Shown: piece after piece, positions 1-44,629 of the stretch
Numbering within the stretch: position 1 is the stretch's first letter
How the letters are laid out: every line of letters starts with the position of its first letter
Virus record (IMG/VR): IMGVR_UViG_3300043621_000102
Coordinates: 1-44,629 of that record
Origin: a virus
Strand: one strand, 5' to 3'
DNA length: 44,629 nt
Notes under the pieces: generated by a model
What the model was told of the DNA's origin: nothing
The model's input: only the letters and a program-made list of their open reading frames with translations
Databases searched by the model: none
Program-made: the position numbers and the translations under genes

Positions 1-872
1 CTGTCCGGCGCGCCAACACTCACGGGCGCGTATGATACGCTACCGGAAGCCCCACCCACCAGCACCAGCATCGCGGTATTACCCGCGGCGGGGCGGCCCC
101 CCTGCACACCAAGAAGCGGCAACGATCCATTACTGTCCTGGAGGTATGCGAGGCCATTACCAAAAACCAGATCAAGGGGCGAGTTCGCCGTTTGCTGGCT
201 GAAGATCCGCGAGCCGGGAACATTATTCGGTTGGAACCACTGCACGGTGTGTCCTTGCGCGAAAGCGATGGCCGTGGCCGTGCCCGTTCCCGCCCCGTCC
301 GTTCCAACCAGACCAGTATGTTTGAATATCATCCCGGTCTGAAACCGCGCATCGTTGTCGCCGAGCCAAATACCGACCGTCGCGTGCTTCGCGACATCCC
401 CAGAACTACTGATCTGACCACCGCTTTGCAGGTTGAGGCCAATCGAGGTCGGTTGCGGGAAGTTAAGATACGGACCACCAGCGACGGCATCGACGCCCGA
501 CATGTTGGTAATGTCGATCTCGACACCCATCGTATAAGCTTCAGCATCGGGATACTGCCGCGCCTCGAAATAGCCGCCCCACGCATTGAATGGACCCGGG
601 TGATTGTTATAGCCCCAGCCCGCGACGCCGATCGCCAGCGCCCCCTCGACACCGACGCCGTGCAGCGTATCGGAGGCCCCCGTGATCCCCGTCATGCCGT
701 TGGGCGTTACCACGTAAAGCCAGGACGTGAGCGCCGGCCATCCGTAAAACCAGTCCGTGCCGTCCATGAACTGAACGCGGCCCGTGACATTACCGCCCGT
801 GATCGGCAGAAAAGCCGTGTTCAAATCATCGGCCAGCAACGGGTCGCCAGTCGTCCATGGGTATCCGGTCAT
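1..872 (-). CDS. Tail/receptor-binding protein, N-terminal part (runs off window)
   Basis: An open minus-strand frame begins at ATG 870-872 and continues to base 1 without a stop in the parts I translated, so the C-terminus lies outside the window. The start overlaps the stop of the lectin-like fibre gene as ATGA, which implies translational coupling. The first residues (MTGYPWTTGDPLLADDLN) resemble the N-terminus of the tailspike at 39375-41084 (MTGYPWAIGDALLATDLN), but the rest does not look like a pectate-lyase helix. The body is rich in Gly, Thr and Asn, typical of a fibre shaft. I infer that the shared N-terminus is the virion anchor and that the distal part is a different receptor-binding module. 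No catalytic motif is visible. Confidence 0.7.
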   Translation of the reverse strand, partial: MTGYPWTTGDPLLADDLNTAFLPITGGNVTGRVQFMDGTDWFYGWPALTSWLYVVTPNGMTGITGASDTLHGVGVEGALAIGVAGWGYNNHPGPFNAWGGYFEARQYPDAEAYTMGVEIDITNMSGVDAVAGGPYLNFPQPTSIGLNLQSGGQISSSGDVAKHATVGIWLGDNDARFQTGMIFKHTGLVGTDGAGTGTATAIAFAQGHTVQWFQPNNVPGSRIFSQQTANSPLDLVFGNGLAYLQDSNGSLPLLGVQGGRPAAGNTAMLVLVGGASGSVSYAPVSVGAPD

Positions 873-2245
873 GTCGTCACCGATATGAGTTCAGCGTCGC
901 TCAGTGTTCGTTTCCATCCTAAAACACCGCGCATACAACCGTTGATTTTCCATAAATCCAGTGTGGGACTATTGGAGCCAATCACAAGCCGCGTCGCGTT
1001 GAACGGGACGGCACTCCCCGCCCCCGCCGCGACAACCCCCGCCGCCGCACCGCGCCATTGCCCTCCCCCGTAGGCGAAGGCGGCTTTCTGAACGAGGCCG
1101 TTTCTCGGGCCGCCGGGGTTCACACCAAGCTGCGCCACACTTCCAACGGTCGCGCCGAGATAAATATAATCGCCGTTCAAATTAGCGATGAACGCCTGAT
1201 TAGCGGCCGTTGTGTCGTCCAGCGATAAAATTCCAGCCTGCCTGTCCGCCGGGGAATCATTCGGAACGATGAACTCAGCCTGGAAAGATCCGGCACTCGC
1301 GCCAAACCAACTGGCGTTCGTCGGCATCGACGCGATATCAGCCGCGCGTGTCACCGCCGCCGATGTCGTCGGAATATAGCTGGTCGCGAACGGGCCTCGT
1401 TCGATATCCGCGCCCCAGACATAAATCGTCTGTGCCGGGGTTCCGGTTTGCGCGGTGTCACGTAAATCAACACCAACGCAAAAATACCACGTCGCGGCCG
1501 TCAATGTCCCGGTGGTCAAGGTAAACCGTTGCCATGCCGTCGTGAGTATGCACTGCCGCCGATAATATGTGGCGTTATCCGGTGTCGTAAGCAGATAGAG
1601 ACGTTCTCCACCAACGACGCCTTTCATCCAGACACTGAAGGTATAAACGCCGGCCGCGATCGCCACGCCTTGCGCCCTCTCGCAGACGCTACCGGCGGCC
1701 GTCGCGACGGAATACTGCGCGCTCGCGGCGGTCATCGTTCCGTCCGGAGCGATTGTCTGGTTCGCCGTCATGATCAGATTGGTCGAAGCAAGAAAGCTCT
1801 GCCACGTCGCGTTCGCCAGATCACCGCTTTGCAACGCGATGTTCGTCCTTGCTTCCTCGATCAGCAGCCCACGTAACGATCCACCCGCGTAATCCCAGCG
1901 CGGCTGGTTGACCGCCGCCGTCTGGATCACGCCGGATGCGTCGGTGTATGTCGCGGTCGAGGCACGGGTGAACGTGACGCCGGGCGGCAGGCTGCCAGGG
2001 AACATGAAGTTGAGATCGAGCGTCATGCCGGGAGGGCCACCGCCGCCCGTGATGCCGGCGTCACTGTACTGTTGCGCTACCTGACGGGAGAAGTATTTGC
2101 ACCAGCCTCGTGGACTGACCGGGCCGATGACCTTGCCGCAGGCGCGGGGAGCGATGAAGAAACGGCAGTATCCGCATTTCTCCCGCCCGCCCGCGTCGGT
2201 GTAGCGCGCGGCGCTCTTGGCGACCCGGTGGACGACGAAGGACAT
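869..2245 (-). CDS. Tail fibre: four-Cys HiPIP-like N-terminus plus lectin-like (LamG-type) domain, copy 1
   Basis: 458 residues. Residues 24-49 hold Cys24, Cys27, Cys36 and Cys49 (CGYC, then AC, then GWC), a pattern like a minimal high-potential iron-sulfur site. A Gly-rich linker near residues 65-73 follows, then a block with TFTRASTATYTDASGV and RGLLIEEARTN that is common in phage tail proteins, two jelly-roll-like stretches, and a C-terminal concanavalin/LamG-like part ending in the usual WKRTLSDAEL pattern. It probably binds host surface glycans. Its start touches the stop of the adaptor gene, and its stop overlaps the next start as ATGA. The copy at 41081-42421 shares the first 130 or so residues almost exactly and then diverges. 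Metal binding is inferred from spacing alone. Confidence 0.75.
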   Translation of the reverse strand: MSFVVHRVAKSAARYTDAGGREKCGYCRFFIAPRACGKVIGPVSPRGWCKYFSRQVAQQYSDAGITGGGGPPGMTLDLNFMFPGSLPPGVTFTRASTATYTDASGVIQTAAVNQPRWDYAGGSLRGLLIEEARTNIALQSGDLANATWQSFLASTNLIMTANQTIAPDGTMTAASAQYSVATAAGSVCERAQGVAIAAGVYTFSVWMKGVVGGERLYLLTTPDNATYYRRQCILTTAWQRFTLTTGTLTAATWYFCVGVDLRDTAQTGTPAQTIYVWGADIERGPFATSYIPTTSAAVTRAADIASMPTNASWFGASAGSFQAEFIVPNDSPADRQAGILSLDDTTAANQAFIANLNGDYIYLGATVGSVAQLGVNPGGPRNGLVQKAAFAYGGGQWRGAAAGVVAAGAGSAVPFNATRLVIGSNSPTLDLWKINGCMRGVLGWKRTLSDAELISVTT

Positions 2246-2910
2246 CAGAACGATACCAGTTCAGCCCTGAACGGGGCTCCACTCATATCGCTCGATTGCT
2301 TCCACAAATTCGCCCGTGTCACCACCTGCTGGAACTGGGCATCGGCCTGGGCCGCGCGATCGTCATCCAGCTCGAACAGCGCGCCGTGTTTGATCACACC
2401 CCATAAATAGACCGCGTAGAGCTGTTCCAGGACCGGGTTGGTGTCGGACGGCAGCAGGAGCGGCTTTGGTTTCGCATACCACTCCATGATGACGACCTGC
2501 GGCAGCCAGAGCGGATCAGGCGGGTCGGGAAGGATCGGATGCGGCAGGAACTCGATGCAGTCCCCCGTCAGCCGGTAAGACGTACAGACCTGGCCGACCG
2601 CGCCGACGACGGCGCCCTCCTGCCAGGCACTGGACTGCCGCCCCACCCAGTGTCCGCTCCAGGCGTCCTTGAGCCGCAACATCTCGCCACTGGTGGCATC
2701 GCGGATCGACGCCATGGTGGCGAAGTCAGCCGGCAGCGAGATGTAGGCGCTGTCGATCGGCTGCGTGCCCGATGTGATCTGACATCGGGCGCGCAGGGTC
2801 TCGGCGATTTCCGTTTCGACCATCAGCACCCAGCCAGGGATCAGGCTGGCTAAATCTCTACGATTCAGCCAGTTCTGAACATCATCGATGAGTTGCTGAT
2901 AAGAGGCCAC
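2245..2910 (-). CDS. SU10-type head-tail adaptor protein, copy 1
   Basis: 221 residues. The N-terminus (MASYQQLIDDVQNWLNRRDL, then IPGWVLMVETEIAETLRARC) matches the phage adaptor family that sits under the portal in SU10-like podoviruses: a helical start followed by a beta-rich centre and a helical C-terminus with ELDDDRAAQADAQFQQVV. It should form the ring linking portal to tail. The neighbours fit, lying between capsid-proximal proteins and receptor-binding genes. A diverged homologue is at 42418-43086; N-terminal and C-terminal thirds are close and the centre differs most. The family call rests on motif recognition only. Confidence 0.75.
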   Translation of the reverse strand: MASYQQLIDDVQNWLNRRDLASLIPGWVLMVETEIAETLRARCQITSGTQPIDSAYISLPADFATMASIRDATSGEMLRLKDAWSGHWVGRQSSAWQEGAVVGAVGQVCTSYRLTGDCIEFLPHPILPDPPDPLWLPQVVIMEWYAKPKPLLLPSDTNPVLEQLYAVYLWGVIKHGALFELDDDRAAQADAQFQQVVTRANLWKQSSDMSGAPFRAELVSF

Positions 2911-3501
2911 CTACTTCTTGTCGTTCTTCTTGTCGGCCTTCTTGTCATCGTCATCATCGTGCTGACCGCGCGGCGGCGTGGTCGAGGTGGACTGCTGCGG
3001 GGCGGGATGCAGACCGGCGGCGACCGGCGGATCGTTCTCGCCAGGGGCCGGGCGATGTTGGCCCGCGCCACGCGCGGTCGCGTCCGCCGGCGGGGTCGGA
3101 TCGAACACCGGATTGCCGGGGGACTGGACGCCATCGGCGGTGTGGAAAGGCTGGTGGAGAGACTCCTCGGCGATCGTCCCCACCCTGATCCGCTCCTCCG
3201 CCGCCGCCATCGCGGCGGCCACCGGATCGTCGGCGTCGGGATAGAGCTTACCCAGGAGGGAGCGGTCGAAGCCATCGACCAGGACGGGTTTCAGCGGGCC
3301 GAGGGGTTTGATCTCGGTCATGCCGTCCTCGGTGCCGGGCAGCATCCCGATGCCGGCGAGCGGCACCGTGCCGACGCCCGCCGTGCTGCCGGGCGGCATG
3401 ATGCTGCCGCGGTTCATGTTGGGAACAGCGTCGGGGCCGATCCCCGGTGTGCGCCGCATCGGCGCCGGGGGTGGTGTGGTGGTCGAGGTTCCGCTGGCCA
3501 T
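2911..3501 (-). CDS. Pro/Thr-rich low-complexity virion-region protein, copy 1
   Basis: About 196 residues from the ATG at 3499-3501. An upstream ATG at 3564 would overlap the preceding gene, and the homologue at 43087-43698 begins exactly here (MASGTSTTTPPPAP), so I chose the shorter form. The preceding stop and this start form TGAAATG, implying coupling. A disordered Pro/Gly/Met N-terminal half leads to a short ordered core (GFDRSLLGKLYPDADDP, then AAEERIRVGTIAEESL) and a charged Asp/Lys tail. Function is unknown; the position between capsid and adaptor suggests a minor head or assembly role. Confidence 0.65.
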   Translation of the reverse strand: MASGTSTTTPPPAPMRRTPGIGPDAVPNMNRGSIMPPGSTAGVGTVPLAGIGMLPGTEDGMTEIKPLGPLKPVLVDGFDRSLLGKLYPDADDPVAAAMAAAEERIRVGTIAEESLHQPFHTADGVQSPGNPVFDPTPPADATARGAGQHRPAPGENDPPVAAGLHPAPQQSTSTTPPRGQHDDDDDKKADKKNDKK

Positions 3502-3502
3502 T

Positions 3503-3811
3503 TCAGAGGGTGCTCCGATCATCGGTTCGGAAGACGCTGTTGTCTGGATCATTGAGCCAGGCATTCAGCGCCTTCTCATCACTGGTAATCCCCAGTTTCT
3601 TCAGACGGTTCCAGATCACCAGCGGGATGCGGGCGACGTGGACGGTATCGCGCCTGACGTGGGGGTCGAAGTTCGCGGCGATCGTTTTGGCGCTCTCGGT
3701 GATCGCTTTGGTGTCCTGTGAGTGGACGAACAACAGTCCGCCGTCCTCCCGCTCCACCTCGGTGTGGCGGAGCGTGACAAGATCAAAACTCTCGTAGAGA
3801 AGGGCGCTCAT
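3503..3811 (-). CDS. Small conserved protein downstream of capsid, copy 1
   Basis: 102 residues. Its ATG overlaps the capsid stop as TAATG, so it is read as part of the capsid transcript. The sequence (SALLYESFDLVTLRHTEV, LLFVHSQDTKAITESAKTIA, HVARIPLVIWNRLKKLGI) looks like a compact alpha/beta protein. The homologue at 43698-44015 is similar throughout, but there an HNH gene lies between it and the capsid. I recognise no function; it could be a head-decoration or completion protein. Confidence 0.7.
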   Translation of the reverse strand: MSALLYESFDLVTLRHTEVEREDGGLLFVHSQDTKAITESAKTIAANFDPHVRRDTVHVARIPLVIWNRLKKLGITSDEKALNAWLNDPDNSVFRTDDRSTL

Positions 3812-4794
3812 TACTGGTTGAGGTCCGCGATCCAGGCATGGGCTTTTGGCGCGGTCGGACGGAGGGAGCCTTCGAACAAAACGGCGCCTTGTGTGTTATC
3901 ACCCGTCTTGGCGAAGTCCAGTTCGATTACGTCACGGCCCGGTAGCGGCGCCAGTTCCACATAGTCGGTGGAGACCAGCAGGATCTGGTTGGCGGGGCAG
4001 AAACGATCAGGCGCCAACTGGATCGTTCCGAAGTTCGTCCGGTAGACATCGACCGCGCCCATGATGGTCACTTCTTGCGACGACGTGACGTTCTGGATGT
4101 TCTGAGCCACCACCGCGTTGCCCGTGCCGCCCTGGGACAGCGTGGCGAAGTAGGCTTTGATGTTGCCCGACATGATGCCGAGCGTCGGCTTGCCGCCGGC
4201 CTGCCACGCCTGCTGCACGGCGGCGTCGAGCATCGCCAGCGTGAGGTCGCGCTTGGTGCCCGGCGTGCCCGCGTTGGACCCATCGCCGACCGGCATCACA
4301 CCCGCGCCGGTGCCGCGTGAGCCATTGGCGCAGTAACAGGGGAGGCCGCTCATGTGACGCGGATCGGTGATGGTGCGGACCAGCGGCGACGTGATGGCGA
4401 ACTCCAGGTCGCGCTTTACTTCCATCCCGCGCAGGATCAACTGGCGATCATATTCATCCTCGCCGCCGACCATATCGACCGAGCGCAGCGTGTTGGACAC
4501 GCCCACCGTGCGGACGAGGATCTGGGCGATGTTGTTCATGCGGACGGGTTTCGTCACCGCCTGCATACTGGCGGTGAAGCCCTCGGGCTGGGCGTTATCC
4601 GCCACGACCCCAAGCTCCTGGACGACCCATTCGGTGAGGATTTGTTTCGCTTCCACACTGGGAATGGCGGAAACAAGTGGTGTCTCGTCGGGGTCGATCT
4701 GGAAGATCACATCGCGGAGATCTTCCTTAACTCCAATGGCGGCCGGCTCTAAATACGTGTTCGCCGGCGCCGCGCCCATTGATCCAAGGGCCAT
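3811..4794 (-). CDS. Major capsid protein (SU10-type HK97 fold)
   Basis: 327 residues from ATG 4792-4794, preceded by a GGAGA ribosome site about nine bases upstream; longer upstream starts give an unlikely Pro-rich extension. Recognisable stretches are NTYLEPAAIGVKEDLRDVI, DPDETPLVSAIP, a long E-loop-like region with Gln/Asn, an EVKRDLEFAI helix, and a C-terminal beta domain with VDVYRTNFGTIQLAPDRF. These fit the SU10 major capsid family. It follows the scaffold gene and precedes the small head genes. The last 104 bases of the window equal the 3' end of this gene (3818-3921). Confidence 0.88.
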   Translation of the reverse strand: MALGSMGAAPANTYLEPAAIGVKEDLRDVIFQIDPDETPLVSAIPSVEAKQILTEWVVQELGVVADNAQPEGFTASMQAVTKPVRMNNIAQILVRTVGVSNTLRSVDMVGGEDEYDRQLILRGMEVKRDLEFAITSPLVRTITDPRHMSGLPCYCANGSRGTGAGVMPVGDGSNAGTPGTKRDLTLAMLDAAVQQAWQAGGKPTLGIMSGNIKAYFATLSQGGTGNAVVAQNIQNVTSSQEVTIMGAVDVYRTNFGTIQLAPDRFCPANQILLVSTDYVELAPLPGRDVIELDFAKTGDNTQGAVLFEGSLRPTAPKAHAWIADLNQ

Positions 4795-5025
4795 GTCGCA
4801 TGTCTCCAACGCTGGCGCGGCCCACGGGGGCTCGCGCGGTGAAACCAATAGAAAGGGGGGTTTCGCGTTGGTCTCGATCGGGCTTATGCGCGGTTGGTGC
4901 TTTCACACTCCGCGCGGCGCGACTGGCCTCGGGCGACGGCACTTCCCGCCGGCTGGTTGGTCCTGGGAGACTCCATGGGGCGACGGGTGTCAGGATTGAG
5001 ACAACCCGGTGTATTTGTCAAACAA
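4795..5025. other. Intergenic region between scaffold and capsid
   Basis: About 230 bases without a convincing gene. It holds the capsid ribosome site (RC of 4803-4807) and a short imperfect inverted repeat, GAAACC at 4841-4846 with GGTTTC at 4859-4864, whose flanks also partly pair. Such a hairpin could tune capsid relative to scaffold expression, but I see no clear promoter. Confidence 0.4.
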
Positions 5026-6171
5026 TCATCGCGCGGAACCGTTCATCGCCGCCCGGCGCGCCGCGATCAGGGCGGCGCCACTGCGGGCATCGGGGCGGGC
5101 CTGGAACGCCTCGGTGGCGGCGGCGATGCGCTCCGAGGGCGCCGGCGGTGGGGCCACACCACGCGCGGGGACAGAGGATGACGGCGGGGCCGAGGTCTTC
5201 GCGCCCTCCACCCAGCGATCGAACATCGCCGCCTTCATCATGGTCTTGAGATGATGCGGACTGGAGAGACCACGTAGTTCGTCACGACTGAAACCACCCT
5301 TGGACGTGGCCCATTCGACGATCTGCTGTTGCGCCTCCAGCCGCTGTTGGGGGTCGGCCCAGAACGGCAGTTCCTTCGCCAGCACCTCATTGGCGACGGC
5401 GACCTGCTGCTCCAGCGCCCGCTGCTGAGCGGCGCTCTGGAGGTTATTGAGACTGAACAGCCGCTGCTGCTCGGCCAGGGCGTGTTCGTAAAAGGCGCGG
5501 TCGCGCAGATACTGCTGCTGATTGGTCTCGATCAGGGCTGGATCGGGCGGCTGGGGCGGATTCTGGACCATCTCCTGAAGCCGCATCAGTTCCGGCTGAA
5601 TATGAGGAAGGACTTCGGCCAGCGCCCGCTGCTGGGCCTGTAATTGTTGCCGTTCCGCCGCCAGTGACTGTCGCTCCGTCGCCAGGTCCTGGGTTTTCTT
5701 CGTATAATCGGTCGATTTCAGCACCGCCTCGCGTAATTCGGCGCTCGTGTAGCGGCGGCCTTCGATTTCGAGGGCGTCGAGGGTGTTTTGGGGTGTTTGA
5801 GGGGTTTGAGGTGTGGATTCCTGGGATGGCGGGGCCGTTGGAGGCACGCCAAGGGCCTTTTCCATCGCGCTGAGCGGCGAAGGAACTGGTGTTGGCGTGG
5901 TCGGGGCGGTGGGGAGTGGTGTTTTCGCCAGTTCCGCCGCCGGCGGACGCCTTTCAGGGGCTTGAGAGGGTGGCGGAGGAGGCGATGTTTCGCGCCGCTG
6001 GCGCGACAGCAGGCGCGCCGCCTCGGAGACGGAGATCGGCGGGCGATCATTCGCCGGCGGCGATACACCGGAGTCGGTTGAGGGGGCTGTTGGCGCTGGT
6101 GTGGAAGTGGGAGCGGGTGTGGAAGAAGGGGCGGGAGCGGAGGAGGGTGGCGCGGATGTGGATTCGGACAT
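5026..6171 (-). CDS. Scaffolding protein
   Basis: 381 residues. The first 120 are Pro/Ser/Thr-rich and disordered. A central Gln/Glu-rich coiled coil follows (SLAAERQQLQAQQRALAEVL, then YEHALAEQQRLFSLNNLQS), then a helical C-terminal part with KGGFSRDELRGLSSPHHLKT and a basic tail ending AARRAAMNG. Length, low complexity, coiled coil and position immediately before the capsid are the hallmarks of phage scaffolds. It should template procapsid assembly and leave the mature head. I see no protease motif. Confidence 0.82.
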   Translation of the reverse strand: MSESTSAPPSSAPAPSSTPAPTSTPAPTAPSTDSGVSPPANDRPPISVSEAARLLSRQRRETSPPPPPSQAPERRPPAAELAKTPLPTAPTTPTPVPSPLSAMEKALGVPPTAPPSQESTPQTPQTPQNTLDALEIEGRRYTSAELREAVLKSTDYTKKTQDLATERQSLAAERQQLQAQQRALAEVLPHIQPELMRLQEMVQNPPQPPDPALIETNQQQYLRDRAFYEHALAEQQRLFSLNNLQSAAQQRALEQQVAVANEVLAKELPFWADPQQRLEAQQQIVEWATSKGGFSRDELRGLSSPHHLKTMMKAAMFDRWVEGAKTSAPPSSSVPARGVAPPPAPSERIAAATEAFQARPDARSGAALIAARRAAMNGSAR

Positions 6172-6173
6172 GG

Positions 6174-7226
6174 TTATTGCTCTTGTTTGTCGGGTGAGAG
6201 AAGACCGCCACCGCCCAGCATCAGGCCAGCGAGACCGTAGCGTCTGATGATTTCCATGGTGGAAGGGTCGAAGATGACGGCGTTGCGCGTGCCTTCGCCC
6301 GTCCGTTCCTTGATCTGGTCGATCGCCTGTTGGTGTTGGGCGATTTCTTCCCGGCGCGCGGTGAAGTAACGCGGCAGCAGGTTGGGGTTGTTCTTATTGG
6401 CTTCGAGTTCAGTCTGGATGTCGGCGATCTGTTTCTGTCGCTCCGCGATACCCTGCTTCGCCATCGCCATATCGCGCTCCACCGTTACCCGGCTGGGGGC
6501 GTCGATGTAACGAACACCAGGAACACCAGCCTCGTTCAGTTGCCGGGCCGTGGCGGCGGAAGCATCGGAAAACGTCATGCCGTTCGCCATGTTGGAACGC
6601 ACCAGACTGTCATGCGCCATGCGTCCACTCATGGAGGGATTATCCGGCGCCCCCAGACCCTTGAGCGCGGCCTGGACATCGGGATGCTGCTCTCCGATCG
6701 GCTGCTCCCAGTGTAAAAAACGGGCGGGATCAGCGTTGACTTTGACCTCGTACATGCTGCCGCCCGGCGGTCGATAGCCACTGGCGACACTCTCTCCCTC
6801 GGAGGTGTAAATCCCCTGACTGAACGCGGTGGAGCCCTCGCCCGTATGTATCTTGGTTGGATCAAATTCACCCAGAGGGTTCTTCGGCGTCGGCGCGAAC
6901 TTGTAAGGGCTACCGTGATACACGTTGAAGGACGGACCTTTCAGTGTCCCCGCCTGCATCCCCTGGGCGTAAGCATCCACGGCGCCATGGGCTGCTTTCC
7001 ACGTCGGGTGGCCACCTTCCCATGGCCAGCCGCCCTCCCAGTTACCGGCGTCAACCCCTTCCTGGTGCTTCCGCTTTTCATAATCCACGATGGCCTGGAA
7101 TGTCTGACCGAGGGCATCGGCGCGCGGGTCCGGCTGGAGGGACGGCGGCCGCTCATCAGGCGGTTGAAGGAGAGGGGTGGTGTCCCGTCCTGATTGCCCC
7201 AGCACCTCGTCGAGTAAAGACGCCAT
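6174..7226 (-). CDS. ADP-ribosyltransferase-fold phage protein (ART-PolyVal type)
   Basis: 350 residues. The core from about residue 100 shows the pattern of ART domains found in phage polyvalent proteins: FNVYHGSPYKF (first strand with the NAD-binding His), EFDPTKIHTGEGSTAFSQGI (Thr-Gly and Phe/Gly-rich element), YTSEGESVASGYR, YEVKVNADP, then GVPGVRYIDAPS and a late GEGTRNAVIFDPSTMEIIRR. A coiled stretch lies between the last two. The C-terminus has a short hydrophobic Gly-rich segment (YGLAGLMLGGGG). Its place between portal and scaffold suggests a virion-packaged protein that could modify host targets after injection; that role is inferred. Catalytic competence cannot be proved from sequence alone. 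Confidence 0.68.
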   Translation of the reverse strand: MASLLDEVLGQSGRDTTPLLQPPDERPPSLQPDPRADALGQTFQAIVDYEKRKHQEGVDAGNWEGGWPWEGGHPTWKAAHGAVDAYAQGMQAGTLKGPSFNVYHGSPYKFAPTPKNPLGEFDPTKIHTGEGSTAFSQGIYTSEGESVASGYRPPGGSMYEVKVNADPARFLHWEQPIGEQHPDVQAALKGLGAPDNPSMSGRMAHDSLVRSNMANGMTFSDASAATARQLNEAGVPGVRYIDAPSRVTVERDMAMAKQGIAERQKQIADIQTELEANKNNPNLLPRYFTARREEIAQHQQAIDQIKERTGEGTRNAVIFDPSTMEIIRRYGLAGLMLGGGGLLSPDKQEQ

Positions 7227-7229
7227 GGC

Positions 7230-7487
7230 TTACTCCATGCTCTGGGAATGAAGGGCCGCCGCCGCGTCCGCTTCGGGGGCCTCGGCGTCGGCTTCCAACT
7301 CTTGCCAGAGCCGACGAAGGGCGAGGACCAGTTGGCGGCAAGCCTCGCGCTGAGAGGCGTCATCGAGGAAGACCGCGTTTTTGGTTGCCTCGTTGGCCAT
7401 GCGGTCGAGGAGGGCGTTGAAGTGCGGATCGGCGATGAAGCGTTTCGCCGCCTCGCACTGGATGAGGCGTTCGGCGCTGAGCGGCAC
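7230..7487 (-). CDS. Small helical phage protein
   Basis: 85 residues from a GTG start at 7485-7487, three bases after the stop of the small membrane protein gene. The sequence is helical (SAERLIQCEAAKRFIADPHF, MANEATKNAVFL, REACRQLVLALRRLWQEL) with an acidic Ala/Glu-rich tail. It lies within the tightly packed portal-scaffold block. Function unknown; it may be a minor head protein or chaperone. Confidence 0.65.
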   Translation of the reverse strand: MPLSAERLIQCEAAKRFIADPHFNALLDRMANEATKNAVFLDDASQREACRQLVLALRRLWQELEADAEAPEADAAAALHSQSME

Positions 7488-7490
7488 TGT

Positions 7491-7652
7491 TCAGTAACCG
7501 CGCAGCAAGATGAACAACAGGATGATCAGCAGGATCGCGCCGATGCCGACACCGGGGCCATACCAGCCGCCGTAGATGTTGTGGGCGTAATACCCGCCGC
7601 CGAGGCCGCCAAAGAGGAGAAGCAAGATGATGATGAGGAGGACGAGGTTCAT
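7491..7652 (-). CDS. Small Gly-rich double-hydrophobic membrane protein (DUF3309-like)
   Basis: 53 residues, reading M-N-L-V-L-L-I-I-I-L-L-L-L-F, then a Gly/Tyr-rich loop (GGYYAHNIYGGWYGPG), then a second hydrophobic run and a short basic end (LLRGY). It resembles the tiny DUF3309 hydrophobic family common in Alphaproteobacteria. The ATG overlaps the stop of the upstream 92-residue gene as ATGA. It could insert in the host inner membrane, for example as a holin-like or accessory protein, but nothing proves this. Confidence 0.65.
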   Translation of the reverse strand: MNLVLLIIILLLLFGGLGGGYYAHNIYGGWYGPGVGIGAILLIILLFILLRGY

Positions 7653-7927
7653 AACTGGCTGCTCCTTGCCTGTAACGCCCGGAGCAGCTGGATGGCGCGC
7701 GGCAGGGAGACCGGCAGCGTGCCTTCCACCGGATAATTGGGCGCCTGGTTGAGACGGGCGTCATCGTCGCTCTCCATGGTGCGATCGATGTTTGGGTCGG
7801 AGGGTTTCAGCGCGTCGATGGTGGGATCGGTATCGCCCACGCCGCGCTGGAGACGATCGACGCGATCCGCCCAGGGATCGTCTTCATCCACGGCTGACCC
7901 GAGGAGACCTTTTCCTGGTTTGATCAC
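7649..7927 (-). CDS. Small acidic protein coupled to portal
   Basis: 92 residues from a GTG at 7925-7927 that overlaps the portal stop as GTGA; the same overlap style recurs at 19617 and 21442, which supports the start. It is polar and acidic (GSAVDEDDPWADRVDRLQ, DPTIDALKPSDPNIDRTM) with a helical C-terminal end (PRAIQLLRALQARSSQL). I recognise no family. Its position directly after the portal suggests a minor virion or portal-associated role. Confidence 0.6.
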   Translation of the reverse strand: MIKPGKGLLGSAVDEDDPWADRVDRLQRGVGDTDPTIDALKPSDPNIDRTMESDDDARLNQAPNYPVEGTLPVSLPRAIQLLRALQARSSQL

Positions 7928-10647
7928 TGGGGGCCTCCCGGAGAGGGCAGGGGCGGACCGCCGGGACCATTGAGCGGAAAGGCGGAGGCCCTTTGGGTCA
8001 GCTGGCCGTAGGCCGTTGGCATGCGGCCGGTGGCGAGGGACTGACGAATGGTGTTGGCGGCTTCCGGGTTGATGGGGCCTGGGGGCGGGGCAGGAGGACG
8101 TTGGGGTTGGGGCATCATGGGTGGGCGGGGAGGGCCGGGAGGCATCATTGGCATGCCCTGGGGGCCTTGAGGGGGTTTGGGTTGTTGGGGCGCGCCAACC
8201 GCCGGGGGCTGGGGGCTGGTGGGGGCTGGGAGATCCGACAGCAGTCCGACCGCCGGGGCGTTGGACTTCATGGCTTGTTTGAACTCGTCGAGAGAGGGGA
8301 CGACGAGGTTGGACGTAGCCCCCGCCACCCACGCCTTCACCCAGGCATCGAGGGCGGATTTGTCCCGCTCGCGATCGTCCTCGAGGAGCAAGGAGGCGCG
8401 TTTGGTCTGCTGGTCCGCCCGGGTGTTCTCGATGTCGGCGTTGGTCTTCTTGTTCTGCACGTCGGCGAGGATGAGGTCGGTATTGGGCGGTGGCGGCGGG
8501 GTGGGAGGCGGGGCGAAGTCGGGCGGCAGGGCTTTGAAGTAGGAGCTGATATCGGCGATGTTCACCGTCTCCAGCATGCGGGCGAGCGTGTTGCGATACT
8601 CCGGCAGGCCGACCAGGGGGTTGGCGAGCCCCCCTTGCTGGATCAGTTGCTCCTGCTTCTGGGCGATGGCGCTGAGCATCTGGAGCCGTTCCTGGGGCAT
8701 GCCCTTGCCGCCGACATTGACCGCCGTCTCCCACTGGGTGGCGAGCGCGCGCGGGTCGATGGGGATCCATTGTTGACGGATACGAATGACGTTGGGACGG
8801 TCCTGCTGGCGCGCCAGCATCTTCAGGAGGCCCTTGTAGAGCGGGGCCAGCCCGGTCTCGGCCAGCGTGCGGGCCACCATGTCGAGGCGATCCTGGGCGG
8901 CGGAGGACTGCTGGGAGACGGCGATCGGGGCGGTTGATTGAAGTTCATCGACGGTCAGGCCCGCCGAGGCCCGCGTGATACCGGTGCGGGACTCGCGGAT
9001 CGTTTCGAGGACGGTCAGGATCGGCAGGGCTTCTTTCCCCATGAACGGCTTGGTCAGTTCGGCCACCGCGCCCTGCTGCGCCACGCGGATGATGCTGCCG
9101 ATCGCGGTCTGGCGGGTGTCGGCGAGATTGGCCTGGCCCACGACGACGGTCGTGCGCGGGAACATGGACTGACCCAAGGAATCCAACACACCGCGCATGA
9201 CGCGGGATTCGACCCGTTGCAGGTCCATGACCATGTCGGCCTGGGACTGGCCGATGACCCTGCCTGGCTCTCTGTAGGGGGTGAAGCAGGCGAGCGGGAT
9301 CTCGTCCGCTCGCTCCCACATGACGAGGTTTTGTGATGATCCGAGGAGATGGACGTGCAGCAGCTCGGAGACATTGTCGCCATCGGCGTCGCACCTGATC
9401 CAACCCTCGGCGTGGCGCACGATGGCCTGGCTCTTATCGTTGGGCGGGGCGCCGGTGATGTTGTGGCCCTGGGCGTTGGACCGCGCGATCAGTTCCGTCC
9501 GTTGACGCCCAGCCGAGCCACGTCCCGAGGCGATATTGGCGAGGATTTTGTCCTCCGGCAGGCCCGCCTCGATCAGGTCGGAGACGGTGCTGTCCTGGAC
9601 GATGAACAGGGCCGGGGTCTGTTCGACGGAGGCGGCCGAAGGGTCGATCCAGACGCTTTCGGTGAGGACGTGGGAGACCTGGGGCCACGCCTGGGTGGCG
9701 CTCCGGGTGATCGTGGCGCTCCAGTATTCGGCGGGCGCGCCCTGGGAGAGGTAGAGTTGGCCTTCGGGGGTTTTGGCGAGAGCCTGGGATTCGGCCGGTG
9801 TCATCGGGCGTCTGACGATGCGGGACGCCTCGATGCCGGGCTCGGAGAGGAGCATTTGAAGTTGGGGGAGTAAGAGACCGGCGGCGACCTCGGTGCGGGT
9901 GTGTTTCGAGGACCCCCAGTGCCACCGCACCCAGCCCGCCTTGCGGGTCAGGGCATCGAGCAGCGCGTCGTGGAGGACGGTCCAACCAGGATTGGCGGTG
10001 AACAACGCCCAGCGCGCGTAGTCCGTCGCCTGGCGGGCGAGGGATGTGGCGAGTTGATCGTTCTGGGCGGTGGTGTGATCCGAGGAAAGGGGCTGGAAGG
10101 AGACCGGGTCCTCGACGCCGGTGAAGATGCGGAGAAGAGAGGGCAGCGTCTGTCGGATGGTGTCGCGCACGACGGTCATCGTCAGCTTGGAGCGCCCGTC
10201 CTCCAGCGGCCCATCAGGCAGACCGGCGTAGTAATTCGAGGCGGTGACCCGCTCGCGGGACAGATACGCGTCATAATGCTGGGCGGTCTTGTAATAGAAA
10301 CGGGCGACGGCGTTGATTTCCACATCCGTCTTGCCGAGACGCTCGAAGATGATTTCCTGAGACCAGGGCGAGGCTGTTGGTTTTAGGGTGGGGCGCAGGC
10401 CGGCGGCGTAACGGCGGAGTTGTGGGGGGAGAGATTGATCAGAATCGGGCGGATCATCGTCGTGGGAGGGCGGCAAAAGGAACGCCAGCATCTGCTCGGA
10501 GGGGGAGGCGGACAGAGGGGTGGGCCGCATCCCCTGGGGAATGAGCCCTGGAATGGGTGGAAGCGGCGTGGGGCCGTTGGTGTTGGCGATCTGTTGGGGG
10601 GCGAGGAGGCCGGAAGAAGGGGGCGGAGGGGCGAGGGTCGCGCTCAT
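7924..10647 (-). CDS. Portal protein
   Basis: 907 residues. A Pro-rich N-terminus is followed by the portal core: EINAVARFYYKTAQHYDAYL, SKLTMTVVRDTIRQTLPSLL with RIFTGVEDPVSF, the long wing region, EIPLACFTPYREPGRVIGQS and VMDLQRVESRVMRGVLDSL, then a helical crown/barrel part with Gln-rich coiled stretches and an extremely Pro-rich C-terminus. These are features of large portals of SU10/P22-like podoviruses. It forms the dodecameric DNA channel and terminase docking site. Its ATG overlaps the stop of the frameshifted upstream gene. The Pro-rich ends are long for the family. Confidence 0.85.
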   Translation of the reverse strand: MSATLAPPPPSSGLLAPQQIANTNGPTPLPPIPGLIPQGMRPTPLSASPSEQMLAFLLPPSHDDDPPDSDQSLPPQLRRYAAGLRPTLKPTASPWSQEIIFERLGKTDVEINAVARFYYKTAQHYDAYLSRERVTASNYYAGLPDGPLEDGRSKLTMTVVRDTIRQTLPSLLRIFTGVEDPVSFQPLSSDHTTAQNDQLATSLARQATDYARWALFTANPGWTVLHDALLDALTRKAGWVRWHWGSSKHTRTEVAAGLLLPQLQMLLSEPGIEASRIVRRPMTPAESQALAKTPEGQLYLSQGAPAEYWSATITRSATQAWPQVSHVLTESVWIDPSAASVEQTPALFIVQDSTVSDLIEAGLPEDKILANIASGRGSAGRQRTELIARSNAQGHNITGAPPNDKSQAIVRHAEGWIRCDADGDNVSELLHVHLLGSSQNLVMWERADEIPLACFTPYREPGRVIGQSQADMVMDLQRVESRVMRGVLDSLGQSMFPRTTVVVGQANLADTRQTAIGSIIRVAQQGAVAELTKPFMGKEALPILTVLETIRESRTGITRASAGLTVDELQSTAPIAVSQQSSAAQDRLDMVARTLAETGLAPLYKGLLKMLARQQDRPNVIRIRQQWIPIDPRALATQWETAVNVGGKGMPQERLQMLSAIAQKQEQLIQQGGLANPLVGLPEYRNTLARMLETVNIADISSYFKALPPDFAPPPTPPPPPNTDLILADVQNKKTNADIENTRADQQTKRASLLLEDDRERDKSALDAWVKAWVAGATSNLVVPSLDEFKQAMKSNAPAVGLLSDLPAPTSPQPPAVGAPQQPKPPQGPQGMPMMPPGPPRPPMMPQPQRPPAPPPGPINPEAANTIRQSLATGRMPTAYGQLTQRASAFPLNGPGGPPLPSPGGPQ

Positions 10648-10884
10648 GACTGTTTCCCACCTTTCCGTTCAGTTCGGGCCTTGAACGCCCGCTCAAGGAC
10701 CGACATCCGGTCATCGAGGCTGATATTGATCGTCTTTTGCGTCAGGAAGATCTCACCGAGTTCCTCAACGACCCCCCTTCGCCAGTTCATCCGCCACCTC
10801 CTGGATGATGCGGCGCGCCCAGTTTTCCATGATCTCCCTGTGCTTCGGATTATCATCCACCGGCGGCCATGGCGCGTCATTCAT
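10644..10884 (-). pseudogene. Small pre-portal gene split by a frameshift
   Basis: ATG 10882-10884, with GGAGA seven bases upstream, opens a frame reading MNDAPWPPVDDNPKHREIM then NWARRIIQEVADELAKGG, which stops soon after a run of six C on the plus strand (10772-10777). A second frame takes over there (VVEELGEIFLTQKTINISLD, then RMSVLERAFKARTERKG) and stops at 10644 with an ATGA overlap to the portal start. Removing one base of the run joins both parts into one helical protein of about 80 residues that fits the gap exactly. This is a recent frameshift, a sequencing homopolymer error, or programmed slippage. Function unknown. Confidence 0.6.
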
Positions 10885-10906
10885 ACCAGATCTCCATCGG
10901 CTGTCC

Positions 10907-11356
10907 TCATGGGTTCCATCCGTTCGGTATGTCGAGCAGGCCCCTGGGCCATTCATCGACGACGGGGCGGCCGCCCCGGATCATGTCGCCGGTGTCTTTG
11001 GCGAGGTAATCGTGCAGCTGCCGGTAGCGCGCTTCCGCCTCGTCGCCACTGGCGTAAGAGGGGAATTTATCGAGGCCGATCTTCTGGGCGCGCGCGATGG
11101 CCTCATCCGGCGGCAGCTGGTGGCCACCCCAAAGGGTGGGGATGTTGTAAGTCTTGCCCCCGGGGCCCTCGAAGGACATCTGGATGAGGCTGGAGACTGA
11201 ACCATCCGGCTGCTCGAGCCTGCCGCGCCCATGCAGATTGGTCAGGTGCATGTTGTAGAGAAACTTCTCCTCGGGGGTCAGGCCGCCGAGCGCGGCCTCC
11301 GCCTCCGCCATGTGATTGGCGCGCGGGCCGGGTTCGACGGGATACAACAGGCCCAT
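10907..11356 (-). CDS. Small virion-module protein with phage IPT/DEAI-type domain
   Basis: 149 residues. The central part (EQPDGSVSSLIQMSFEGPGG, KTYNIPTLWGGHQLPPDEAI, then ARAQKIGLDKFPSYASGDEA) matches a small domain often seen alone or fused to lysins and virion proteins in phages: a hairpin with an IPT motif, a DEAI helix and a final YxxWLH-like helix (here YRQLHDYL). It sits between TerL and portal genes. No function is established to my knowledge; a virion role is inferred from the position. Confidence 0.6.
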   Translation of the reverse strand: MGLLYPVEPGPRANHMAEAEAALGGLTPEEKFLYNMHLTNLHGRGRLEQPDGSVSSLIQMSFEGPGGKTYNIPTLWGGHQLPPDEAIARAQKIGLDKFPSYASGDEAEARYRQLHDYLAKDTGDMIRGGRPVVDEWPRGLLDIPNGWNP

Positions 11357-12771
11357 TACACCAGGTCTCCATCGGCGAGGCTCATGTGCAGGGGGGCTTT
11401 ATCGAACAGGCCCGAGGTCATGCCGGACCCGACCCCCAGCCCCTGCTCGCAGAACGTAAGGTTCAACGCATCGGCGTGATCGCAGCTGGGGAGACCGCGA
11501 GAACGCATGCTTTGCTTGCTTTCGACCTGGAGCCTGCCATCGCTCAGGAAGGAATATCTTGGCATGAGGAGGTCATCGCGGAGGCGATCATGGCGCGGCA
11601 GGCGCACGTTGCGGTTGCCCAGCCACTCCTTGCAGCGCACCCATAACTCGTCTCGTAAGCGTGCGTATCTACCGGTGGTTGAGGCCGTTTCGGAGACATT
11701 GACGCCCAGAATGGGCAGGTTTTGCTCGTGCAGACGATCGACGACGCCGCTGCCAATACCGATCACGTCGATGCATATAAGAGAGGGACGGGCCGTGGGG
11801 GATTGTATGTCCCACTCCGCCTTGATGGCTCCGGCCAGTTGCATGGTGTCCAGGCCATGCCAGGCGCGCGGCATTTCGGTCACGACGCGCCCCTTTCGTT
11901 TCACGAGGACGGAGGCGTCGGTGCCGAATCGGGCGACATCGACGCCCCAGATTTCGATGGCGAGAGGATCGATCTCGATATCACGCAGCATGGCGCTATC
12001 GACGAGGTCGGCGCCGATCAGGGTGTTGTCGTCGGCGAGGGGAAATTCGCCGAGGACGCGGACGCGGAAAGCGTTTGAGTCCATGCCGTAGCGATTGGCG
12101 ATCTCCTCGACGAACTCCGAGGTGACCCTTTTAGAGGAGGCCGAGGAGACCTTCTGGGTATACCAACGATCCCGCTCCATCATATGGGCGCGGTAGAAGA
12201 AGCCGGTCGATCGAGTCGCGTTGCCGATGAGGAGCGTTATCGCGCCATGCGATGACATCGAGCCCGAGGCGGCCTCGAAGACCGATTCAGGAATACCGCT
12301 GGCCTCGTCGGCGATAAGAAGGATATGCGCTGAGTGCAGGCCGGCCATCGCCTCTGGCGTATCGGGCCGTGACGTTCTCGCGGTGACGAAACATTCCTGA
12401 TCGGCCTTTAGCGTGACGCGATCGGAGCGAATATCCCACAGATCGCGCCAGCCAGAAGGAAGAATGTTCAACCATTTGATGAACTCGGGCCATAGCGCGT
12501 CGAACAACTGGCTCGAAGACGGCGCGGTTATGGCGACCTTGAACGGCGCGCGGGTGCAGATGAACCATACACACAGCCACGCGGCGAAGCAGGTCTTGCC
12601 GACGCCATGCCCCGAACGAATGGCCAGACGGGTATGCCCGCGCGCCACCGCGCGCAGTGCTTCCAGCTGCCATGGGTCGGGCTCCACGCCCAGAATATCC
12701 CGCACGAATGCGATCGGCGCGCGGGCATACTTTTCGATCGCCGCGTGGAACGGGTTTATGGTGTCGTTCAT
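11356..12771 (-). CDS. terL: Terminase large subunit
   Basis: 471 residues from ATG 12769-12771, chosen because it overlaps the stop of the upstream membrane-protein gene as ATGA; a start four codons upstream is possible. Walker A is SGHGVGKT at residues 53-60 and Walker B with its catalytic Glu is in ILLIADEASG. The RNase H-like nuclease domain starts with GVDVARFGTDASVL, continues with CIDVIGIGSGVVDRL and ends with the third acidic site in DHADALNLTF. It pumps and cuts DNA into the procapsid through the portal. All key motifs are intact. Confidence 0.93.
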   Translation of the reverse strand: MNDTINPFHAAIEKYARAPIAFVRDILGVEPDPWQLEALRAVARGHTRLAIRSGHGVGKTCFAAWLCVWFICTRAPFKVAITAPSSSQLFDALWPEFIKWLNILPSGWRDLWDIRSDRVTLKADQECFVTARTSRPDTPEAMAGLHSAHILLIADEASGIPESVFEAASGSMSSHGAITLLIGNATRSTGFFYRAHMMERDRWYTQKVSSASSKRVTSEFVEEIANRYGMDSNAFRVRVLGEFPLADDNTLIGADLVDSAMLRDIEIDPLAIEIWGVDVARFGTDASVLVKRKGRVVTEMPRAWHGLDTMQLAGAIKAEWDIQSPTARPSLICIDVIGIGSGVVDRLHEQNLPILGVNVSETASTTGRYARLRDELWVRCKEWLGNRNVRLPRHDRLRDDLLMPRYSFLSDGRLQVESKQSMRSRGLPSCDHADALNLTFCEQGLGVGSGMTSGLFDKAPLHMSLADGDLV

Positions 12772-12953
12772 CTGCCCAGGCACTTATCGATGATCGCCTG
12801 CAACAAGATATTGCGGGCTTCGGTATTGTGAGAGAACACGAATAACACGACACCCATGAAAACGATGTTAAGCAGAAACAAAAACAACATCGCGGGAGGA
12901 AGAACCCGTAGAACTCGTTCCAGAAGTTGAATGAGGTTAAGGCTCATCATCAA
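12768..12953 (-). CDS. Small single-span membrane protein upstream of terminase
   Basis: About 60 residues with one hydrophobic segment (PPAMLFLFLLNIVFMGVVLF) preceded by an amphipathic stretch and followed by a polar helix (HNTEARNILLQAIIDKC). Its stop overlaps the TerL start. Several ATGs cluster at the 5' end, so the exact start is uncertain. It could be a holin or an accessory membrane protein; no spanin-like signal or lipobox is visible. Confidence 0.55.
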   Translation of the reverse strand: MMMSLNLIQLLERVLRVLPPAMLFLFLLNIVFMGVVLFVFSHNTEARNILLQAIIDKCLGR

Positions 12954-13205
12954 CCAGAATTATAAATTCTGATATCGTAACGTGTTTTCAAAATGGTGTG
13001 GGGGAATTTTGAAGGGGGTGCCAGTGCCATCGCCACACGCGCGGGCAGGGGGGCGGGCGCCCACCCGCGCGCCTGGGCGCGCGCACGCGCGTATGCGCCT
13101 GATCGCGCGATCATGTTGACGTTGACTTGATCTTTGACATTGGGATCATGTCCAAACGGACGATTGGTGACACACTCCACGTTTGAACGGATGATCATTG
13201 CGCTA
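12954..13205. other. Intergenic region between TerS-like and TerL block; possible packaging or regulatory site
   Basis: About 250 bases with no convincing gene (a possible 82-residue frame has poor composition). It holds a very GC-rich stretch at 13038-13110 with an inverted repeat, CGCGCGGG at 13038-13045 and CCCGCGCG at 13064-13071, next to alternating CG/GC runs, then an AT-richer part with repeated TTGAC/TTGATC words around 13115-13150. A location beside the terminase genes makes a pac/cos or promoter role plausible, but nothing proves it. Confidence 0.35.
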
Positions 13206-13586
13206 TCATTCCGTTGGCAAGTCTGTTGATGTAGACTCGATCGTTTCGATTGTTGGCGTTGATTGCTGCTCGATGAGGGTTTGAGAGATAGCCCGAGCCG
13301 CCACTAAGTGGAGCTCAATGGTGCTGTTGCTGTTGATGTCTAGGGACTGCGACGGCTTGCCCCAACCACGGTCCAGCAAGGCGACAGCCGCCGGCACGCG
13401 CGTTCGTTCATCCTGTAGCGACAGCACGAGCGCCGCTATCGCCGCCGGCGTATGAACCTTCGCCAGCTCCTGGATATCCTTGTACGCTTTTGGGCGGCCA
13501 TCCTTGTTCCCGGACTCACCAGGCTTCCATGAAGTAACCCGAACCTTGTTCGGATTCTTCAATCCTTTCTGCGTGTTACCAGGCAA
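13206..13586 (-). CDS. Putative terminase small subunit (DUF5681-like)
   Basis: 126 residues. The N-terminus carries WKPGESGNKDGRPKAYKDI, matching the WKPGQSGNPxGRP signature of DUF5681, followed by helices (ELAKVHTPAAIAALV, then RVPAAVALLDRGWGKP). Proteins of this kind often precede TerL in proteobacterial phages and are treated as DNA-recognition small subunits. The C-terminal 40 residues are Ser/Thr-rich and disordered. It is the first gene of the leftward late block. Confidence 0.6.
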   Translation of the reverse strand: MPGNTQKGLKNPNKVRVTSWKPGESGNKDGRPKAYKDIQELAKVHTPAAIAALVLSLQDERTRVPAAVALLDRGWGKPSQSLDINSNSTIELHLVAARAISQTLIEQQSTPTIETIESTSTDLPTE

Positions 13587-13676
13587 TTGAGACTAATCCC
13601 ATGCGGTGATACTGGCACGACACTGCCACGGTTTGTCTGTTTCGCCAACTATCTTCGCGCGACCCTGAAATACCCA

Positions 13677-13714
13677 TTGACCTATGAACGCAACGGGTCC
13701 ATATAGGTTGGGTC
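13677..13714 (+). promoter_or_regulatory. Predicted promoter with conserved downstream word (site A)
   Basis: TTGACC at 13677-13682, a 17-base spacer, CATATA at 13700-13705 and then GGTTGGGTC. The word CATATAGGTTGGGTC (13700-13714) occurs again, exactly, on the minus strand at 18188-18202 behind the same TTGACCTATG start and the same 17-base spacing. It should drive the small gene at 13756. The identical extension past the -10 element suggests a shared regulator or initiation factor. Confidence 0.65.
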
Positions 13715-13755
13715 AGCACGACACACCGCTTAACCAGTCAAACAGGATAACCACC

Positions 13756-13995
13756 ATGACCAGCACCATTAAAATCCAGATCAAGAACGTCTATGGGAAT
13801 GAGACAATCTACCCGGCTTGTGATCACGCCCGGTTCCTCGCCGCCATGGCGGGAACAAAGACTCTCACACCTGAGAAGCTCAGGCTGATTGAAGCGGCGG
13901 GATACAAAATCGAAATTGTTGTTCCGGCCGCTCTGGCGGCGGGATGGAACGGCGAAAGCGCCCGCCGCCGTGTTGGCGGCACCTTTGGATCCTGA
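13756..13995 (+). CDS. Small conserved early protein
   Basis: 79 residues from ATG 13756, with AGGA about 12 bases upstream; a longer in-frame form would begin inside the promoter. The sequence reads IKIQIKNVYGNETIYPACDH, then ARFLAAMAGTKTLTPEKLR and IEAAGYKIEIV, a pattern seen in small phage proteins of unknown role. It is the only plus-strand gene in this part and ends at a bidirectional terminator facing the resolvase gene. Confidence 0.6.
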   Translation: MTSTIKIQIKNVYGNETIYPACDHARFLAAMAGTKTLTPEKLRLIEAAGYKIEIVVPAALAAGWNGESARRRVGGTFGS

Positions 13996-14000
13996 ACCAA

Positions 14001-14022
14001 AAAGGCACCCTCGGGTGCCTTT
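14001..14022. terminator. Bidirectional terminator hairpin
   Basis: AAAGGCACCC and GGGTGCCTTT form a perfect ten-base inverted repeat, effectively an eight-base stem with a six-base loop. It has A runs on the left and T runs on the right, so it can end transcription from both sides. It lies exactly between the convergent small gene (stop 13995) and the resolvase gene (stop 14021). Confidence 0.8.
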
Positions 14023-14527
14023 ACTGTTTCTGGATCACGTTCCGCCAGCCATACCACGCCAGCAACACCGCGTCCGCCTCGTCATGGGTGAGGACCCGTT
14101 CCGGCTCACGCAGGACATCCCGCGCCATGGCGACGCCGGCCGCTTTGCCCGCCGCGCCTCCCCTGAGCCCATACGCGCCTCTCCAGACCGCCGGCTGGAC
14201 GTATTCCTCCCTCTGGGGGTTAAGAGCCGCCAGGAAGCCCTGTACGGCCCCGTATGCCCGCCCCAGGGCGAAGGCGGACCTCACGCCTTGCTGGGGTGAT
14301 GCGTGTTGGGCTTCGACGACGACCAGATCCGCTTTCATGATCATGGCCGGAAGCTCCATGTCATCGATCGCCCAGGGCCGAATGTGGCAATGGGCGATGG
14401 CGCCAGCCTCCACTCGGATAAGAGCGGCCGCGCCATTCACGCCGGGATCGATCCCAAGGATCAGTACGCCGCACACTTCACACTCACTCCCAACTTCTTC
14501 GTCCACACACTCTTTATACCCACACAC
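14021..14527 (-). CDS. RuvC-like Holliday junction resolvase
   Basis: Up to 168 residues. RNase H-fold motifs are in order: ILGIDPGVNGAAALI (first catalytic Asp), DLVVVEAQHASP (Glu), FALGRAYGAVQGFLAAL helix, YVQPAVWRGAYGL, and LTHDEADAVLLAWYG (last acidic pair). It should resolve branched recombination or replication intermediates before packaging. The first 20 residues (MCGYKECVDEEVG) are atypical, and a GTG about 45 bases downstream with GGGAG ahead of it may be the real start. Confidence 0.8.
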   Translation of the reverse strand: MCGYKECVDEEVGSECEVCGVLILGIDPGVNGAAALIRVEAGAIAHCHIRPWAIDDMELPAMIMKADLVVVEAQHASPQQGVRSAFALGRAYGAVQGFLAALNPQREEYVQPAVWRGAYGLRGGAAGKAAGVAMARDVLREPERVLTHDEADAVLLAWYGWRNVIQKQ

Positions 14528-14753
14528 TTATACATATATTCCTGTATATATATGATTCTATGATATTATATTATAAAGTGTTCAGTGTTCAGATATGGAA
14601 AGTGTGTAGATATAATCATCATTTTTTGGTGAACACCAACTGTTCAAGGTGTGTTCAGCATGGTGTGCAGATTGATAAAGGGTATTTAACTATAATGCTA
14701 TATACACACCTCTGCACACTCGAATCCGCACAGTGACTCATGTCTGTGCGGTT
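14528..14753. other. AT-rich region with TGTTCA iterons; candidate replication origin
   Basis: A 225-base gap far more AT-rich than the rest of the genome. TGTTCA occurs at 14579, 14586, 14641 and 14652, plus the reverse complement at 14630-14635; the first two are exact tandem heptamers (TGTTCAG). TATATA/ATTATA runs precede them at about 14530-14575. An inverted repeat CCGCACAG (14726-14733) and CTGTGCGG (14744-14751) stands at the 3' end of the primase-helicase gene and may act as its terminator. Iterons plus an AT-rich stretch beside a primase-helicase gene fit an origin. Confidence 0.45.
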
Positions 14754-17165
14754 TCACGCCTCCACCCGGCTGAAACCCATCCGCCCTCGCCTCACCCGAT
14801 CCTTTTCCAGACGTGTCCGCAGCGCGGTGGCGCTGAGCTGAGAGGCGAGCTTTTCAGCCCTGGCCCTCACCCAGACGCGGGCGCGCGCGTCTCCGTCCAC
14901 GATCTGCCGGTCCAGCTGGACCCATCCCATCAGCCGCAGGGCCTGAACGATGTGAGCCCAGGTGATCCCCCGCGAGACGGCCGCGCCCGCGTCCCAGTCG
15001 CCCCTCTGGCCTTTCACGAGGATTTCCCGCACCACCACGTAATTCCGCGCGTGCAAGGGCTGCTCCTCGTCCCAGAGGCGAGCGACCCAACCCACGGCGG
15101 GATGCGCGCCTTCCCGCGCCATGGTGTTTTTCGCCACCGTCATCACCGGCCGCGCGTTCGGGTTGAACGCCGCTACATCCCGCCCCATCAGGTATCCGGC
15201 GACGATCTCCCGCCCGCCATCGCGGCTATACCAACGGTGCAACGCCGTGTAATACGCTCCGATCTCCGCCTCCGTCCCCGTGACCGCCATCACCGTTCCA
15301 ACCACGTCGAACCGGCGATCATCCTCGGCCAGCGCGATCGCCCCGGCGTGATTCGAGGTCACGGCCACGTTCAGGACGTTGGGAATGTCGTATTCCTCCA
15401 CCCCTTTCCGATTGATCCGGATCACATCCGGCGGCGTGGTCAGGTCGCCTTTCAGATCCTCGTAAACATCGCGTTTGTGCGCCGGCGGCATTTCCGAGAT
15501 CAGCAGCCACGCCGTCTCCATGTATCCGTTGAACTGCCCGCCGAGCTTCGTCCCTCGCACCACGCTGTGATTGTGCTCGCCAATGGCGGCCCAGAACGGC
15601 GAGAGAAGCGAATCCTTGCCGGTCCCCTGCCCACCGATCAGCACCAGGGCGCTGTTGATCTTCCGTCCTGGGTTTTGGAGCGCCCAGGCCAGCCGATCCA
15701 GCACCCGCTCCCGATCCCTTTCGTCAGGGATCAGCCGACGAGCATGTTCCAGCCACACATCGGCGTCTTCCGCCGTGGCCCCCGCCCGAGGCTTCAGCGC
15801 CGAGGGCCGCCATGTGTTGGCGCAGACGCCCCATGCCTCCCTCACCGTCTCCCCTTGCCCCGGCCGCATGGTCACGCCGACCACCCAGCGCATCCCGCTC
15901 CCCTCCAGCCCGAGGCGCGCCGCGATGCCTTTCCCACCCTGGAACATCGCGCCTTCCACCCCCAGGCGCTGCGCCGTCTGCTTCAGGCGGGGTTCATCCA
16001 GCAAGATCCACGTCTCGCGATCCAGCCACCGATGCAGGGCCTGCACATACGTCACCCGCGCGGCCAGCGCCGCGAACCGTCCTCCCCCTCCCTCTTCCCC
16101 CGGCTCCGGCCCCTCACCACCAGCCGGGGTCCCCGAGGCTACCGACTCCCCCCGCGCCTTCCTGGAGGGCTTTACCCAACTCCCATCAGCCTTATTGGCC
16201 TCATACAGCAGCGTCCCGATCCCCAGCCGATCAGGCGGCGAGCGCATCCAGTGATCCCACCGCTCGCGGCAGGCCGCGTCGTCGTGTTTCCCCGACTTCT
16301 CCGACCACTCCCTGAACGCCTCGTATCCGTCCTCGCTTCCGCCCGTCGCGCCCCAGACGGCCATTCCGATCTTCGACCAGTCATCCCACCCCGCGTCCTC
16401 GTTCGGGATGACCCCGAGGGCCGCCCTCACGTCTTCGATATGTCCCCGGAGCGAGAGCCCATCGTCGTCCGCCCTCTCCGCGCGCCCCTCGATGGTCTTC
16501 GGTTCGTCCGTTCGTTCCCGTATCCATCCGACGATCTCATCGATTTCGACCGTGCAATCGCCGGTCCCGTCCCATCCGGTCACCGTCAGGAACCTGCTAC
16601 AGGCGTGGAATAGTTCGATCTGGGCGCGGGCCTTGATCCCCTCGCCCCACCAGGCTCGCTCCTCGGCGCTGTCAGGTCCCTCCAGGCTCGCCACCCATGC
16701 CTTCACCCTCAGCTTGCCCTGGAACGCCTCTGGGCGCCCGCTCAGGCGCCCGATGATCCGTATCCCCGTCCCCGAAGGCGTGATCTCCCAGTACGCCCCT
16801 GGCGCGGCCGCCAGGATCGCCAGCGCCCACGCATCGATTTTCCCGGTCTTCGGACCGCGGCAGTGGTCGAGGTCCAGCGCCACCAGCCCGACATCCCCTT
16901 CCATCCGCCAGCCGACGCCGGCGGCGCCCTCGGCGAGCACCGCCGCGCGGGCCACGTCGTAGCCGACCACCCCTTCCAGGCTGTTGACGCGGACCCCAAT
17001 CCCCGTTCCGGGGATGACCGGAACCTTGGTCTTGCCCTTCGTCCCGTCCTTTCGGATCAGCACGCGCCAGTACCAGAGGCACCAGCGATCAACGGCGAGC
17101 ATCGCCGCCAGGCCGGGGATACTCCGTAGGTTCAATCCCCGTGTTTTGTCGTTGTCGTCAGCCAT
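14754..17165 (-). CDS. Primase-helicase (prim-pol-like N-terminus, PriCT-2 type linker, superfamily 3-like helicase)
   Basis: 803 residues. The N-terminal part has prim-pol features: GLVALDLDHCRGPKTGKI (acidic motif) and ITPSGTGIRIIGRL, then Glu/His motifs in IELFHACSRFLTVTG. Residues of about 255-310 (DDWSKIGMAVWGATGGSEDG, then WSEKSGKHDDAACRERWDHW) match PriCT-2. After a Gly/Glu linker the C-terminal helicase has Walker A GGQGTGKD near residue 508, WLLISEMPP as Walker B, and VLNVAVTSNH as sensor, as in DUF5906 proteins. It should prime and unwind DNA for the phage polymerase. The candidate origin lies just downstream. Confidence 0.85.
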   Translation of the reverse strand: MADDNDKTRGLNLRSIPGLAAMLAVDRWCLWYWRVLIRKDGTKGKTKVPVIPGTGIGVRVNSLEGVVGYDVARAAVLAEGAAGVGWRMEGDVGLVALDLDHCRGPKTGKIDAWALAILAAAPGAYWEITPSGTGIRIIGRLSGRPEAFQGKLRVKAWVASLEGPDSAEERAWWGEGIKARAQIELFHACSRFLTVTGWDGTGDCTVEIDEIVGWIRERTDEPKTIEGRAERADDDGLSLRGHIEDVRAALGVIPNEDAGWDDWSKIGMAVWGATGGSEDGYEAFREWSEKSGKHDDAACRERWDHWMRSPPDRLGIGTLLYEANKADGSWVKPSRKARGESVASGTPAGGEGPEPGEEGGGGRFAALAARVTYVQALHRWLDRETWILLDEPRLKQTAQRLGVEGAMFQGGKGIAARLGLEGSGMRWVVGVTMRPGQGETVREAWGVCANTWRPSALKPRAGATAEDADVWLEHARRLIPDERDRERVLDRLAWALQNPGRKINSALVLIGGQGTGKDSLLSPFWAAIGEHNHSVVRGTKLGGQFNGYMETAWLLISEMPPAHKRDVYEDLKGDLTTPPDVIRINRKGVEEYDIPNVLNVAVTSNHAGAIALAEDDRRFDVVGTVMAVTGTEAEIGAYYTALHRWYSRDGGREIVAGYLMGRDVAAFNPNARPVMTVAKNTMAREGAHPAVGWVARLWDEEQPLHARNYVVVREILVKGQRGDWDAGAAVSRGITWAHIVQALRLMGWVQLDRQIVDGDARARVWVRARAEKLASQLSATALRTRLEKDRVRRGRMGFSRVEA

Positions 17166-17201
17166 CGTTCACCCCCTCGGTTTCTTCGTTGTATTACGCT
17201 G

Positions 17202-17486
17202 TCACCCCCATTCAGCCCATTCGTCGCTCTCTCCCAGCGGCCGATACCCTCTTTTCACCCGCGTCGGCGGCGGCCCCATGGCTTCCACCGCGCTTACCAG
17301 CCCTTCGATCCACGTCATCACCGCGTCTGGCACGGGATACAGCCCTTCCCGCCACCTGCGGGCGGTAGAGACGCCGATTCCAAGCACCTCGGCCAGATCC
17401 CCCGAGGTCCACCGCAACGCCGTCAGCGCCGCTCCCAGACGCCGCGCGCGGTCATCCTCGACGATCCCCCTCATCGTCTCGCTCAT
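17202..17486 (-). CDS. HTH regulator
   Basis: 94 residues with a Cro/YdaS-like helix-turn-helix at about 15-55: RLGAALTALRWTSGDLAEVL, then IGVSTARRWREGLYPVPDAV. The C-terminus is short and Trp-rich. Its ATG overlaps the stop of the upstream 59-residue gene as ATGA. It probably regulates the early leftward operon or assists replication initiation just ahead of the primase-helicase; the target is unknown. Confidence 0.75.
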   Translation of the reverse strand: MSETMRGIVEDDRARRLGAALTALRWTSGDLAEVLGIGVSTARRWREGLYPVPDAVMTWIEGLVSAVEAMGPPPTRVKRGYRPLGESDEWAEWG

Positions 17487-17662
17487 GGCTTTTCCTCCGT
17501 CTTCACGTCATCGACCACGATCATCGATCCGTTCTTGATCCGGGCTTCGATCGAGCGGCGCGCCATGCCGTGAGACTCGCCCATCAGGCGGACCCTGGCG
17601 TTGATCCAGTAGAGTTCAGGAGCAACCCCTTTGGGGTCTTCGGCGCGGGCGAGAAGTCTCAT
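17483..17662 (-). CDS. Small early protein, 59 residues
   Basis: Reads MRLLARAEDPKGVAPELYWI, then NARVRLMGESHGMARRSIEA and a charged end with TEEKP. Its start overlaps the stop of the upstream gene and its stop overlaps the HTH start, both as ATGA, which is strong support for a real cistron. The C-terminal TEEKP is identical to the end of the next upstream protein, so the end may have been duplicated or shaped by the embedded ribosome site (GGAGGAAAAGCC). Function unknown. Confidence 0.6.
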   Translation of the reverse strand: MRLLARAEDPKGVAPELYWINARVRLMGESHGMARRSIEARIKNGSMIVVDDVKTEEKP

Positions 17663-17832
17663 GGCTTTTCCTCCGTCTCCACTTCGATATCCACGAGAGC
17701 CGCGCGCAGCAGTCTGTCGCGTATCGCCCTGATGCTCTTCGCGTGCGTGTCGGGCAGTTCCCGATACGTCTCGGCGAGATCCAGCTCGAGCAGAATGATT
17801 CGGATGTCATAAGTCGTGAGACGCCCGCTCAT
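17659..17832 (-). CDS. Small early protein, 57 residues
   Basis: From ATG 17830-17832, chosen for its ATGA overlap with the zinc-ribbon gene stop at 17829. The sequence is helical (TTYDIRIILLELDLAETYRE, then AKSIRAIRDRLLRAALVDIE) and ends in VETEEKP. No recognised family. It is one of four small cistrons chained by four-base overlaps upstream of the primase-helicase. Confidence 0.6.
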   Translation of the reverse strand: MSGRLTTYDIRIILLELDLAETYRELPDTHAKSIRAIRDRLLRAALVDIEVETEEKP

Positions 17833-18089
17833 GCTCTCCACTCCGCCGCGTCGATCGCGTAGTCCAGCCGCTGCTCTTCCGCGCACGATCCGCACAGCAT
17901 CAACCCGTCGAACGTTTCCACCGCGTCACGCTGGCAGCACTCGCAAGAAGCCACGACCTCGCCGGTCCCTTCGCATTCACGGCATTCCCAGGTCTTCGCC
18001 CATGGGTCATTGGGGCGACCGTCCCCACACAGTCCACCACCGCCGCATTCGCGGCATTTATCCATCAATGTTGCGTTGCTCGTTTTCAT
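17829..18089 (-). CDS. Zinc-ribbon / DnaJ-type zinc-finger small protein
   Basis: 86 residues from ATG 18087-18089. Cys pairs are arranged as in DnaJ zinc modules: CRECGGGG near residue 12, WECRECEGTGEV near residue 35, CECCQRD near residue 49 and LCGSCAEE near residue 65. Eight or more Cys imply two zinc sites. It is the first gene after the leftward promoter at 18188-18225, so it is likely early. The role is unknown; it may be an adapter or transcription-related factor. Confidence 0.7.
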   Translation of the reverse strand: MKTSNATLMDKCRECGGGGLCGDGRPNDPWAKTWECRECEGTGEVVASCECCQRDAVETFDGLMLCGSCAEEQRLDYAIDAAEWRA

Positions 18090-18187
18090 CTGCTTACATT
18101 CCTTTTCCACTCGTATTCGTCACACCCCCACTCTCCGGCGGCGCATTCCCCCGCGCCGCCGGTTTTTCTTTGTCCGCCTTTCGGCGA

Positions 18188-18225
18188 GACCCAACCTATA
18201 TGAACCAACACAAACCATAGGTCAA
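18188..18225 (-). promoter_or_regulatory. Predicted promoter with conserved downstream word (site B)
   Basis: On the minus strand TTGACC (18225-18220), a 17-base spacer, CATATA (18202-18197) and GGTTGGGTC. It is the exact partner of site A at 13677-13714. Here the -35 box lies in an inverted repeat ATAGGT-TGTTG-ACCTAT, a possible operator. It should drive the early leftward operon from the zinc-ribbon gene to the primase-helicase. Confidence 0.65.
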
Positions 18226-18229
18226 CAAC

Positions 18230-18451
18230 CTATTTGCTTCCTTCGCCATCTCTTTCCTTATATGCAGCGAAAGCTTCTCGCAGCCGCCGCTGCACCATGA
18301 CTTCCTCGCGAACGACCTCGGCTAACTTCTCCAGGAAATTTGGCGTAAATCCGCCAGGGCGCACGCTATCGGCGACGATGTAATAGCGTTCATTCATCCG
18401 TCTGATATCGTCGTCGTTCGCCTCTGGCGTGTTCTCTTTCGTGAATCGCAT
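18230..18451 (-). CDS. Small early protein, 73 residues
   Basis: From ATG 18449-18451, with AAGGGG upstream; a GTG one codon earlier is possible. Charged and helical (RFTKENTPEANDDDIRRMNE, then FLEKLAEVVREEVMVQRRL). It ends just before promoter site B, so it is transcribed from further right, divergent from the plus-strand HTH gene at 18499. No recognised family. Confidence 0.55.
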   Translation of the reverse strand: MRFTKENTPEANDDDIRRMNERYYIVADSVRPGGFTPNFLEKLAEVVREEVMVQRRLREAFAAYKERDGEGSK

Positions 18452-18462
18452 CACTTTTCCCC

Positions 18463-18490
18463 TTGCGCTATCTTCGCCACCTGTTATATC
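18463..18490 (+). promoter_or_regulatory. Predicted rightward early promoter (possible leaderless start)
   Basis: TTGCGC at 18463-18468, a 16-base spacer and TATATC at 18485-18490. Transcription would begin near 18496-18499, at the ATG of the HTH gene, which has no ribosome site. This would give a leaderless mRNA. The prediction is by eye. Confidence 0.4.
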
Positions 18491-18498
18491 TCCCCGCC

Positions 18499-18714
18499 AT
18501 GCCTAAAACAACATCCCCGCAGACCTACAGCATCAAAGAGGCCGCCAGGGTATTGGGCGTCCCTGGGCGAACGATATACGGCCAGGTGGCGCGCGGTGAA
18601 CTGCCGGCCATTCGTCTGAGCGGGCGCATCCTCATATTGCGCGCGGTGATCGACGCGATTCTGTTGTCGGGATTGCCTCCAACGGCGCCGGTCGAGGAGA
18701 CCACCGAATGGTGA
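18499..18714 (+). CDS. Excisionase/MerR-type HTH DNA-binding protein
   Basis: 71 residues from ATG 18499. TYSIKEAARVLGVPGRTIYG and QVARGELPAIRLSGRILILR form the winged HTH of the HTH_17/excisionase type. It is the first gene of the rightward block and has no Shine-Dalgarno motif. With no integrase in the window it is more likely a transcription regulator than an excisionase. Confidence 0.75.
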   Translation: MPKTTSPQTYSIKEAARVLGVPGRTIYGQVARGELPAIRLSGRILILRAVIDAILLSGLPPTAPVEETTEW

Positions 18715-18752
18715 TAATATGGCGCGTGGTCCGGGCTGGCGGGGGTGAGTGA

Positions 18753-19076
18753 ATGACTCCGCGCGAACTGGTCGAGAAAATTCAGGCTTCGCCTCGCTCG
18801 AACGAAAACATCTTCGAGTATCACGGAAAACTTATCGCCATGGTCGAGGCGTTCCGTGCGGCCGCGGGGGCTGGGGTGGACCCGGAAACCGAGAAACGCG
18901 CGATCCAGGGTATCGAGGCTCTGCGTTATGTTCAGGATGAGATCCGGTACCTGACCGCGATCGATCGGACGCGGGAGGGCGATCACGCGCTGCGGGTATT
19001 CCAGTTGATGCTTCGGCAGGTCTGGGAAAAACAATTTGTCAATGGCGAGTTTCTGTCCCTGGAAGACATCCCATGA
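18753..19076 (+). CDS. Hypothetical early protein
   Basis: 107 residues with GGGGGTGAG upstream of the ATG. Largely helical (TPRELVEKIQASPRSNENIF, HGKLIAMVEAFRAAA, RVFQLMLRQVWEKQF). The stop overlaps a four-codon reading frame (ATG 19073, stop 19085-19087) that itself overlaps the methyltransferase start, forming a chain of ATGA junctions. I recognise no family. Confidence 0.55.
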   Translation: MTPRELVEKIQASPRSNENIFEYHGKLIAMVEAFRAAAGAGVDPETEKRAIQGIEALRYVQDEIRYLTAIDRTREGDHALRVFQLMLRQVWEKQFVNGEFLSLEDIP

Positions 19077-19083
19077 GCACCCG

Positions 19084-19620
19084 ATGACATCCGTCCTCCC
19101 CGCCCCCGCCGGCTCGTTACGCCTGGGCTACGCGGACCCGCCTTATATCGGGTCAGCCCACCTTTATCGGGACCAGCCAGACTACGGCGGGGAGGTTGAC
19201 CACGCCGCCCTTGTCGCGGATCTCATGGACCGCTTCGATGGCTGGGTATTGCACGCATCCGCCACGCCGGGGTCGATCGCGATACTGGCGCCGCTGATCG
19301 CGCCAACCGGAGCGCGGTGGTGTTCCTGGGTCAAGGGCTTCGCGGCGTTCAAAAGGAATGTCTCGGTGGCCTACGCCTGGGAGCCGGTCATCATCAAACC
19401 CGCCCGCAAGCCGGTCGTGAGCAAGCGGCTGGTCATGCGTGACTGGATCAATCACTCGATCACGATGAAACGCGGCCTGACCGGCGCCAAGCCGGAAGCC
19501 GTCTGTCACTGGGCGTTCGAGCTGTTGGGCGCGCGTCCCGAGGATGATTTCAGTGATCTCTACCCCGGAACCGGCGCCGTGACGGCGGCGTGGGACAGTT
19601 GGACGGGACAATTCTGGTGA
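19084..19620 (+). CDS. DPPY-type DNA adenine methyltransferase-like protein
   Basis: 178 residues from ATG 19084. Motif IV ADPPY lies near residue 20 and motif I DLYPGTGAVTAAWD near residue 160, so the order is permuted as in beta-class N6-adenine methyltransferases. The middle is short, leaving little room for a target-recognition domain. No restriction enzyme gene is adjacent, so it is probably an orphan enzyme that protects phage DNA or regulates it. The stop overlaps the helicase GTG start. Confidence 0.65.
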   Translation: MTSVLPAPAGSLRLGYADPPYIGSAHLYRDQPDYGGEVDHAALVADLMDRFDGWVLHASATPGSIAILAPLIAPTGARWCSWVKGFAAFKRNVSVAYAWEPVIIKPARKPVVSKRLVMRDWINHSITMKRGLTGAKPEAVCHWAFELLGARPEDDFSDLYPGTGAVTAAWDSWTGQFW

Positions 19621-20963
19621 CCTCTCCCCTCGCTCTTTGGAAGCACCAGGCGGCCGTCATACCTGATATGGCCAAGGGGCATTTCCTCCTCCTTTGGGAT
19701 CCCGGAACGGGTAAGACCGCCGCCCTCATCCGCGCCGGCGCCGCCGTGGGCGGGCGTCAACTGTGGATCACCCACGCCGTGCTGATCCCGCAGACCCTGG
19801 CCGACATCGCCACCTGGCGTCCTGGCGTCCGCGTCCAGCGGATCACCAACGGCAAATCGATCGTCGATGACACCGCCGATATCGTGATTGTCTCATACGA
19901 TTTGATGAGAAGAACAGAGATCTGGAAACAACTCTACCGTCTGTACTGGGACAGCGCCGTCTGCGACGAGGGCCATGCTCTCGGTCATGGCGCCGCGGCG
20001 AGAACAAGAGCCTTTTATGGCGCGACGATTTACTCGCGAGGCGCTCTTTATACCCGCTGCCAAAGGGTCTGGATCGCCACGGGAACACCCGTGCTCAATA
20101 GCCCTGATGAATTACATCCGCATCTGTCCCGCCTTTTCCCCAACCTTATCCCCGGTCGCGTCCAGAAGGCGCTCTTCCTCGAACGTTATTGCGTCACTGT
20201 CCAAAAGACGTTCGGGCCGGTGGTCGTCGGCGCCCGTAATACCGAGGAGTTGCGGGGCATCCTCTCGAAATGCGCCTCTCGCGTGAAACTCTCGGATGTC
20301 ACCGACCTGCCGCCGCTGACTGTTGATACGCTCCCGGTAGAGATCAGTCCCGCCGATCGCCGCGCGATCGAGGCGACGATGACAGAGCAACAACGGAATG
20401 AGTTAAATGTTGTCCTGACCCAGCTGGAGGGCGGCGACGAGGCGGGGTGGCAGCGGCTCAACGCGATGTTGTTGCCGCTCGCCTCCACCCGCCGCGTCCT
20501 CGCCCTCGCCAAGAGCAGGGCGGCGGTCGATTTGATCAAATCCGAGATTGAAGGCGGCGCCGATCGTATCGTCCTCTTCGGTGTCCACGTCGCCGCCCTC
20601 CAGGCCATCAATGACGCCTGCCAGGGCATGGGCGCGAGGCTCCTGATGGGTGAGACCGCCCATACCCTTCGTGAGGGCGCTGTCGCCGGGTTCAACGCGG
20701 GCGTCGTCAAGGTTCTCGTGGCCTCCGTCAGGGTGGCCGGCTTCGGCCTCAACCTCCAGAGCGCCCGCCGCGCCATCTTTCTCGAAACCGACTGGACCAG
20801 CGCCTCGATCGACCAGGCCATCGCGCGTCTGTATCGCGCCGGCCAGGCCCGCCCGGTGCGGATCTCGATCCTGACCGTCGCGGACAGCATAGACGCCAGG
20901 GTCGCCGACATCGTCCGCCGTAAAAGGCGGATCGTCACTCAACTTTTGGAAGAGACCTCATGA
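19617..20963 (+). CDS. SNF2-like superfamily 2 helicase
   Basis: 448 residues from GTG 19617-19619, which overlaps the methyltransferase stop as GTGA; a longer form would overlap further. Walker A is DPGTGKT near residue 28, motif II is CDEGH near residue 115 (a DEAH variant), motif III is ATGTPVLNSPDEL, and the second RecA domain has VASVRVAGFGLNLQSARRAI and an arginine-finger region DQAIARLYRAGQARPV, as in SNF2 enzymes. It likely remodels DNA or assists replication and recombination. DEAH to DEGH is a small deviation. Confidence 0.85.
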   Translation: MTSPLALWKHQAAVIPDMAKGHFLLLWDPGTGKTAALIRAGAAVGGRQLWITHAVLIPQTLADIATWRPGVRVQRITNGKSIVDDTADIVIVSYDLMRRTEIWKQLYRLYWDSAVCDEGHALGHGAAARTRAFYGATIYSRGALYTRCQRVWIATGTPVLNSPDELHPHLSRLFPNLIPGRVQKALFLERYCVTVQKTFGPVVVGARNTEELRGILSKCASRVKLSDVTDLPPLTVDTLPVEISPADRRAIEATMTEQQRNELNVVLTQLEGGDEAGWQRLNAMLLPLASTRRVLALAKSRAAVDLIKSEIEGGADRIVLFGVHVAALQAINDACQGMGARLLMGETAHTLREGAVAGFNAGVVKVLVASVRVAGFGLNLQSARRAIFLETDWTSASIDQAIARLYRAGQARPVRISILTVADSIDARVADIVRRKRRIVTQLLEETS

Positions 20964-21445
20964 GTATCTCAATCAACTGCTCGATCGACCTGACCGAAGA
21001 GGAATTGTTCCTCATCCTCCAACACCGGCGGGCGATCGTAACTCCTCGCTTCATCGAGCCGAAGTCCGTTGAATCAAAAGTGACCACCATCGCGCCGGAG
21101 CCCGAGGTTACTCCCGAGGCGCGTATCGACGAAGACTATCCCGCGACGGAGGGCATCCCCCCGCCACGCCTTCCCAAAGCCCCCCGCCGCGCGAAAACCA
21201 ATGGTGCGGAGGCACCCATCAACGCCACGCCCCTGGCCCCGCCGCCTCCGCCGGAGCCCCTCGACGAGCCCGCCATGCGCTCTCTGCTGTCGAAAGTTGG
21301 CGCGGTGCATCCGCTCAAGGTCAAGGCGATCACCGACCTGTTGGAGGCCCACGGCGGAAAACGTCGTTTGTCTGAGTGCGATCCCGCGACGTGGCCCGCG
21401 ATCGCCGAGGCGGCGCTGGTGGCTCTGAAGGAGCATTCGGCGTGA
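20960..21445 (+). CDS. Hypothetical protein with Pro-rich linker
   Basis: 161 residues. A short N-terminal helix (CSIDLTEEELFLILQHRRA) is joined by a Pro/Ala-rich stretch of about 60 residues to a C-terminal helical domain (MRSLLSKVGAVHPLKVKAIT, then CDPATWPAIAEAALVAL). This C-terminal pattern occurs in phage proteins next to recombination genes. Its start overlaps the helicase stop as ATGA and its stop overlaps the nuclease GTG start. The role may be protein-protein bridging in the replication complex. Confidence 0.6.
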   Translation: MSISINCSIDLTEEELFLILQHRRAIVTPRFIEPKSVESKVTTIAPEPEVTPEARIDEDYPATEGIPPPRLPKAPRRAKTNGAEAPINATPLAPPPPPEPLDEPAMRSLLSKVGAVHPLKVKAITDLLEAHGGKRRLSECDPATWPAIAEAALVALKEHSA

Positions 21446-22617
21446 ACGACACGCCACCCACGCGAGGCCATTCACCCCTTGGCATGTCCGTCCTCGAACG
21501 CCGGGAATGTTGTCCCGGCAGCATGAAGGCCGAGGAAGGCAGGCCCAACACCGCCTCTGTCTACGCGAAGCGGGGAACGGACCTGCATGAAGTAGCGGCC
21601 GCCTGCCTGCGCGAGAACCTGTCCCCGTTCGATATCATCCCGGAAGACCCGGAGGGCGCGGAGATGGTGATGGCTTACGTCATCGAGGTTCAGTCCGCGC
21701 ACGATCGCCTTGGCGGAACGCTCCACGTGGAGCAGCCGATCGAGATGACCGCGCTGCATGAACTCTACACCGGAACGGCGGACGCTTTCATTGTCGCCCC
21801 GCCCCGCGCATACGTCGCCGATCTCAAGACGGGATACCATGGCGTGGAGATCCGCCGCCCTGACGGGCGCGCCAATCTACAGGCGGGCGGCTACGGCCTC
21901 GGCGCCCTCTGGTCCCTGCCGCCTGGCCTCGCCAATGAGATCACCGAAATAGAACTCGTCGTCGTCCAGCCGGCTCTTGGGCCGCCGCGCCGCACCATCC
22001 TGACAACGGCGGAGATCCATGATTTCGCCGCCGACCTCCTCGAGATCGCCGAGCGGGCGACCGACCCGCTCGCGCCGAGGATCGCGGGCGAGCATTGCAA
22101 ATACTGCCGCGCCGCCGGTGACTGCCCGGCGCTGCGTGCGAAAGCCCTCGCCTCCATTGGTCTGGAGTTTGAAGTGGTGGAAGTTGACAACGCCGTCTCG
22201 CTCCTGCCGGACCCGGCGAAGATATCCCGCGAGCGTTTAGGGGGGATTCTCGAAGGCGCCGAGATCATCGACCAATGGTTGTTAGCCGTTCGTGCTTACG
22301 CCAAATCCCTCGCTGATCGCGGCGAGGAGATACCGGGGTGGAAGCTGGTCGATAAACGCGGCAGGCGGGTATGGGCCGACGAGGAAGTGGCATCACCCAC
22401 GATGGACGCCATGCTAGGCGATGACGCTTATGTCACGAAACTCCACTCACCCACCCAGATCGAGAAGATCCTGAAGGCGAAGAAGTTGAAGAAACCAGTT
22501 CACTGGAATGAGCTGGTCACCTTGTCAGATCCCGGGACCGCGCTGGTTCCGGCGTCCGATCCGCGCGCGGCGGTTGCTCCGCGCATTGAGTTTGAAATAG
22601 TTAACACAGAGGAATAA
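21442..22617 (+). CDS. Cas4/RecB-like PD-(D/E)XK nuclease (DUF2800)
   Basis: 391 residues from GTG 21442-21444, with AAGGAG upstream. The PD-(D/E)XK core is GTADAFIVAPPRAYVADLKTG (catalytic Asp, then Asp-x-Lys near residue 125) followed by the QAGGYGLGALW helix. An N-terminal Cys (ERRECCPGS) and a later HCKYCRAAGDCPAL cluster match the iron-sulfur frame of Cas4/AddB-type nucleases. In phages DUF2800 genes sit with DUF2815 and PolA genes, as here. It should resect DNA ends for recombination. Confidence 0.82.
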   Translation: MNDTPPTRGHSPLGMSVLERRECCPGSMKAEEGRPNTASVYAKRGTDLHEVAAACLRENLSPFDIIPEDPEGAEMVMAYVIEVQSAHDRLGGTLHVEQPIEMTALHELYTGTADAFIVAPPRAYVADLKTGYHGVEIRRPDGRANLQAGGYGLGALWSLPPGLANEITEIELVVVQPALGPPRRTILTTAEIHDFAADLLEIAERATDPLAPRIAGEHCKYCRAAGDCPALRAKALASIGLEFEVVEVDNAVSLLPDPAKISRERLGGILEGAEIIDQWLLAVRAYAKSLADRGEEIPGWKLVDKRGRRVWADEEVASPTMDAMLGDDAYVTKLHSPTQIEKILKAKKLKKPVHWNELVTLSDPGTALVPASDPRAAVAPRIEFEIVNTEE

Positions 22618-22623
22618 GTTAAA

Positions 22624-23169
22624 ATGGCACAGAAACCAGTTGTATCAACCATCCGCCTCGGCCCCGGCCGCCTCTCGTTTCCATCGTTGATCGAGCCCAG
22701 CTCATTCAATGGCGGCGATGAGAAGTACACCACTACCCTGTTACTCCCGCCCACGTTCGACGTGACGCCCTTACTCAAGGCGCTCAACGATCTGTGCGTG
22801 GAGGTATGGGGCAAGGACATGAAGAAATGGCCGGCCAATGCTCGCCGTCCCGAGAGCGTCGTCCGCCGCGCTGAAGAAAAAGAGCACATGGCGGGCTACG
22901 AGCGCGGCTGGCACTTCGTCTCCGCCAGCTCCAAGGACAAGCCGGCCATCGTTGACGCCAGCCTCGAACCGGTCACCGACCCGCGCGCGGTTTACGCCGG
23001 GCGCTGGGCCAACATCAGCGTCCGTCCGTTCGTCTACAACAACATCGGGGTCGGGGTCAGTTTGGGGCTCGGCAACGTCCAACTGCTGAAGCACGACGGG
23101 GCGTTTGGGCGGACATCCGCCGCCCAGGATTTCGATGCGGTCGTGGAAGAAATGGAAGACGAGTTCTAG
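22624..23169 (+). CDS. DUF2815 single-stranded DNA-binding-like protein
   Basis: 181 residues. The opening (VVSTIRLGPGRLSFPSLIEP) and later GGDEKYTTTLLLPP and GRWANISVRPFVYNNIGVGV match DUF2815, an OB-fold family related to T7 gp2.5-type binding proteins. The acidic C-terminus (VVEEMEDEF) is the usual partner-binding tail of single-strand binding proteins. It lies between nuclease and polymerase in a replication operon. Confidence 0.82.
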   Translation: MAQKPVVSTIRLGPGRLSFPSLIEPSSFNGGDEKYTTTLLLPPTFDVTPLLKALNDLCVEVWGKDMKKWPANARRPESVVRRAEEKEHMAGYERGWHFVSASSKDKPAIVDASLEPVTDPRAVYAGRWANISVRPFVYNNIGVGVSLGLGNVQLLKHDGAFGRTSAAQDFDAVVEEMEDEF

Positions 23170-23172
23170 TCG

Positions 23173-23280
23173 GTGAGTGATTTCTGGATCGGCGTGATGT
23201 GCGGCGTGTTGGGGACCAGCATGTTCGCGCTGGTTCTGACTGGCTTCATTCTATCGAGGTTGCCGAGGTGGGAATCCTGA
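23173..23280 (+). CDS. Tiny single-span membrane protein
   Basis: 35 residues from GTG 23173: SDFWIGVMCGVLGTSMFALV then LTGFILSRLPRWES. It overlaps the polymerase start by 13 bases in another frame. One hydrophobic span with an Arg-rich end suggests inner-membrane insertion. Evidence is the clean spacing after the binding-protein gene (three bases) and the membrane-like composition. Confidence 0.45.
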   Translation: MSDFWIGVMCGVLGTSMFALVLTGFILSRLPRWES

Positions 23281-25310
23281 CCGACATCAACGACCTGCTG
23301 TTTCTGGATCTGGAAACACGCTCGACCGTCGATTTGCGGAAGACCGGCGCATACGTTTATGCGTCGGACCCTTCCACGACAGTCACCGTTGCCCGCCTGG
23401 CGATCGGCATGGAGGAGCCGTGGGAGTGGCGGCCGGGGCGAGAACTCCTCCCGAAATACCGCGATTACCTGATGAACAACGAAGTTGTCGCCCACAACGC
23501 GCAGTTCGAGCGGCTGCTGATCGAGGGCGTCCTCCACCCGCGCCACGGCTGGCCCCTGGTCGCGATCGATCGTTGGATCTGCACCATGGCCCGCGCCCGC
23601 GCCCAGGCCCTGCCCGCCAGCCTCGATGGGGCGGGGATGGCGCTCGGCTTGCCGATCAAGAAGGATGGCGACGGGTGGCGCCTCATGCTCCAGATGTGCA
23701 AGCCGAGGCGGATGGCGGACGGCTCGCTGGCGTGGTGGGAAGACGAGGACCGCATGGCCCGGTTGAGCGACTATTGCTCGACCGATGTGAAGGTGGAGCG
23801 TCAGGTCTGTCGCTCCACGGCCGCCTTGCCCCAGCCGGAACTAGATGTCTGGGATCTGACTGAGGCCATGAATGACAGAGGTGTGCGGTTCGATCATTCC
23901 TTTGTCCAGGCCGCGCGGATCGTCGCCGAAGAAACCCAGGCCCTGCTCGATAACGATATGCGGCTGCTGACTGTTGGCGTGGTCCGTAAGACTTCCGAGA
24001 TCGGTCTGCTCAAATCGTGGTTGATGAAGCGCGGCGTCGATCTGGCCCCACCTCCCGACCTCGCTCGCGAGGGTGAACTGCTCGATGATCTGGAAGAGGT
24101 CGAACCGGAAGAGGAGGTGATCCCTGATCTCCGCAGGAGGGATGTCCTGCGCCTGATCGCCGATCCCCGCGTGGGGTTGTTGGAGAAGAGTGTTCTCAAG
24201 ACCCGCCTGGAGGCGGGGAAGATATCGGTCAAAAAGCTCTACGCCATCCACGAGCGGTCGAACGCCGACGGCCGCGTGCGGGGTCTGCTCGGCTACCACG
24301 GGGCATCGACCGGCAGATACATCTCGCAAGGGTTGCAGGTGCAGAACTTCCCCCGCGACGTTGTCGCGGACTGGGAGGGCCACCGGGCGCTGCTCGACCA
24401 GGGCGCGGCGATGGTCGATGCCATCGCCGGCCCGCCGCTCGATGTCGTCTCGAAGATGTTGCGCGGCGCGATCATCCCCGCCGAGGGCCACGAGATCGCG
24501 GCGGGCGACTTCGCCTCGGTCGAGGCGGTGGGTGTGGCGTGGCTGGCGGGGCAGGATGATCTGGTCGAGGCGTTCCGCGCGAAGCGGAAAGTCTACGAGG
24601 AGATCGGCGCCAGGGTTTACGGCATCGATCCCGCCACCGTCACCAAGGACAGCCGCGCCCGTTTCGTCGGCAAAACATTGGTGCTTGGCTGCGGCTACCA
24701 GATGGGCTGGCATAAGTTCCGCGAGACCTGCATCGCCCAGGCGAGTGTCCTTCTCGCCCCGGAAGAGGCGGAACGCGCCGTTAACGTCTATCGCGGGACT
24801 TATGCCTGTATCCCGAAACTCTGGAACGACATGAACCAGGCGGCGATCGACGCCGTGCGTCATCCCGGTCAGGCGACGGCGGTGGCGGGCGGGCGCATTC
24901 GGTTTCGGATGGATCGCAAGTGGCTGCGGATGCGCCTGCCGAGTGGACGCTACATCTGGTATTCTCAACCCCTGATCGAAACGGGTCGTTTTGGCAACGA
25001 TTGCGTCTCGTATATGAGTGTTAATTCGCTAACAAAACGATGGGAACGCTGTCAGACCTACGGCGGGCGGCTGACGGAAAACGCCGTGCAGGGTCTGTGC
25101 AGGGATCTTCTTGTTCACGCCGCGCTGCGTCTCGAACGAGAAAACTATCGCCCATTAACCTTGGTCCATGACGAGATTATTTGCGAGCCCCAGATCGGTT
25201 TTGGGAGCGTTGAGGAGATGTGTTCTCTTATGAGCGAGTTGCCTGACTGGGCCTCGGGTTTTCCCCTGAGGGCCGAGGGCTCGCGCGGTCCGAGATATCT
25301 AAAGGGGTGA
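23268..25310 (+). CDS. Family A DNA polymerase with 3'-5' exonuclease
   Basis: 680 residues from GTG 23268-23270; an upstream in-frame start would overlap the tiny membrane gene. The exonuclease begins with LLFLDLETRST (Exo I, Asp-x-Glu). The polymerase part has GRYISQGLQVQNFPRD, motif A AAGDFASVEAVGVAWLAGQ, motif B RFVGKTLVLGCGYQMGW and motif C LTLVHDEIICE near residue 630. It is the replicative enzyme of the phage. The 3' end overlaps the ribbon-helix-helix gene on the other strand by 83 bases. Confidence 0.92.
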   Translation: MGILTDINDLLFLDLETRSTVDLRKTGAYVYASDPSTTVTVARLAIGMEEPWEWRPGRELLPKYRDYLMNNEVVAHNAQFERLLIEGVLHPRHGWPLVAIDRWICTMARARAQALPASLDGAGMALGLPIKKDGDGWRLMLQMCKPRRMADGSLAWWEDEDRMARLSDYCSTDVKVERQVCRSTAALPQPELDVWDLTEAMNDRGVRFDHSFVQAARIVAEETQALLDNDMRLLTVGVVRKTSEIGLLKSWLMKRGVDLAPPPDLAREGELLDDLEEVEPEEEVIPDLRRRDVLRLIADPRVGLLEKSVLKTRLEAGKISVKKLYAIHERSNADGRVRGLLGYHGASTGRYISQGLQVQNFPRDVVADWEGHRALLDQGAAMVDAIAGPPLDVVSKMLRGAIIPAEGHEIAAGDFASVEAVGVAWLAGQDDLVEAFRAKRKVYEEIGARVYGIDPATVTKDSRARFVGKTLVLGCGYQMGWHKFRETCIAQASVLLAPEEAERAVNVYRGTYACIPKLWNDMNQAAIDAVRHPGQATAVAGGRIRFRMDRKWLRMRLPSGRYIWYSQPLIETGRFGNDCVSYMSVNSLTKRWERCQTYGGRLTENAVQGLCRDLLVHAALRLERENYRPLTLVHDEIICEPQIGFGSVEEMCSLMSELPDWASGFPLRAEGSRGPRYLKG

Positions 25311-25440
25311 GCGCCTTTTCGATAAGGGCTCGTAGCCACTCATGGCGAGGTATGTTTCCTCGCGTGGCATCGATGCGCGCCAATGTCCCCCCGGCAACGC
25401 GGACCTGAATTCGTTCTGGAACCGTTAATTTCTTAGCCAT
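25228..25440 (-). CDS. Ribbon-helix-helix DNA-binding protein
   Basis: 70 residues from ATG 25438-25440. KLTVPERIQVRVAGGTLARI forms the ribbon strand, then DATRGNIPRHEWLRALIEKA gives the two helices of an RHH fold. It is divergent from the array locus, and the 60 bases between hold repeated TACGGTATT words, so it is the likely repressor of itself and of the array transcript. The C-terminal tail is short and basic. It overlaps the polymerase 3' end on the opposite strand. Confidence 0.72.
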   Translation of the reverse strand: MAKKLTVPERIQVRVAGGTLARIDATRGNIPRHEWLRALIEKALTPLDISDRASPRPSGENPRPSQATRS

Positions 25441-25450
25441 GAGACAGAAA

Positions 25451-25497
25451 TACGGTATTCGGTATTGACGATCAAGCCTGGAGTGGTATACGGTATT
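25451..25497 (+). promoter_or_regulatory. Predicted array promoter with repeated TACGGTATT operator-like sites
   Basis: TTGACG at 25465-25470, a 16-base spacer and TATACG at 25487-25492 give a plus-strand promoter whose start falls near 25499. TACGGTATT occurs at 25451-25459 and 25489-25497, with CGGTATT at 25460-25466, so these words flank and overlap both promoter boxes. This is a typical arrangement for a repressor, here most simply the divergent RHH protein. Confidence 0.55.
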
Positions 25498-25500
25498 TTT

Positions 25501-25519
25501 CTTGGCGTGGTGCGCCAAG
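25501..25519 (+). ncRNA. Hairpin at the predicted 5' end of the array transcript
   Basis: CTTGGCG (25501-25507) and CGCCAAG (25513-25519) form a perfect seven-base stem with loop TGGTG. It begins one or two bases after the predicted start site and is followed nine bases later by the first array units. A 5' hairpin could protect or nucleate a protein on the array RNA (inference). Confidence 0.45.
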
Positions 25520-25528
25520 GATGGCTGA

Positions 25529-25857
25529 GGCCGGGGCAGGGCCGGGGCAGGGCCGGGGCAGGGCCGGGGCAGGGCCGGGCAGGGTTGGGTTTGGTCTGGT
25601 TCGGCGGGGTAAGCCGGGGCAGGGCCTGGTAGGGTCGGGCAAGGTCAGGTTTGGCCGGGTTCGGCAAGGCATGGCGCGGTTAGCCCTGGTGAGATTAGGC
25701 GCGGTCTGGTTGGGCAAGGCGCGGCAGGGCGCGGTTGGGTTGAGTACGGCCTGGCAGGGCCAGGCAGGCATAGGTGAGGCGCGGTAAGGCCAGGTTTGGT
25801 TTGCCAGGGTGTGGCTTGGTTTGGCCCGGCCTGGTGCGGTGCGGTTTGGTGTGGCTT
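25529..25857 (+). repeat. GGYNN pentanucleotide array 1
   Basis: The array opens with four copies of an 11-base unit GGCCGGGGCAG (25529-25572), which is GGCCG, an extra G, then GGCAG. From 25573 to 25857 there are 57 strict five-base steps; by hand count 51 carry GGC or GGT at the start and the other two positions vary freely. The few exceptions are single-base changes such as GCC or GAT, and none shifts the register. It ends 16 bases before the ATG of the Cas7-like gene, so it would be its 5' untranslated region. Frames through it are by-products of the composition. Confidence 0.85.
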
Positions 25858-25873
25858 CTTTTAGGAACGAGCA

Positions 25874-26491
25874 ATGAACAAAGTTGTCAAAGTAAATGAT
25901 GATGTAACGAATGGCGGTCAGGCGTCGGTTGAAACGGAGCTGCCCTACACGGCGACCGTGAAAATAAGAGGGACGAGTGACGTTCTGTTTCACAGATGGA
26001 ACGCTGACGCCGTCGATACCAAGGCGAAGGCGGCGAAAAACAGCGCCGCCAAGAAGACCGACGATGTCGAGTCTTATGTCTACCGGGACGAGAAGGGAAT
26101 GATTTGCATCCCAGGGGAGTATCTTCGCGGAGCGATCATTCTCGCCAGTAAGTTTCGGCAAGACCCCCGCAGCCCGCGAAAAAGCGCCATGGATTTATTC
26201 AAGGCGGCGGTTGTCTCCCTGACACCACTGGCTTCTCTGGGCACGAAATCATGGGATTACGAGGATCGTCGTCGGGTCGTTATTCAGCGTTCCGGGATCA
26301 ACAGGATCCGTCCCGCCATGCGTACTGGTTGGACGTGTGAGTTTCGTTTTCTCGTCACGCTTCCAGAATATGTCAGCCAGGATCTCCTCCTGGAGGTTAC
26401 ATCTCTCGCTGGCAGGATCGGCGGGGTTGGTGATTTTAGACCAACATATGGACGATTTGCAGTTGTCAGCTTCAAAGTTTCCGAAGCATGA
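25874..26491 (+). CDS. Cas7/RAMP-like phage protein embedded between GGYNN arrays
   Basis: 205 residues with AGGA upstream. A beta strand (YTATVKIRGTSDVLFHRW) is followed by a Lys/Ala-rich helix (VDTKAKAAKNSAAKKTDD), then ICIPGEYLRGAIILASKF, KSAMDLFKAAVVSLTPL, YEDRRRVVIQRSGI and a closing GRIGGVGDFRPTYGRFAVVS. IPGEYLRGAI recalls the IPGSSLKGA motif of Csm3/Cmr4, and the final Gly-rich loop recalls the RAMP G-loop; size and strand order also fit. Homologues occur in phages as hypothetical proteins. There is no other Cas gene here. RNA binding is therefore a hypothesis. Arrays flank it on both sides. Confidence 0.7.
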   Translation: MNKVVKVNDDVTNGGQASVETELPYTATVKIRGTSDVLFHRWNADAVDTKAKAAKNSAAKKTDDVESYVYRDEKGMICIPGEYLRGAIILASKFRQDPRSPRKSAMDLFKAAVVSLTPLASLGTKSWDYEDRRRVVIQRSGINRIRPAMRTGWTCEFRFLVTLPEYVSQDLLLEVTSLAGRIGGVGDFRPTYGRFAVVSFKVSEA

Positions 26492-26502
26492 TAAAAATAC
26501 AC

Positions 26503-27027
26503 GGCCTGGAAAGGTCTGGCCCGGTTAGGCGTGCCGGGGCCGGGTAAGGTTCGGTCCGGTTTGGTGCGGTATGGTCCGCGTTTTAACGAAACGGAACCAG
26601 TCGTTCCGTTTCTTTAAGGCGCGGTTAGCTTCGGCGTGGCTCGCCATGGCCGGCATGGGCATGATTTGCTTAGGTTGGGTCCGGCACGGTCCTATGTGGC
26701 GTGGCCTGGCGTGGTGTGGCCTGCCCCGGCATGGCGGGGTGGGGCGGGGTAAGGCACGGCTCGGTCAGGTATGGCGTGGCGGGATTCGGCTAGCCGTGGT
26801 TTGGCGCGGTGTGGCAAGGCTGGGTCAGGTGGGGTTCGGTGTGGCATGGCAAGGTGGGGTCCGCCCCGGCGTGGTTTGGCGTGGTCTGGTGTGGTTAGCC
26901 ACGGTTTGACGCGGTCCGGTGAGGTTGGGCATGGCAAGCTATGGCAAGGTGGGGTCCGCCCCGGTGTGGTGTGCTCGGGCAGGGCACGGCGTGGCAGGGT
27001 CCGCTCTGGTGGGGCAAGGTATGGTAG
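26503..27027 (+). repeat. GGYNN pentanucleotide array 2
   Basis: Starting 12 bases after the Cas7-like gene stop, 105 five-base steps run to 27027 in one unbroken register. By hand count 79 begin GGC or GGT; eight of the exceptions are the embedded hairpin, the rest are mostly one-base changes such as GCC and GCT. Some longer words recur (for example GGCAAGGTGGGGTCCGCCCC at 26848 and 26943), suggesting local duplication in multiples of five. Array 1 is in the same phase modulo five. Long frames on both strands here are artefacts. Confidence 0.85.
26588..26615 (+). terminator. Hairpin embedded in array 2 (possible terminator)
   Basis: GAAACGGAAC (26588-26597), loop CAGTC, and GTTCCGTTTC (26603-26612) form a perfect ten-base stem followed by TTT. 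The insert replaces eight pentamer positions without changing the register. It may end or protect the transcript of the Cas7-like gene; the T run is short, so termination would be weak. Confidence 0.5.
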
Positions 27028-27038
27028 GGGCCTTTGGT

Positions 27039-27230
27039 ATGATGGTCCCGGATCTCTTGAACACGTTGCGCCGCCGGATTGAGGAACTGGAGTTGCTTGT
27101 ACAGGATCTGGAGCGCCAGAATGAGTGGCTACGAACACAAACACAGAGGGAAACACACGATGAAACAATTGTTGATGACCACGGCCATCATCACCGGGGC
27201 GCTGTTTTTTCAGCCAACGGCCCGCGCTGA
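27039..27230 (+). CDS. Small coiled-coil protein
   Basis: 63 residues beginning just after array 2, with AGGGG eight or so bases upstream. The N-terminal half is a strong leucine coiled coil (PDLLNTLRRRIEELELLVQD, then LERQNEWLRTQTQ); the rest overlaps the PEP-CTERM gene in another frame and is His-rich. It may be a genuine small protein or only a leader. I recognise no family. Confidence 0.4.
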   Translation: MMVPDLLNTLRRRIEELELLVQDLERQNEWLRTQTQRETHDETIVDDHGHHHRGAVFSANGPR

Positions 27231-27903
27231 CATCATCTCGACGCTGGGTTACACGGCCAACGCCAATACCTCGGCGCTGTCGCTGATCGCGGTGCCACCT
27301 CCAGGGAACCAGCCGTTGAATACCCCCTGCCTCATCTGCGGCACGAACCAACCGCAGCAGCCGGTTGGGTTCGGCTATAACAACTACCAGCAGGGCGGCA
27401 ACCAGACGCTGTTCAGCGATTTCTCCTCGGCGACCACCACGACCCTGGGCGAAGACACGCAGGGCACGCCATATCTGGTCAGCTTCCTACGGGCGTTCCT
27501 CATCTCGCAACTGGACCTGAATGGCCAGTTGAACGTCGGCATCGACGTGAATACCGCCACGGGCGCGGGGCCTGAAGTGCTGCAACGCTTCGTCGTGCTT
27601 GATGTCGTCAACAAGACGATCCTCGCTGACTACAACCCGGCCGGCGGCACGCCGCTGCCGACCGCGAATAACGGCACCGGCTTCCCGGACTACGTGCTGA
27701 GCGGCTTCAACATCGACCGGAACGATCTGTCGCCCAACAGCCAGATCGAATTCTACGCCCGATGGAGCAACGCATCGGATGGCGCTGAGAGCTTCTTCCT
27801 GGTCCCCGTTCCAGGGCAGCAGGACGTGCCGGAGCCCGCCTCGCTGGCGGTGCTTGGTATGGGGCTGCTTGGACTCGGCATGGTGAAGCGCCGCCGGGCC
27901 TGA
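27160..27903 (+). CDS. PEP-CTERM exported protein
   Basis: 247 residues from ATG 27160-27162, with AGAGGG nine bases upstream. A signal peptide (MKQLLMTTAIITGALFFQ, then ARA cleavage) leads to a beta-rich, Thr/Asn/Gly-rich domain, and the C-terminus is a complete PEP-CTERM sorting tail: VPEPASLAVLGMGLLGLGMV followed by KRRRA. In bacteria such tails are cut by exosortase and the proteins sit in the exopolysaccharide matrix. No exosortase is in the window, so the host must supply it. It is probably a lysogeny-independent moron that alters the host surface (inference). Confidence 0.88.
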   Translation: MKQLLMTTAIITGALFFQPTARADIISTLGYTANANTSALSLIAVPPPGNQPLNTPCLICGTNQPQQPVGFGYNNYQQGGNQTLFSDFSSATTTTLGEDTQGTPYLVSFLRAFLISQLDLNGQLNVGIDVNTATGAGPEVLQRFVVLDVVNKTILADYNPAGGTPLPTANNGTGFPDYVLSGFNIDRNDLSPNSQIEFYARWSNASDGAESFFLVPVPGQQDVPEPASLAVLGMGLLGLGMVKRRRA

Positions 27904-27911
27904 CGGTACTA

Positions 27912-27953
27912 CCCTCGGCCTCTTCCATCGCACGGGAGGCCGGGGGGCTTTTT
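27912..27953 (+). terminator. Rho-independent terminator after PEP-CTERM gene
   Basis: CCCTCGGCCTC (27912-27922) pairs with GAGGCCGGGGG (27936-27946), an 11-base stem with one G-T pair, followed by GCTTTTT. It is the strongest terminator in the window and isolates the PEP-CTERM gene from the next small genes. Confidence 0.85.
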
Positions 27954-27975
27954 AACCAGACAAAAGGATAAACAG

Positions 27976-28158
27976 ATGCAATCGACAGAAACCACGATCC
28001 GTTACAGCCTCATCAGGACAGCGGGCAAAAGCGAAGACGGCCGCTACGATATTCTCCGCCACGAACCTGGTTGCACCGACGAGATCCTGGCGCGCGGAGC
28101 GACGTTCGATCACGCCACCGCGATCGTGAAGGCGCTCAACAGTGAGATGGGAACATGA
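27976..28158 (+). CDS. Small hypothetical protein
   Basis: 60 residues with AAAGGA upstream. A compact beta-then-helix sequence (TTIRYSLIRTAGKSEDGRYD, then GATFDHATAIVKALNSEMG). The stop overlaps the next start as ATGA. Function unknown; it begins a cluster of three small genes after the strong terminator. Confidence 0.6.
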   Translation: MQSTETTIRYSLIRTAGKSEDGRYDILRHEPGCTDEILARGATFDHATAIVKALNSEMGT

Positions 28159-28295
28159 ACCACTCCCTCGCCTGGCACTGGCATTTCAGACGCAGCCGCT
28201 CCCGGCTCTGGAGCGACGCCTGGGGCTGGGCCACCGACGCTACCGCCGTGGCTGCCGTGGTCGGTGTGTTCCTGTGGGTGGTGGCGACGTTATGA
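28155..28295 (+). CDS. Small membrane protein, 46 residues
   Basis: Reads MNHSLAWHWHFRRSRSRLWS, then a hydrophobic span (ATAVAAVVGVFLWVVATL). Start and stop both overlap their neighbours as ATGA. A basic aromatic N-terminus and one C-terminal span suggest an inner-membrane protein, perhaps holin-like. Confidence 0.6.
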   Translation: MNHSLAWHWHFRRSRSRLWSDAWGWATDATAVAAVVGVFLWVVATL

Positions 28296-28483
28296 TCGAA
28301 ACGATCTTCATGGCGTGGCTTCTGGTGATGATCGTGATCGGCCTGGTCGTGATCCTTTACGCCGTGATCAGGGCGCCGTTTCGCCTGTTGGAGGGCCTCG
28401 GCTCCGGGGGTTGGTCGGACAAGGAACCCATCGTCATCTTCAGCCGGAAAACGTGGTCGTGGCTGTTACCGAAGTCCAAGTAG
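28292..28483 (+). CDS. Small membrane protein, 63 residues
   Basis: One N-terminal span (FMAWLLVMIVIGLVVILYAV) followed by a polar tail with basic residues. The start overlaps the preceding stop as ATGA. Its 3' end overlaps the convergent ejection-protein gene by 18 bases. It is the last plus-strand gene. Together with its neighbour it is the best lysis or superinfection-exclusion candidate pair. Confidence 0.6.
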   Translation: MIETIFMAWLLVMIVIGLVVILYAVIRAPFRLLEGLGSGGWSDKEPIVIFSRKTWSWLLPKSK

Positions 28484-30715
28484 TCCTTCGGCCATGCGCG
28501 GGATGCTGAGTTCCTGACCCGCGGGCGAGGGCGGCGGCGCCACTGGCGCCGTCTTCACCCCGCCTTGCTGGCCGAGGAAGCGGGCGGTGGCCGTGATGGA
28601 GCGCGCCCCCGGCGGCAGGCGTCCCATCTGGCGCAGGTATTGCTGTCCGTTCTCCGAGAACAGGTATTCGCCCATCCGGTTGACGTTGCGCGACGCCATC
28701 CAGTTCTGGATGTTATCGGCGGCGCGAGGGGCCGCTTCCAGACTGAGGAATTTCAACGCGCCGATCAGTTTACTCCCCGGCGTGTCCCTGGCGCGTTCCT
28801 TCAGATCGGCGGCGGAGGCCAGCCGCCCCGCCGTGGCGCTGTTGGCGCCGCGCGCGCGGGCGACATCCTCCAGCGTCCCCATGAAGTTCTCGAAGCCCTG
28901 GAACGTCTGAGGGTCCATGGCCGCCCGCATCGAGGCTTGCTTATTCGGATCGCTCCACAACTGACGGCGTAGCATCCCCGGATTGAACCCTTCCTGGGAC
29001 TGTACCGTCTTGTCGAACAGGTCTTGCATGTAGGCCCGCGTGCCCGCGTTCCATTCGGCTTCTTTTCCCGCTTTGATGAAGGACTCCCGCGCCGCTCCGA
29101 TGGCGCGCGGATTATTGCTCTCGAAAAGCGGGGAGACGATCGCGCGCACGCGCTCCGTCCCCAGATCGGCCTTTCCGACGCCGGTGATGTCCCCCAGGCG
29201 GGCCGCCTCCCGCAACCCCGGCGCGGCGGTGTCGCGCGCCGTCTCGTAGGTTGGGTAGACCGCGTCGAGATGGGTGCGGAGATCGGTCCTCAGGGCATCA
29301 ATGGAATCCGCCGTCGAGTTCTGTCCCGCGAGCTTCGCCGCGCCGTGCGCCTCGTCGAGCTTTATCTTGGCCAGGTTCCAGATATCGAAGTTGGGCGTGG
29401 TCGGCGGCGGCAGGCGGAACCTGTTTTCGTATTCCTTGCTCGCCGCCTCCAGCGCGGTTTTCACCGCCGGGACATTCGCGAGTGTATCCAGGTCGGGGGA
29501 TGTCTGTGATCCGCCCGCCCTGGCCGCGTCGTAGTAGGGCTTCGCCTGGGCGTTCGCCTGTTGCCGCACGATCCGTTCCGCGTCCGTCGCGCCTTGCTGA
29601 AACTGGAGCGCCGCGTCGGTCTTGTTGGCCTGCGGCGACACGCGGCCAGCCGTATCGTCGAAGGCGCTGATGACCTTGGGCTGTTGCCTCTCATAAAATT
29701 GCTTCGCGATATCCGCCCCCGCCGGCCCCGCGCTGCCGGAGGTGTAGGCGTCTTCCATGCCCAGCAACGACGGCAGGCCGCTCGCCTGCCCCGGTGTCAA
29801 CGGCACGCCTTGCGCGTCCGCCCGCGCGTAGCGATCGGCGATGCGCTGCTGGATGACCGGATCGCGCAGCATCCTGAGGTCGTAGTCGCTGGCGCCCATG
29901 GGATTGGGCCGGAAGCCGCGCACCACGCCCACCCCCAGAAGCTGCCCCAGGGCCGCCTCGAGCCCCTCGTGGGCGGTCTGCTTCCAGTTGTAGTTGACCG
30001 CGCGCGGCCCCGCCTGGGGCTTGTCGGGAGGCGCCGGGATACCGGGGTCGAGCTGCTGCGCGAACGACTGGCGCGCGGCGTCGCCGATCGCCGCGCCAAC
30101 ACCCGCCGCCACGGGGCCGGCGACGAGGGACGTGGGCGCGGCGATGGAGCCGCCGATGATGGCCCCACCCGCCGGGAGGCCGGGGCCGGCCAGCCCCGCG
30201 AGACGCTCCACCGGATGGGTGGGGATCAGGGATTTCGGCTGGTTGACGGTGGGCGAGTAAGGCGGCGGGTCGATGTAGGAGGCTTTCCCGTCGTCGCCCA
30301 CGACGGCGAGGCGTCCGTTGACGCCGGGGAAGACCCGCGATTCCGCCTCCAGTTGCGGCAGGTTCGGGAACAACTGCCGCGCGACGATCCGCCGCCGTTG
30401 CTCCGGGTTTTGATCCGATGCCATGCTCCCGGCAGCCAGCACGCCCGGCGCCGCCGGTGTGTCTTCACGGATGGGCGTGCCCATGGACCGCCCCACCGGG
30501 GTCGTGGGGTTGGTCAGGATGGGTCCGCCGTTCTGGTAGGGGACTTTTAGCGGGCTGGTTTCCTGGGCGGGCGCCTCAGGGGTGGCGGAAGCGGTGGCGT
30601 TCGCCAGGGCGCGCGCCTGGGTGTCTTCGTCCCGTGGAAAGGCCACGCCGCCGGAGGGGCTGGCCTCGCGGAAAGCATCCACCGCCGTGCGGGTATCCTC
30701 CTGGGCTTCGGCCAT
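28466..30715 (-). CDS. Internal virion / DNA-ejection protein
   Basis: 749 residues. The N-terminal 120 are disordered. A glycine-zipper membrane-like segment follows near residues 180-225 (GGAIIGGSIAAPTSL, then GPVAAGVGAAIGDAARQS), then long helical stretches rich in Ala/Gln/Asp (DAALQFQQGATDAERIVRQQ, NSTADSIDALRTDLRTHLDA). No enzymatic motif is visible. Such proteins in podoviruses are packaged inside the head and form the trans-envelope channel. The gene is coupled to the upstream M15 gene by a TAATG junction. Confidence 0.65.
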   Translation of the reverse strand: MAEAQEDTRTAVDAFREASPSGGVAFPRDEDTQARALANATASATPEAPAQETSPLKVPYQNGGPILTNPTTPVGRSMGTPIREDTPAAPGVLAAGSMASDQNPEQRRRIVARQLFPNLPQLEAESRVFPGVNGRLAVVGDDGKASYIDPPPYSPTVNQPKSLIPTHPVERLAGLAGPGLPAGGAIIGGSIAAPTSLVAGPVAAGVGAAIGDAARQSFAQQLDPGIPAPPDKPQAGPRAVNYNWKQTAHEGLEAALGQLLGVGVVRGFRPNPMGASDYDLRMLRDPVIQQRIADRYARADAQGVPLTPGQASGLPSLLGMEDAYTSGSAGPAGADIAKQFYERQQPKVISAFDDTAGRVSPQANKTDAALQFQQGATDAERIVRQQANAQAKPYYDAARAGGSQTSPDLDTLANVPAVKTALEAASKEYENRFRLPPPTTPNFDIWNLAKIKLDEAHGAAKLAGQNSTADSIDALRTDLRTHLDAVYPTYETARDTAAPGLREAARLGDITGVGKADLGTERVRAIVSPLFESNNPRAIGAARESFIKAGKEAEWNAGTRAYMQDLFDKTVQSQEGFNPGMLRRQLWSDPNKQASMRAAMDPQTFQGFENFMGTLEDVARARGANSATAGRLASAADLKERARDTPGSKLIGALKFLSLEAAPRAADNIQNWMASRNVNRMGEYLFSENGQQYLRQMGRLPPGARSITATARFLGQQGGVKTAPVAPPPSPAGQELSIPRMAEGLLGLR

Positions 30716-33024
30716 TACTCCGCCACCATGATCTGCTGCGTCAGTTCACCTTTTTCGTTTGGCAGCCACGCCGTGTAGGGCCGTCCGCTCTGGGTGTTGG
30801 TCTTCAACCACTCCCTGGCGGCGGCATAGCTGCCGGGGCCTTCAAACTTCGGCGCCGCCGGGACGACGGGGCCAAGCCCTCCCTGGTTGATACCGTTTTC
30901 ATCGAGCCTGCGCGGCGCGTTGATGGCGTCTTTCAGGTGAACAAGATCATGCGCGGGCTTACCCGTCTTCGGATCGATCCGTTTAAAGTATGAATCGGTG
31001 AACTCTTGCGCCTCGACAACACGATCGGCGATGTTTTGCAGGAACGCCACGGCTTTCGCGCGGCCTTCCGGTGATTGCAGTAACTGAGGCATTACCGTCT
31101 TGAACGACGCCAGGTCCTTGTCCGACATCGATCCAGAGCCAGTCACCCGAAGCTGCCCCGCCAGATGATTGGTGAGGCCCATGAATATCGAGACGTTGTC
31201 GGCGGTTCCGGGACTGACGATATTAGCTCTCTCAAGCAAGGAGGTCACCTGCGGATATTGCCCCATGAGAGAGGACAACGAGCCTCCTGGCGGGAGGTTT
31301 TGCATGAGAGCCGGAAGCTGTCGTAACTGATCCGAAACCGGCTGCATGGCGGCGGCGGCCGTGGCGTGGTCCTGCATCCGCTTCTCGTCGCCGCGCATGG
31401 CGATCCTGGCGCCCTCTTTGTCTTTATCGAAATCAGCGTTGATCCGCGCCAGATCCACGGCCTGCGAGTGCGCCAGATTGGCCTGCGCCGCCGCCTTGTA
31501 GGCATCGACCTCTTTTTCGTAACGCGGGCGAATCGCGTTGTCCTGGGTCTCATTGTATTTGGTGATCGCGATAGCGGCTTTCTGGGCCTTCTCCTGCGCC
31601 GCCATCTGGATCTTGGCTTTGATCTCCTCCCGCGCGGAGAGGATTTCCTGGACCGATTTCTCATCGGGTTTACGCGCCGCCGAGACCGCGAGGGCTCGCT
31701 GCTCTATCGCCTTGGCCTCACTGGCGAAGGCCCTCTGCTGCGCCGGTGTCAGGTTCGGATTGAAGTCCTCGGTAGGCGGCGGTGGGACATACTCCCGCGC
31801 GCGATACTCGGAATAGGTGCCGGGATGCGTGATGAGACCGTCACCGGCCTTGATGGGTGGTAGTTGCGTGGTGGAGGGCTGCTGCCCTCCCGCCTGCGCG
31901 GTGACGACCGCGCCTGGTTGCGCCATCGGGGATGACCCCGGCCCCGGCGCCAGCGTGTCGGGATCGGCGCCGGCCCCAACCATGCCAGCTTTGATGTCGG
32001 CGACATCGGCGGCTGAAGCAGCGGCGGTGGCGGGCGGCAAGGTCGGGATGACGGTTCCGGTTGGTACGACATCACCGCCGGCCGCCTGGACGGCGCCAGC
32101 TTCCGGCGTGGCGTCGGCGCGTGGTCGCGGCACCTCGAAGTGCATCGGATCGCGTGTCTTGCCCGACCAGTCGCCGCCCCAGACCAGGCCATGTTTGGCG
32201 GCCAGTTGGCGCGCCAGATCAGGCGGGATATCGGAGGCGCTCCCGCCTCGCGGGTTCTTCGCCCAGTTGATGTCGATCGCGGTGCCGAACGCATGGTTGG
32301 ATGGTGTGTGCGTCCCGGCGATGAAACGCTTGTTGTAGCCGCCCGAGGTGGCCGGATCGAGATTGTAGCCGCTCGCCTCCAGGTCATTAACAAGGCCCTG
32401 GAACTTCTCGGCGGCCGTGGCCGCGACCTGAAACTTCGCGCCGCCTGGGGCCACGACGGGGGCCAGCTCCGGCGTCGCGGGCAGGGCATCGCTCGTCGTG
32501 GTTGTTCCGGCCTTTCCGATATCGGTATTGGTCGAGTCGGGCTTCAGTAGCCCCCGCTGCCGCGCCGCCGCGCGCTGCTCCTCTTGCAGTTGCAGATACG
32601 GCAGCGCCTCTTTCAGTCGCGCGATCTGGTCCTGCTGCTGCTCATGGGCCAGTTGTTGCGCGGCGTGATGCTGTGCCGCCGAGACCGCCTGGGCGCGGCC
32701 GAGATTGCCGCGCGCCGCGTCCAGCCCCTGGCCGAGGATCGATCCGAAAGTGTGTGGGGTGGTGGACCAGTCGGAGCCTTGCAGCATCCGCGCGCCCAGC
32801 GCGCCAAGGGCGCCGAGACCACCCTGTTCGCGTTCGGCCGTCGTTCCATACTGGCTGCCGCCGCCGAGGCCCTCGCCGAGGAGCGAGAGGATGCCACGCC
32901 CCTCGCGCGAGGAGGGGCCGGTGTTGGGATCAACGGCGGGTTGCGCCGTCCTGCCCGCCAGCAGCTGGTTGATGATCTGGGAGAGTTGCTGGTCGGACGC
33001 GGTGGATGTGGTTTCTTCCGCCAT
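30715..33024 (-). CDS. Internal virion protein with M15-type peptidase domain
   Basis: 769 residues. Near residues 205-300 is a VanY/M15 metallopeptidase: FQGLVNDLEASGYNLDPATS, then SNHAFGTAIDINWAKNP (zinc His and Asp) and DPMHFEV (final His). It should cut peptidoglycan peptides during DNA entry. The rest is a Pro/Ala-rich spacer and a long C-terminal coiled coil (EEIKAKIQMAAQEKAQKAAI and ARINADFDKDKEGARIAM). The fusion of a wall peptidase to a long ejection protein explains the lack of a separate endolysin nearby, although a lysis role is unproven. Confidence 0.78.
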   Translation of the reverse strand: MAEETTSTASDQQLSQIINQLLAGRTAQPAVDPNTGPSSREGRGILSLLGEGLGGGSQYGTTAEREQGGLGALGALGARMLQGSDWSTTPHTFGSILGQGLDAARGNLGRAQAVSAAQHHAAQQLAHEQQQDQIARLKEALPYLQLQEEQRAAARQRGLLKPDSTNTDIGKAGTTTTSDALPATPELAPVVAPGGAKFQVAATAAEKFQGLVNDLEASGYNLDPATSGGYNKRFIAGTHTPSNHAFGTAIDINWAKNPRGGSASDIPPDLARQLAAKHGLVWGGDWSGKTRDPMHFEVPRPRADATPEAGAVQAAGGDVVPTGTVIPTLPPATAAASAADVADIKAGMVGAGADPDTLAPGPGSSPMAQPGAVVTAQAGGQQPSTTQLPPIKAGDGLITHPGTYSEYRAREYVPPPPTEDFNPNLTPAQQRAFASEAKAIEQRALAVSAARKPDEKSVQEILSAREEIKAKIQMAAQEKAQKAAIAITKYNETQDNAIRPRYEKEVDAYKAAAQANLAHSQAVDLARINADFDKDKEGARIAMRGDEKRMQDHATAAAAMQPVSDQLRQLPALMQNLPPGGSLSSLMGQYPQVTSLLERANIVSPGTADNVSIFMGLTNHLAGQLRVTGSGSMSDKDLASFKTVMPQLLQSPEGRAKAVAFLQNIADRVVEAQEFTDSYFKRIDPKTGKPAHDLVHLKDAINAPRRLDENGINQGGLGPVVPAAPKFEGPGSYAAAREWLKTNTQSGRPYTAWLPNEKGELTQQIMVAE

Positions 33025-33035
33025 TTCATTGCATC

Positions 33036-33449
33036 CTAGAAACCAAGGAGCCCAATACTCCTGGGCGGAACGTAGGGTTGTGCCTGCCCGCCCGGCGTCG
33101 TCGCCGAGGCATACAGCGCGTCGCGTTGCTTGTTCAGCAGTTGCACCAGTTGATCAAGCGCCACGCGCCGCATGGGCGAGCCGGCGGGGGCGATCTGCGG
33201 GATGGCGGCGCCGGGGAGGGCTTTGTCGGCGGGTTTTTGACTGTCCGCGAATTTGCTCAGACCTTGCAGCGCCTTGGTCAGATCCGCGCCAGATGCCGTG
33301 CTCGTGGTGTCGGTGCCGCCGGCGTAGGCCGGGTAGAACCCCGAGACGGAACTGAGGCCCCAGTTACTGTTGTTGAACGACCCCGCCGGAAGCGCGCCAA
33401 CACTGGAGTTGAGGGCCAGATCAGGGTCGGCGTAGGGAGTGTAAGCCAT
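33036..33449 (-). CDS. Small virion-module protein
   Basis: 137 residues. Ser/Gly/Ala-rich N-terminus, then ALQGLSKFADSQKPADKALP and a helical end (PMRRVALDQLVQLLNKQRDA) with a hydrophobic C-terminus (SIGLLGF). It lies between two ejection-type genes, and its start touches the stop of the preceding gene at 33449. Function unknown; probably a minor internal protein. Confidence 0.6.
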   Translation of the reverse strand: MAYTPYADPDLALNSSVGALPAGSFNNSNWGLSSVSGFYPAYAGGTDTTSTASGADLTKALQGLSKFADSQKPADKALPGAAIPQIAPAGSPMRRVALDQLVQLLNKQRDALYASATTPGGQAQPYVPPRSIGLLGF

Positions 33450-34618
33450 CAGTTGAGCGCCCCCAGAATCCCGCCGATCGCCGCGCCCGCCGCCGCGCCA
33501 TAGGGATTACCCGCCGTGAGGGCCGCGCCCGTCGCGGCGCCCGAGGCCAGACCACCCACGACGCCTCCGGCCACGTTCTTATTGAGGTTCTGCTGCTGCG
33601 TGTTGAACCCTCTCCCCTCCGTCGAATACGGGATGCCACCCACCGCGCCCAACAGCAGGTCGATGTTCTGGATCGGATAGTTTTGATAATCCATGAACTG
33701 GCCATACTGGGAATTATCGAGCTGCTGGGCGTAGTTCTGTTCCGCCGCGCCGATGGTTTGCAGCAGCGAGGCGTCTTTCTGACCGTAACCCTGCTGTAAC
33801 CCGGCGACGTTGGGCAGCCCGGCGGCGGCGGAGAGGCCCGCGTTCAGGTTGGTATTGGAAATACCCTGCCCGGTGGCGGCCGCGTTGGCGTATCCGGTGG
33901 CGCCAAGGTTGGCGAGGCCGGTGGCCGCGCCGTAGCCCTGCGCGCCCGCCTGGAGGCCGATGTTGGTGCCCGACGTGAGCGCCTGACCCCAACCGGTGTT
34001 CAGCATGTTGCCGATCTGCTGTTGCGTTCCGAGTAGCGTCTGGGCGTCGGAAACACCCTCGGCCACGCCCTGGCGGGAGCCGCCGAAGGCGCCCGCGTTG
34101 GCGGCGTTGCCCGCGATCTTCTGGCGCGCGATCTCGCGCGCCTGCTCACCGGCGGCCAGCGTCGGGTCGATGACGTTTTGGGCGTAAGGCGACATCAGGG
34201 TCTGGGCGTTCTGACCGACCTGGGCGGCGGTGGCGGGACCACCATTGAGGTAGCCGCCCAGCAGTCCCTGGGCGGGGTTCATCACGTTCTGGTTGAAGTT
34301 GCCGTAGAGACTGTTGGTATTGTCGTTGACGCCCCCGGCGGTGACCGGCGCCGCGCTCCCGACGAGACGGCCGTAGGCATCGAGGGACTGCCCGAAGGCG
34401 GGCGCGCCCTGCCCCTGGAGGTCGCGCACCTGCTGATACGACTGAAGCGTGTCCGCCGATTGCGGCGCGACCACCTCACCCGTGTAGGGGGTGTAGGCGC
34501 GGTTACTGAGAGCGACGGAGCGATCGACGGCTTCCTGACCGGCGTTGCTCAACCAGTCGGGAATGTGTTGCGAGGTATCGGTCGTCGCCGATGTGGTCTG
34601 TGGCTTCGACTTCGACAT
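33449..34618 (-). CDS. Gly/Ala/Asn-rich internal virion protein with C-terminal glycine zipper
   Basis: 389 residues. The N-terminal part (IPDWLSNAGQEAVDRSVALS, NRAYTPYTGEVVAPQS) is a recurrent opening of podovirus ejection proteins. The centre is Gln/Asn/Gly-rich, and the C-terminus (GGVVGGLASGAATGAALTAG, then AAAGAAIGGILGALN) is a glycine zipper likely to enter membranes. It probably works with the two large ejection proteins encoded next to it. Confidence 0.65.
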   Translation of the reverse strand: MSKSKPQTTSATTDTSQHIPDWLSNAGQEAVDRSVALSNRAYTPYTGEVVAPQSADTLQSYQQVRDLQGQGAPAFGQSLDAYGRLVGSAAPVTAGGVNDNTNSLYGNFNQNVMNPAQGLLGGYLNGGPATAAQVGQNAQTLMSPYAQNVIDPTLAAGEQAREIARQKIAGNAANAGAFGGSRQGVAEGVSDAQTLLGTQQQIGNMLNTGWGQALTSGTNIGLQAGAQGYGAATGLANLGATGYANAAATGQGISNTNLNAGLSAAAGLPNVAGLQQGYGQKDASLLQTIGAAEQNYAQQLDNSQYGQFMDYQNYPIQNIDLLLGAVGGIPYSTEGRGFNTQQQNLNKNVAGGVVGGLASGAATGAALTAGNPYGAAAGAAIGGILGALN

Positions 34619-34621
34619 TTC

Positions 34622-34993
34622 TCAGTCCTCCGCCAGATCTTTATAGACCGGGAACATGTGCGGACGCGCCCGCCAGCCGGTCTTGCGGGCGTGATACAGC
34701 CACCCTTTCCGCCCGGTGGATATCGCCATGGTACAGCCCTCGGCTTTGGCCCAGGTGAGGATGTCGTCCTCCAGCGCCATGCAGTCGGGGATCGTTCCGC
34801 TCATCAGCCAGAAAGAGATGGCCTTCAGGCGGGGGTATTGATAAATCTCCGTGACGATCGTCCCGTCGCCGCTTTCCCAGAACTGGGCTTCACCTTTACG
34901 CACGAGGTCGATCACGTCGGCGAGGTCGTGGGTATTACCCCCGTAATCGAGGGCCTTTTGTAGTCGCGACCGCTTTTCCTCGGATGACAACAT
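34622..34993 (-). CDS. GNAT-like small virion protein (T7 gp13-like)
   Basis: 123 residues. The pattern DVIDLVRKGEAQFWESGDGT, then IVTEIYQYPRLKAISFWLMS and ALEDDILTWAKAEGCTMAIS, ending GRKGWLYHARKTGWRARP, matches small GNAT-fold proteins found beside podovirus internal proteins and compared to T7 gp13. Acetyltransferase activity is not expected to be needed; a morphogenesis role is known for gp13. The similarity is recognised by eye. Confidence 0.6.
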   Translation of the reverse strand: MLSSEEKRSRLQKALDYGGNTHDLADVIDLVRKGEAQFWESGDGTIVTEIYQYPRLKAISFWLMSGTIPDCMALEDDILTWAKAEGCTMAISTGRKGWLYHARKTGWRARPHMFPVYKDLAED

Positions 34994-35182
34994 TCAGGTA
35001 ACGATACGATCCAGCAGCATCGATCCCATCGGCGTCACCCGGATGCGCCACACGCTGCCGTCGCTGGCGCGGAGGTTGACCGCGTCGAATGTCGGAATGG
35101 GGTCTGGGGGCGGAGTGGGGATCACCACCGGGGGATGCGCGAGAGCGAACGGCTCCGGGGTGGATCGTTTTGGGAGTGTCAT
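34994..35182 (-). CDS. Small protein with DGSxWRI motif (a)
   Basis: 62 residues from ATG 35180-35182, whose ATGA overlaps the stop of the next-upstream 76-residue gene. A Pro-rich half leads to ASDGSVWRIRVTPMGSMLLD. The same DGS-Trp-Arg-Ile motif is in its neighbour, so the two are likely diverged duplicates. Role unknown; the region between tail stabiliser and ejection genes suggests a tail part. Confidence 0.6.
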   Translation of the reverse strand: MTLPKRSTPEPFALAHPPVVIPTPPPDPIPTFDAVNLRASDGSVWRIRVTPMGSMLLDRIVT

Positions 35183-35409
35183 GGGCGGGGCACCTGCTCG
35201 GTGATGATCGTTCCGGTATCGCTGACGGTTATGCGCCATGTGCTCCCGTCTGGCGAAATCAGGCCAATGAAACGGTAGGCCGGCCCCGCCAGTCCGGCGT
35301 TGGCCTTGCGGTTCAGTTCGGTGGCGATCGCCGCCAGCCGCTGGTCGAGATCGCCGCCCTCGGGGACGGTGAACGGCGCGGGCGGGCGAGAGACGGGGCG
35401 GACACTCAT
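35179..35409 (-). CDS. Small protein with DGSxWRI motif (b)
   Basis: 76 residues with a Pro-rich start, a short helix (DLDQRLAAIATELNRKAN) and a beta hairpin end (SPDGSTWRITVSDTGTIITE) that matches the neighbouring 62-residue protein. The start overlaps the stop of the tail stabiliser gene. The hairpin may be a structural repeat used twice in the tail. Confidence 0.6.
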   Translation of the reverse strand: MSVRPVSRPPAPFTVPEGGDLDQRLAAIATELNRKANAGLAGPAYRFIGLISPDGSTWRITVSDTGTIITEQVPRP

Positions 35410-36965
35410 CAGCGCCTGCCCCCACCTTTCATTTCCAGCCTCGGGCGGCCCACGGCCCAGGGGCCGTCAGCGGTCGCCTCCATCCTCATGCGGACGGAGC
35501 GGCCGGAGAAGCGCATGTCCATGAGCCCGCCGTGGATGACGGTGTAGAGGCCGGTGTCATACTCGCTCTCGATATCGTGCGGCTGCTCGCGCGGGAAGAA
35601 ACGATAACCCAGGACATCCGGCGGGCCATCGGCGTCGAAGACGAGTTGTTTCACGTGAAAGCGTTTGTCTCCCTCACCGGCGACGATATCGCCGCTCTCG
35701 GCGTAGATCAGGCCGAGAGGCGCGCGCGGGATGCCGTTGTCGGTCCAGCCATACTCATGCAGATAAAGCGCGCCATAAATCGAGGCCGGGCCGCCAAGGA
35801 CGGGATAGTCCATCGTGCCACTCGGATCAGCCGCCGTGCGCTCGCGCACACCGATGATCCATGGGCGCGCCGGATCGGCGAAATTGAGCGCGATATAACG
35901 GTTGGTTTCAAGTGATCCTTCATCCGGCCAGTCCCACCACAGTTCAGAAAAGGCGGGATTGGGACTACCGAAGATACGGCCCGCCATGGGTCGGTTGACC
36001 AGGGAATAAAACCAGTCCTGCACCGGGCACGGCAGCGGCTGCACGTTACCCTGGTAACTCCAGAAACCCTGCGTTCCCGGCCATGCGTAAAACGAGCCGA
36101 CGCCGACGACGGCGCGTAACGATATGGGTCCACAGCCGGTGGCGATCTGAGTTATTCCATAAGCGTAAGGCGCGCCGACGTAGGTCATTTTATGCACGTC
36201 GTTGGCGGTGAATATCAGGATGCCGTCCGAGACCTTCACCGCCGTCATCGCATAGGACTGGGTGACCAGCATCTTGTCGCCGGCCAGATTGGTGACATCG
36301 GCCAGCCAGACGCTGGGATTCTCCTGATCGGACCACGCTATCCGGCGTGGATCGCCGCCGGCGGCGAGCAGCACGACGTGGCGTTGGTCGGTGACGATCA
36401 CACCGCGATTCTGATCGGGAGCGCCGGCCACGAGAGCGGCAGCCGCCGTTGGCGTGAGGGGGGACCAACGATACAACTGCCCATCCTGGGTCGGCACGAC
36501 GAGCAAATCCTCGCCGAATGTATCCATCGACCAGCGATCACCCATCGTCGCGGCGATATCGGAAACCCCGATATCGCCCGAGGTGCGCGCCGTGCCGTAT
36601 GCCTCCTCGCCGTAGTCCCCGCGGCCGTAGCCGGTGGTGGACGTGCCGGGCGGATCAAGCGGGCCGACGCCCGCCGGCGTGATGTCGTTGATCGCCTGGG
36701 TATCGAAGCGATAGGTGAAGAGGCGGCTGTCGGTGCCGAACGCGGCCCAACGAACGCCGGAATTGTCGTGCCACGTCAGCAGGTCGCGCGGCAGGCCCGC
36801 CTCCTCGCCGACGACGGAGTTGGGCAGCACGACGTTGCCGCCGATCGGTTGCAACTGCCCGCCCCGGAAGCGGACCATGTTGGTGTCGTACCATTTTCCC
36901 GGCGTCGCCTCTGGCGTCGCGTTCCTGAACACGCCTGGGGGAGGGGCCTGGGCGACGCGGGGCAT
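35409..36965 (-). CDS. Tail stabilisation protein (P22 gp10-like)
   Basis: 518 residues. The opening (GVFRNATPEATPGKWYDTNM, then VRFRGGQLQPIGGN) and repeated Trp/Gly strands (RWAAFGTDSRLFTYRF, DLLVVPTQDGQLYRWSP, RIAWSDQENPSVW) suggest a beta-propeller-like protein as in the packaged-DNA stabilisation family of P22-like phages. It plugs the portal-adaptor channel and connects to the needle or fibres. It follows the collar fibre gene and is complete. Confidence 0.75.
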   Translation of the reverse strand: MPRVAQAPPPGVFRNATPEATPGKWYDTNMVRFRGGQLQPIGGNVVLPNSVVGEEAGLPRDLLTWHDNSGVRWAAFGTDSRLFTYRFDTQAINDITPAGVGPLDPPGTSTTGYGRGDYGEEAYGTARTSGDIGVSDIAATMGDRWSMDTFGEDLLVVPTQDGQLYRWSPLTPTAAAALVAGAPDQNRGVIVTDQRHVVLLAAGGDPRRIAWSDQENPSVWLADVTNLAGDKMLVTQSYAMTAVKVSDGILIFTANDVHKMTYVGAPYAYGITQIATGCGPISLRAVVGVGSFYAWPGTQGFWSYQGNVQPLPCPVQDWFYSLVNRPMAGRIFGSPNPAFSELWWDWPDEGSLETNRYIALNFADPARPWIIGVRERTAADPSGTMDYPVLGGPASIYGALYLHEYGWTDNGIPRAPLGLIYAESGDIVAGEGDKRFHVKQLVFDADGPPDVLGYRFFPREQPHDIESEYDTGLYTVIHGGLMDMRFSGRSVRMRMEATADGPWAVGRPRLEMKGGGRR

Positions 36966-38039
36966 TTAGTGCGGGCCGCGTGAGGGCGCCGAGAGCATCC
37001 TGGCGCGTGGCGTCTCGAACAGCGCCCGCAGCGCGGCGATCTCCTCGCGCAGGTTCTCGATCTCCTGGTGCGTGTCGGGAGAGGTTGGCGCGGTGGCGAT
37101 ATCGGCGGCGGTGACGATCGCCGCTTCGGAACCGGCGTAGATGATCTTGGTGACGACCAGGAACGGGTTCAACACGGTCAGTGGCACGCCGCCGCCACCG
37201 AGGTTGAAAGCGTGCGAGTGACCGTATTCCCAGTTGATATAATGCTGATGGTCGCCGACAGCGGAGATGTTGTGACCGTGCGAGCCGTCGCCGACGATGG
37301 CCAACGAAAGGCTGCCGATGGCCGCCGTCGTGATGTTGTGCTGATGCGCGCCGTTGATCGAGGTGTTGAAGTTCTGAAATCCGAACACGGTCCCCGAGGC
37401 GACGGTGACGCCCCCGCCCGTGACGCCGACGCCTTCGTTGGCCATGGTGTAGGTGTGGTTATGGTCGCCCTGAAGGTTGGTCGTGCCCGTGTGGATGTGG
37501 TTCGGCAGCGATGAGCCGGCGTGGGAGTGAAAGCCCTGCACGTCCGCCGTGTGCCCATGAGCCCCCGCCGCCACTGTTTGAATGCCATGGTTATGGTCGC
37601 CGGCGAGACTGGTGGTGATCGCGTAGTTGGGCAGGTTGTTCTGCGTGACCGGGCTGTAGACAAAGCCCTGCATCTGGGTGAAGCCGAACGCATAGGGGAG
37701 GCCGCCCTGGTCCGTCACCGTGCCGGGGCCGAGCAGCGAACGGCCCGCCGTGTTGGGCAGGCGGAACGTGGTGGAGCCATCGCCGCTGCCCCAGTAGACG
37801 CCGATGACCGCGAACAGTTTTGAGTAGGTCGTTCTGCTCACGGTTCTACCATCGCAGATGAGCCAGCCACTGGGCGCGGTCGGGCCGGCGAAATCGGCGA
37901 TGATGCCGACCTGGCAAAACTGGCTGACGAACTGGTCGATGATGTCCCAGTTAACGTTAGTTTTACTACCCCACGTATCCCGAGATGCGCCAATTTCCGG
38001 TTTTGTTAGCGCCAGGTTGGTAGTATAACTATCAGCCAT
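36966..38039 (-). CDS. Tail fibre with phage collar domain
   Basis: 357 residues. The start (NLALTKPEIGASRDTWGSKT, NVNWDIIDQ) is a common fibre anchor. Residues of about 45-105 are a phage tail collar domain: FAGPTAPSGWLICDGRTVSR, then LFAVIGVYWGSGDGSTTFRL and PNTAGRSLLG. The rest has many His-Gly-His repeats (GDHNHGIQTV, GAHGHTADVQG, GAHQHNI), which in T4 gp12-like fibres bind metal along the fibre axis. It is a receptor-binding or short tail fibre. Confidence 0.82.
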   Translation of the reverse strand: MADSYTTNLALTKPEIGASRDTWGSKTNVNWDIIDQFVSQFCQVGIIADFAGPTAPSGWLICDGRTVSRTTYSKLFAVIGVYWGSGDGSTTFRLPNTAGRSLLGPGTVTDQGGLPYAFGFTQMQGFVYSPVTQNNLPNYAITTSLAGDHNHGIQTVAAGAHGHTADVQGFHSHAGSSLPNHIHTGTTNLQGDHNHTYTMANEGVGVTGGGVTVASGTVFGFQNFNTSINGAHQHNITTAAIGSLSLAIVGDGSHGHNISAVGDHQHYINWEYGHSHAFNLGGGGVPLTVLNPFLVVTKIIYAGSEAAIVTAADIATAPTSPDTHQEIENLREEIAALRALFETPRARMLSAPSRGPH

Positions 38040-38493
38040 TTGATGCGGCCCCCTCCGCTTTCAGACGATCCCGCCTTCTCGCGTTGCTGTCCAGAATACA
38101 CTGCTTACACGAACGACTAATCGTGTTGTCATGTTTATGTAGATAAGTATTCTCTGTCGTATATTCGTGCCCGCGCCGACAATGCGTCTTATTGGCGTTA
38201 CCGTGCCTGCCCTTGGCTACCATGTCCAAGATATTATCGACCTGCGCTCCAATAAACAGATGGTCGGGATTTACACACGAAGGAACATCACACCGATGAC
38301 AGACAACCAACCCTTTGGGGATGGCGCCATTGGCTTCCGCCCAGATAACGCGGTGCATCGATATATGCTTGTTGGCGACAATCATCTTTGGATAGCCGCG
38401 ACCATCTACCTGACCATCCCATAACCAGCAGCCGGTATTAGGCTCTGGCACGGCATGGTCGCGCCAGTCGCGGCTGTAGATGGTCCGCGACAT
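38032..38493 (-). CDS. HNH homing endonuclease A
   Basis: 153 residues. GCWLWDGQVDGRGYPKM, HRVIWAEANGAIPKGLVVCH and the core CHRCDVPSCVNPDHLFIG give an HNH site with zinc-binding Cys, followed by the NUMOD-like THCRRGHEYTTENTYLH segment. It overlaps the collar-fibre gene by eight bases. Such free-standing HNH genes are mobile and cut alleles that lack them. Its relative at 44015-44482 shares the core motif but little else. Confidence 0.85.
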   Translation of the reverse strand: MSRTIYSRDWRDHAVPEPNTGCWLWDGQVDGRGYPKMIVANKHISMHRVIWAEANGAIPKGLVVCHRCDVPSCVNPDHLFIGAQVDNILDMVAKGRHGNANKTHCRRGHEYTTENTYLHKHDNTISRSCKQCILDSNARRRDRLKAEGAASNG

Positions 38494-38494
38494 C

Positions 38495-38788
38495 CTATTT
38501 AACTCCCGCCGGTGGATTGTTGGCGGTGTTGGTCACCCCGGTTGGCGCGTCGGAGCTGTCATCGGTCACCGCGACATACCACCCCGCGCCGGTCGGGAGT
38601 TTCACGCGCCAGCCGGCGATGCCGCTCGTGCGATTATAGCCCATTTTGAGCACCCAGTCCCTGTAGGCGCCGTAGGAATACCCGGTATGGGGCCGGGTGG
38701 TCTGTGGCGCGACGGGGGCCTGGAAGCCCTGGACGGCGCTGCCGTTGCAGGCCCGCCACTGCGGGTTGCCGGTTGGCGTCTGCGTCAT
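38495..38788 (-). CDS. Hypothetical tail-region protein
   Basis: 97 residues. Aromatic and Gly/Thr-rich (YSYGAYRDWVLKMGYNRTSG, GWRVKLPTGAGWYVAVTDD). It lies between the HNH gene and the next tail protein. The composition suggests an extracellular or virion protein; I recognise no family. Confidence 0.5.
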   Translation of the reverse strand: MTQTPTGNPQWRACNGSAVQGFQAPVAPQTTRPHTGYSYGAYRDWVLKMGYNRTSGIAGWRVKLPTGAGWYVAVTDDSSDAPTGVTNTANNPPAGVK

Positions 38789-38824
38789 TTGGCCAGCGGT
38801 GCTCGGAATTGTCGCCTCCTGTGT

Positions 38825-39316
38825 TTATGCTGCTTTCGCCCACACTCCAGGCGAACAGACGTGAACCTGATCGAAAGCGCGCTCCAGCGGCACGCCGACG
38901 ATGGCGCCATAACCGCGTGAACCAAATGCTCCGGCGCGAAAGACACCACCAACGGAAACATCGTAACCGCGAGAGGTGAACGCGCCATCGCCGAGACCGA
39001 TCGCGCCGAACGCGGTGGGCGTTACTACCGGCGGCATGGCGATGCCGGAAGCGGGGATGCGGGCGATGTCATACTGGCGGATCTCGATCGGCACGACGGT
39101 CGGCAGGGTGGCGATGAGGCTGCCGCCGGTCACGGCATCGTAAAGCAGCACCGTGTCGATGACGCCCCAGGAGGCGGTGGCGACCGGCCACTGGATCGAG
39201 GTGAGGTTGCACAGCGTGACGCCGTCGTAAGCGTAAGCCAGCGTCGTGGGCCGCCGGGCGTAGCCAGGGGTGGTGACCTCGACGCCACCAATAGCGAGGG
39301 CGACGAAAGCGCTCAT
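38825..39316 (-). CDS. Putative tail/baseplate-hub accessory protein
   Basis: 163 residues. Beta-rich with alternating Gly/Tyr strands (FVALAIGGVEVTTPGYARRP, IDTVLLYDAVTGGSLIATLP, AFGAIGLGDGAFTSRGYDVS). Its ATG overlaps the stop of a 21-residue frame that is itself coupled to the tailspike stop. It may be a tailspike chaperone or a trimming protein, but no motif tells. Confidence 0.5.
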   Translation of the reverse strand: MSAFVALAIGGVEVTTPGYARRPTTLAYAYDGVTLCNLTSIQWPVATASWGVIDTVLLYDAVTGGSLIATLPTVVPIEIRQYDIARIPASGIAMPPVVTPTAFGAIGLGDGAFTSRGYDVSVGGVFRAGAFGSRGYGAIVGVPLERAFDQVHVCSPGVWAKAA

Positions 39317-39378
39317 GCGCGCGACGCCTCGGCGGCCTCGGGGTCCATCGGCGGATCGGGGTAGAGGGCCTGGCTCAT
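39313..39378 (-). CDS. 21-residue bridging peptide
   Basis: MSQALYPDPPMDPEAAEASR plus Ala, then stop. The ATG overlaps the tailspike stop and its stop overlaps the next ATG, each as ATGA. The perfect double junction supports translation, perhaps only to keep ribosomes moving between the two larger genes. Confidence 0.45.
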   Translation of the reverse strand: MSQALYPDPPMDPEAAEASRA

Positions 39379-41084
39379 GAGGTTGAATCCGTGACGAGCC
39401 CGTAAGCCGCCAGTGCGGTCAGCAACGATGCGAGCGCGGCGTTTCCCGCCTTCGCGCCTGTCACGGTTGGCTTCGCGATGGGATTGCCCGTGAGGCCCAG
39501 CGTTGGCGTCGGCCCGTTGCCGTTCCAACTGATGAAACTGGTTCCGGAATAACCCGCCCGCACAGGCCCCGCGCCCGGGGCCCCGGCCACTCCATTGACC
39601 GAAACAGGACGTTGCGTGACATCCGGCTCGTTGGAAATGTCCGTCGAAAACAACTCGCTGTAGCGCGGTGTCGTGAACCCGACACCGTAATTCGTCGTCA
39701 CGTTGATGTCGCTGAACTGATGACCATAACCGGCGACCGATATCAGTGGCGCCCCGGCCGCCTGCGCGCCATCGAACGTCAGACCGCTAAACTCGCAATC
39801 CTGAAAACTGCCGAGGTAGCCGACAATCCGCGTGCTCGCGGCGATCGATCCAGACGCCGAAGCGTTGGCACGCGCGTCACATGTCACGACAGCCGCGTAA
39901 ATACCGGTCGTGCTGACGACGCTAAGTATCTTGTAAGCGCCTGTCAGCGTCAGGCCGTTGGCGACAAGAGGCCCACCCGCGCCCGCGTCGATGTTAACAT
40001 AGTTTCCAACACCGCTGTCCGTCCCGGATGCGAAAGTCACCGTCAGGACATTGCTGCCGGAAGCCGTCGCGACTTTGTTCGCCCCCACCTCCGGCGCGAA
40101 GTTGCTAAAGAACCCGCCAAAGATGACGGGATTGTTCCACGCCGCGCCGTCCATCGCGACACAACTCACGTTGTGGGCTTTGATGCGCCCGCCGAGACCA
40201 CGACCGACGATGAACTTGTTCGTGGCGCCGCCGGTCGCGACGATCATCACGTTTTCCATCAGCACGTCCGAAACAACGGAGCCGTCGCCGCCGCTGTCCA
40301 GAAAGAACCCAATACCATTATTCAGCCAAATATTGATGTTCGTGGCCACGTATTGCCACGACCTGCCGATACTGGCGGTGGTGCCGATGCCTTGCAGGTT
40401 GAACGCGCCGCCATTACCGCCACCCGGAAACATAACGACATCGATGTCACTGACCTTGACCCTGGTCGTTCCTGCCCAGCAATCAAGTATCTGCATGACG
40501 TTATCGCCGATACAGTCTCGCATCGTCACTCTGTCGCAGCTAATGCAGCGAACGCCCGTGCATGACGCGCTCGTGGTCGCCCACATCCGTAGTTCCGCCA
40601 CATCCAGATTCTTCACGAACAGGAACGACGCGGTATTCGCCGCCTGCGTCGTGTAGTCGAACCCCAGGCCCTTGATTGCTATGTCGGTATCGTAGACGCC
40701 ACCGGGTGGCGTGGTTGGGCCTGTATATGGAATGGTTGCCGAATAAAGATAACCGGCAAAAACAGTTGGCGCGTCGCCGGAATATCCCGTGAGCCCGTTC
40801 GGCCTGATGATGGAAACCTCGCGCCCCGCTCCGGTGACACGGGTATGGCTGGGCAGCACGATGGGAAGCCCCGAAACCTTATACGTGCCCGCCGGGAAGA
40901 ACACTTCCTTGCCGCCCGATCCGATCGCGGCGCGGATCGCCGCCGTATCATCCGTCACGCCATCGCCGGTCGCGCCGAAGCTCAGGACATTTGTCGAACC
41001 CGACAGCGCGCCCGCGTTGGCGATAGCCTCGTTCAGGTCGGTGGCCAACAGAGCATCGCCGATCGCCCAGGGGTATCCAGTCAT
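39375..41084 (-). CDS. Tailspike with pectate-lyase-like beta-helix
   Basis: 569 residues. A 25-residue anchor is followed by NVLSFGATGDGVTDDTAAIR and GKEVFFPAGTYKVSGLPIVL, the classic entry to the right-handed beta-helix of Pectate_lyase_3. The helix continues for about 350 residues (CTGVRCISCDRVTMRDCIGD, GGRIKAHNVSCVAMDGAAWN), then a beta-rich C-terminal part. It should bind and perhaps depolymerise host capsule or O-antigen. Catalytic residues cannot be assigned by eye. The other haplotype has a different protein behind the same anchor (1-872). Confidence 0.8.
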   Translation of the reverse strand: MTGYPWAIGDALLATDLNEAIANAGALSGSTNVLSFGATGDGVTDDTAAIRAAIGSGGKEVFFPAGTYKVSGLPIVLPSHTRVTGAGREVSIIRPNGLTGYSGDAPTVFAGYLYSATIPYTGPTTPPGGVYDTDIAIKGLGFDYTTQAANTASFLFVKNLDVAELRMWATTSASCTGVRCISCDRVTMRDCIGDNVMQILDCWAGTTRVKVSDIDVVMFPGGGNGGAFNLQGIGTTASIGRSWQYVATNINIWLNNGIGFFLDSGGDGSVVSDVLMENVMIVATGGATNKFIVGRGLGGRIKAHNVSCVAMDGAAWNNPVIFGGFFSNFAPEVGANKVATASGSNVLTVTFASGTDSGVGNYVNIDAGAGGPLVANGLTLTGAYKILSVVSTTGIYAAVVTCDARANASASGSIAASTRIVGYLGSFQDCEFSGLTFDGAQAAGAPLISVAGYGHQFSDINVTTNYGVGFTTPRYSELFSTDISNEPDVTQRPVSVNGVAGAPGAGPVRAGYSGTSFISWNGNGPTPTLGLTGNPIAKPTVTGAKAGNAALASLLTALAAYGLVTDSTS

Positions 41085-42421
41085 GTCGTCACCTGCTGCA
41101 TCTCGGCGTCGGACAACACGCGGGGCCAGTATTGAACCCGGCGGATGATGCCGCTCATGCTTTCAATCGCGACGCCTGGATTAGCTCCACCGATACCGAC
41201 CCCCGCTGTCGCGAGTGTCGCGAACCCTGTCTGTGCTCCTGTTCCAATACCGCCACCGTTAAGGCAGATTTTGCCGGTGCCGCCGCCTTGAACAGACACG
41301 CCTTTTGACACCGCACCAAGAACAACCGTGTTTATGGTGTTAATCTGGCCACCGCCGGAGGAAATAAAGAACCCGGAACTGTTCACCCATAACGGGTCTT
41401 CACCAGTCCCGCCGTGGTTGCCGATAACGCGAGGGCTCGTAAGGCCGAAAGCTGTATTATCGATGAACTCGGCGAACCATGTGCCGCCGGGAGACGCGAA
41501 CCAGGGAGCCATGTTCGCGGGGGCGATGAAGCAGTTATCGAAAGCCCGCGTGACCGGCGACGAGACCGTGTAGATCACGGATGTCGGGAAGGTCCCCGGT
41601 TCCACCTGGCCACCCCAGGCGTAAATCGTCTGCGCGGGTGTACTGGCCTGCGTCGCATCGCGTAAATCGGTGCCTGTTTCAAAAAACCACGGCGCCGCCG
41701 TCAGGTTTGGCGTGACGAAGGAAAACCGCTGCCATGCCGTGGTCAGTATCGCGGCGGCTTTGTAATATGTCGCGCCATCGGGTGTCGCGCAGATGTAGAC
41801 CCGTTCGCCACCCGCGTTACCACGCAACCAGAGACTAAATGAATAAGCGGCGGCACTTAATGTCGCCGACTGGGAGAACACACTGAAAGTCCCGGCGCCC
41901 GAAACAGCGGGGTAAACCACCCTCGCGGCGGTGAGCGTGCCGTCCGGCGCCGTCACCTGATTGGCCGTCACGACGGGTTGCACGCTACCGAACAACCCCC
42001 ACAGGGCAATATTGCCGCTGTTTAGAATGACATTCGTCCGCGCCTCCTCGATCAGCAGCCCGCGCGCTTCCCATCTGGGTTGATTGACCGCCGCCGTCTG
42101 GATCACGCCGGATGCGTCGGTGTATGTCGCGGTCGAGGCGCGGGTGAAGGTGACGCCGGGGGGCATGTTTCCGGAGGACATGAAATCGAGCGCCAGCGTG
42201 GCGCCAGGAGGGCCACCGCCGCCCGTGATGCCGGCGCCACTGTATTGTTGAGCCACCTGACGGCTGAAATACTTGCACCAGCCTTGTGGACTGACGGGGC
42301 CGATGACCTTGCCGCAGGCGCGAGGGGCGACGAAGAAGCGGCAGTATCCGCACTTCTCCCGCCCGCCCGCGTCGGTGTAGCGCGCGGCGCTTTTAGAGAC
42401 GCGATGAACGACGAAGCTCAT
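41081..42421 (-). CDS. Tail fibre: HiPIP-like N-terminus plus lectin-like domain, copy 2
   Basis: 446 residues. The N-terminal 130 residues are almost identical to the copy at 869-2245, including Cys24, Cys27, Cys36 and Cys49. After RGLLIEEARTN the sequences diverge to a different binding domain ending VQYWPRVLSDAEMQ. It overlaps the adaptor and tailspike genes by four bases on each side. This is a textbook mosaic receptor-binding gene. Confidence 0.75.
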   Translation of the reverse strand: MSFVVHRVSKSAARYTDAGGREKCGYCRFFVAPRACGKVIGPVSPQGWCKYFSRQVAQQYSGAGITGGGGPPGATLALDFMSSGNMPPGVTFTRASTATYTDASGVIQTAAVNQPRWEARGLLIEEARTNVILNSGNIALWGLFGSVQPVVTANQVTAPDGTLTAARVVYPAVSGAGTFSVFSQSATLSAAAYSFSLWLRGNAGGERVYICATPDGATYYKAAAILTTAWQRFSFVTPNLTAAPWFFETGTDLRDATQASTPAQTIYAWGGQVEPGTFPTSVIYTVSSPVTRAFDNCFIAPANMAPWFASPGGTWFAEFIDNTAFGLTSPRVIGNHGGTGEDPLWVNSSGFFISSGGGQINTINTVVLGAVSKGVSVQGGGTGKICLNGGGIGTGAQTGFATLATAGVGIGGANPGVAIESMSGIIRRVQYWPRVLSDAEMQQVTT

Positions 42422-43086
42422 CCAAACGATACCAGTTCAGATCGTAACGGTGCGCCACCGTAATCAGATTGTTGCTTCCAGAGGTTGGCCCTGGTCACCA
42501 CCTGCTGGAACTGCGCGTCGGCCTGGGCCGCGCGATCGTCGTCCAGCTCGAACATGGCGCCATACTTACAAAGACCGAACAGGTAGACGCCGTAGAGGGC
42601 TTCCAGGACCGTGTTGGTGTCGGACGGCAGATCCAGGTGCTTTGGCTTCGCATACCAACCCATGATGACCTGCTGCCAAAGATGCGTCGGGTCAGGCGGA
42701 TTGGGGATGATCGGGTGCGGGAGGAACTCGATGCAGTTCCCCTTCAGCCGATACGCGGTGCAGACCTGTCCAACAGCCCCTACGACCGCGCCCTCTTGCC
42801 ACGCACTGGACTGTCGCCCCACCCAGTGCCCTGACCATTCATCCTTCAGCTTCAGCAGCTCGCCCGATATGGCGTCCCTGATCGATTCCATCTGGGCGAA
42901 GTCATCGGGAAGCGTGATCTCGGCGGCGTCGATGTCCTGCTCGCCGAAGGTGACCATGCACCTGGCGCGCAGGGTCTCGGCGATTTCCGTTTCGACCATC
43001 AGCACCCAGCCAGGGATCAGGCTGGCCAAATCCCTACGATTCAGCCAGTTCTGAACATCGTCGATGAGTTGCTGGTAAGAGGCCAC
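42418..43086 (-). CDS. SU10-type head-tail adaptor protein, copy 2
   Basis: 222 residues, homologous to 2245-2910. The first 40 residues are identical; the centre differs (FGEQDIDAAEITLPDDFAQM here against SGTQPIDSAYISLPADFATM) with conserved WSGHWVGRQSSAWQEGAVVG. The C-terminus keeps the DDDRAAQADAQFQQVVTRAN helix. As a copy of one structural ring protein, it argues for two haplotypes rather than two genes in one virion. Confidence 0.75.
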   Translation of the reverse strand: MASYQQLIDDVQNWLNRRDLASLIPGWVLMVETEIAETLRARCMVTFGEQDIDAAEITLPDDFAQMESIRDAISGELLKLKDEWSGHWVGRQSSAWQEGAVVGAVGQVCTAYRLKGNCIEFLPHPIIPNPPDPTHLWQQVIMGWYAKPKHLDLPSDTNTVLEALYGVYLFGLCKYGAMFELDDDRAAQADAQFQQVVTRANLWKQQSDYGGAPLRSELVSFG

Positions 43087-43698
43087 CTACTTCTTGTCGT
43101 TCTTCTTGTTGGCCTTCTTGTCGTCATCCTTGTCGTCATCGTCGTCGGTGACGGCCGTTCGCGGCGGCGTGGTCGAGGTGGACTGCTGCGGGGCGGGATG
43201 CAGACCCCCTGCTACCGGCGGGTCGTTCTCGCCGGGGGCCGGGCGATGTTGGCCCGTGCCGCGCGCGGTCGCGTCCGCGGGTGGGGTCGGATCGAACACC
43301 GGATTGCCGGGGGACTGGACGCCATCGGCGGTGTGGAAAGGCTGGTGGAGAGACTCTTCGGCGATCGTCCCCACCCGGATCCGCTCCTCCGCCGCCGCCA
43401 TCGCGGCCGCCGCGGGGTCGTCGGCGTCAGGATAGAGCTTGCCCAGGAGAGAGCGGTCGAAGCCGTCCACCAGGACGGGTTTCAACGGGCCAAGGGGTTT
43501 GATCTCGGTCATGCCGTCCTCGGTGCCGGGCAGCATCCCGATGCCGGCGAGCGGCACCGTGCCGACGCCCGCCGTGCTGCCGGGTGGCATGATGCTGCCG
43601 CGGTTCATGTTGGGAGTGGTGGCGGCGTCGGGGCCGATCCCCGGTGTGCGCCGCATCGGCGCCGGGGGTGGTGTGGTGGTCGAGGTTCCACTGGCCAT
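43087..43698 (-). CDS. Pro/Thr-rich low-complexity virion-region protein, copy 2
   Basis: 203 residues, nearly identical to 2911-3501 apart from small insertions (DAATTPNMNRG and a longer Asp/Lys tail). Its GGAAGG ribosome site lies upstream of the same ATG, which supports the start chosen for copy 1. Confidence 0.68.
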   Translation of the reverse strand: MASGTSTTTPPPAPMRRTPGIGPDAATTPNMNRGSIMPPGSTAGVGTVPLAGIGMLPGTEDGMTEIKPLGPLKPVLVDGFDRSLLGKLYPDADDPAAAAMAAAEERIRVGTIAEESLHQPFHTADGVQSPGNPVFDPTPPADATARGTGQHRPAPGENDPPVAGGLHPAPQQSTSTTPPRTAVTDDDDDKDDDKKANKKNDKK

Positions 43699-44015
43699 TA
43701 GAGTTTCCTTCCGTCATCGGTTCTGAACAGGCGGCATTCGCGACTGTCCAGAACGAGGTTCAGCATTTTCTGATCTTCGGTAACCCCGAGTTTTCGCCAC
43801 TGGTTCCAGGTCACCAACGGAACCCGCGCCACGTGCGTCCAACTCTGCTTGCGCGCGTTGTGCGGGTCGAAGTTCGACGCGATGGTTTTGGCGCTCTCCA
43901 CGATCGCCCTGGTATCCTGCGAGTGAACGAACAGCAGCGTGCCGTCGCTCTCTCGCTCCAGTTCAGTGTGGCGAAGCGTCGTGGGGTTGTGGCTCTCGTA
44001 GAGAAGGGCGCCCAT
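43698..44015 (-). CDS. Small conserved protein downstream of capsid, copy 2
   Basis: 105 residues, homologous to 3503-3811 with the same ordered pattern (GALLYESHNPTTLRHTEL, LLFVHSQDTRAIVESAKTIA, HVARVPLVTWNQWRKLGV). The ATG overlaps the HNH stop as TAATG, the junction that in copy 1 belongs to the capsid stop. This shows that the HNH gene was inserted cleanly between capsid and this gene. Confidence 0.72.
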   Translation of the reverse strand: MGALLYESHNPTTLRHTELERESDGTLLFVHSQDTRAIVESAKTIASNFDPHNARKQSWTHVARVPLVTWNQWRKLGVTEDQKMLNLVLDSRECRLFRTDDGRKL

Positions 44016-44482
44016 TAGGCTTTCTTCCGGTAGTAGAAGGCAAGCGCCCGCTCGTTAGAACATGTTTTGCACGAGCGCATACCACGGTAGAGGTAGGTGT
44101 TCTCAGGCGTGTACTCATGCCCCGAGGGGCAATGCGTCTTCACGGCGTTCAGAGAGGCACGGCCCCTGAACCGGCCCTTGGCCACCATGTCAGTGACATT
44201 GTCCCGTTGCGTCCCCAGGAACAGGTGATCTGGATTGCAGCAGGAAGGCACGTCACATCGATGACAAACACGAAGGCCGTCAGAGATCGGACCAAAGAAC
44301 TCTTCCCAGGCAAGGCGATGGGTTTTGACGGTTTTTCCTTTTCGTCCGCCAATCCTGACGTTGCCATAGCCGTCACTGTTAAGTGACCCACTAAATAGCC
44401 AGCAGTCAGTATCAACGTCCCTTACGAGACGTTCCCGCCAAGGTATCGGTGCTTTTCCCATCTCGGCAGTGTGTATCATCAT
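44015..44482 (-). CDS. HNH homing endonuclease B
   Basis: 155 residues. DTDCWLFSGSLNSDGYGNVR, then HRLAWEEFFGPISDGLRVCH and CHRCDVPSCCNPDHLFLG form the HNH core, with the following THCPSGHEYTPENTYLYRG segment. It occupies the capsid-downstream junction in this copy and is absent from the matching junction at 3811. The start may be ATG 44480 or a few codons downstream. Confidence 0.85.
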   Translation of the reverse strand: MMIHTAEMGKAPIPWRERLVRDVDTDCWLFSGSLNSDGYGNVRIGGRKGKTVKTHRLAWEEFFGPISDGLRVCHRCDVPSCCNPDHLFLGTQRDNVTDMVAKGRFRGRASLNAVKTHCPSGHEYTPENTYLYRGMRSCKTCSNERALAFYYRKKA

Positions 44483-44518
44483 GGCGGACCAATCAATAAA
44501 GATAACGTTACGATATCG

Positions 44519-44629
44519 TCACTGATTGAGGTCCGCGATCCAGGCATGGGCTTTTGGCGCGGTCGGACGGAGGGAGCCTTCGAACAAAACGGCGCCTTGT
44601 GTGTTATCACCCGTCTTGGCGAAGTCCAG
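44519..44629 (-). CDS. Major capsid protein, 3' end of second copy (partial)
   Basis: The last 36 residues of a capsid gene, ending AHAWIADLNQ with TGA at 44519-44521 instead of the TAA at 3811-3813. Bases 44526-44629 are identical to 3818-3921. The gene is cut by the window end. Synteny and identity show the same genomic position seen twice. Confidence 0.8.
   Translation of the reverse strand: MDFAKTGDNTQGAVLFEGSLRPTAPKAHAWIADLNQ

Follow-up and report, generated by a model that had tools for sequence, protein, structure and literature searches.

The locus at positions 25,311 to 27,039 of the window (the whole stretch of DNA analysed, an IMG/VR phage contig of 44,629 bases, 44.6 kb) is a member of VIPR (Viral Interference Programmable Repeat), which was described in 2026 and combines a phage RAMP protein with GGY/NN guide RNAs (PMC13142463, bioRxiv 2026.04.26.720920), and we consider it very probable that it is a phage-borne cassette whose guides direct the binding and silencing of genes in rival phages. 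In the published system, which occurs mainly in phages and has a Vipr protein with an RRM core, a G-loop and a thumb, vrRNAs of 9-16 YNNGG repeats ending in a structured 3' tail read double-stranded DNA, one target base (usually the codon wobble base) is skipped per NN, the system is aimed at competing phages and at other VIPR loci, and seven types with several array layouts, including staggered and ribozyme-interspersed ones, are distinguished (PMC13142463). An earlier note on this DNA had seen a Cas7/RAMP-like gene between two GGYNN pentamer arrays and had known no named system for the combination; that last statement does not hold, as VIPR has the same architecture and includes a homologue of the protein, SUSP1 Vipr. 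Since the gene and the arrays match VIPR, the note had rediscovered what had been published a short time earlier. What the present analysis adds is an independent test of the skip code on data that had been picked in ignorance of the preprint, three guide readings that provide concrete guide-target pairs, and an empty site. The features of the locus are as follows.

25228..25443, minus strand: divergent 71-aa gene, ribbon-helix-helix-like by eye; its 3' end overlaps polA
25311..27039, plus strand: whole VIPR cassette, 1.73 kb, missing from relative L205
25450..25497, plus strand: operator/promoter-like region, with ATACGGTATT at 25450 and 25488, TTGACG at 25465 and GTATAC at 25486
25502..25519, plus strand: hairpin TTGGCGTGGTGCGCCAAG at the presumed transcript 5' end, z -2.3
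25568..25857, plus strand: array 1, 52 GGY in 58 pentamers
25613..25662, plus strand: polA guide, read in reverse, xNN giving D R K W L R L R L P of phage DNA polymerase A
25874..26491, plus strand: vipr gene, 205 aa, RAMP protein with G-loop GVGDFRPTYGRF (phrog_4652, PDB 36pp, AF2/Foldseek)
26498..26557, plus strand: anti-vipr guide, read in reverse, xNN giving GDFRPTYGRFSV of the Vipr G-loop
26503..26577, plus strand: array 2a, 13 GGY in 15 pentamers
26578..26622, plus strand: strong hairpin separating array 2a from array 2b, -24.6 kcal/mol, z -6.5
26618..27027, plus strand: array 2b, 66 GGY in 82 pentamers
26708..26757, plus strand: helicase guide, read forward, xNN giving V V L P M G G G K T of the Walker A motif

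The Vipr protein

The 205-residue protein had no match in Pfam and matched PHROG 4652 (E 2e-16), a family listed as of unknown function that serves as a label only. In tblastn, Phage DSL-LC04 matched at 63%, and SUSP-type phages, phiSUSP1 among them, gave weak matches (SUSP1 E 7e-4), while a profile built from 41 homologues matched one solved structure, PDB 36pp, the 'SUSP1 Vipr protein' (E 1.1e-12), with about 27% identity over the matched part. The AlphaFold2 model (pLDDT 85.5, pTM 0.78) had Csm3 and type VII Cas7 subunits as its top Foldseek matches (E 4e-7, TM about 0.5, 11-18% sequence identity), which bears out the Cas7/RAMP-like assignment made previously, and the protein carries the invariant G-loop motif GVGDFRPTYGR. 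The locus resembles type III and type VII CRISPR-Cas in the predicted RRM-based RAMP fold of its protein, but differs from them in that the window holds no CRISPR repeats or spacers, Cas10, Cas6 or adaptation genes. A search for a CRISPR repeat-spacer array and further cas genes found none, the neighbours being polA, an ssDNA-binding protein and a helicase. The likeness to VIPR (SUSP1, the P. fulva type II and six other types; PMC13142463) extends from the single phage RAMP protein homologous to SUSP1 Vipr to the flanking noncoding GGY/NN tandem repeats and to targets in competing phages and in further VIPR loci that are specified by NN and read in codon frame with a one-nucleotide skip.

The GGYNN arrays and their association with vipr

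The two arrays flanking the gene (25568-25857 and 26503-27027) are real: the GGY autocorrelation at lag 5 was 49 in 25500-25870 and 60 in 26490-27040, with echoes at lags 10 and 15, as opposed to counts of 0-8 at other, non-harmonic lags, in the vipr coding sequence and in a control stretch. On both strands of the rest of the window, nowhere were there more than four lag-5 GGY pairs per 200 nt. Array 1 is close to the about 57 pentamers first estimated; the figure of about 105 for the second array counts the hairpin inside. The arrays do share one pentamer register, as had been claimed; however, the same register was found in 8 of 24 related loci with arrays on both sides, near the expectation of about 1 in 5, and hence is probably a coincidence.

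Unlike the tailed units of about 100 nt in the published VIPR, the arrays here are long and contiguous (58 and 15+82 pentamers) with a single hairpin; the 15-pentamer segment is followed by the strong hairpin, possibly a guide-RNA tail or a terminator, and the 82-pentamer stretch has no internal tails. If packed, possibly overlapping guides of 10-12 pentamers without tails are truly used, this would represent a further VIPR variant. GCYNN pentamers were considered as borders of units and rejected, being located inside matched guides, where their NN still fits. An Rfam search at the locus gave no match. An 11-nt tandem repeat (11-mer x5, 25529-25584) precedes array 1, and array 2b contains a diverged internal duplication of 95 nt (26796-26970) that suggests duplication of a guide block.

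The lag-5 test was extended to homologous loci, and an array was found within 600 nt of vipr in 94 of the 99 loci with usable flank. The five array-less loci comprise three without sequence on one side (L024, L070, L098) and two with full flanks (L025, L102). The same detector found arrays at the SUSP1 locus (L072) and only one array in 1.89 Mb strand-bases of control DNA from polA relatives.

Several of these loci show layouts of their own. The arrays at L013 (2480-2569), L014, L018 and L020 (3300-3398) are interspersed with structured spacers of about 85 nt that adopt a three-way-junction fold in which stem sequences change and pairing is kept; these have no Rfam match and are candidates for a ribozyme or processing element. 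In L051 (3161-3214), L052 and L069, near-identical 54-nt hairpin spacers, also without Rfam match, separate the arrays. A Type-P5 twister ribozyme (Rfam RF02684) lies on the minus strand upstream of the VIPR locus in L022 (407-483). Finally, the near-identical sister loci L001 (2877-2986) and L003 (2780-2984) differ by pentamer blocks swapped or added, so that guide content changes in modules.

The one-nucleotide skip rule

For the skip-rule test, every window of 10 pentamers in the arrays of about 100 loci (n=3965) was compared on both strands, at a threshold of at least 18/20, with phage and host DNA totalling 0.96 Mb in which arrays had been masked. Skipping one base gave 378 matches, as opposed to 18, 8, 9 and 14 for skips of 0, 2, 3 and 4, and 22, 14 and 16 for shuffled NN orders; the 378 matches are non-independent and inflated, many of them representing one guide of the window against many homologous vipr genes that share the motif. 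With the window's arrays and 2.5 Mb of related phage DNA, there were 248 matches at skip 1, none at other skips and 0-3 after shuffling. Guides from other loci matched related phages in codon frame as well, at 18-19/20: those of L023 and L078 a DUF669 gene, those of L082 and L086 a DEAD helicase, and that of L090 an AAA ATPase. For five other source loci, guides reached at best 13-16/20 within their own locus or contig (covered only in part for some) vs. 18-19/20 in other phages, as expected for guides aimed at others. As judged from sequence, the GGY/NN code with a one-nucleotide skip appears to hold in this distant Vipr clade.

Guides read in the window

The polA guide matches the phage's own polA (24912) at 17/20; from this self match a better match in a relative was expected beforehand, and it was found in L198 (19/20), where similarity drops sharply to either side of the matching stretch. 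In a scan of the larger contigs of 12 relatives, polA was the only clear signal besides vipr. The helicase guide matches a phage helicase in L105 at 19/20 and those of L013/L018 at 18/20, and the phage's own SNF2 helicase, aligned at Walker A, at only 15/32 over 16 codons, its protein sequence being different there. The anti-vipr guide matches, over its ten-codon core GDFRPTYGRF, the vipr genes of L010, L035, L036, L038 and L039 at 20/20 and, over twelve codons, those of the sister loci L001-L004 at 23/24, compared with 18/20 (core) and 20/24 (twelve codons) for its own vipr.

Searches of viral contigs for exact patterns found none for the 11-dinucleotide helicase pattern, the 12-codon vipr pattern or the full 10-codon polA pattern, and one phage helicase for a shorter helicase pattern of 9 dinucleotides; two patterns for unread segments gave 2 and 0 matches, 2 being about the chance expectation. 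Most of the array sequence (25668-25857, 26618-26707, 26758-27027) had no target in the DNA scanned. A tail-gene target in L200 (17/20, motif TGGPFM) was dropped as not above chance. Collectively, these readings suggest that the guides aim at the most conserved codons of phage replication genes and of rival vipr, from which the phage's own copies differ by a few bases. If the system tolerates two or three mismatches, the self matches of 17-18/20 (polA, vipr) could do harm.

At the G-loop target, wobble changes cannot help, and only the arginine codons (CGN or AGR) give synonymous mismatches. The phage's own vipr has AGA where the guide calls for CGN, and CGA where it calls for AGN, i.e., a mismatching arginine codon at both positions, and self and non-self would thus differ by arginine codons. 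It is intriguing to hypothesize that a single guide serves as a general weapon against rival VIPR through the invariant G-loop, with self told apart from non-self by arginine codon choice, a proposal that we put forward tentatively and at somewhat less than even confidence. Counting the window's own gene, 17 of 100 vipr genes have the AGA/CGA combination, and therefore codon escape alone is not statistically striking.

Mode of action and alternative explanations

Most likely, the phage expresses Vipr and the array RNA. Vipr would then bind the RNA of both arrays, probably with one subunit on each GGYNN pentamer; the RNA would be held by the GGY triplets, and the two N of each pentamer would pair with DNA, with one target base, usually the wobble base, skipped per NN pair. 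About 10-12 pentamers would form one readable guide, and the competitor's DNA polymerase, helicase or rival VIPR (via the invariant G-loop) would be bound and silenced. We infer RNA processing, RNP assembly, subunit spacing and transcriptional repression at this locus by analogy with the published system (PMC13142463).

Alternatively, the array RNA might be only a scaffold on which Vipr polymerises as a filament or decoy, with no target information in the NN. RAMP proteins do polymerise on RNA at a fixed step, and the strongly kept GGY next to variable NN would be in line with such a role; yet the NN strings match conserved phage codons only with a one-nucleotide skip and in codon frame, and other skips and shuffles fail, making this explanation highly improbable. 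Of the forms first proposed for the assembly (filament, decoy or guide-like particle), it is thus the guide-like particle that agrees with the data, and the arrays are more than an assembly template, since the NN carry target information. It is hardly credible that the arrays are simple-sequence or low-complexity DNA produced by slippage and unrelated to the gene, as the short direct duplications (the 11-mer x5 and the 95-nt copies) might indicate, given that GGY is fixed over 154 slots while NN is variable with decodable targets; the association of arrays with 94 of 99 vipr loci and their near absence elsewhere refute it.

A VIPR relic or self-regulation, with the anti-vipr guide autoregulating the phage's own vipr and the polA guide tuning its own polymerase, would account for the self matches (18/20 and 17/20, respectively). 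However, rival vipr (20/20) and rival polA (19/20) match better, and the five other source loci likewise favor other phages over their own sequences, so we consider self-regulation unlikely. Hence, we favor the hypothesis that the guides are directed against competing phages.

The cassette, its regulation and its neighbours

In L205, position 25310 of the window is joined to about 27040 (TGATGG) and the 1.73 kb in between are missing; at this empty site the TGA stop of polA and the start codon (ATG) of the following gene overlap. Further, vipr was not found in any of the polA relatives searched (12/12). VIPR is thus shown to be an exchangeable cassette here, with an empty allele in close relatives.

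At the left end, the divergent gene had been called an RHH gene and placed next to a promoter. The RHH look stands by eye, with only a weak family match (a PHROG repressor, phrog_4738, E 0.02); similarly, the promoter (TTGACG/GTATAC between two ATACGGTATT repeats) is plausible by eye, but a consensus scan made no call. The hairpin noted at the predicted start is present. A 69-aa divergent ORF of similar look occurs at the equivalent position in L001. The divergent gene is a candidate accessory or repressor gene, and no clear accessory (vap) gene was found at the locus besides it; together with the ATACGGTATT repeats, it suggests that the cassette may be regulated. Upstream of the site are genes for DNA polymerase A, an Enc34-type ssDNA-binding protein, a DUF2800/exonuclease-like protein and the SNF2 helicase, and directly downstream of the cassette (27163-27903) is a PEP-CTERM motif protein (Pfam E 2e-6), which is unusual for a phage.

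Follow-up and report, generated by a model that had tools for sequence, protein, structure and literature searches.

The window, by which we mean the whole 44,629-nucleotide stretch analysed here (IMG/VR virus record IMGVR_UViG_3300043621_000102), carries a gene for a 205-residue protein that is flanked on both sides by runs of pentameric units in which a GGY triplet is fixed and a dinucleotide, NN, varies. The upstream neighbours are replication genes, encoding an Enc34-type single-stranded DNA-binding protein and a family A DNA polymerase, and the phage carries capsid, portal and adaptor genes of the SU10 type. The features of the locus are collected in Table 1. VIPR systems, described in a 2026 preprint (PMC13142463), consist of a phage RAMP protein, Vipr, and vrRNAs of 9–16 YNNGG units with fixed GGY and variable NN, which carry a structured tail. 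The NN pairs recognise DNA with one base skipped per step, mostly the codon wobble base, and the resulting repression is programmable, the guides being directed against satellites, prophages and further VIPR systems (PMC13142463). The loci typically have a vap accessory gene, which the preprint does not call obligatory, and the systems are sorted into seven types, the SUSP1 system being type II (PMC13142463). Literature listings returned no second paper on the VIPR system.

Table 1 Features of the vipr locus (positions are those of the window).
Feature	Position	Strand	Description
Upstream GGY/NN array	25563..25857	+	59 pentamers in one phase; target searches negative
vipr gene	25874..26491	+	205-residue single-RAMP protein with a Csm3/Cas7-like predicted fold; homologue of SUSP1 Vipr
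Own-vipr site matching the target	26429..26461	+	Codons 186–196; differs from the guide at 4 of its 22 positions
Guide part of the compact downstream vrRNA	26503..26557	+	11 units, NN = CT AA CT CC TA GT GG CG AA TC CC
3' part of the compact vrRNA	26558..26617	+	Last four GGY units, 10-bp hairpin and short T-rich stretch; candidate vrRNA tail
Long downstream GGY/NN array	26618..27027	+	82 pentamers in one phase; first ~55 bases (11 pentamers) degenerate
Candidate second guide	26708..26757	+	Sense reading V V L P (I/M) G G G (K/N) T, like a DEAD-type helicase ATP-binding motif
Possible hairpin closing the long array	27027..27049	+	GGGGCC/GGTCCC; weak, z +0.61, no better than shuffles

The two peptides for which the first-pass annotation had singled out the open reading frame at 25874–26491, ICIPGEYLRGAI and GRIGGVGDFRPTYGRF, are both present in it exactly as quoted. 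A single-sequence phmmer search of the PDB matched the protein to chain 36pp_D ('SUSP1 Vipr protein') with an E value of 3.1e-7, and an hmmsearch with a 51-sequence Vipr profile matched the same chain with an E value of 4.6e-13 over profile positions 28–199. In both searches 36pp was the sole PDB sequence match at E values up to 10, and the profile gave no sequence-level match to Csm3. The protein belongs to a PHROGs family of unknown function (phrog_4652, E 2.2e-16), while Pfam, NCBIfam and PADLOC hold no family for it. Residues P80, G180, G184 and the stretch VGDFRPTYGR (V185–R194) are invariant in 51 aligned relatives, although the conservation of that stretch is biased by the fetching of relatives with six peptide patterns, VGDFRPTY among them. 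The Lys-rich AKAAKNSAAKK (residues 51–61) is conserved across the family. The nearest relative in a named phage, at 63% identity, is that of Phage DSL-LC04, and SUSP1, SUSP2, Moogle and related phages have a relative at ~27% identity over 63% of the protein. The DSL-LC04 protein (WJZ48083.1; OR003939.1, 19965–20582, L072 in our set) is annotated as a helix-turn-helix transcriptional regulator, an annotation that the homology does not support.

An AlphaFold2 model of Vipr computed from 51 sequences has a mean pLDDT of 87.6 and a pTM of 0.80. The top Foldseek match in the PDB is Csm3 (6ifl_F, E 5.4e-7, TM 0.56), followed by further Csm3 and type VII Cas7 chains, and a second structure aligner gave a Z score of 12.7 to the type VII Cas7 chain 8yhe_F (rmsd 4.1 over 162 residues), spanning residues 22–205. 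Judged by this model, the Vipr of this phage is a RAMP of the Cas7 type with a Csm3-like fold. RAMP-like motifs had been proposed from the sequence, and the comparison with Cas7 and Csm3 bears the proposal out: a RAMP core extends over residues 22–205, and the likeness of the Gly-rich stretch to the RAMP G-loop holds at the level of the fold. No Cas family was detected among the 31 open reading frames of the window scanned with Pfam and a tandem-repeat scan found no CRISPR repeat-spacer array. The absence of Cas families means that the protein is a RAMP outside CRISPR. The common fold over residues 22–205 joins Vipr to the Csm3 and Cas7 proteins of CRISPR types III-A and VII, whereas the phage locus has no detected CRISPR array or Cas partner (Cas10, Cas5) and the Vipr profile finds no Csm3 sequence.

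The first-pass annotation had further taken the protein for a Cas7 relative lacking Cas10, Cas5 and crRNA. The part about Cas partners agrees with the Pfam scan, but a guide-less mode of action is not supported: vrRNA-type arrays flank the gene, and a natural target can be identified for one guide. The accompanying idea of an ancestor-like form is the thesis of the VIPR preprint (PMC13142463). A Cas7 or Csm3 derived from CRISPR, its partners lost, that acts without a guide or binds scavenged crRNA would fit with Csm3 and type VII Cas7 being the closest solved folds. We regard such a protein as very improbable here, because the only PDB sequence match is Vipr and not Csm3, GGY/NN arrays adjoin vipr in 66 of 68 relatives, and one guide matches a target that occurs in natural DNA.

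A single five-base phase is shared by 53 of the 63 GGY triplets within 25500–25870, by 14 of 14 within 26490–26620 and by 66 of 70 within 26600–27050. The best ten-unit run is complete (10/10), as against at most 6/10 in 200 Markov simulations that preserve the base-to-base transitions. The compact vrRNA has 15 GGY units (26503–26577), the last four of which match no known vipr. The hairpin that follows it folds with a z score of −2.83, with 2 of 200 shuffles as good, and no tail was resolved inside the long arrays. A simple terminator scan called no plus-strand terminator at the compact vrRNA, though the fold shows a 10-bp hairpin, and Rfam gave nothing above the gathering score in 25200–27200. 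Within the long downstream array a 30-base element containing GGGG-TCCG-CCCC occurs twice (26846–26875 and 26941–26970; 97% identity, 95 bases apart) and may be a short internal tail separating vrRNAs.

Family-wide, 363 of 1898 inner units have something other than GGY, most commonly GCY, with 145 units; a change of the second G to C is therefore a common variant of the unit. We also considered GCY units as mini-hairpins marking vrRNA ends. Six in the window looked paired, but across the family fully paired flanks were found for 22 of 145, equal to what unrelated offsets give (17–26 of 145), and the candidate was rejected.

The IMG/VR scan yielded 70 vipr loci, two of them short fragments, and the genome_contigs collection yielded five MAG contigs; 74 loci have a usable open reading frame and 68 have 400 bases on both sides. 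At least six of eight in-phase GGY units lie within 400 bases of vipr in 66 of these 68 loci, whereas a single one of 337 pairs of control stretches taken from these loci reaches six, near-identical contigs included. All eight units are in phase in 31 of the 68, and the two loci below six are L018 and L026. The layouts vary: L052 and L053 have tidy vrRNAs of 10–17 units with a repeated tail, and L027 has a single long array of 725 bases. Ordinary GC-rich microsatellites of low complexity, without any role as guides, could explain part of the upstream region, which is a plain 11-base minisatellite (GGCCGGGGCAG, 5.2 copies at 25529–25584, 5' of the upstream array and out of GGY phase), and would suit long arrays that have no known targets. 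This origin is nonetheless barely conceivable for the arrays themselves, in which GGY is fixed, NN varies and the phase is held over hundreds of bases; they stand beside vipr at nearly every locus and almost never in the control pairs, and the codon-phased match to vipr described below survives a permutation control.

In the neighbourhoods compared, SUSP1 Vap1 has no homologue beyond that of SUSP itself, and the positions directly beside vipr have no small plus-strand gene in common. In relatives the neighbours of vipr include DUF669, RusA and DEAD-type helicase genes. Arrays of the same GGY/NN kind also occur on the opposite strand, ~3.3–4.3 kb upstream of vipr in L002 and L004 and 147–683 bases upstream of it in L048. 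The five genome_contigs matches lie in MAGs whose phyla are unrelated, and errors of binning may account for them; the gene was found in 1 of 76 genomes of one order, that one being the MAG itself, and a plasmid collection gave three weak partial matches.

Read with a one-base skip, the compact guide (26503–26557) is antisense to codons for G-(D/E)-(F/L)-R-P-T-Y-G-(R/S)-(F/L)-(R/S), which are the G-loop codons of Vipr, and the skipped base is the codon wobble position of the vipr target. It fits eight vipr loci with 1 mismatch of 22 (L002–L005, L036, L039, L040 and L062, some near-identical) and many more with 2, whereas the best fits under skips of 0, 2 and 4 bases have 7, 6 and 6 mismatches. 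When 1000 unit-permuted guides were compared with the 70 vipr genes, none reached 1 mismatch; the best had 4 and the mean best was 7.2. At up to 3 mismatches the guide matches 40 of 50 related records (50 of 79 loci) and the backward pattern none of the 50. Many of these targets come from loci chosen for carrying vipr, a bias from which the scan of the whole viral_contigs collection (2.9 million) is free. In that scan all 22 fixed bases of the 11-unit guide had no exact match, and the 20-base exact pattern occurred in 14 stretches, five in records already fetched and some near-identical; all 14 lie inside vipr open reading frames that align to this Vipr over 78–204 residues.

The skip rule was also examined by searching 2.6 Mb of related phage DNA, cleared of array targets, for matches to 1776 ten-unit guides. 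A skip of 1 gave 28 matches with at most 1 mismatch of 20, and skips of 0, 2 and 4 gave 4, 0 and 1; these came from 6, 2, 0 and 1 distinct guide windows, respectively; most of the 28 belong to the window's compact guide and some targets are counted twice in overlapping pieces. When all guides were set against the 70 vipr genes at a skip of 1, five guide windows had at most 2 mismatches, compared with 0–1 in six permutation rounds, and skips of 0, 2 and 4 gave 2, 0 and 0 windows. From these sequence comparisons, the vipr targets of this clade appear to fit the one-base-skip rule. Both skip-0 windows come from one L053 guide (4800–4864), which matches the antisense strand of L029 vipr contiguously at 23 of its first 24 bases and does better on the vipr set than any of 400 permuted guides. 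With 1776 guides and several skip rules tried and one gene matched, this match is probably due to chance. Among other guides of the clade, those of L021 and of L015/L109 match the 3' end of relatives' vipr genes with 2 mismatches. A distal vrRNA-like array in L024 (8150–8220, ~2.1 kb downstream of vipr) matches, with a one-base skip, DUF669 genes of other phages; its guide fits the DUF669 gene beside vipr in other phages at 10 places, each with no more than 2 mismatches in 20.

For the long arrays, local search and five patterns in viral_contigs gave no confirmed target. The candidate second guide at 26708–26757 has its best local match in VVIPTGGGKT of the L014 helicase (2 mismatches of 20), which is no better than the background of other skips. 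Its exact 20-base pattern is absent from viral_contigs, its 16-base core occurs there in 16 stretches, none of which extends into the flanking units, and, with up to 1 mismatch allowed, none of 76 genomes of one order contains it. With no full match in viral_contigs or the 76 genomes, the helicase was rejected as a target and retained as a lead only. Three further 8-unit patterns from the long arrays occur in 5, 4 and 22 stretches of viral_contigs, and since none extends in the flanks these matches are at chance level. These three patterns also provide a yardstick for untargeted sequence, giving scattered chance matches where the compact guide gives 14 of 14 in vipr.

The phage's own vipr reads GGT GAT TTT AGA CCA ACA TAT GGA CGA TTT GCA over codons 186–196. 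Its mismatches arise from AGA at R189 and CGA at R194, each from the other Arg codon family than the guide reads, and from Ala in place of Ser; at R189 the guide reads CGN. Of the 583 Arg codons in 17 large open reading frames of this phage, 18 are AGA. We infer from the sequence that the mismatches would protect the phage's own vipr, that is, that they serve self-avoidance. Partial self-regulation by the compact vrRNA is possible. In its full form this alternative holds that the compact vrRNA is a self-regulator limiting its own Vipr and that other phages' vipr genes match it only through sequence conservation. The vrRNA does sit directly 3' of its own vipr gene, which fits 18 of 22 guide positions, a level at which permuted guides do not do better (an average of 7.2 mismatches at best, and a minimum of 4). 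We nevertheless consider self-regulation as the main role unlikely, since eight loci fit better, with 1 mismatch, 14 stretches match at 20 of 20 bases, and R189 carries a rare Arg codon precisely where the guide reads CGN.

Aiming at rivals, with the own gene spared, is the reading we prefer. In a more tentative proposal, to which we give somewhat less than an even chance, the locus would belong to a branch of VIPR that dispenses with vap and consists of Vipr and guide arrays alone, in which guides are aimed at the G-loop codons of rivals' vipr and synonymous Arg codons (AGA/CGA for CGN/AGR) mark self from non-self. Arg codons would suit this purpose because synonymous changes evade a wobble-skipping code only between codon families that are distinct at base 1 or 2, as the Arg families are.

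Taken together, these data make it very probable that this phage, whose capsid and portal genes are of the SU10 type, carries a VIPR system here, with the compact vrRNA aimed at the vipr of rivals. The open reading frame at 25874–26491 is a Vipr homologue, a single small RAMP with a G-loop; flanking GGY/NN arrays are present, the compact vrRNA with its 15 units falling within the 9–16 of the preprint and the long arrays having 59 and 82 pentamers; no vap gene was found next to vipr. The system shares with SUSP1 VIPR (36pp, PMC13142463) a homologous phage-borne Vipr, GGY/NN vrRNAs on both sides and one-base-skip targets with the wobble base skipped, and the hairpin after the compact vrRNA is a candidate for the 3' structured part. 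It differs from SUSP1 in that its clade has neither vap1 nor another conserved small gene beside vipr, in its very long uninterrupted arrays besides one compact vrRNA, in its frequent GCY units, and in a Vipr identity of only ~27% over 63% of the protein. The P. fulva prophage VIPR, by the preprint's description (PMC13142463), has some vrRNAs that target other VIPR systems, as the compact guide does here. Phage DSL-LC04, whose Vipr is 63% identical, likewise has GGY/NN arrays upstream of the gene, but upstream only and with longer non-array spacers. This kind of system has been known since the 2026 preprint, and the locus appears new as judged against the preprint's main text, by which its layout, without vap and with long arrays beside a compact vrRNA, cannot be placed among the types.

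Starting from the homology, predicted fold, arrays and controlled target match demonstrated here, a mechanism can be outlined in which expression, RNP assembly, DNA binding and repression are assumed by analogy with the SUSP1 and P. fulva systems (PMC13142463). The single-domain Vipr would presumably coat the transcripts of the flanking GGY/NN arrays, holding the GGY triplets while the NN pairs read double-stranded DNA in codon register and skip the wobble base at each step. The target-bound Vipr RNP would then block transcription of the rival's gene. The compact vrRNA (26503–26617), reading the antisense strand, would be aimed at the most conserved stretch of other phages' vipr, the G-loop codons, so that the phage would disarm its competitors' VIPR systems. 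Its own vipr would be set apart by its 4 mismatches in 22, of which the choice of Arg codons accounts for two. The same system as SUSP1 VIPR is hereby recovered in environmental phages far from SUSP1, starting from RAMP-like protein motifs alone. The matches add sequence-level support, with permutation and whole-collection controls, for the one-base-skip code and for the targeting of vipr by vipr, and the target site offers a direct test ground for self/non-self discrimination by synonymous codons.

Further observations concern the remainder of the window. Its ends, 1893–3921 and 42069–44629, repeat each other at 83% identity, rising to 99% over the last 109 bases (3813–3921 and 44521–44629), and structural genes such as the SU10-type adaptor are present twice at the record ends; together these features suggest a circular genome assembled from two strains. 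Directly 3' of the long array lies a gene with a PEP-CTERM sorting motif (27148–27900, Pfam E 1.3e-6), unusual-looking cargo for a phage. Finally, a tail-spike-like protein encoded at 39378–41084 combines pectate-lyase/epimerase and endosialidase N-terminal domains.

Follow-up and report, generated by a model that had tools for sequence, protein, structure and literature searches.

Background

Phage outer-membrane morons and exclusion proteins, such as Lom and Bor of lambda, Cor of phi80 and Llp of T5, are accessory and change the surface of the host. So far, PEP-CTERM proteins have been treated as belonging to bacteria and linked to exopolysaccharide (EPS) and biofilm. According to Haft et al. 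2006 (PMC1569441), PEP-CTERM is always accompanied by an exosortase homologue, almost every substrate carries a signal peptide, and the hosts all possess an outer membrane and genes for EPS. We found no paper on phage-encoded PEP-CTERM proteins in the open-access literature searched, beyond a passing mention, in one report, of the exosortase-interaction family TIGR03118, which is placed there among horizontally acquired cellular proteins in virus contigs from Yellowstone (PMC11003980).

Here we examine a gene for such a protein in a virus record from IMG/VR that is 44,629 bases long, the whole of which is referred to as the window. Proteins of this kind are known. That phages own them, how broad the family is and that its members exchange tails all appear to be undescribed in the open-access literature searched. 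Genes and proteins that carry a C-terminal sorting-type tail are called tagged below.

Results

Architecture of the tagged gene

The 247-aa protein is a PEP-CTERM protein by sequence criteria (Table 1). A sequence-only reading of the window had described a signal peptide and a complete PEP-CTERM tail, and both stand. Judged by eye, the N-terminus (MKQLLMTTAIITGALFFQPTARA, followed by D at the cleavage site) is a Sec-type signal peptide, within which A21 and A23 are almost invariant in an alignment of 56 relatives. The C-terminus (DVPEPASLAVLGMGLLGLGMVKRRRA) matches PF07589 at residues 222-245 over 24 of 24 profile positions (28.7 bits against a cut-off of 20.7, E = 1.3e-6), and this is the only match to that model in the whole record; the protein also exceeds the cut-off of the NCBIfam model TIGR02595 (21.5 bits against 16). 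The protein scores below the cut-off of every full-length NCBIfam PEP-CTERM family (PepA, THxN, EDSAP-1 and others), the best score being 37.8 bits against a cut-off of 85, and an NCBIfam search with the tail removed gave no match. C-terminal processing and a location at the cell surface or in the EPS layer are predicted from this architecture.

The ribosome-binding site and the strong terminator that the same reading had assigned to the gene are likewise borne out. Relatives have an A/G-rich site upstream of their start codons, in the same position as AGAGGGA, and the terminator hairpin has a folding energy of -25.0 kcal/mol (z = -2.96, with one of 200 shuffles equally good); it was missed in a simple scan because its loop is longer than 8 nt. 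The stretch 26500-28200 showed no promoter of the sigma-70 type.

Table 1. Features of the tagged gene and its conserved neighbourhood in the window
Feature	Position	Strand	Details and evidence
Phage PEP-CTERM protein gene	27160..27903	+	247 aa; ATG at 27160, stop 27901-27903; ORF, Pfam, NCBIfam, IMG/VR relatives
Shine-Dalgarno-like AGAGGGA	27145..27151	+	8 nt between its end and ATG; from sequence
Signal peptide, residues 1-23	27160..27228	+	Probable cleavage after ARA; by eye, A21/A23 conservation
Mature core, residues 24-215	27229..27804	+	Beta-sandwich (modelled); invariant CxICG, NNGTGFPD, DGxxSFF; alignments, AlphaFold2, dN/dS
PEP-CTERM sorting tail VPEPASLAVLGMGLLGLGMVKRRRA	27823..27900	+	Motif, hydrophobic helix (228-246 in model) and basic end; PF07589 match above cut-off at 27823-27894
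Rho-independent terminator	27912..27953	+	Hairpin 27912-27946, T-run TTTTT 27949-27953; folding energy
DNA polymerase A	23199..25310	+	Upstream anchor of conserved neighbourhood; PF00476, phrog_17; cluster 5 upstream in L002-L006, L013
Small conserved ORF directly 3' of tagged gene	27976..28158	+	Cluster 12; behind tagged gene in L002-L006
Large protein, convergent late/tail block	30715..33024	-	Endolysin-like stretch 242-327; phrog_1512; cluster 14 in relatives

Phage context

The window encodes an SU10-type major capsid protein together with a portal, a terminase and DNA polymerase A (Pfam, PHROG), and the virus is a soil-type bacterial virus. The tagged gene lies well inside the contig, has a GC content of 62.5% against 63.2% for the window, and ends a plus-strand block with replication genes that faces a minus-strand tail block. 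We found that polymerase A, the tagged gene, the small ORF and the tail block follow one another in this order in five related contigs (L002-L006) and largely in a sixth (L013). Given this shared neighbourhood, the phage-like GC content and the conservation of the core, for which pairwise dN/dS (omega) is about 0.01-0.2, the gene is not a host fragment or contaminant, in agreement with its initial description as a phage gene.

Several other features of the window were observed. Between the polymerase and the tagged gene, an ORF at 25874-26491 matches phrog_4652, of unknown function (E = 2.2e-16). Degenerate GGYNN arrays, with GG at each five bases, occupy 25539-25882 and 26474-27047, just upstream of the tagged gene, and give rise to long spurious low-complexity ORFs; comparable GG arrays are present in L034, L124, L134, L136, L154, L166 and L243. 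A link between these GG-rich pentamer arrays and tagged genes was rejected, as few loci have arrays and their distance is inconsistent. The window contains two copies of a block of structural genes (1893-3268 and 42069-43459, about 40.18 kb apart, with 77-94% identity in gap-free stretches), and there are two further duplicated pairs (869-2245 with 41081-42421, and 3503-3811 with 43698-44015). Joining of strain variants at the ends of a genome that is circular or terminally redundant is one possible cause; a true duplication is another. Two related ORFs at 38032-38493 and 44015-44482 appear, by sequence judgement, to be HNH-type endonuclease-like, and one of them lies next to one copy of the structural-gene block.

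A widespread virus family

The tagged gene had been taken as a single curiosity; we found instead that it is a member of a widespread, maintained virus family with a repeatedly exchanged tail. A scan with the whole protein recovered 11 loci at 73-95% identity, a profile scan of IMG/VR gave 176 confirmed stretches encoding relatives, and a wider core profile raised this to 205. A check for host homologues, which had been proposed at the outset, came back empty: no relatives were found in INPHARED named phages, PLSDB plasmids or GTDB genomes, the GTDB scans being made with short peptide patterns that reach close relatives only, so that distant bacterial or prophage homologues could escape them. 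A search of another tagged family against named phages, and searches for the host by means of tail peptides and of tagged proteins in plasmids, likewise gave no match.

The exosortase domain PF09721 was found in none of the 36 phage records with relatives. A host enzyme would therefore be required, which fits the need for a host exosortase noted in the sequence-only reading.

A conserved core

The middle region is predicted to have no transmembrane segments, and AlphaFold2 models the core alone as a beta-sandwich (pLDDT 85.7, pTM 0.86). The signal peptide and tail mostly change faster than the core, whose low dN/dS indicates a maintained function. Searches of the core against PHROG and PDB sequences returned no homologue of known function, and fold searches with both the full and the core-only models returned only a common beta-sandwich arrangement, with nothing significant. 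The best structural match was to an enzyme domain from A. muciniphila (8pxu; Z 7.0-7.1, rmsd 3.3-3.4, 115-118 aligned), legume lectins scored Z of about 5, and Foldseek gave no match with E < 0.001. The likeness of the modelled core to lectin and carbohydrate-binding sandwiches is weak and within noise. A relationship between the core and another tagged family, the members of which end in DGxDSF, was considered and rejected (hhalign probability 3.7%).

Exchange of tails on the core

All 92 distinct full-length members have a motif, a hydrophobic stretch and a basic end at the C-terminus. When sorted by regular-expression classes defined in this analysis, 47 of these tails are VPGP, 21 VPLPA, 17 PEP and seven PEPxxWA. 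Among 56 members searched with curated models at E up to 0.05, 25 match PF07589, 15 VPLPA-CTERM and seven PEPxxWA. The VPGP tail, the commonest in the family, matches no NCBIfam model in the five members tested, and is called a putative sorting tail here by its architecture only.

A maximum-likelihood tree of 56 cores, built with the tail columns removed, requires at least ten changes of tail type; the minimum numbers of changes forced by well-supported branches are six for VPGP, four each for VPLPA and PEPxxWA, and three for PEP. Such swaps on a conserved core are expected if the sorting step matters and host enzymes differ. In one relative (L020, 1157-1930) a PEPxxWA tail that exceeds its cut-off comes after a VPGPTVG stretch; in this tail (LVAVPGPTVGAVPEPATWAMMLLGF...RKRR) the PEPxxWA part is seemingly joined behind the remnant of a VPGP tail. 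Judged by its sequence, the arrangement is as expected of what tail replacement would leave.

Other tagged proteins and the terminase-side slot

At least 179 places in virus contigs match DNA patterns of the VPGP tail or of a strict PEP tail. Among the matches listed, 177 of 179 lie 12-60 aa from an ORF stop, all with a basic end; at least about 26 unrelated cores bear these tails, and at least 11 cores, that of the window's family included, were found in more than one contig. The VPGP tail in particular is present on many unrelated cores in virus contigs.

The gene neighbourhoods of the family differ between phage groups. In about 19 family contigs the large terminase subunit is directly followed by the tagged gene, after which come protease/capsid and portal genes. 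In one of these (L024) only 27 nt separate the terminase, which ends at 2115, from the tagged gene, which starts at 2143, and joint transcription with the terminase is therefore likely. Six further contigs (L178, L187, L205, L087, L130 and L164) have, behind the terminase, a tagged protein that shows no BLAST similarity to the window's family. By gene order, the slot behind the terminase is an accessory-gene position with cargo in a putative late operon. The position in the window, at the end of an early cluster, and the terminase-side position imply different predicted timing of expression.

Additional tagged proteins were seen in several contigs. A second PEP-CTERM or VPLPA protein with a different core adjoins the family member in L007 (3-422), L008 (9225-10004), L047/L048 (10847-11554), L065 (3380-4102), L078 (3441-4169) and L080 (9180-9929). 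The L178 contig, which has terminase and portal genes, encodes two VPGP-tagged proteins (3011-3688 on the minus strand and 8245-9045 on the plus strand), and one of these two genes sits between terminase and portal.

Discussion

The best explanation of these observations, which we consider somewhat more likely than not, is that the tagged gene is an accessory, moron-type phage gene, the product of which would be exported by the Sec pathway, displayed by way of the host exosortase, and may mask the surface against further adsorption. In its sequence context the gene behaves like a moron, with neighbourhoods that vary between phage groups and a slot that unrelated tagged genes also use. It would be translated in the infected cell and its product exported by Sec, with removal of the signal peptide, leaving a beta-sandwich in the periplasm that is held by the C-terminal tail; these steps, and the presence of a predicted sorting signal, follow from the sequence. 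The host exosortase would then recognise and cut the PEP-CTERM tail and pass the domain to the outer surface or the EPS layer, as we infer from what is known in bacteria and from the recurrent swapping of tails while the core stays constant. The displayed domain might finally mask or modify a receptor or the matrix, such that other virions would not bind to the infected cell or, later, to its debris; this benefit to the phage is a guess guided by the known phage outer-membrane morons. The interpretation given in the sequence-only reading is supported in part: the gene belongs to the phage and a role for the host exosortase fits, and remodelling of the capsule, a block to superinfection or altered aggregation may follow. 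Export and exosortase-type sorting of the protein are highly probable in our judgement. As to purpose, surface masking or exclusion is our tentative first choice, and other changes of the surface come close to an even prospect.

The product might instead be a lysogenic-conversion factor, expressed from a prophage and placed by exosortase, which alters the adhesion or biofilm of the living host in the manner of lambda Lom or Bor. The tail and fold would suit an EPS matrix, unrelated tagged proteins occupy the same slot, and an integrase is encoded in four of 37 records with the family. However, the window and the 32 other records have none (fragments may lack it), and the genes placed in the late head module beside the terminase, in about 19 contigs, would normally be silent in a lysogen. 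We regard lysogenic conversion as unlikely, because integrase occurs in just four of the 37 records and not in the window.

It is improbable that the protein is a membrane-anchored lysis or envelope protein, in which the tail is merely a C-terminal transmembrane anchor on which exosortase does not act. A signal peptide combined with a hydrophobic C-terminal helix and a basic end is also what a type I membrane protein would have, and the VPGP tail is without a match to any sorting model; but the tails of other members match several curated sorting models, motif included, whereas a plain anchor needs no conserved boundary motif, and the position of the gene is variable and not tied to lysis genes. 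The swapping of tail type as though matched to the host enzyme, and the two tagged proteins in some phages, could also be read in terms of a decoy, an abundant phage substrate that occupies the host exosortase or the matrix and strips the host of its own PEP-CTERM proteins. The strong purifying selection on the core would be needless for a pure tail decoy, and makes this quite improbable. A virion component, as the adjoining head genes in one phage group might suggest, is very improbable, since export by Sec would keep the protein away from heads, which assemble in the cytoplasm, and the gene is away from the head genes in the window group. A passenger host gene, whether taken up by the phage or added to the contig through mis-assembly, is the least credible reading even though reports of PEP-CTERM proteins otherwise come from bacteria (PMC1569441), given the neighbourhood shared by several related contigs, the many members in virus contigs, the absence of finds in bacterial genomes (scans for close relatives), the phage-matched GC and an omega far below 1.

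The reading as an accessory gene for a displayed protein has wider consequences. If cores are owned by viruses and their tails swapped, phages would be reshaping the surface of their hosts by means of a sorting enzyme that belongs to the host, and the type of tail would be a readable clue to the host and to host switching. We see an even chance that many uncultured soil-type phages have a repertoire of display proteins (at least about 26 cores) that use host exosortase-type sorting, with tails exchanged between hosts that have different enzymes and VPGP as an undescribed signal. The virus set offers many natural combinations of core and tail for work on exosortase specificity, the uncatalogued VPGP tail included.

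Comparison with known systems

Substrates of the bacterial PEP-CTERM/exosortase (EpsH) system (PF07589, TIGR02595) resemble the phage protein in their signal peptide, their diverse, homologue-free middle, and their motif, hydrophobic helix and basic end. Unlike these substrates, the family described here is encoded by phages without exosortase and combines one core with four alternative tails; and whereas bacterial PEP-CTERM substrates have single-gene operons, part of the phage family is in a late operon. The flocculation protein PepA (NF033554) and other full-length NCBIfam PEP-CTERM families are alike in the tail, but whole-protein matches are weak and below cut-off, and the similarity is gone once the tail is removed. 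The TIGR03118 proteins are likewise exosortase-type domains in virus contigs but belong to a different family (PMC11003980). The likeness to Lom and Bor, Cor and Llp lies in an accessory phage gene with a product predicted for the envelope; however, those proteins are outer-membrane proteins or lipoproteins, whereas the window protein has an exosortase-type tail.
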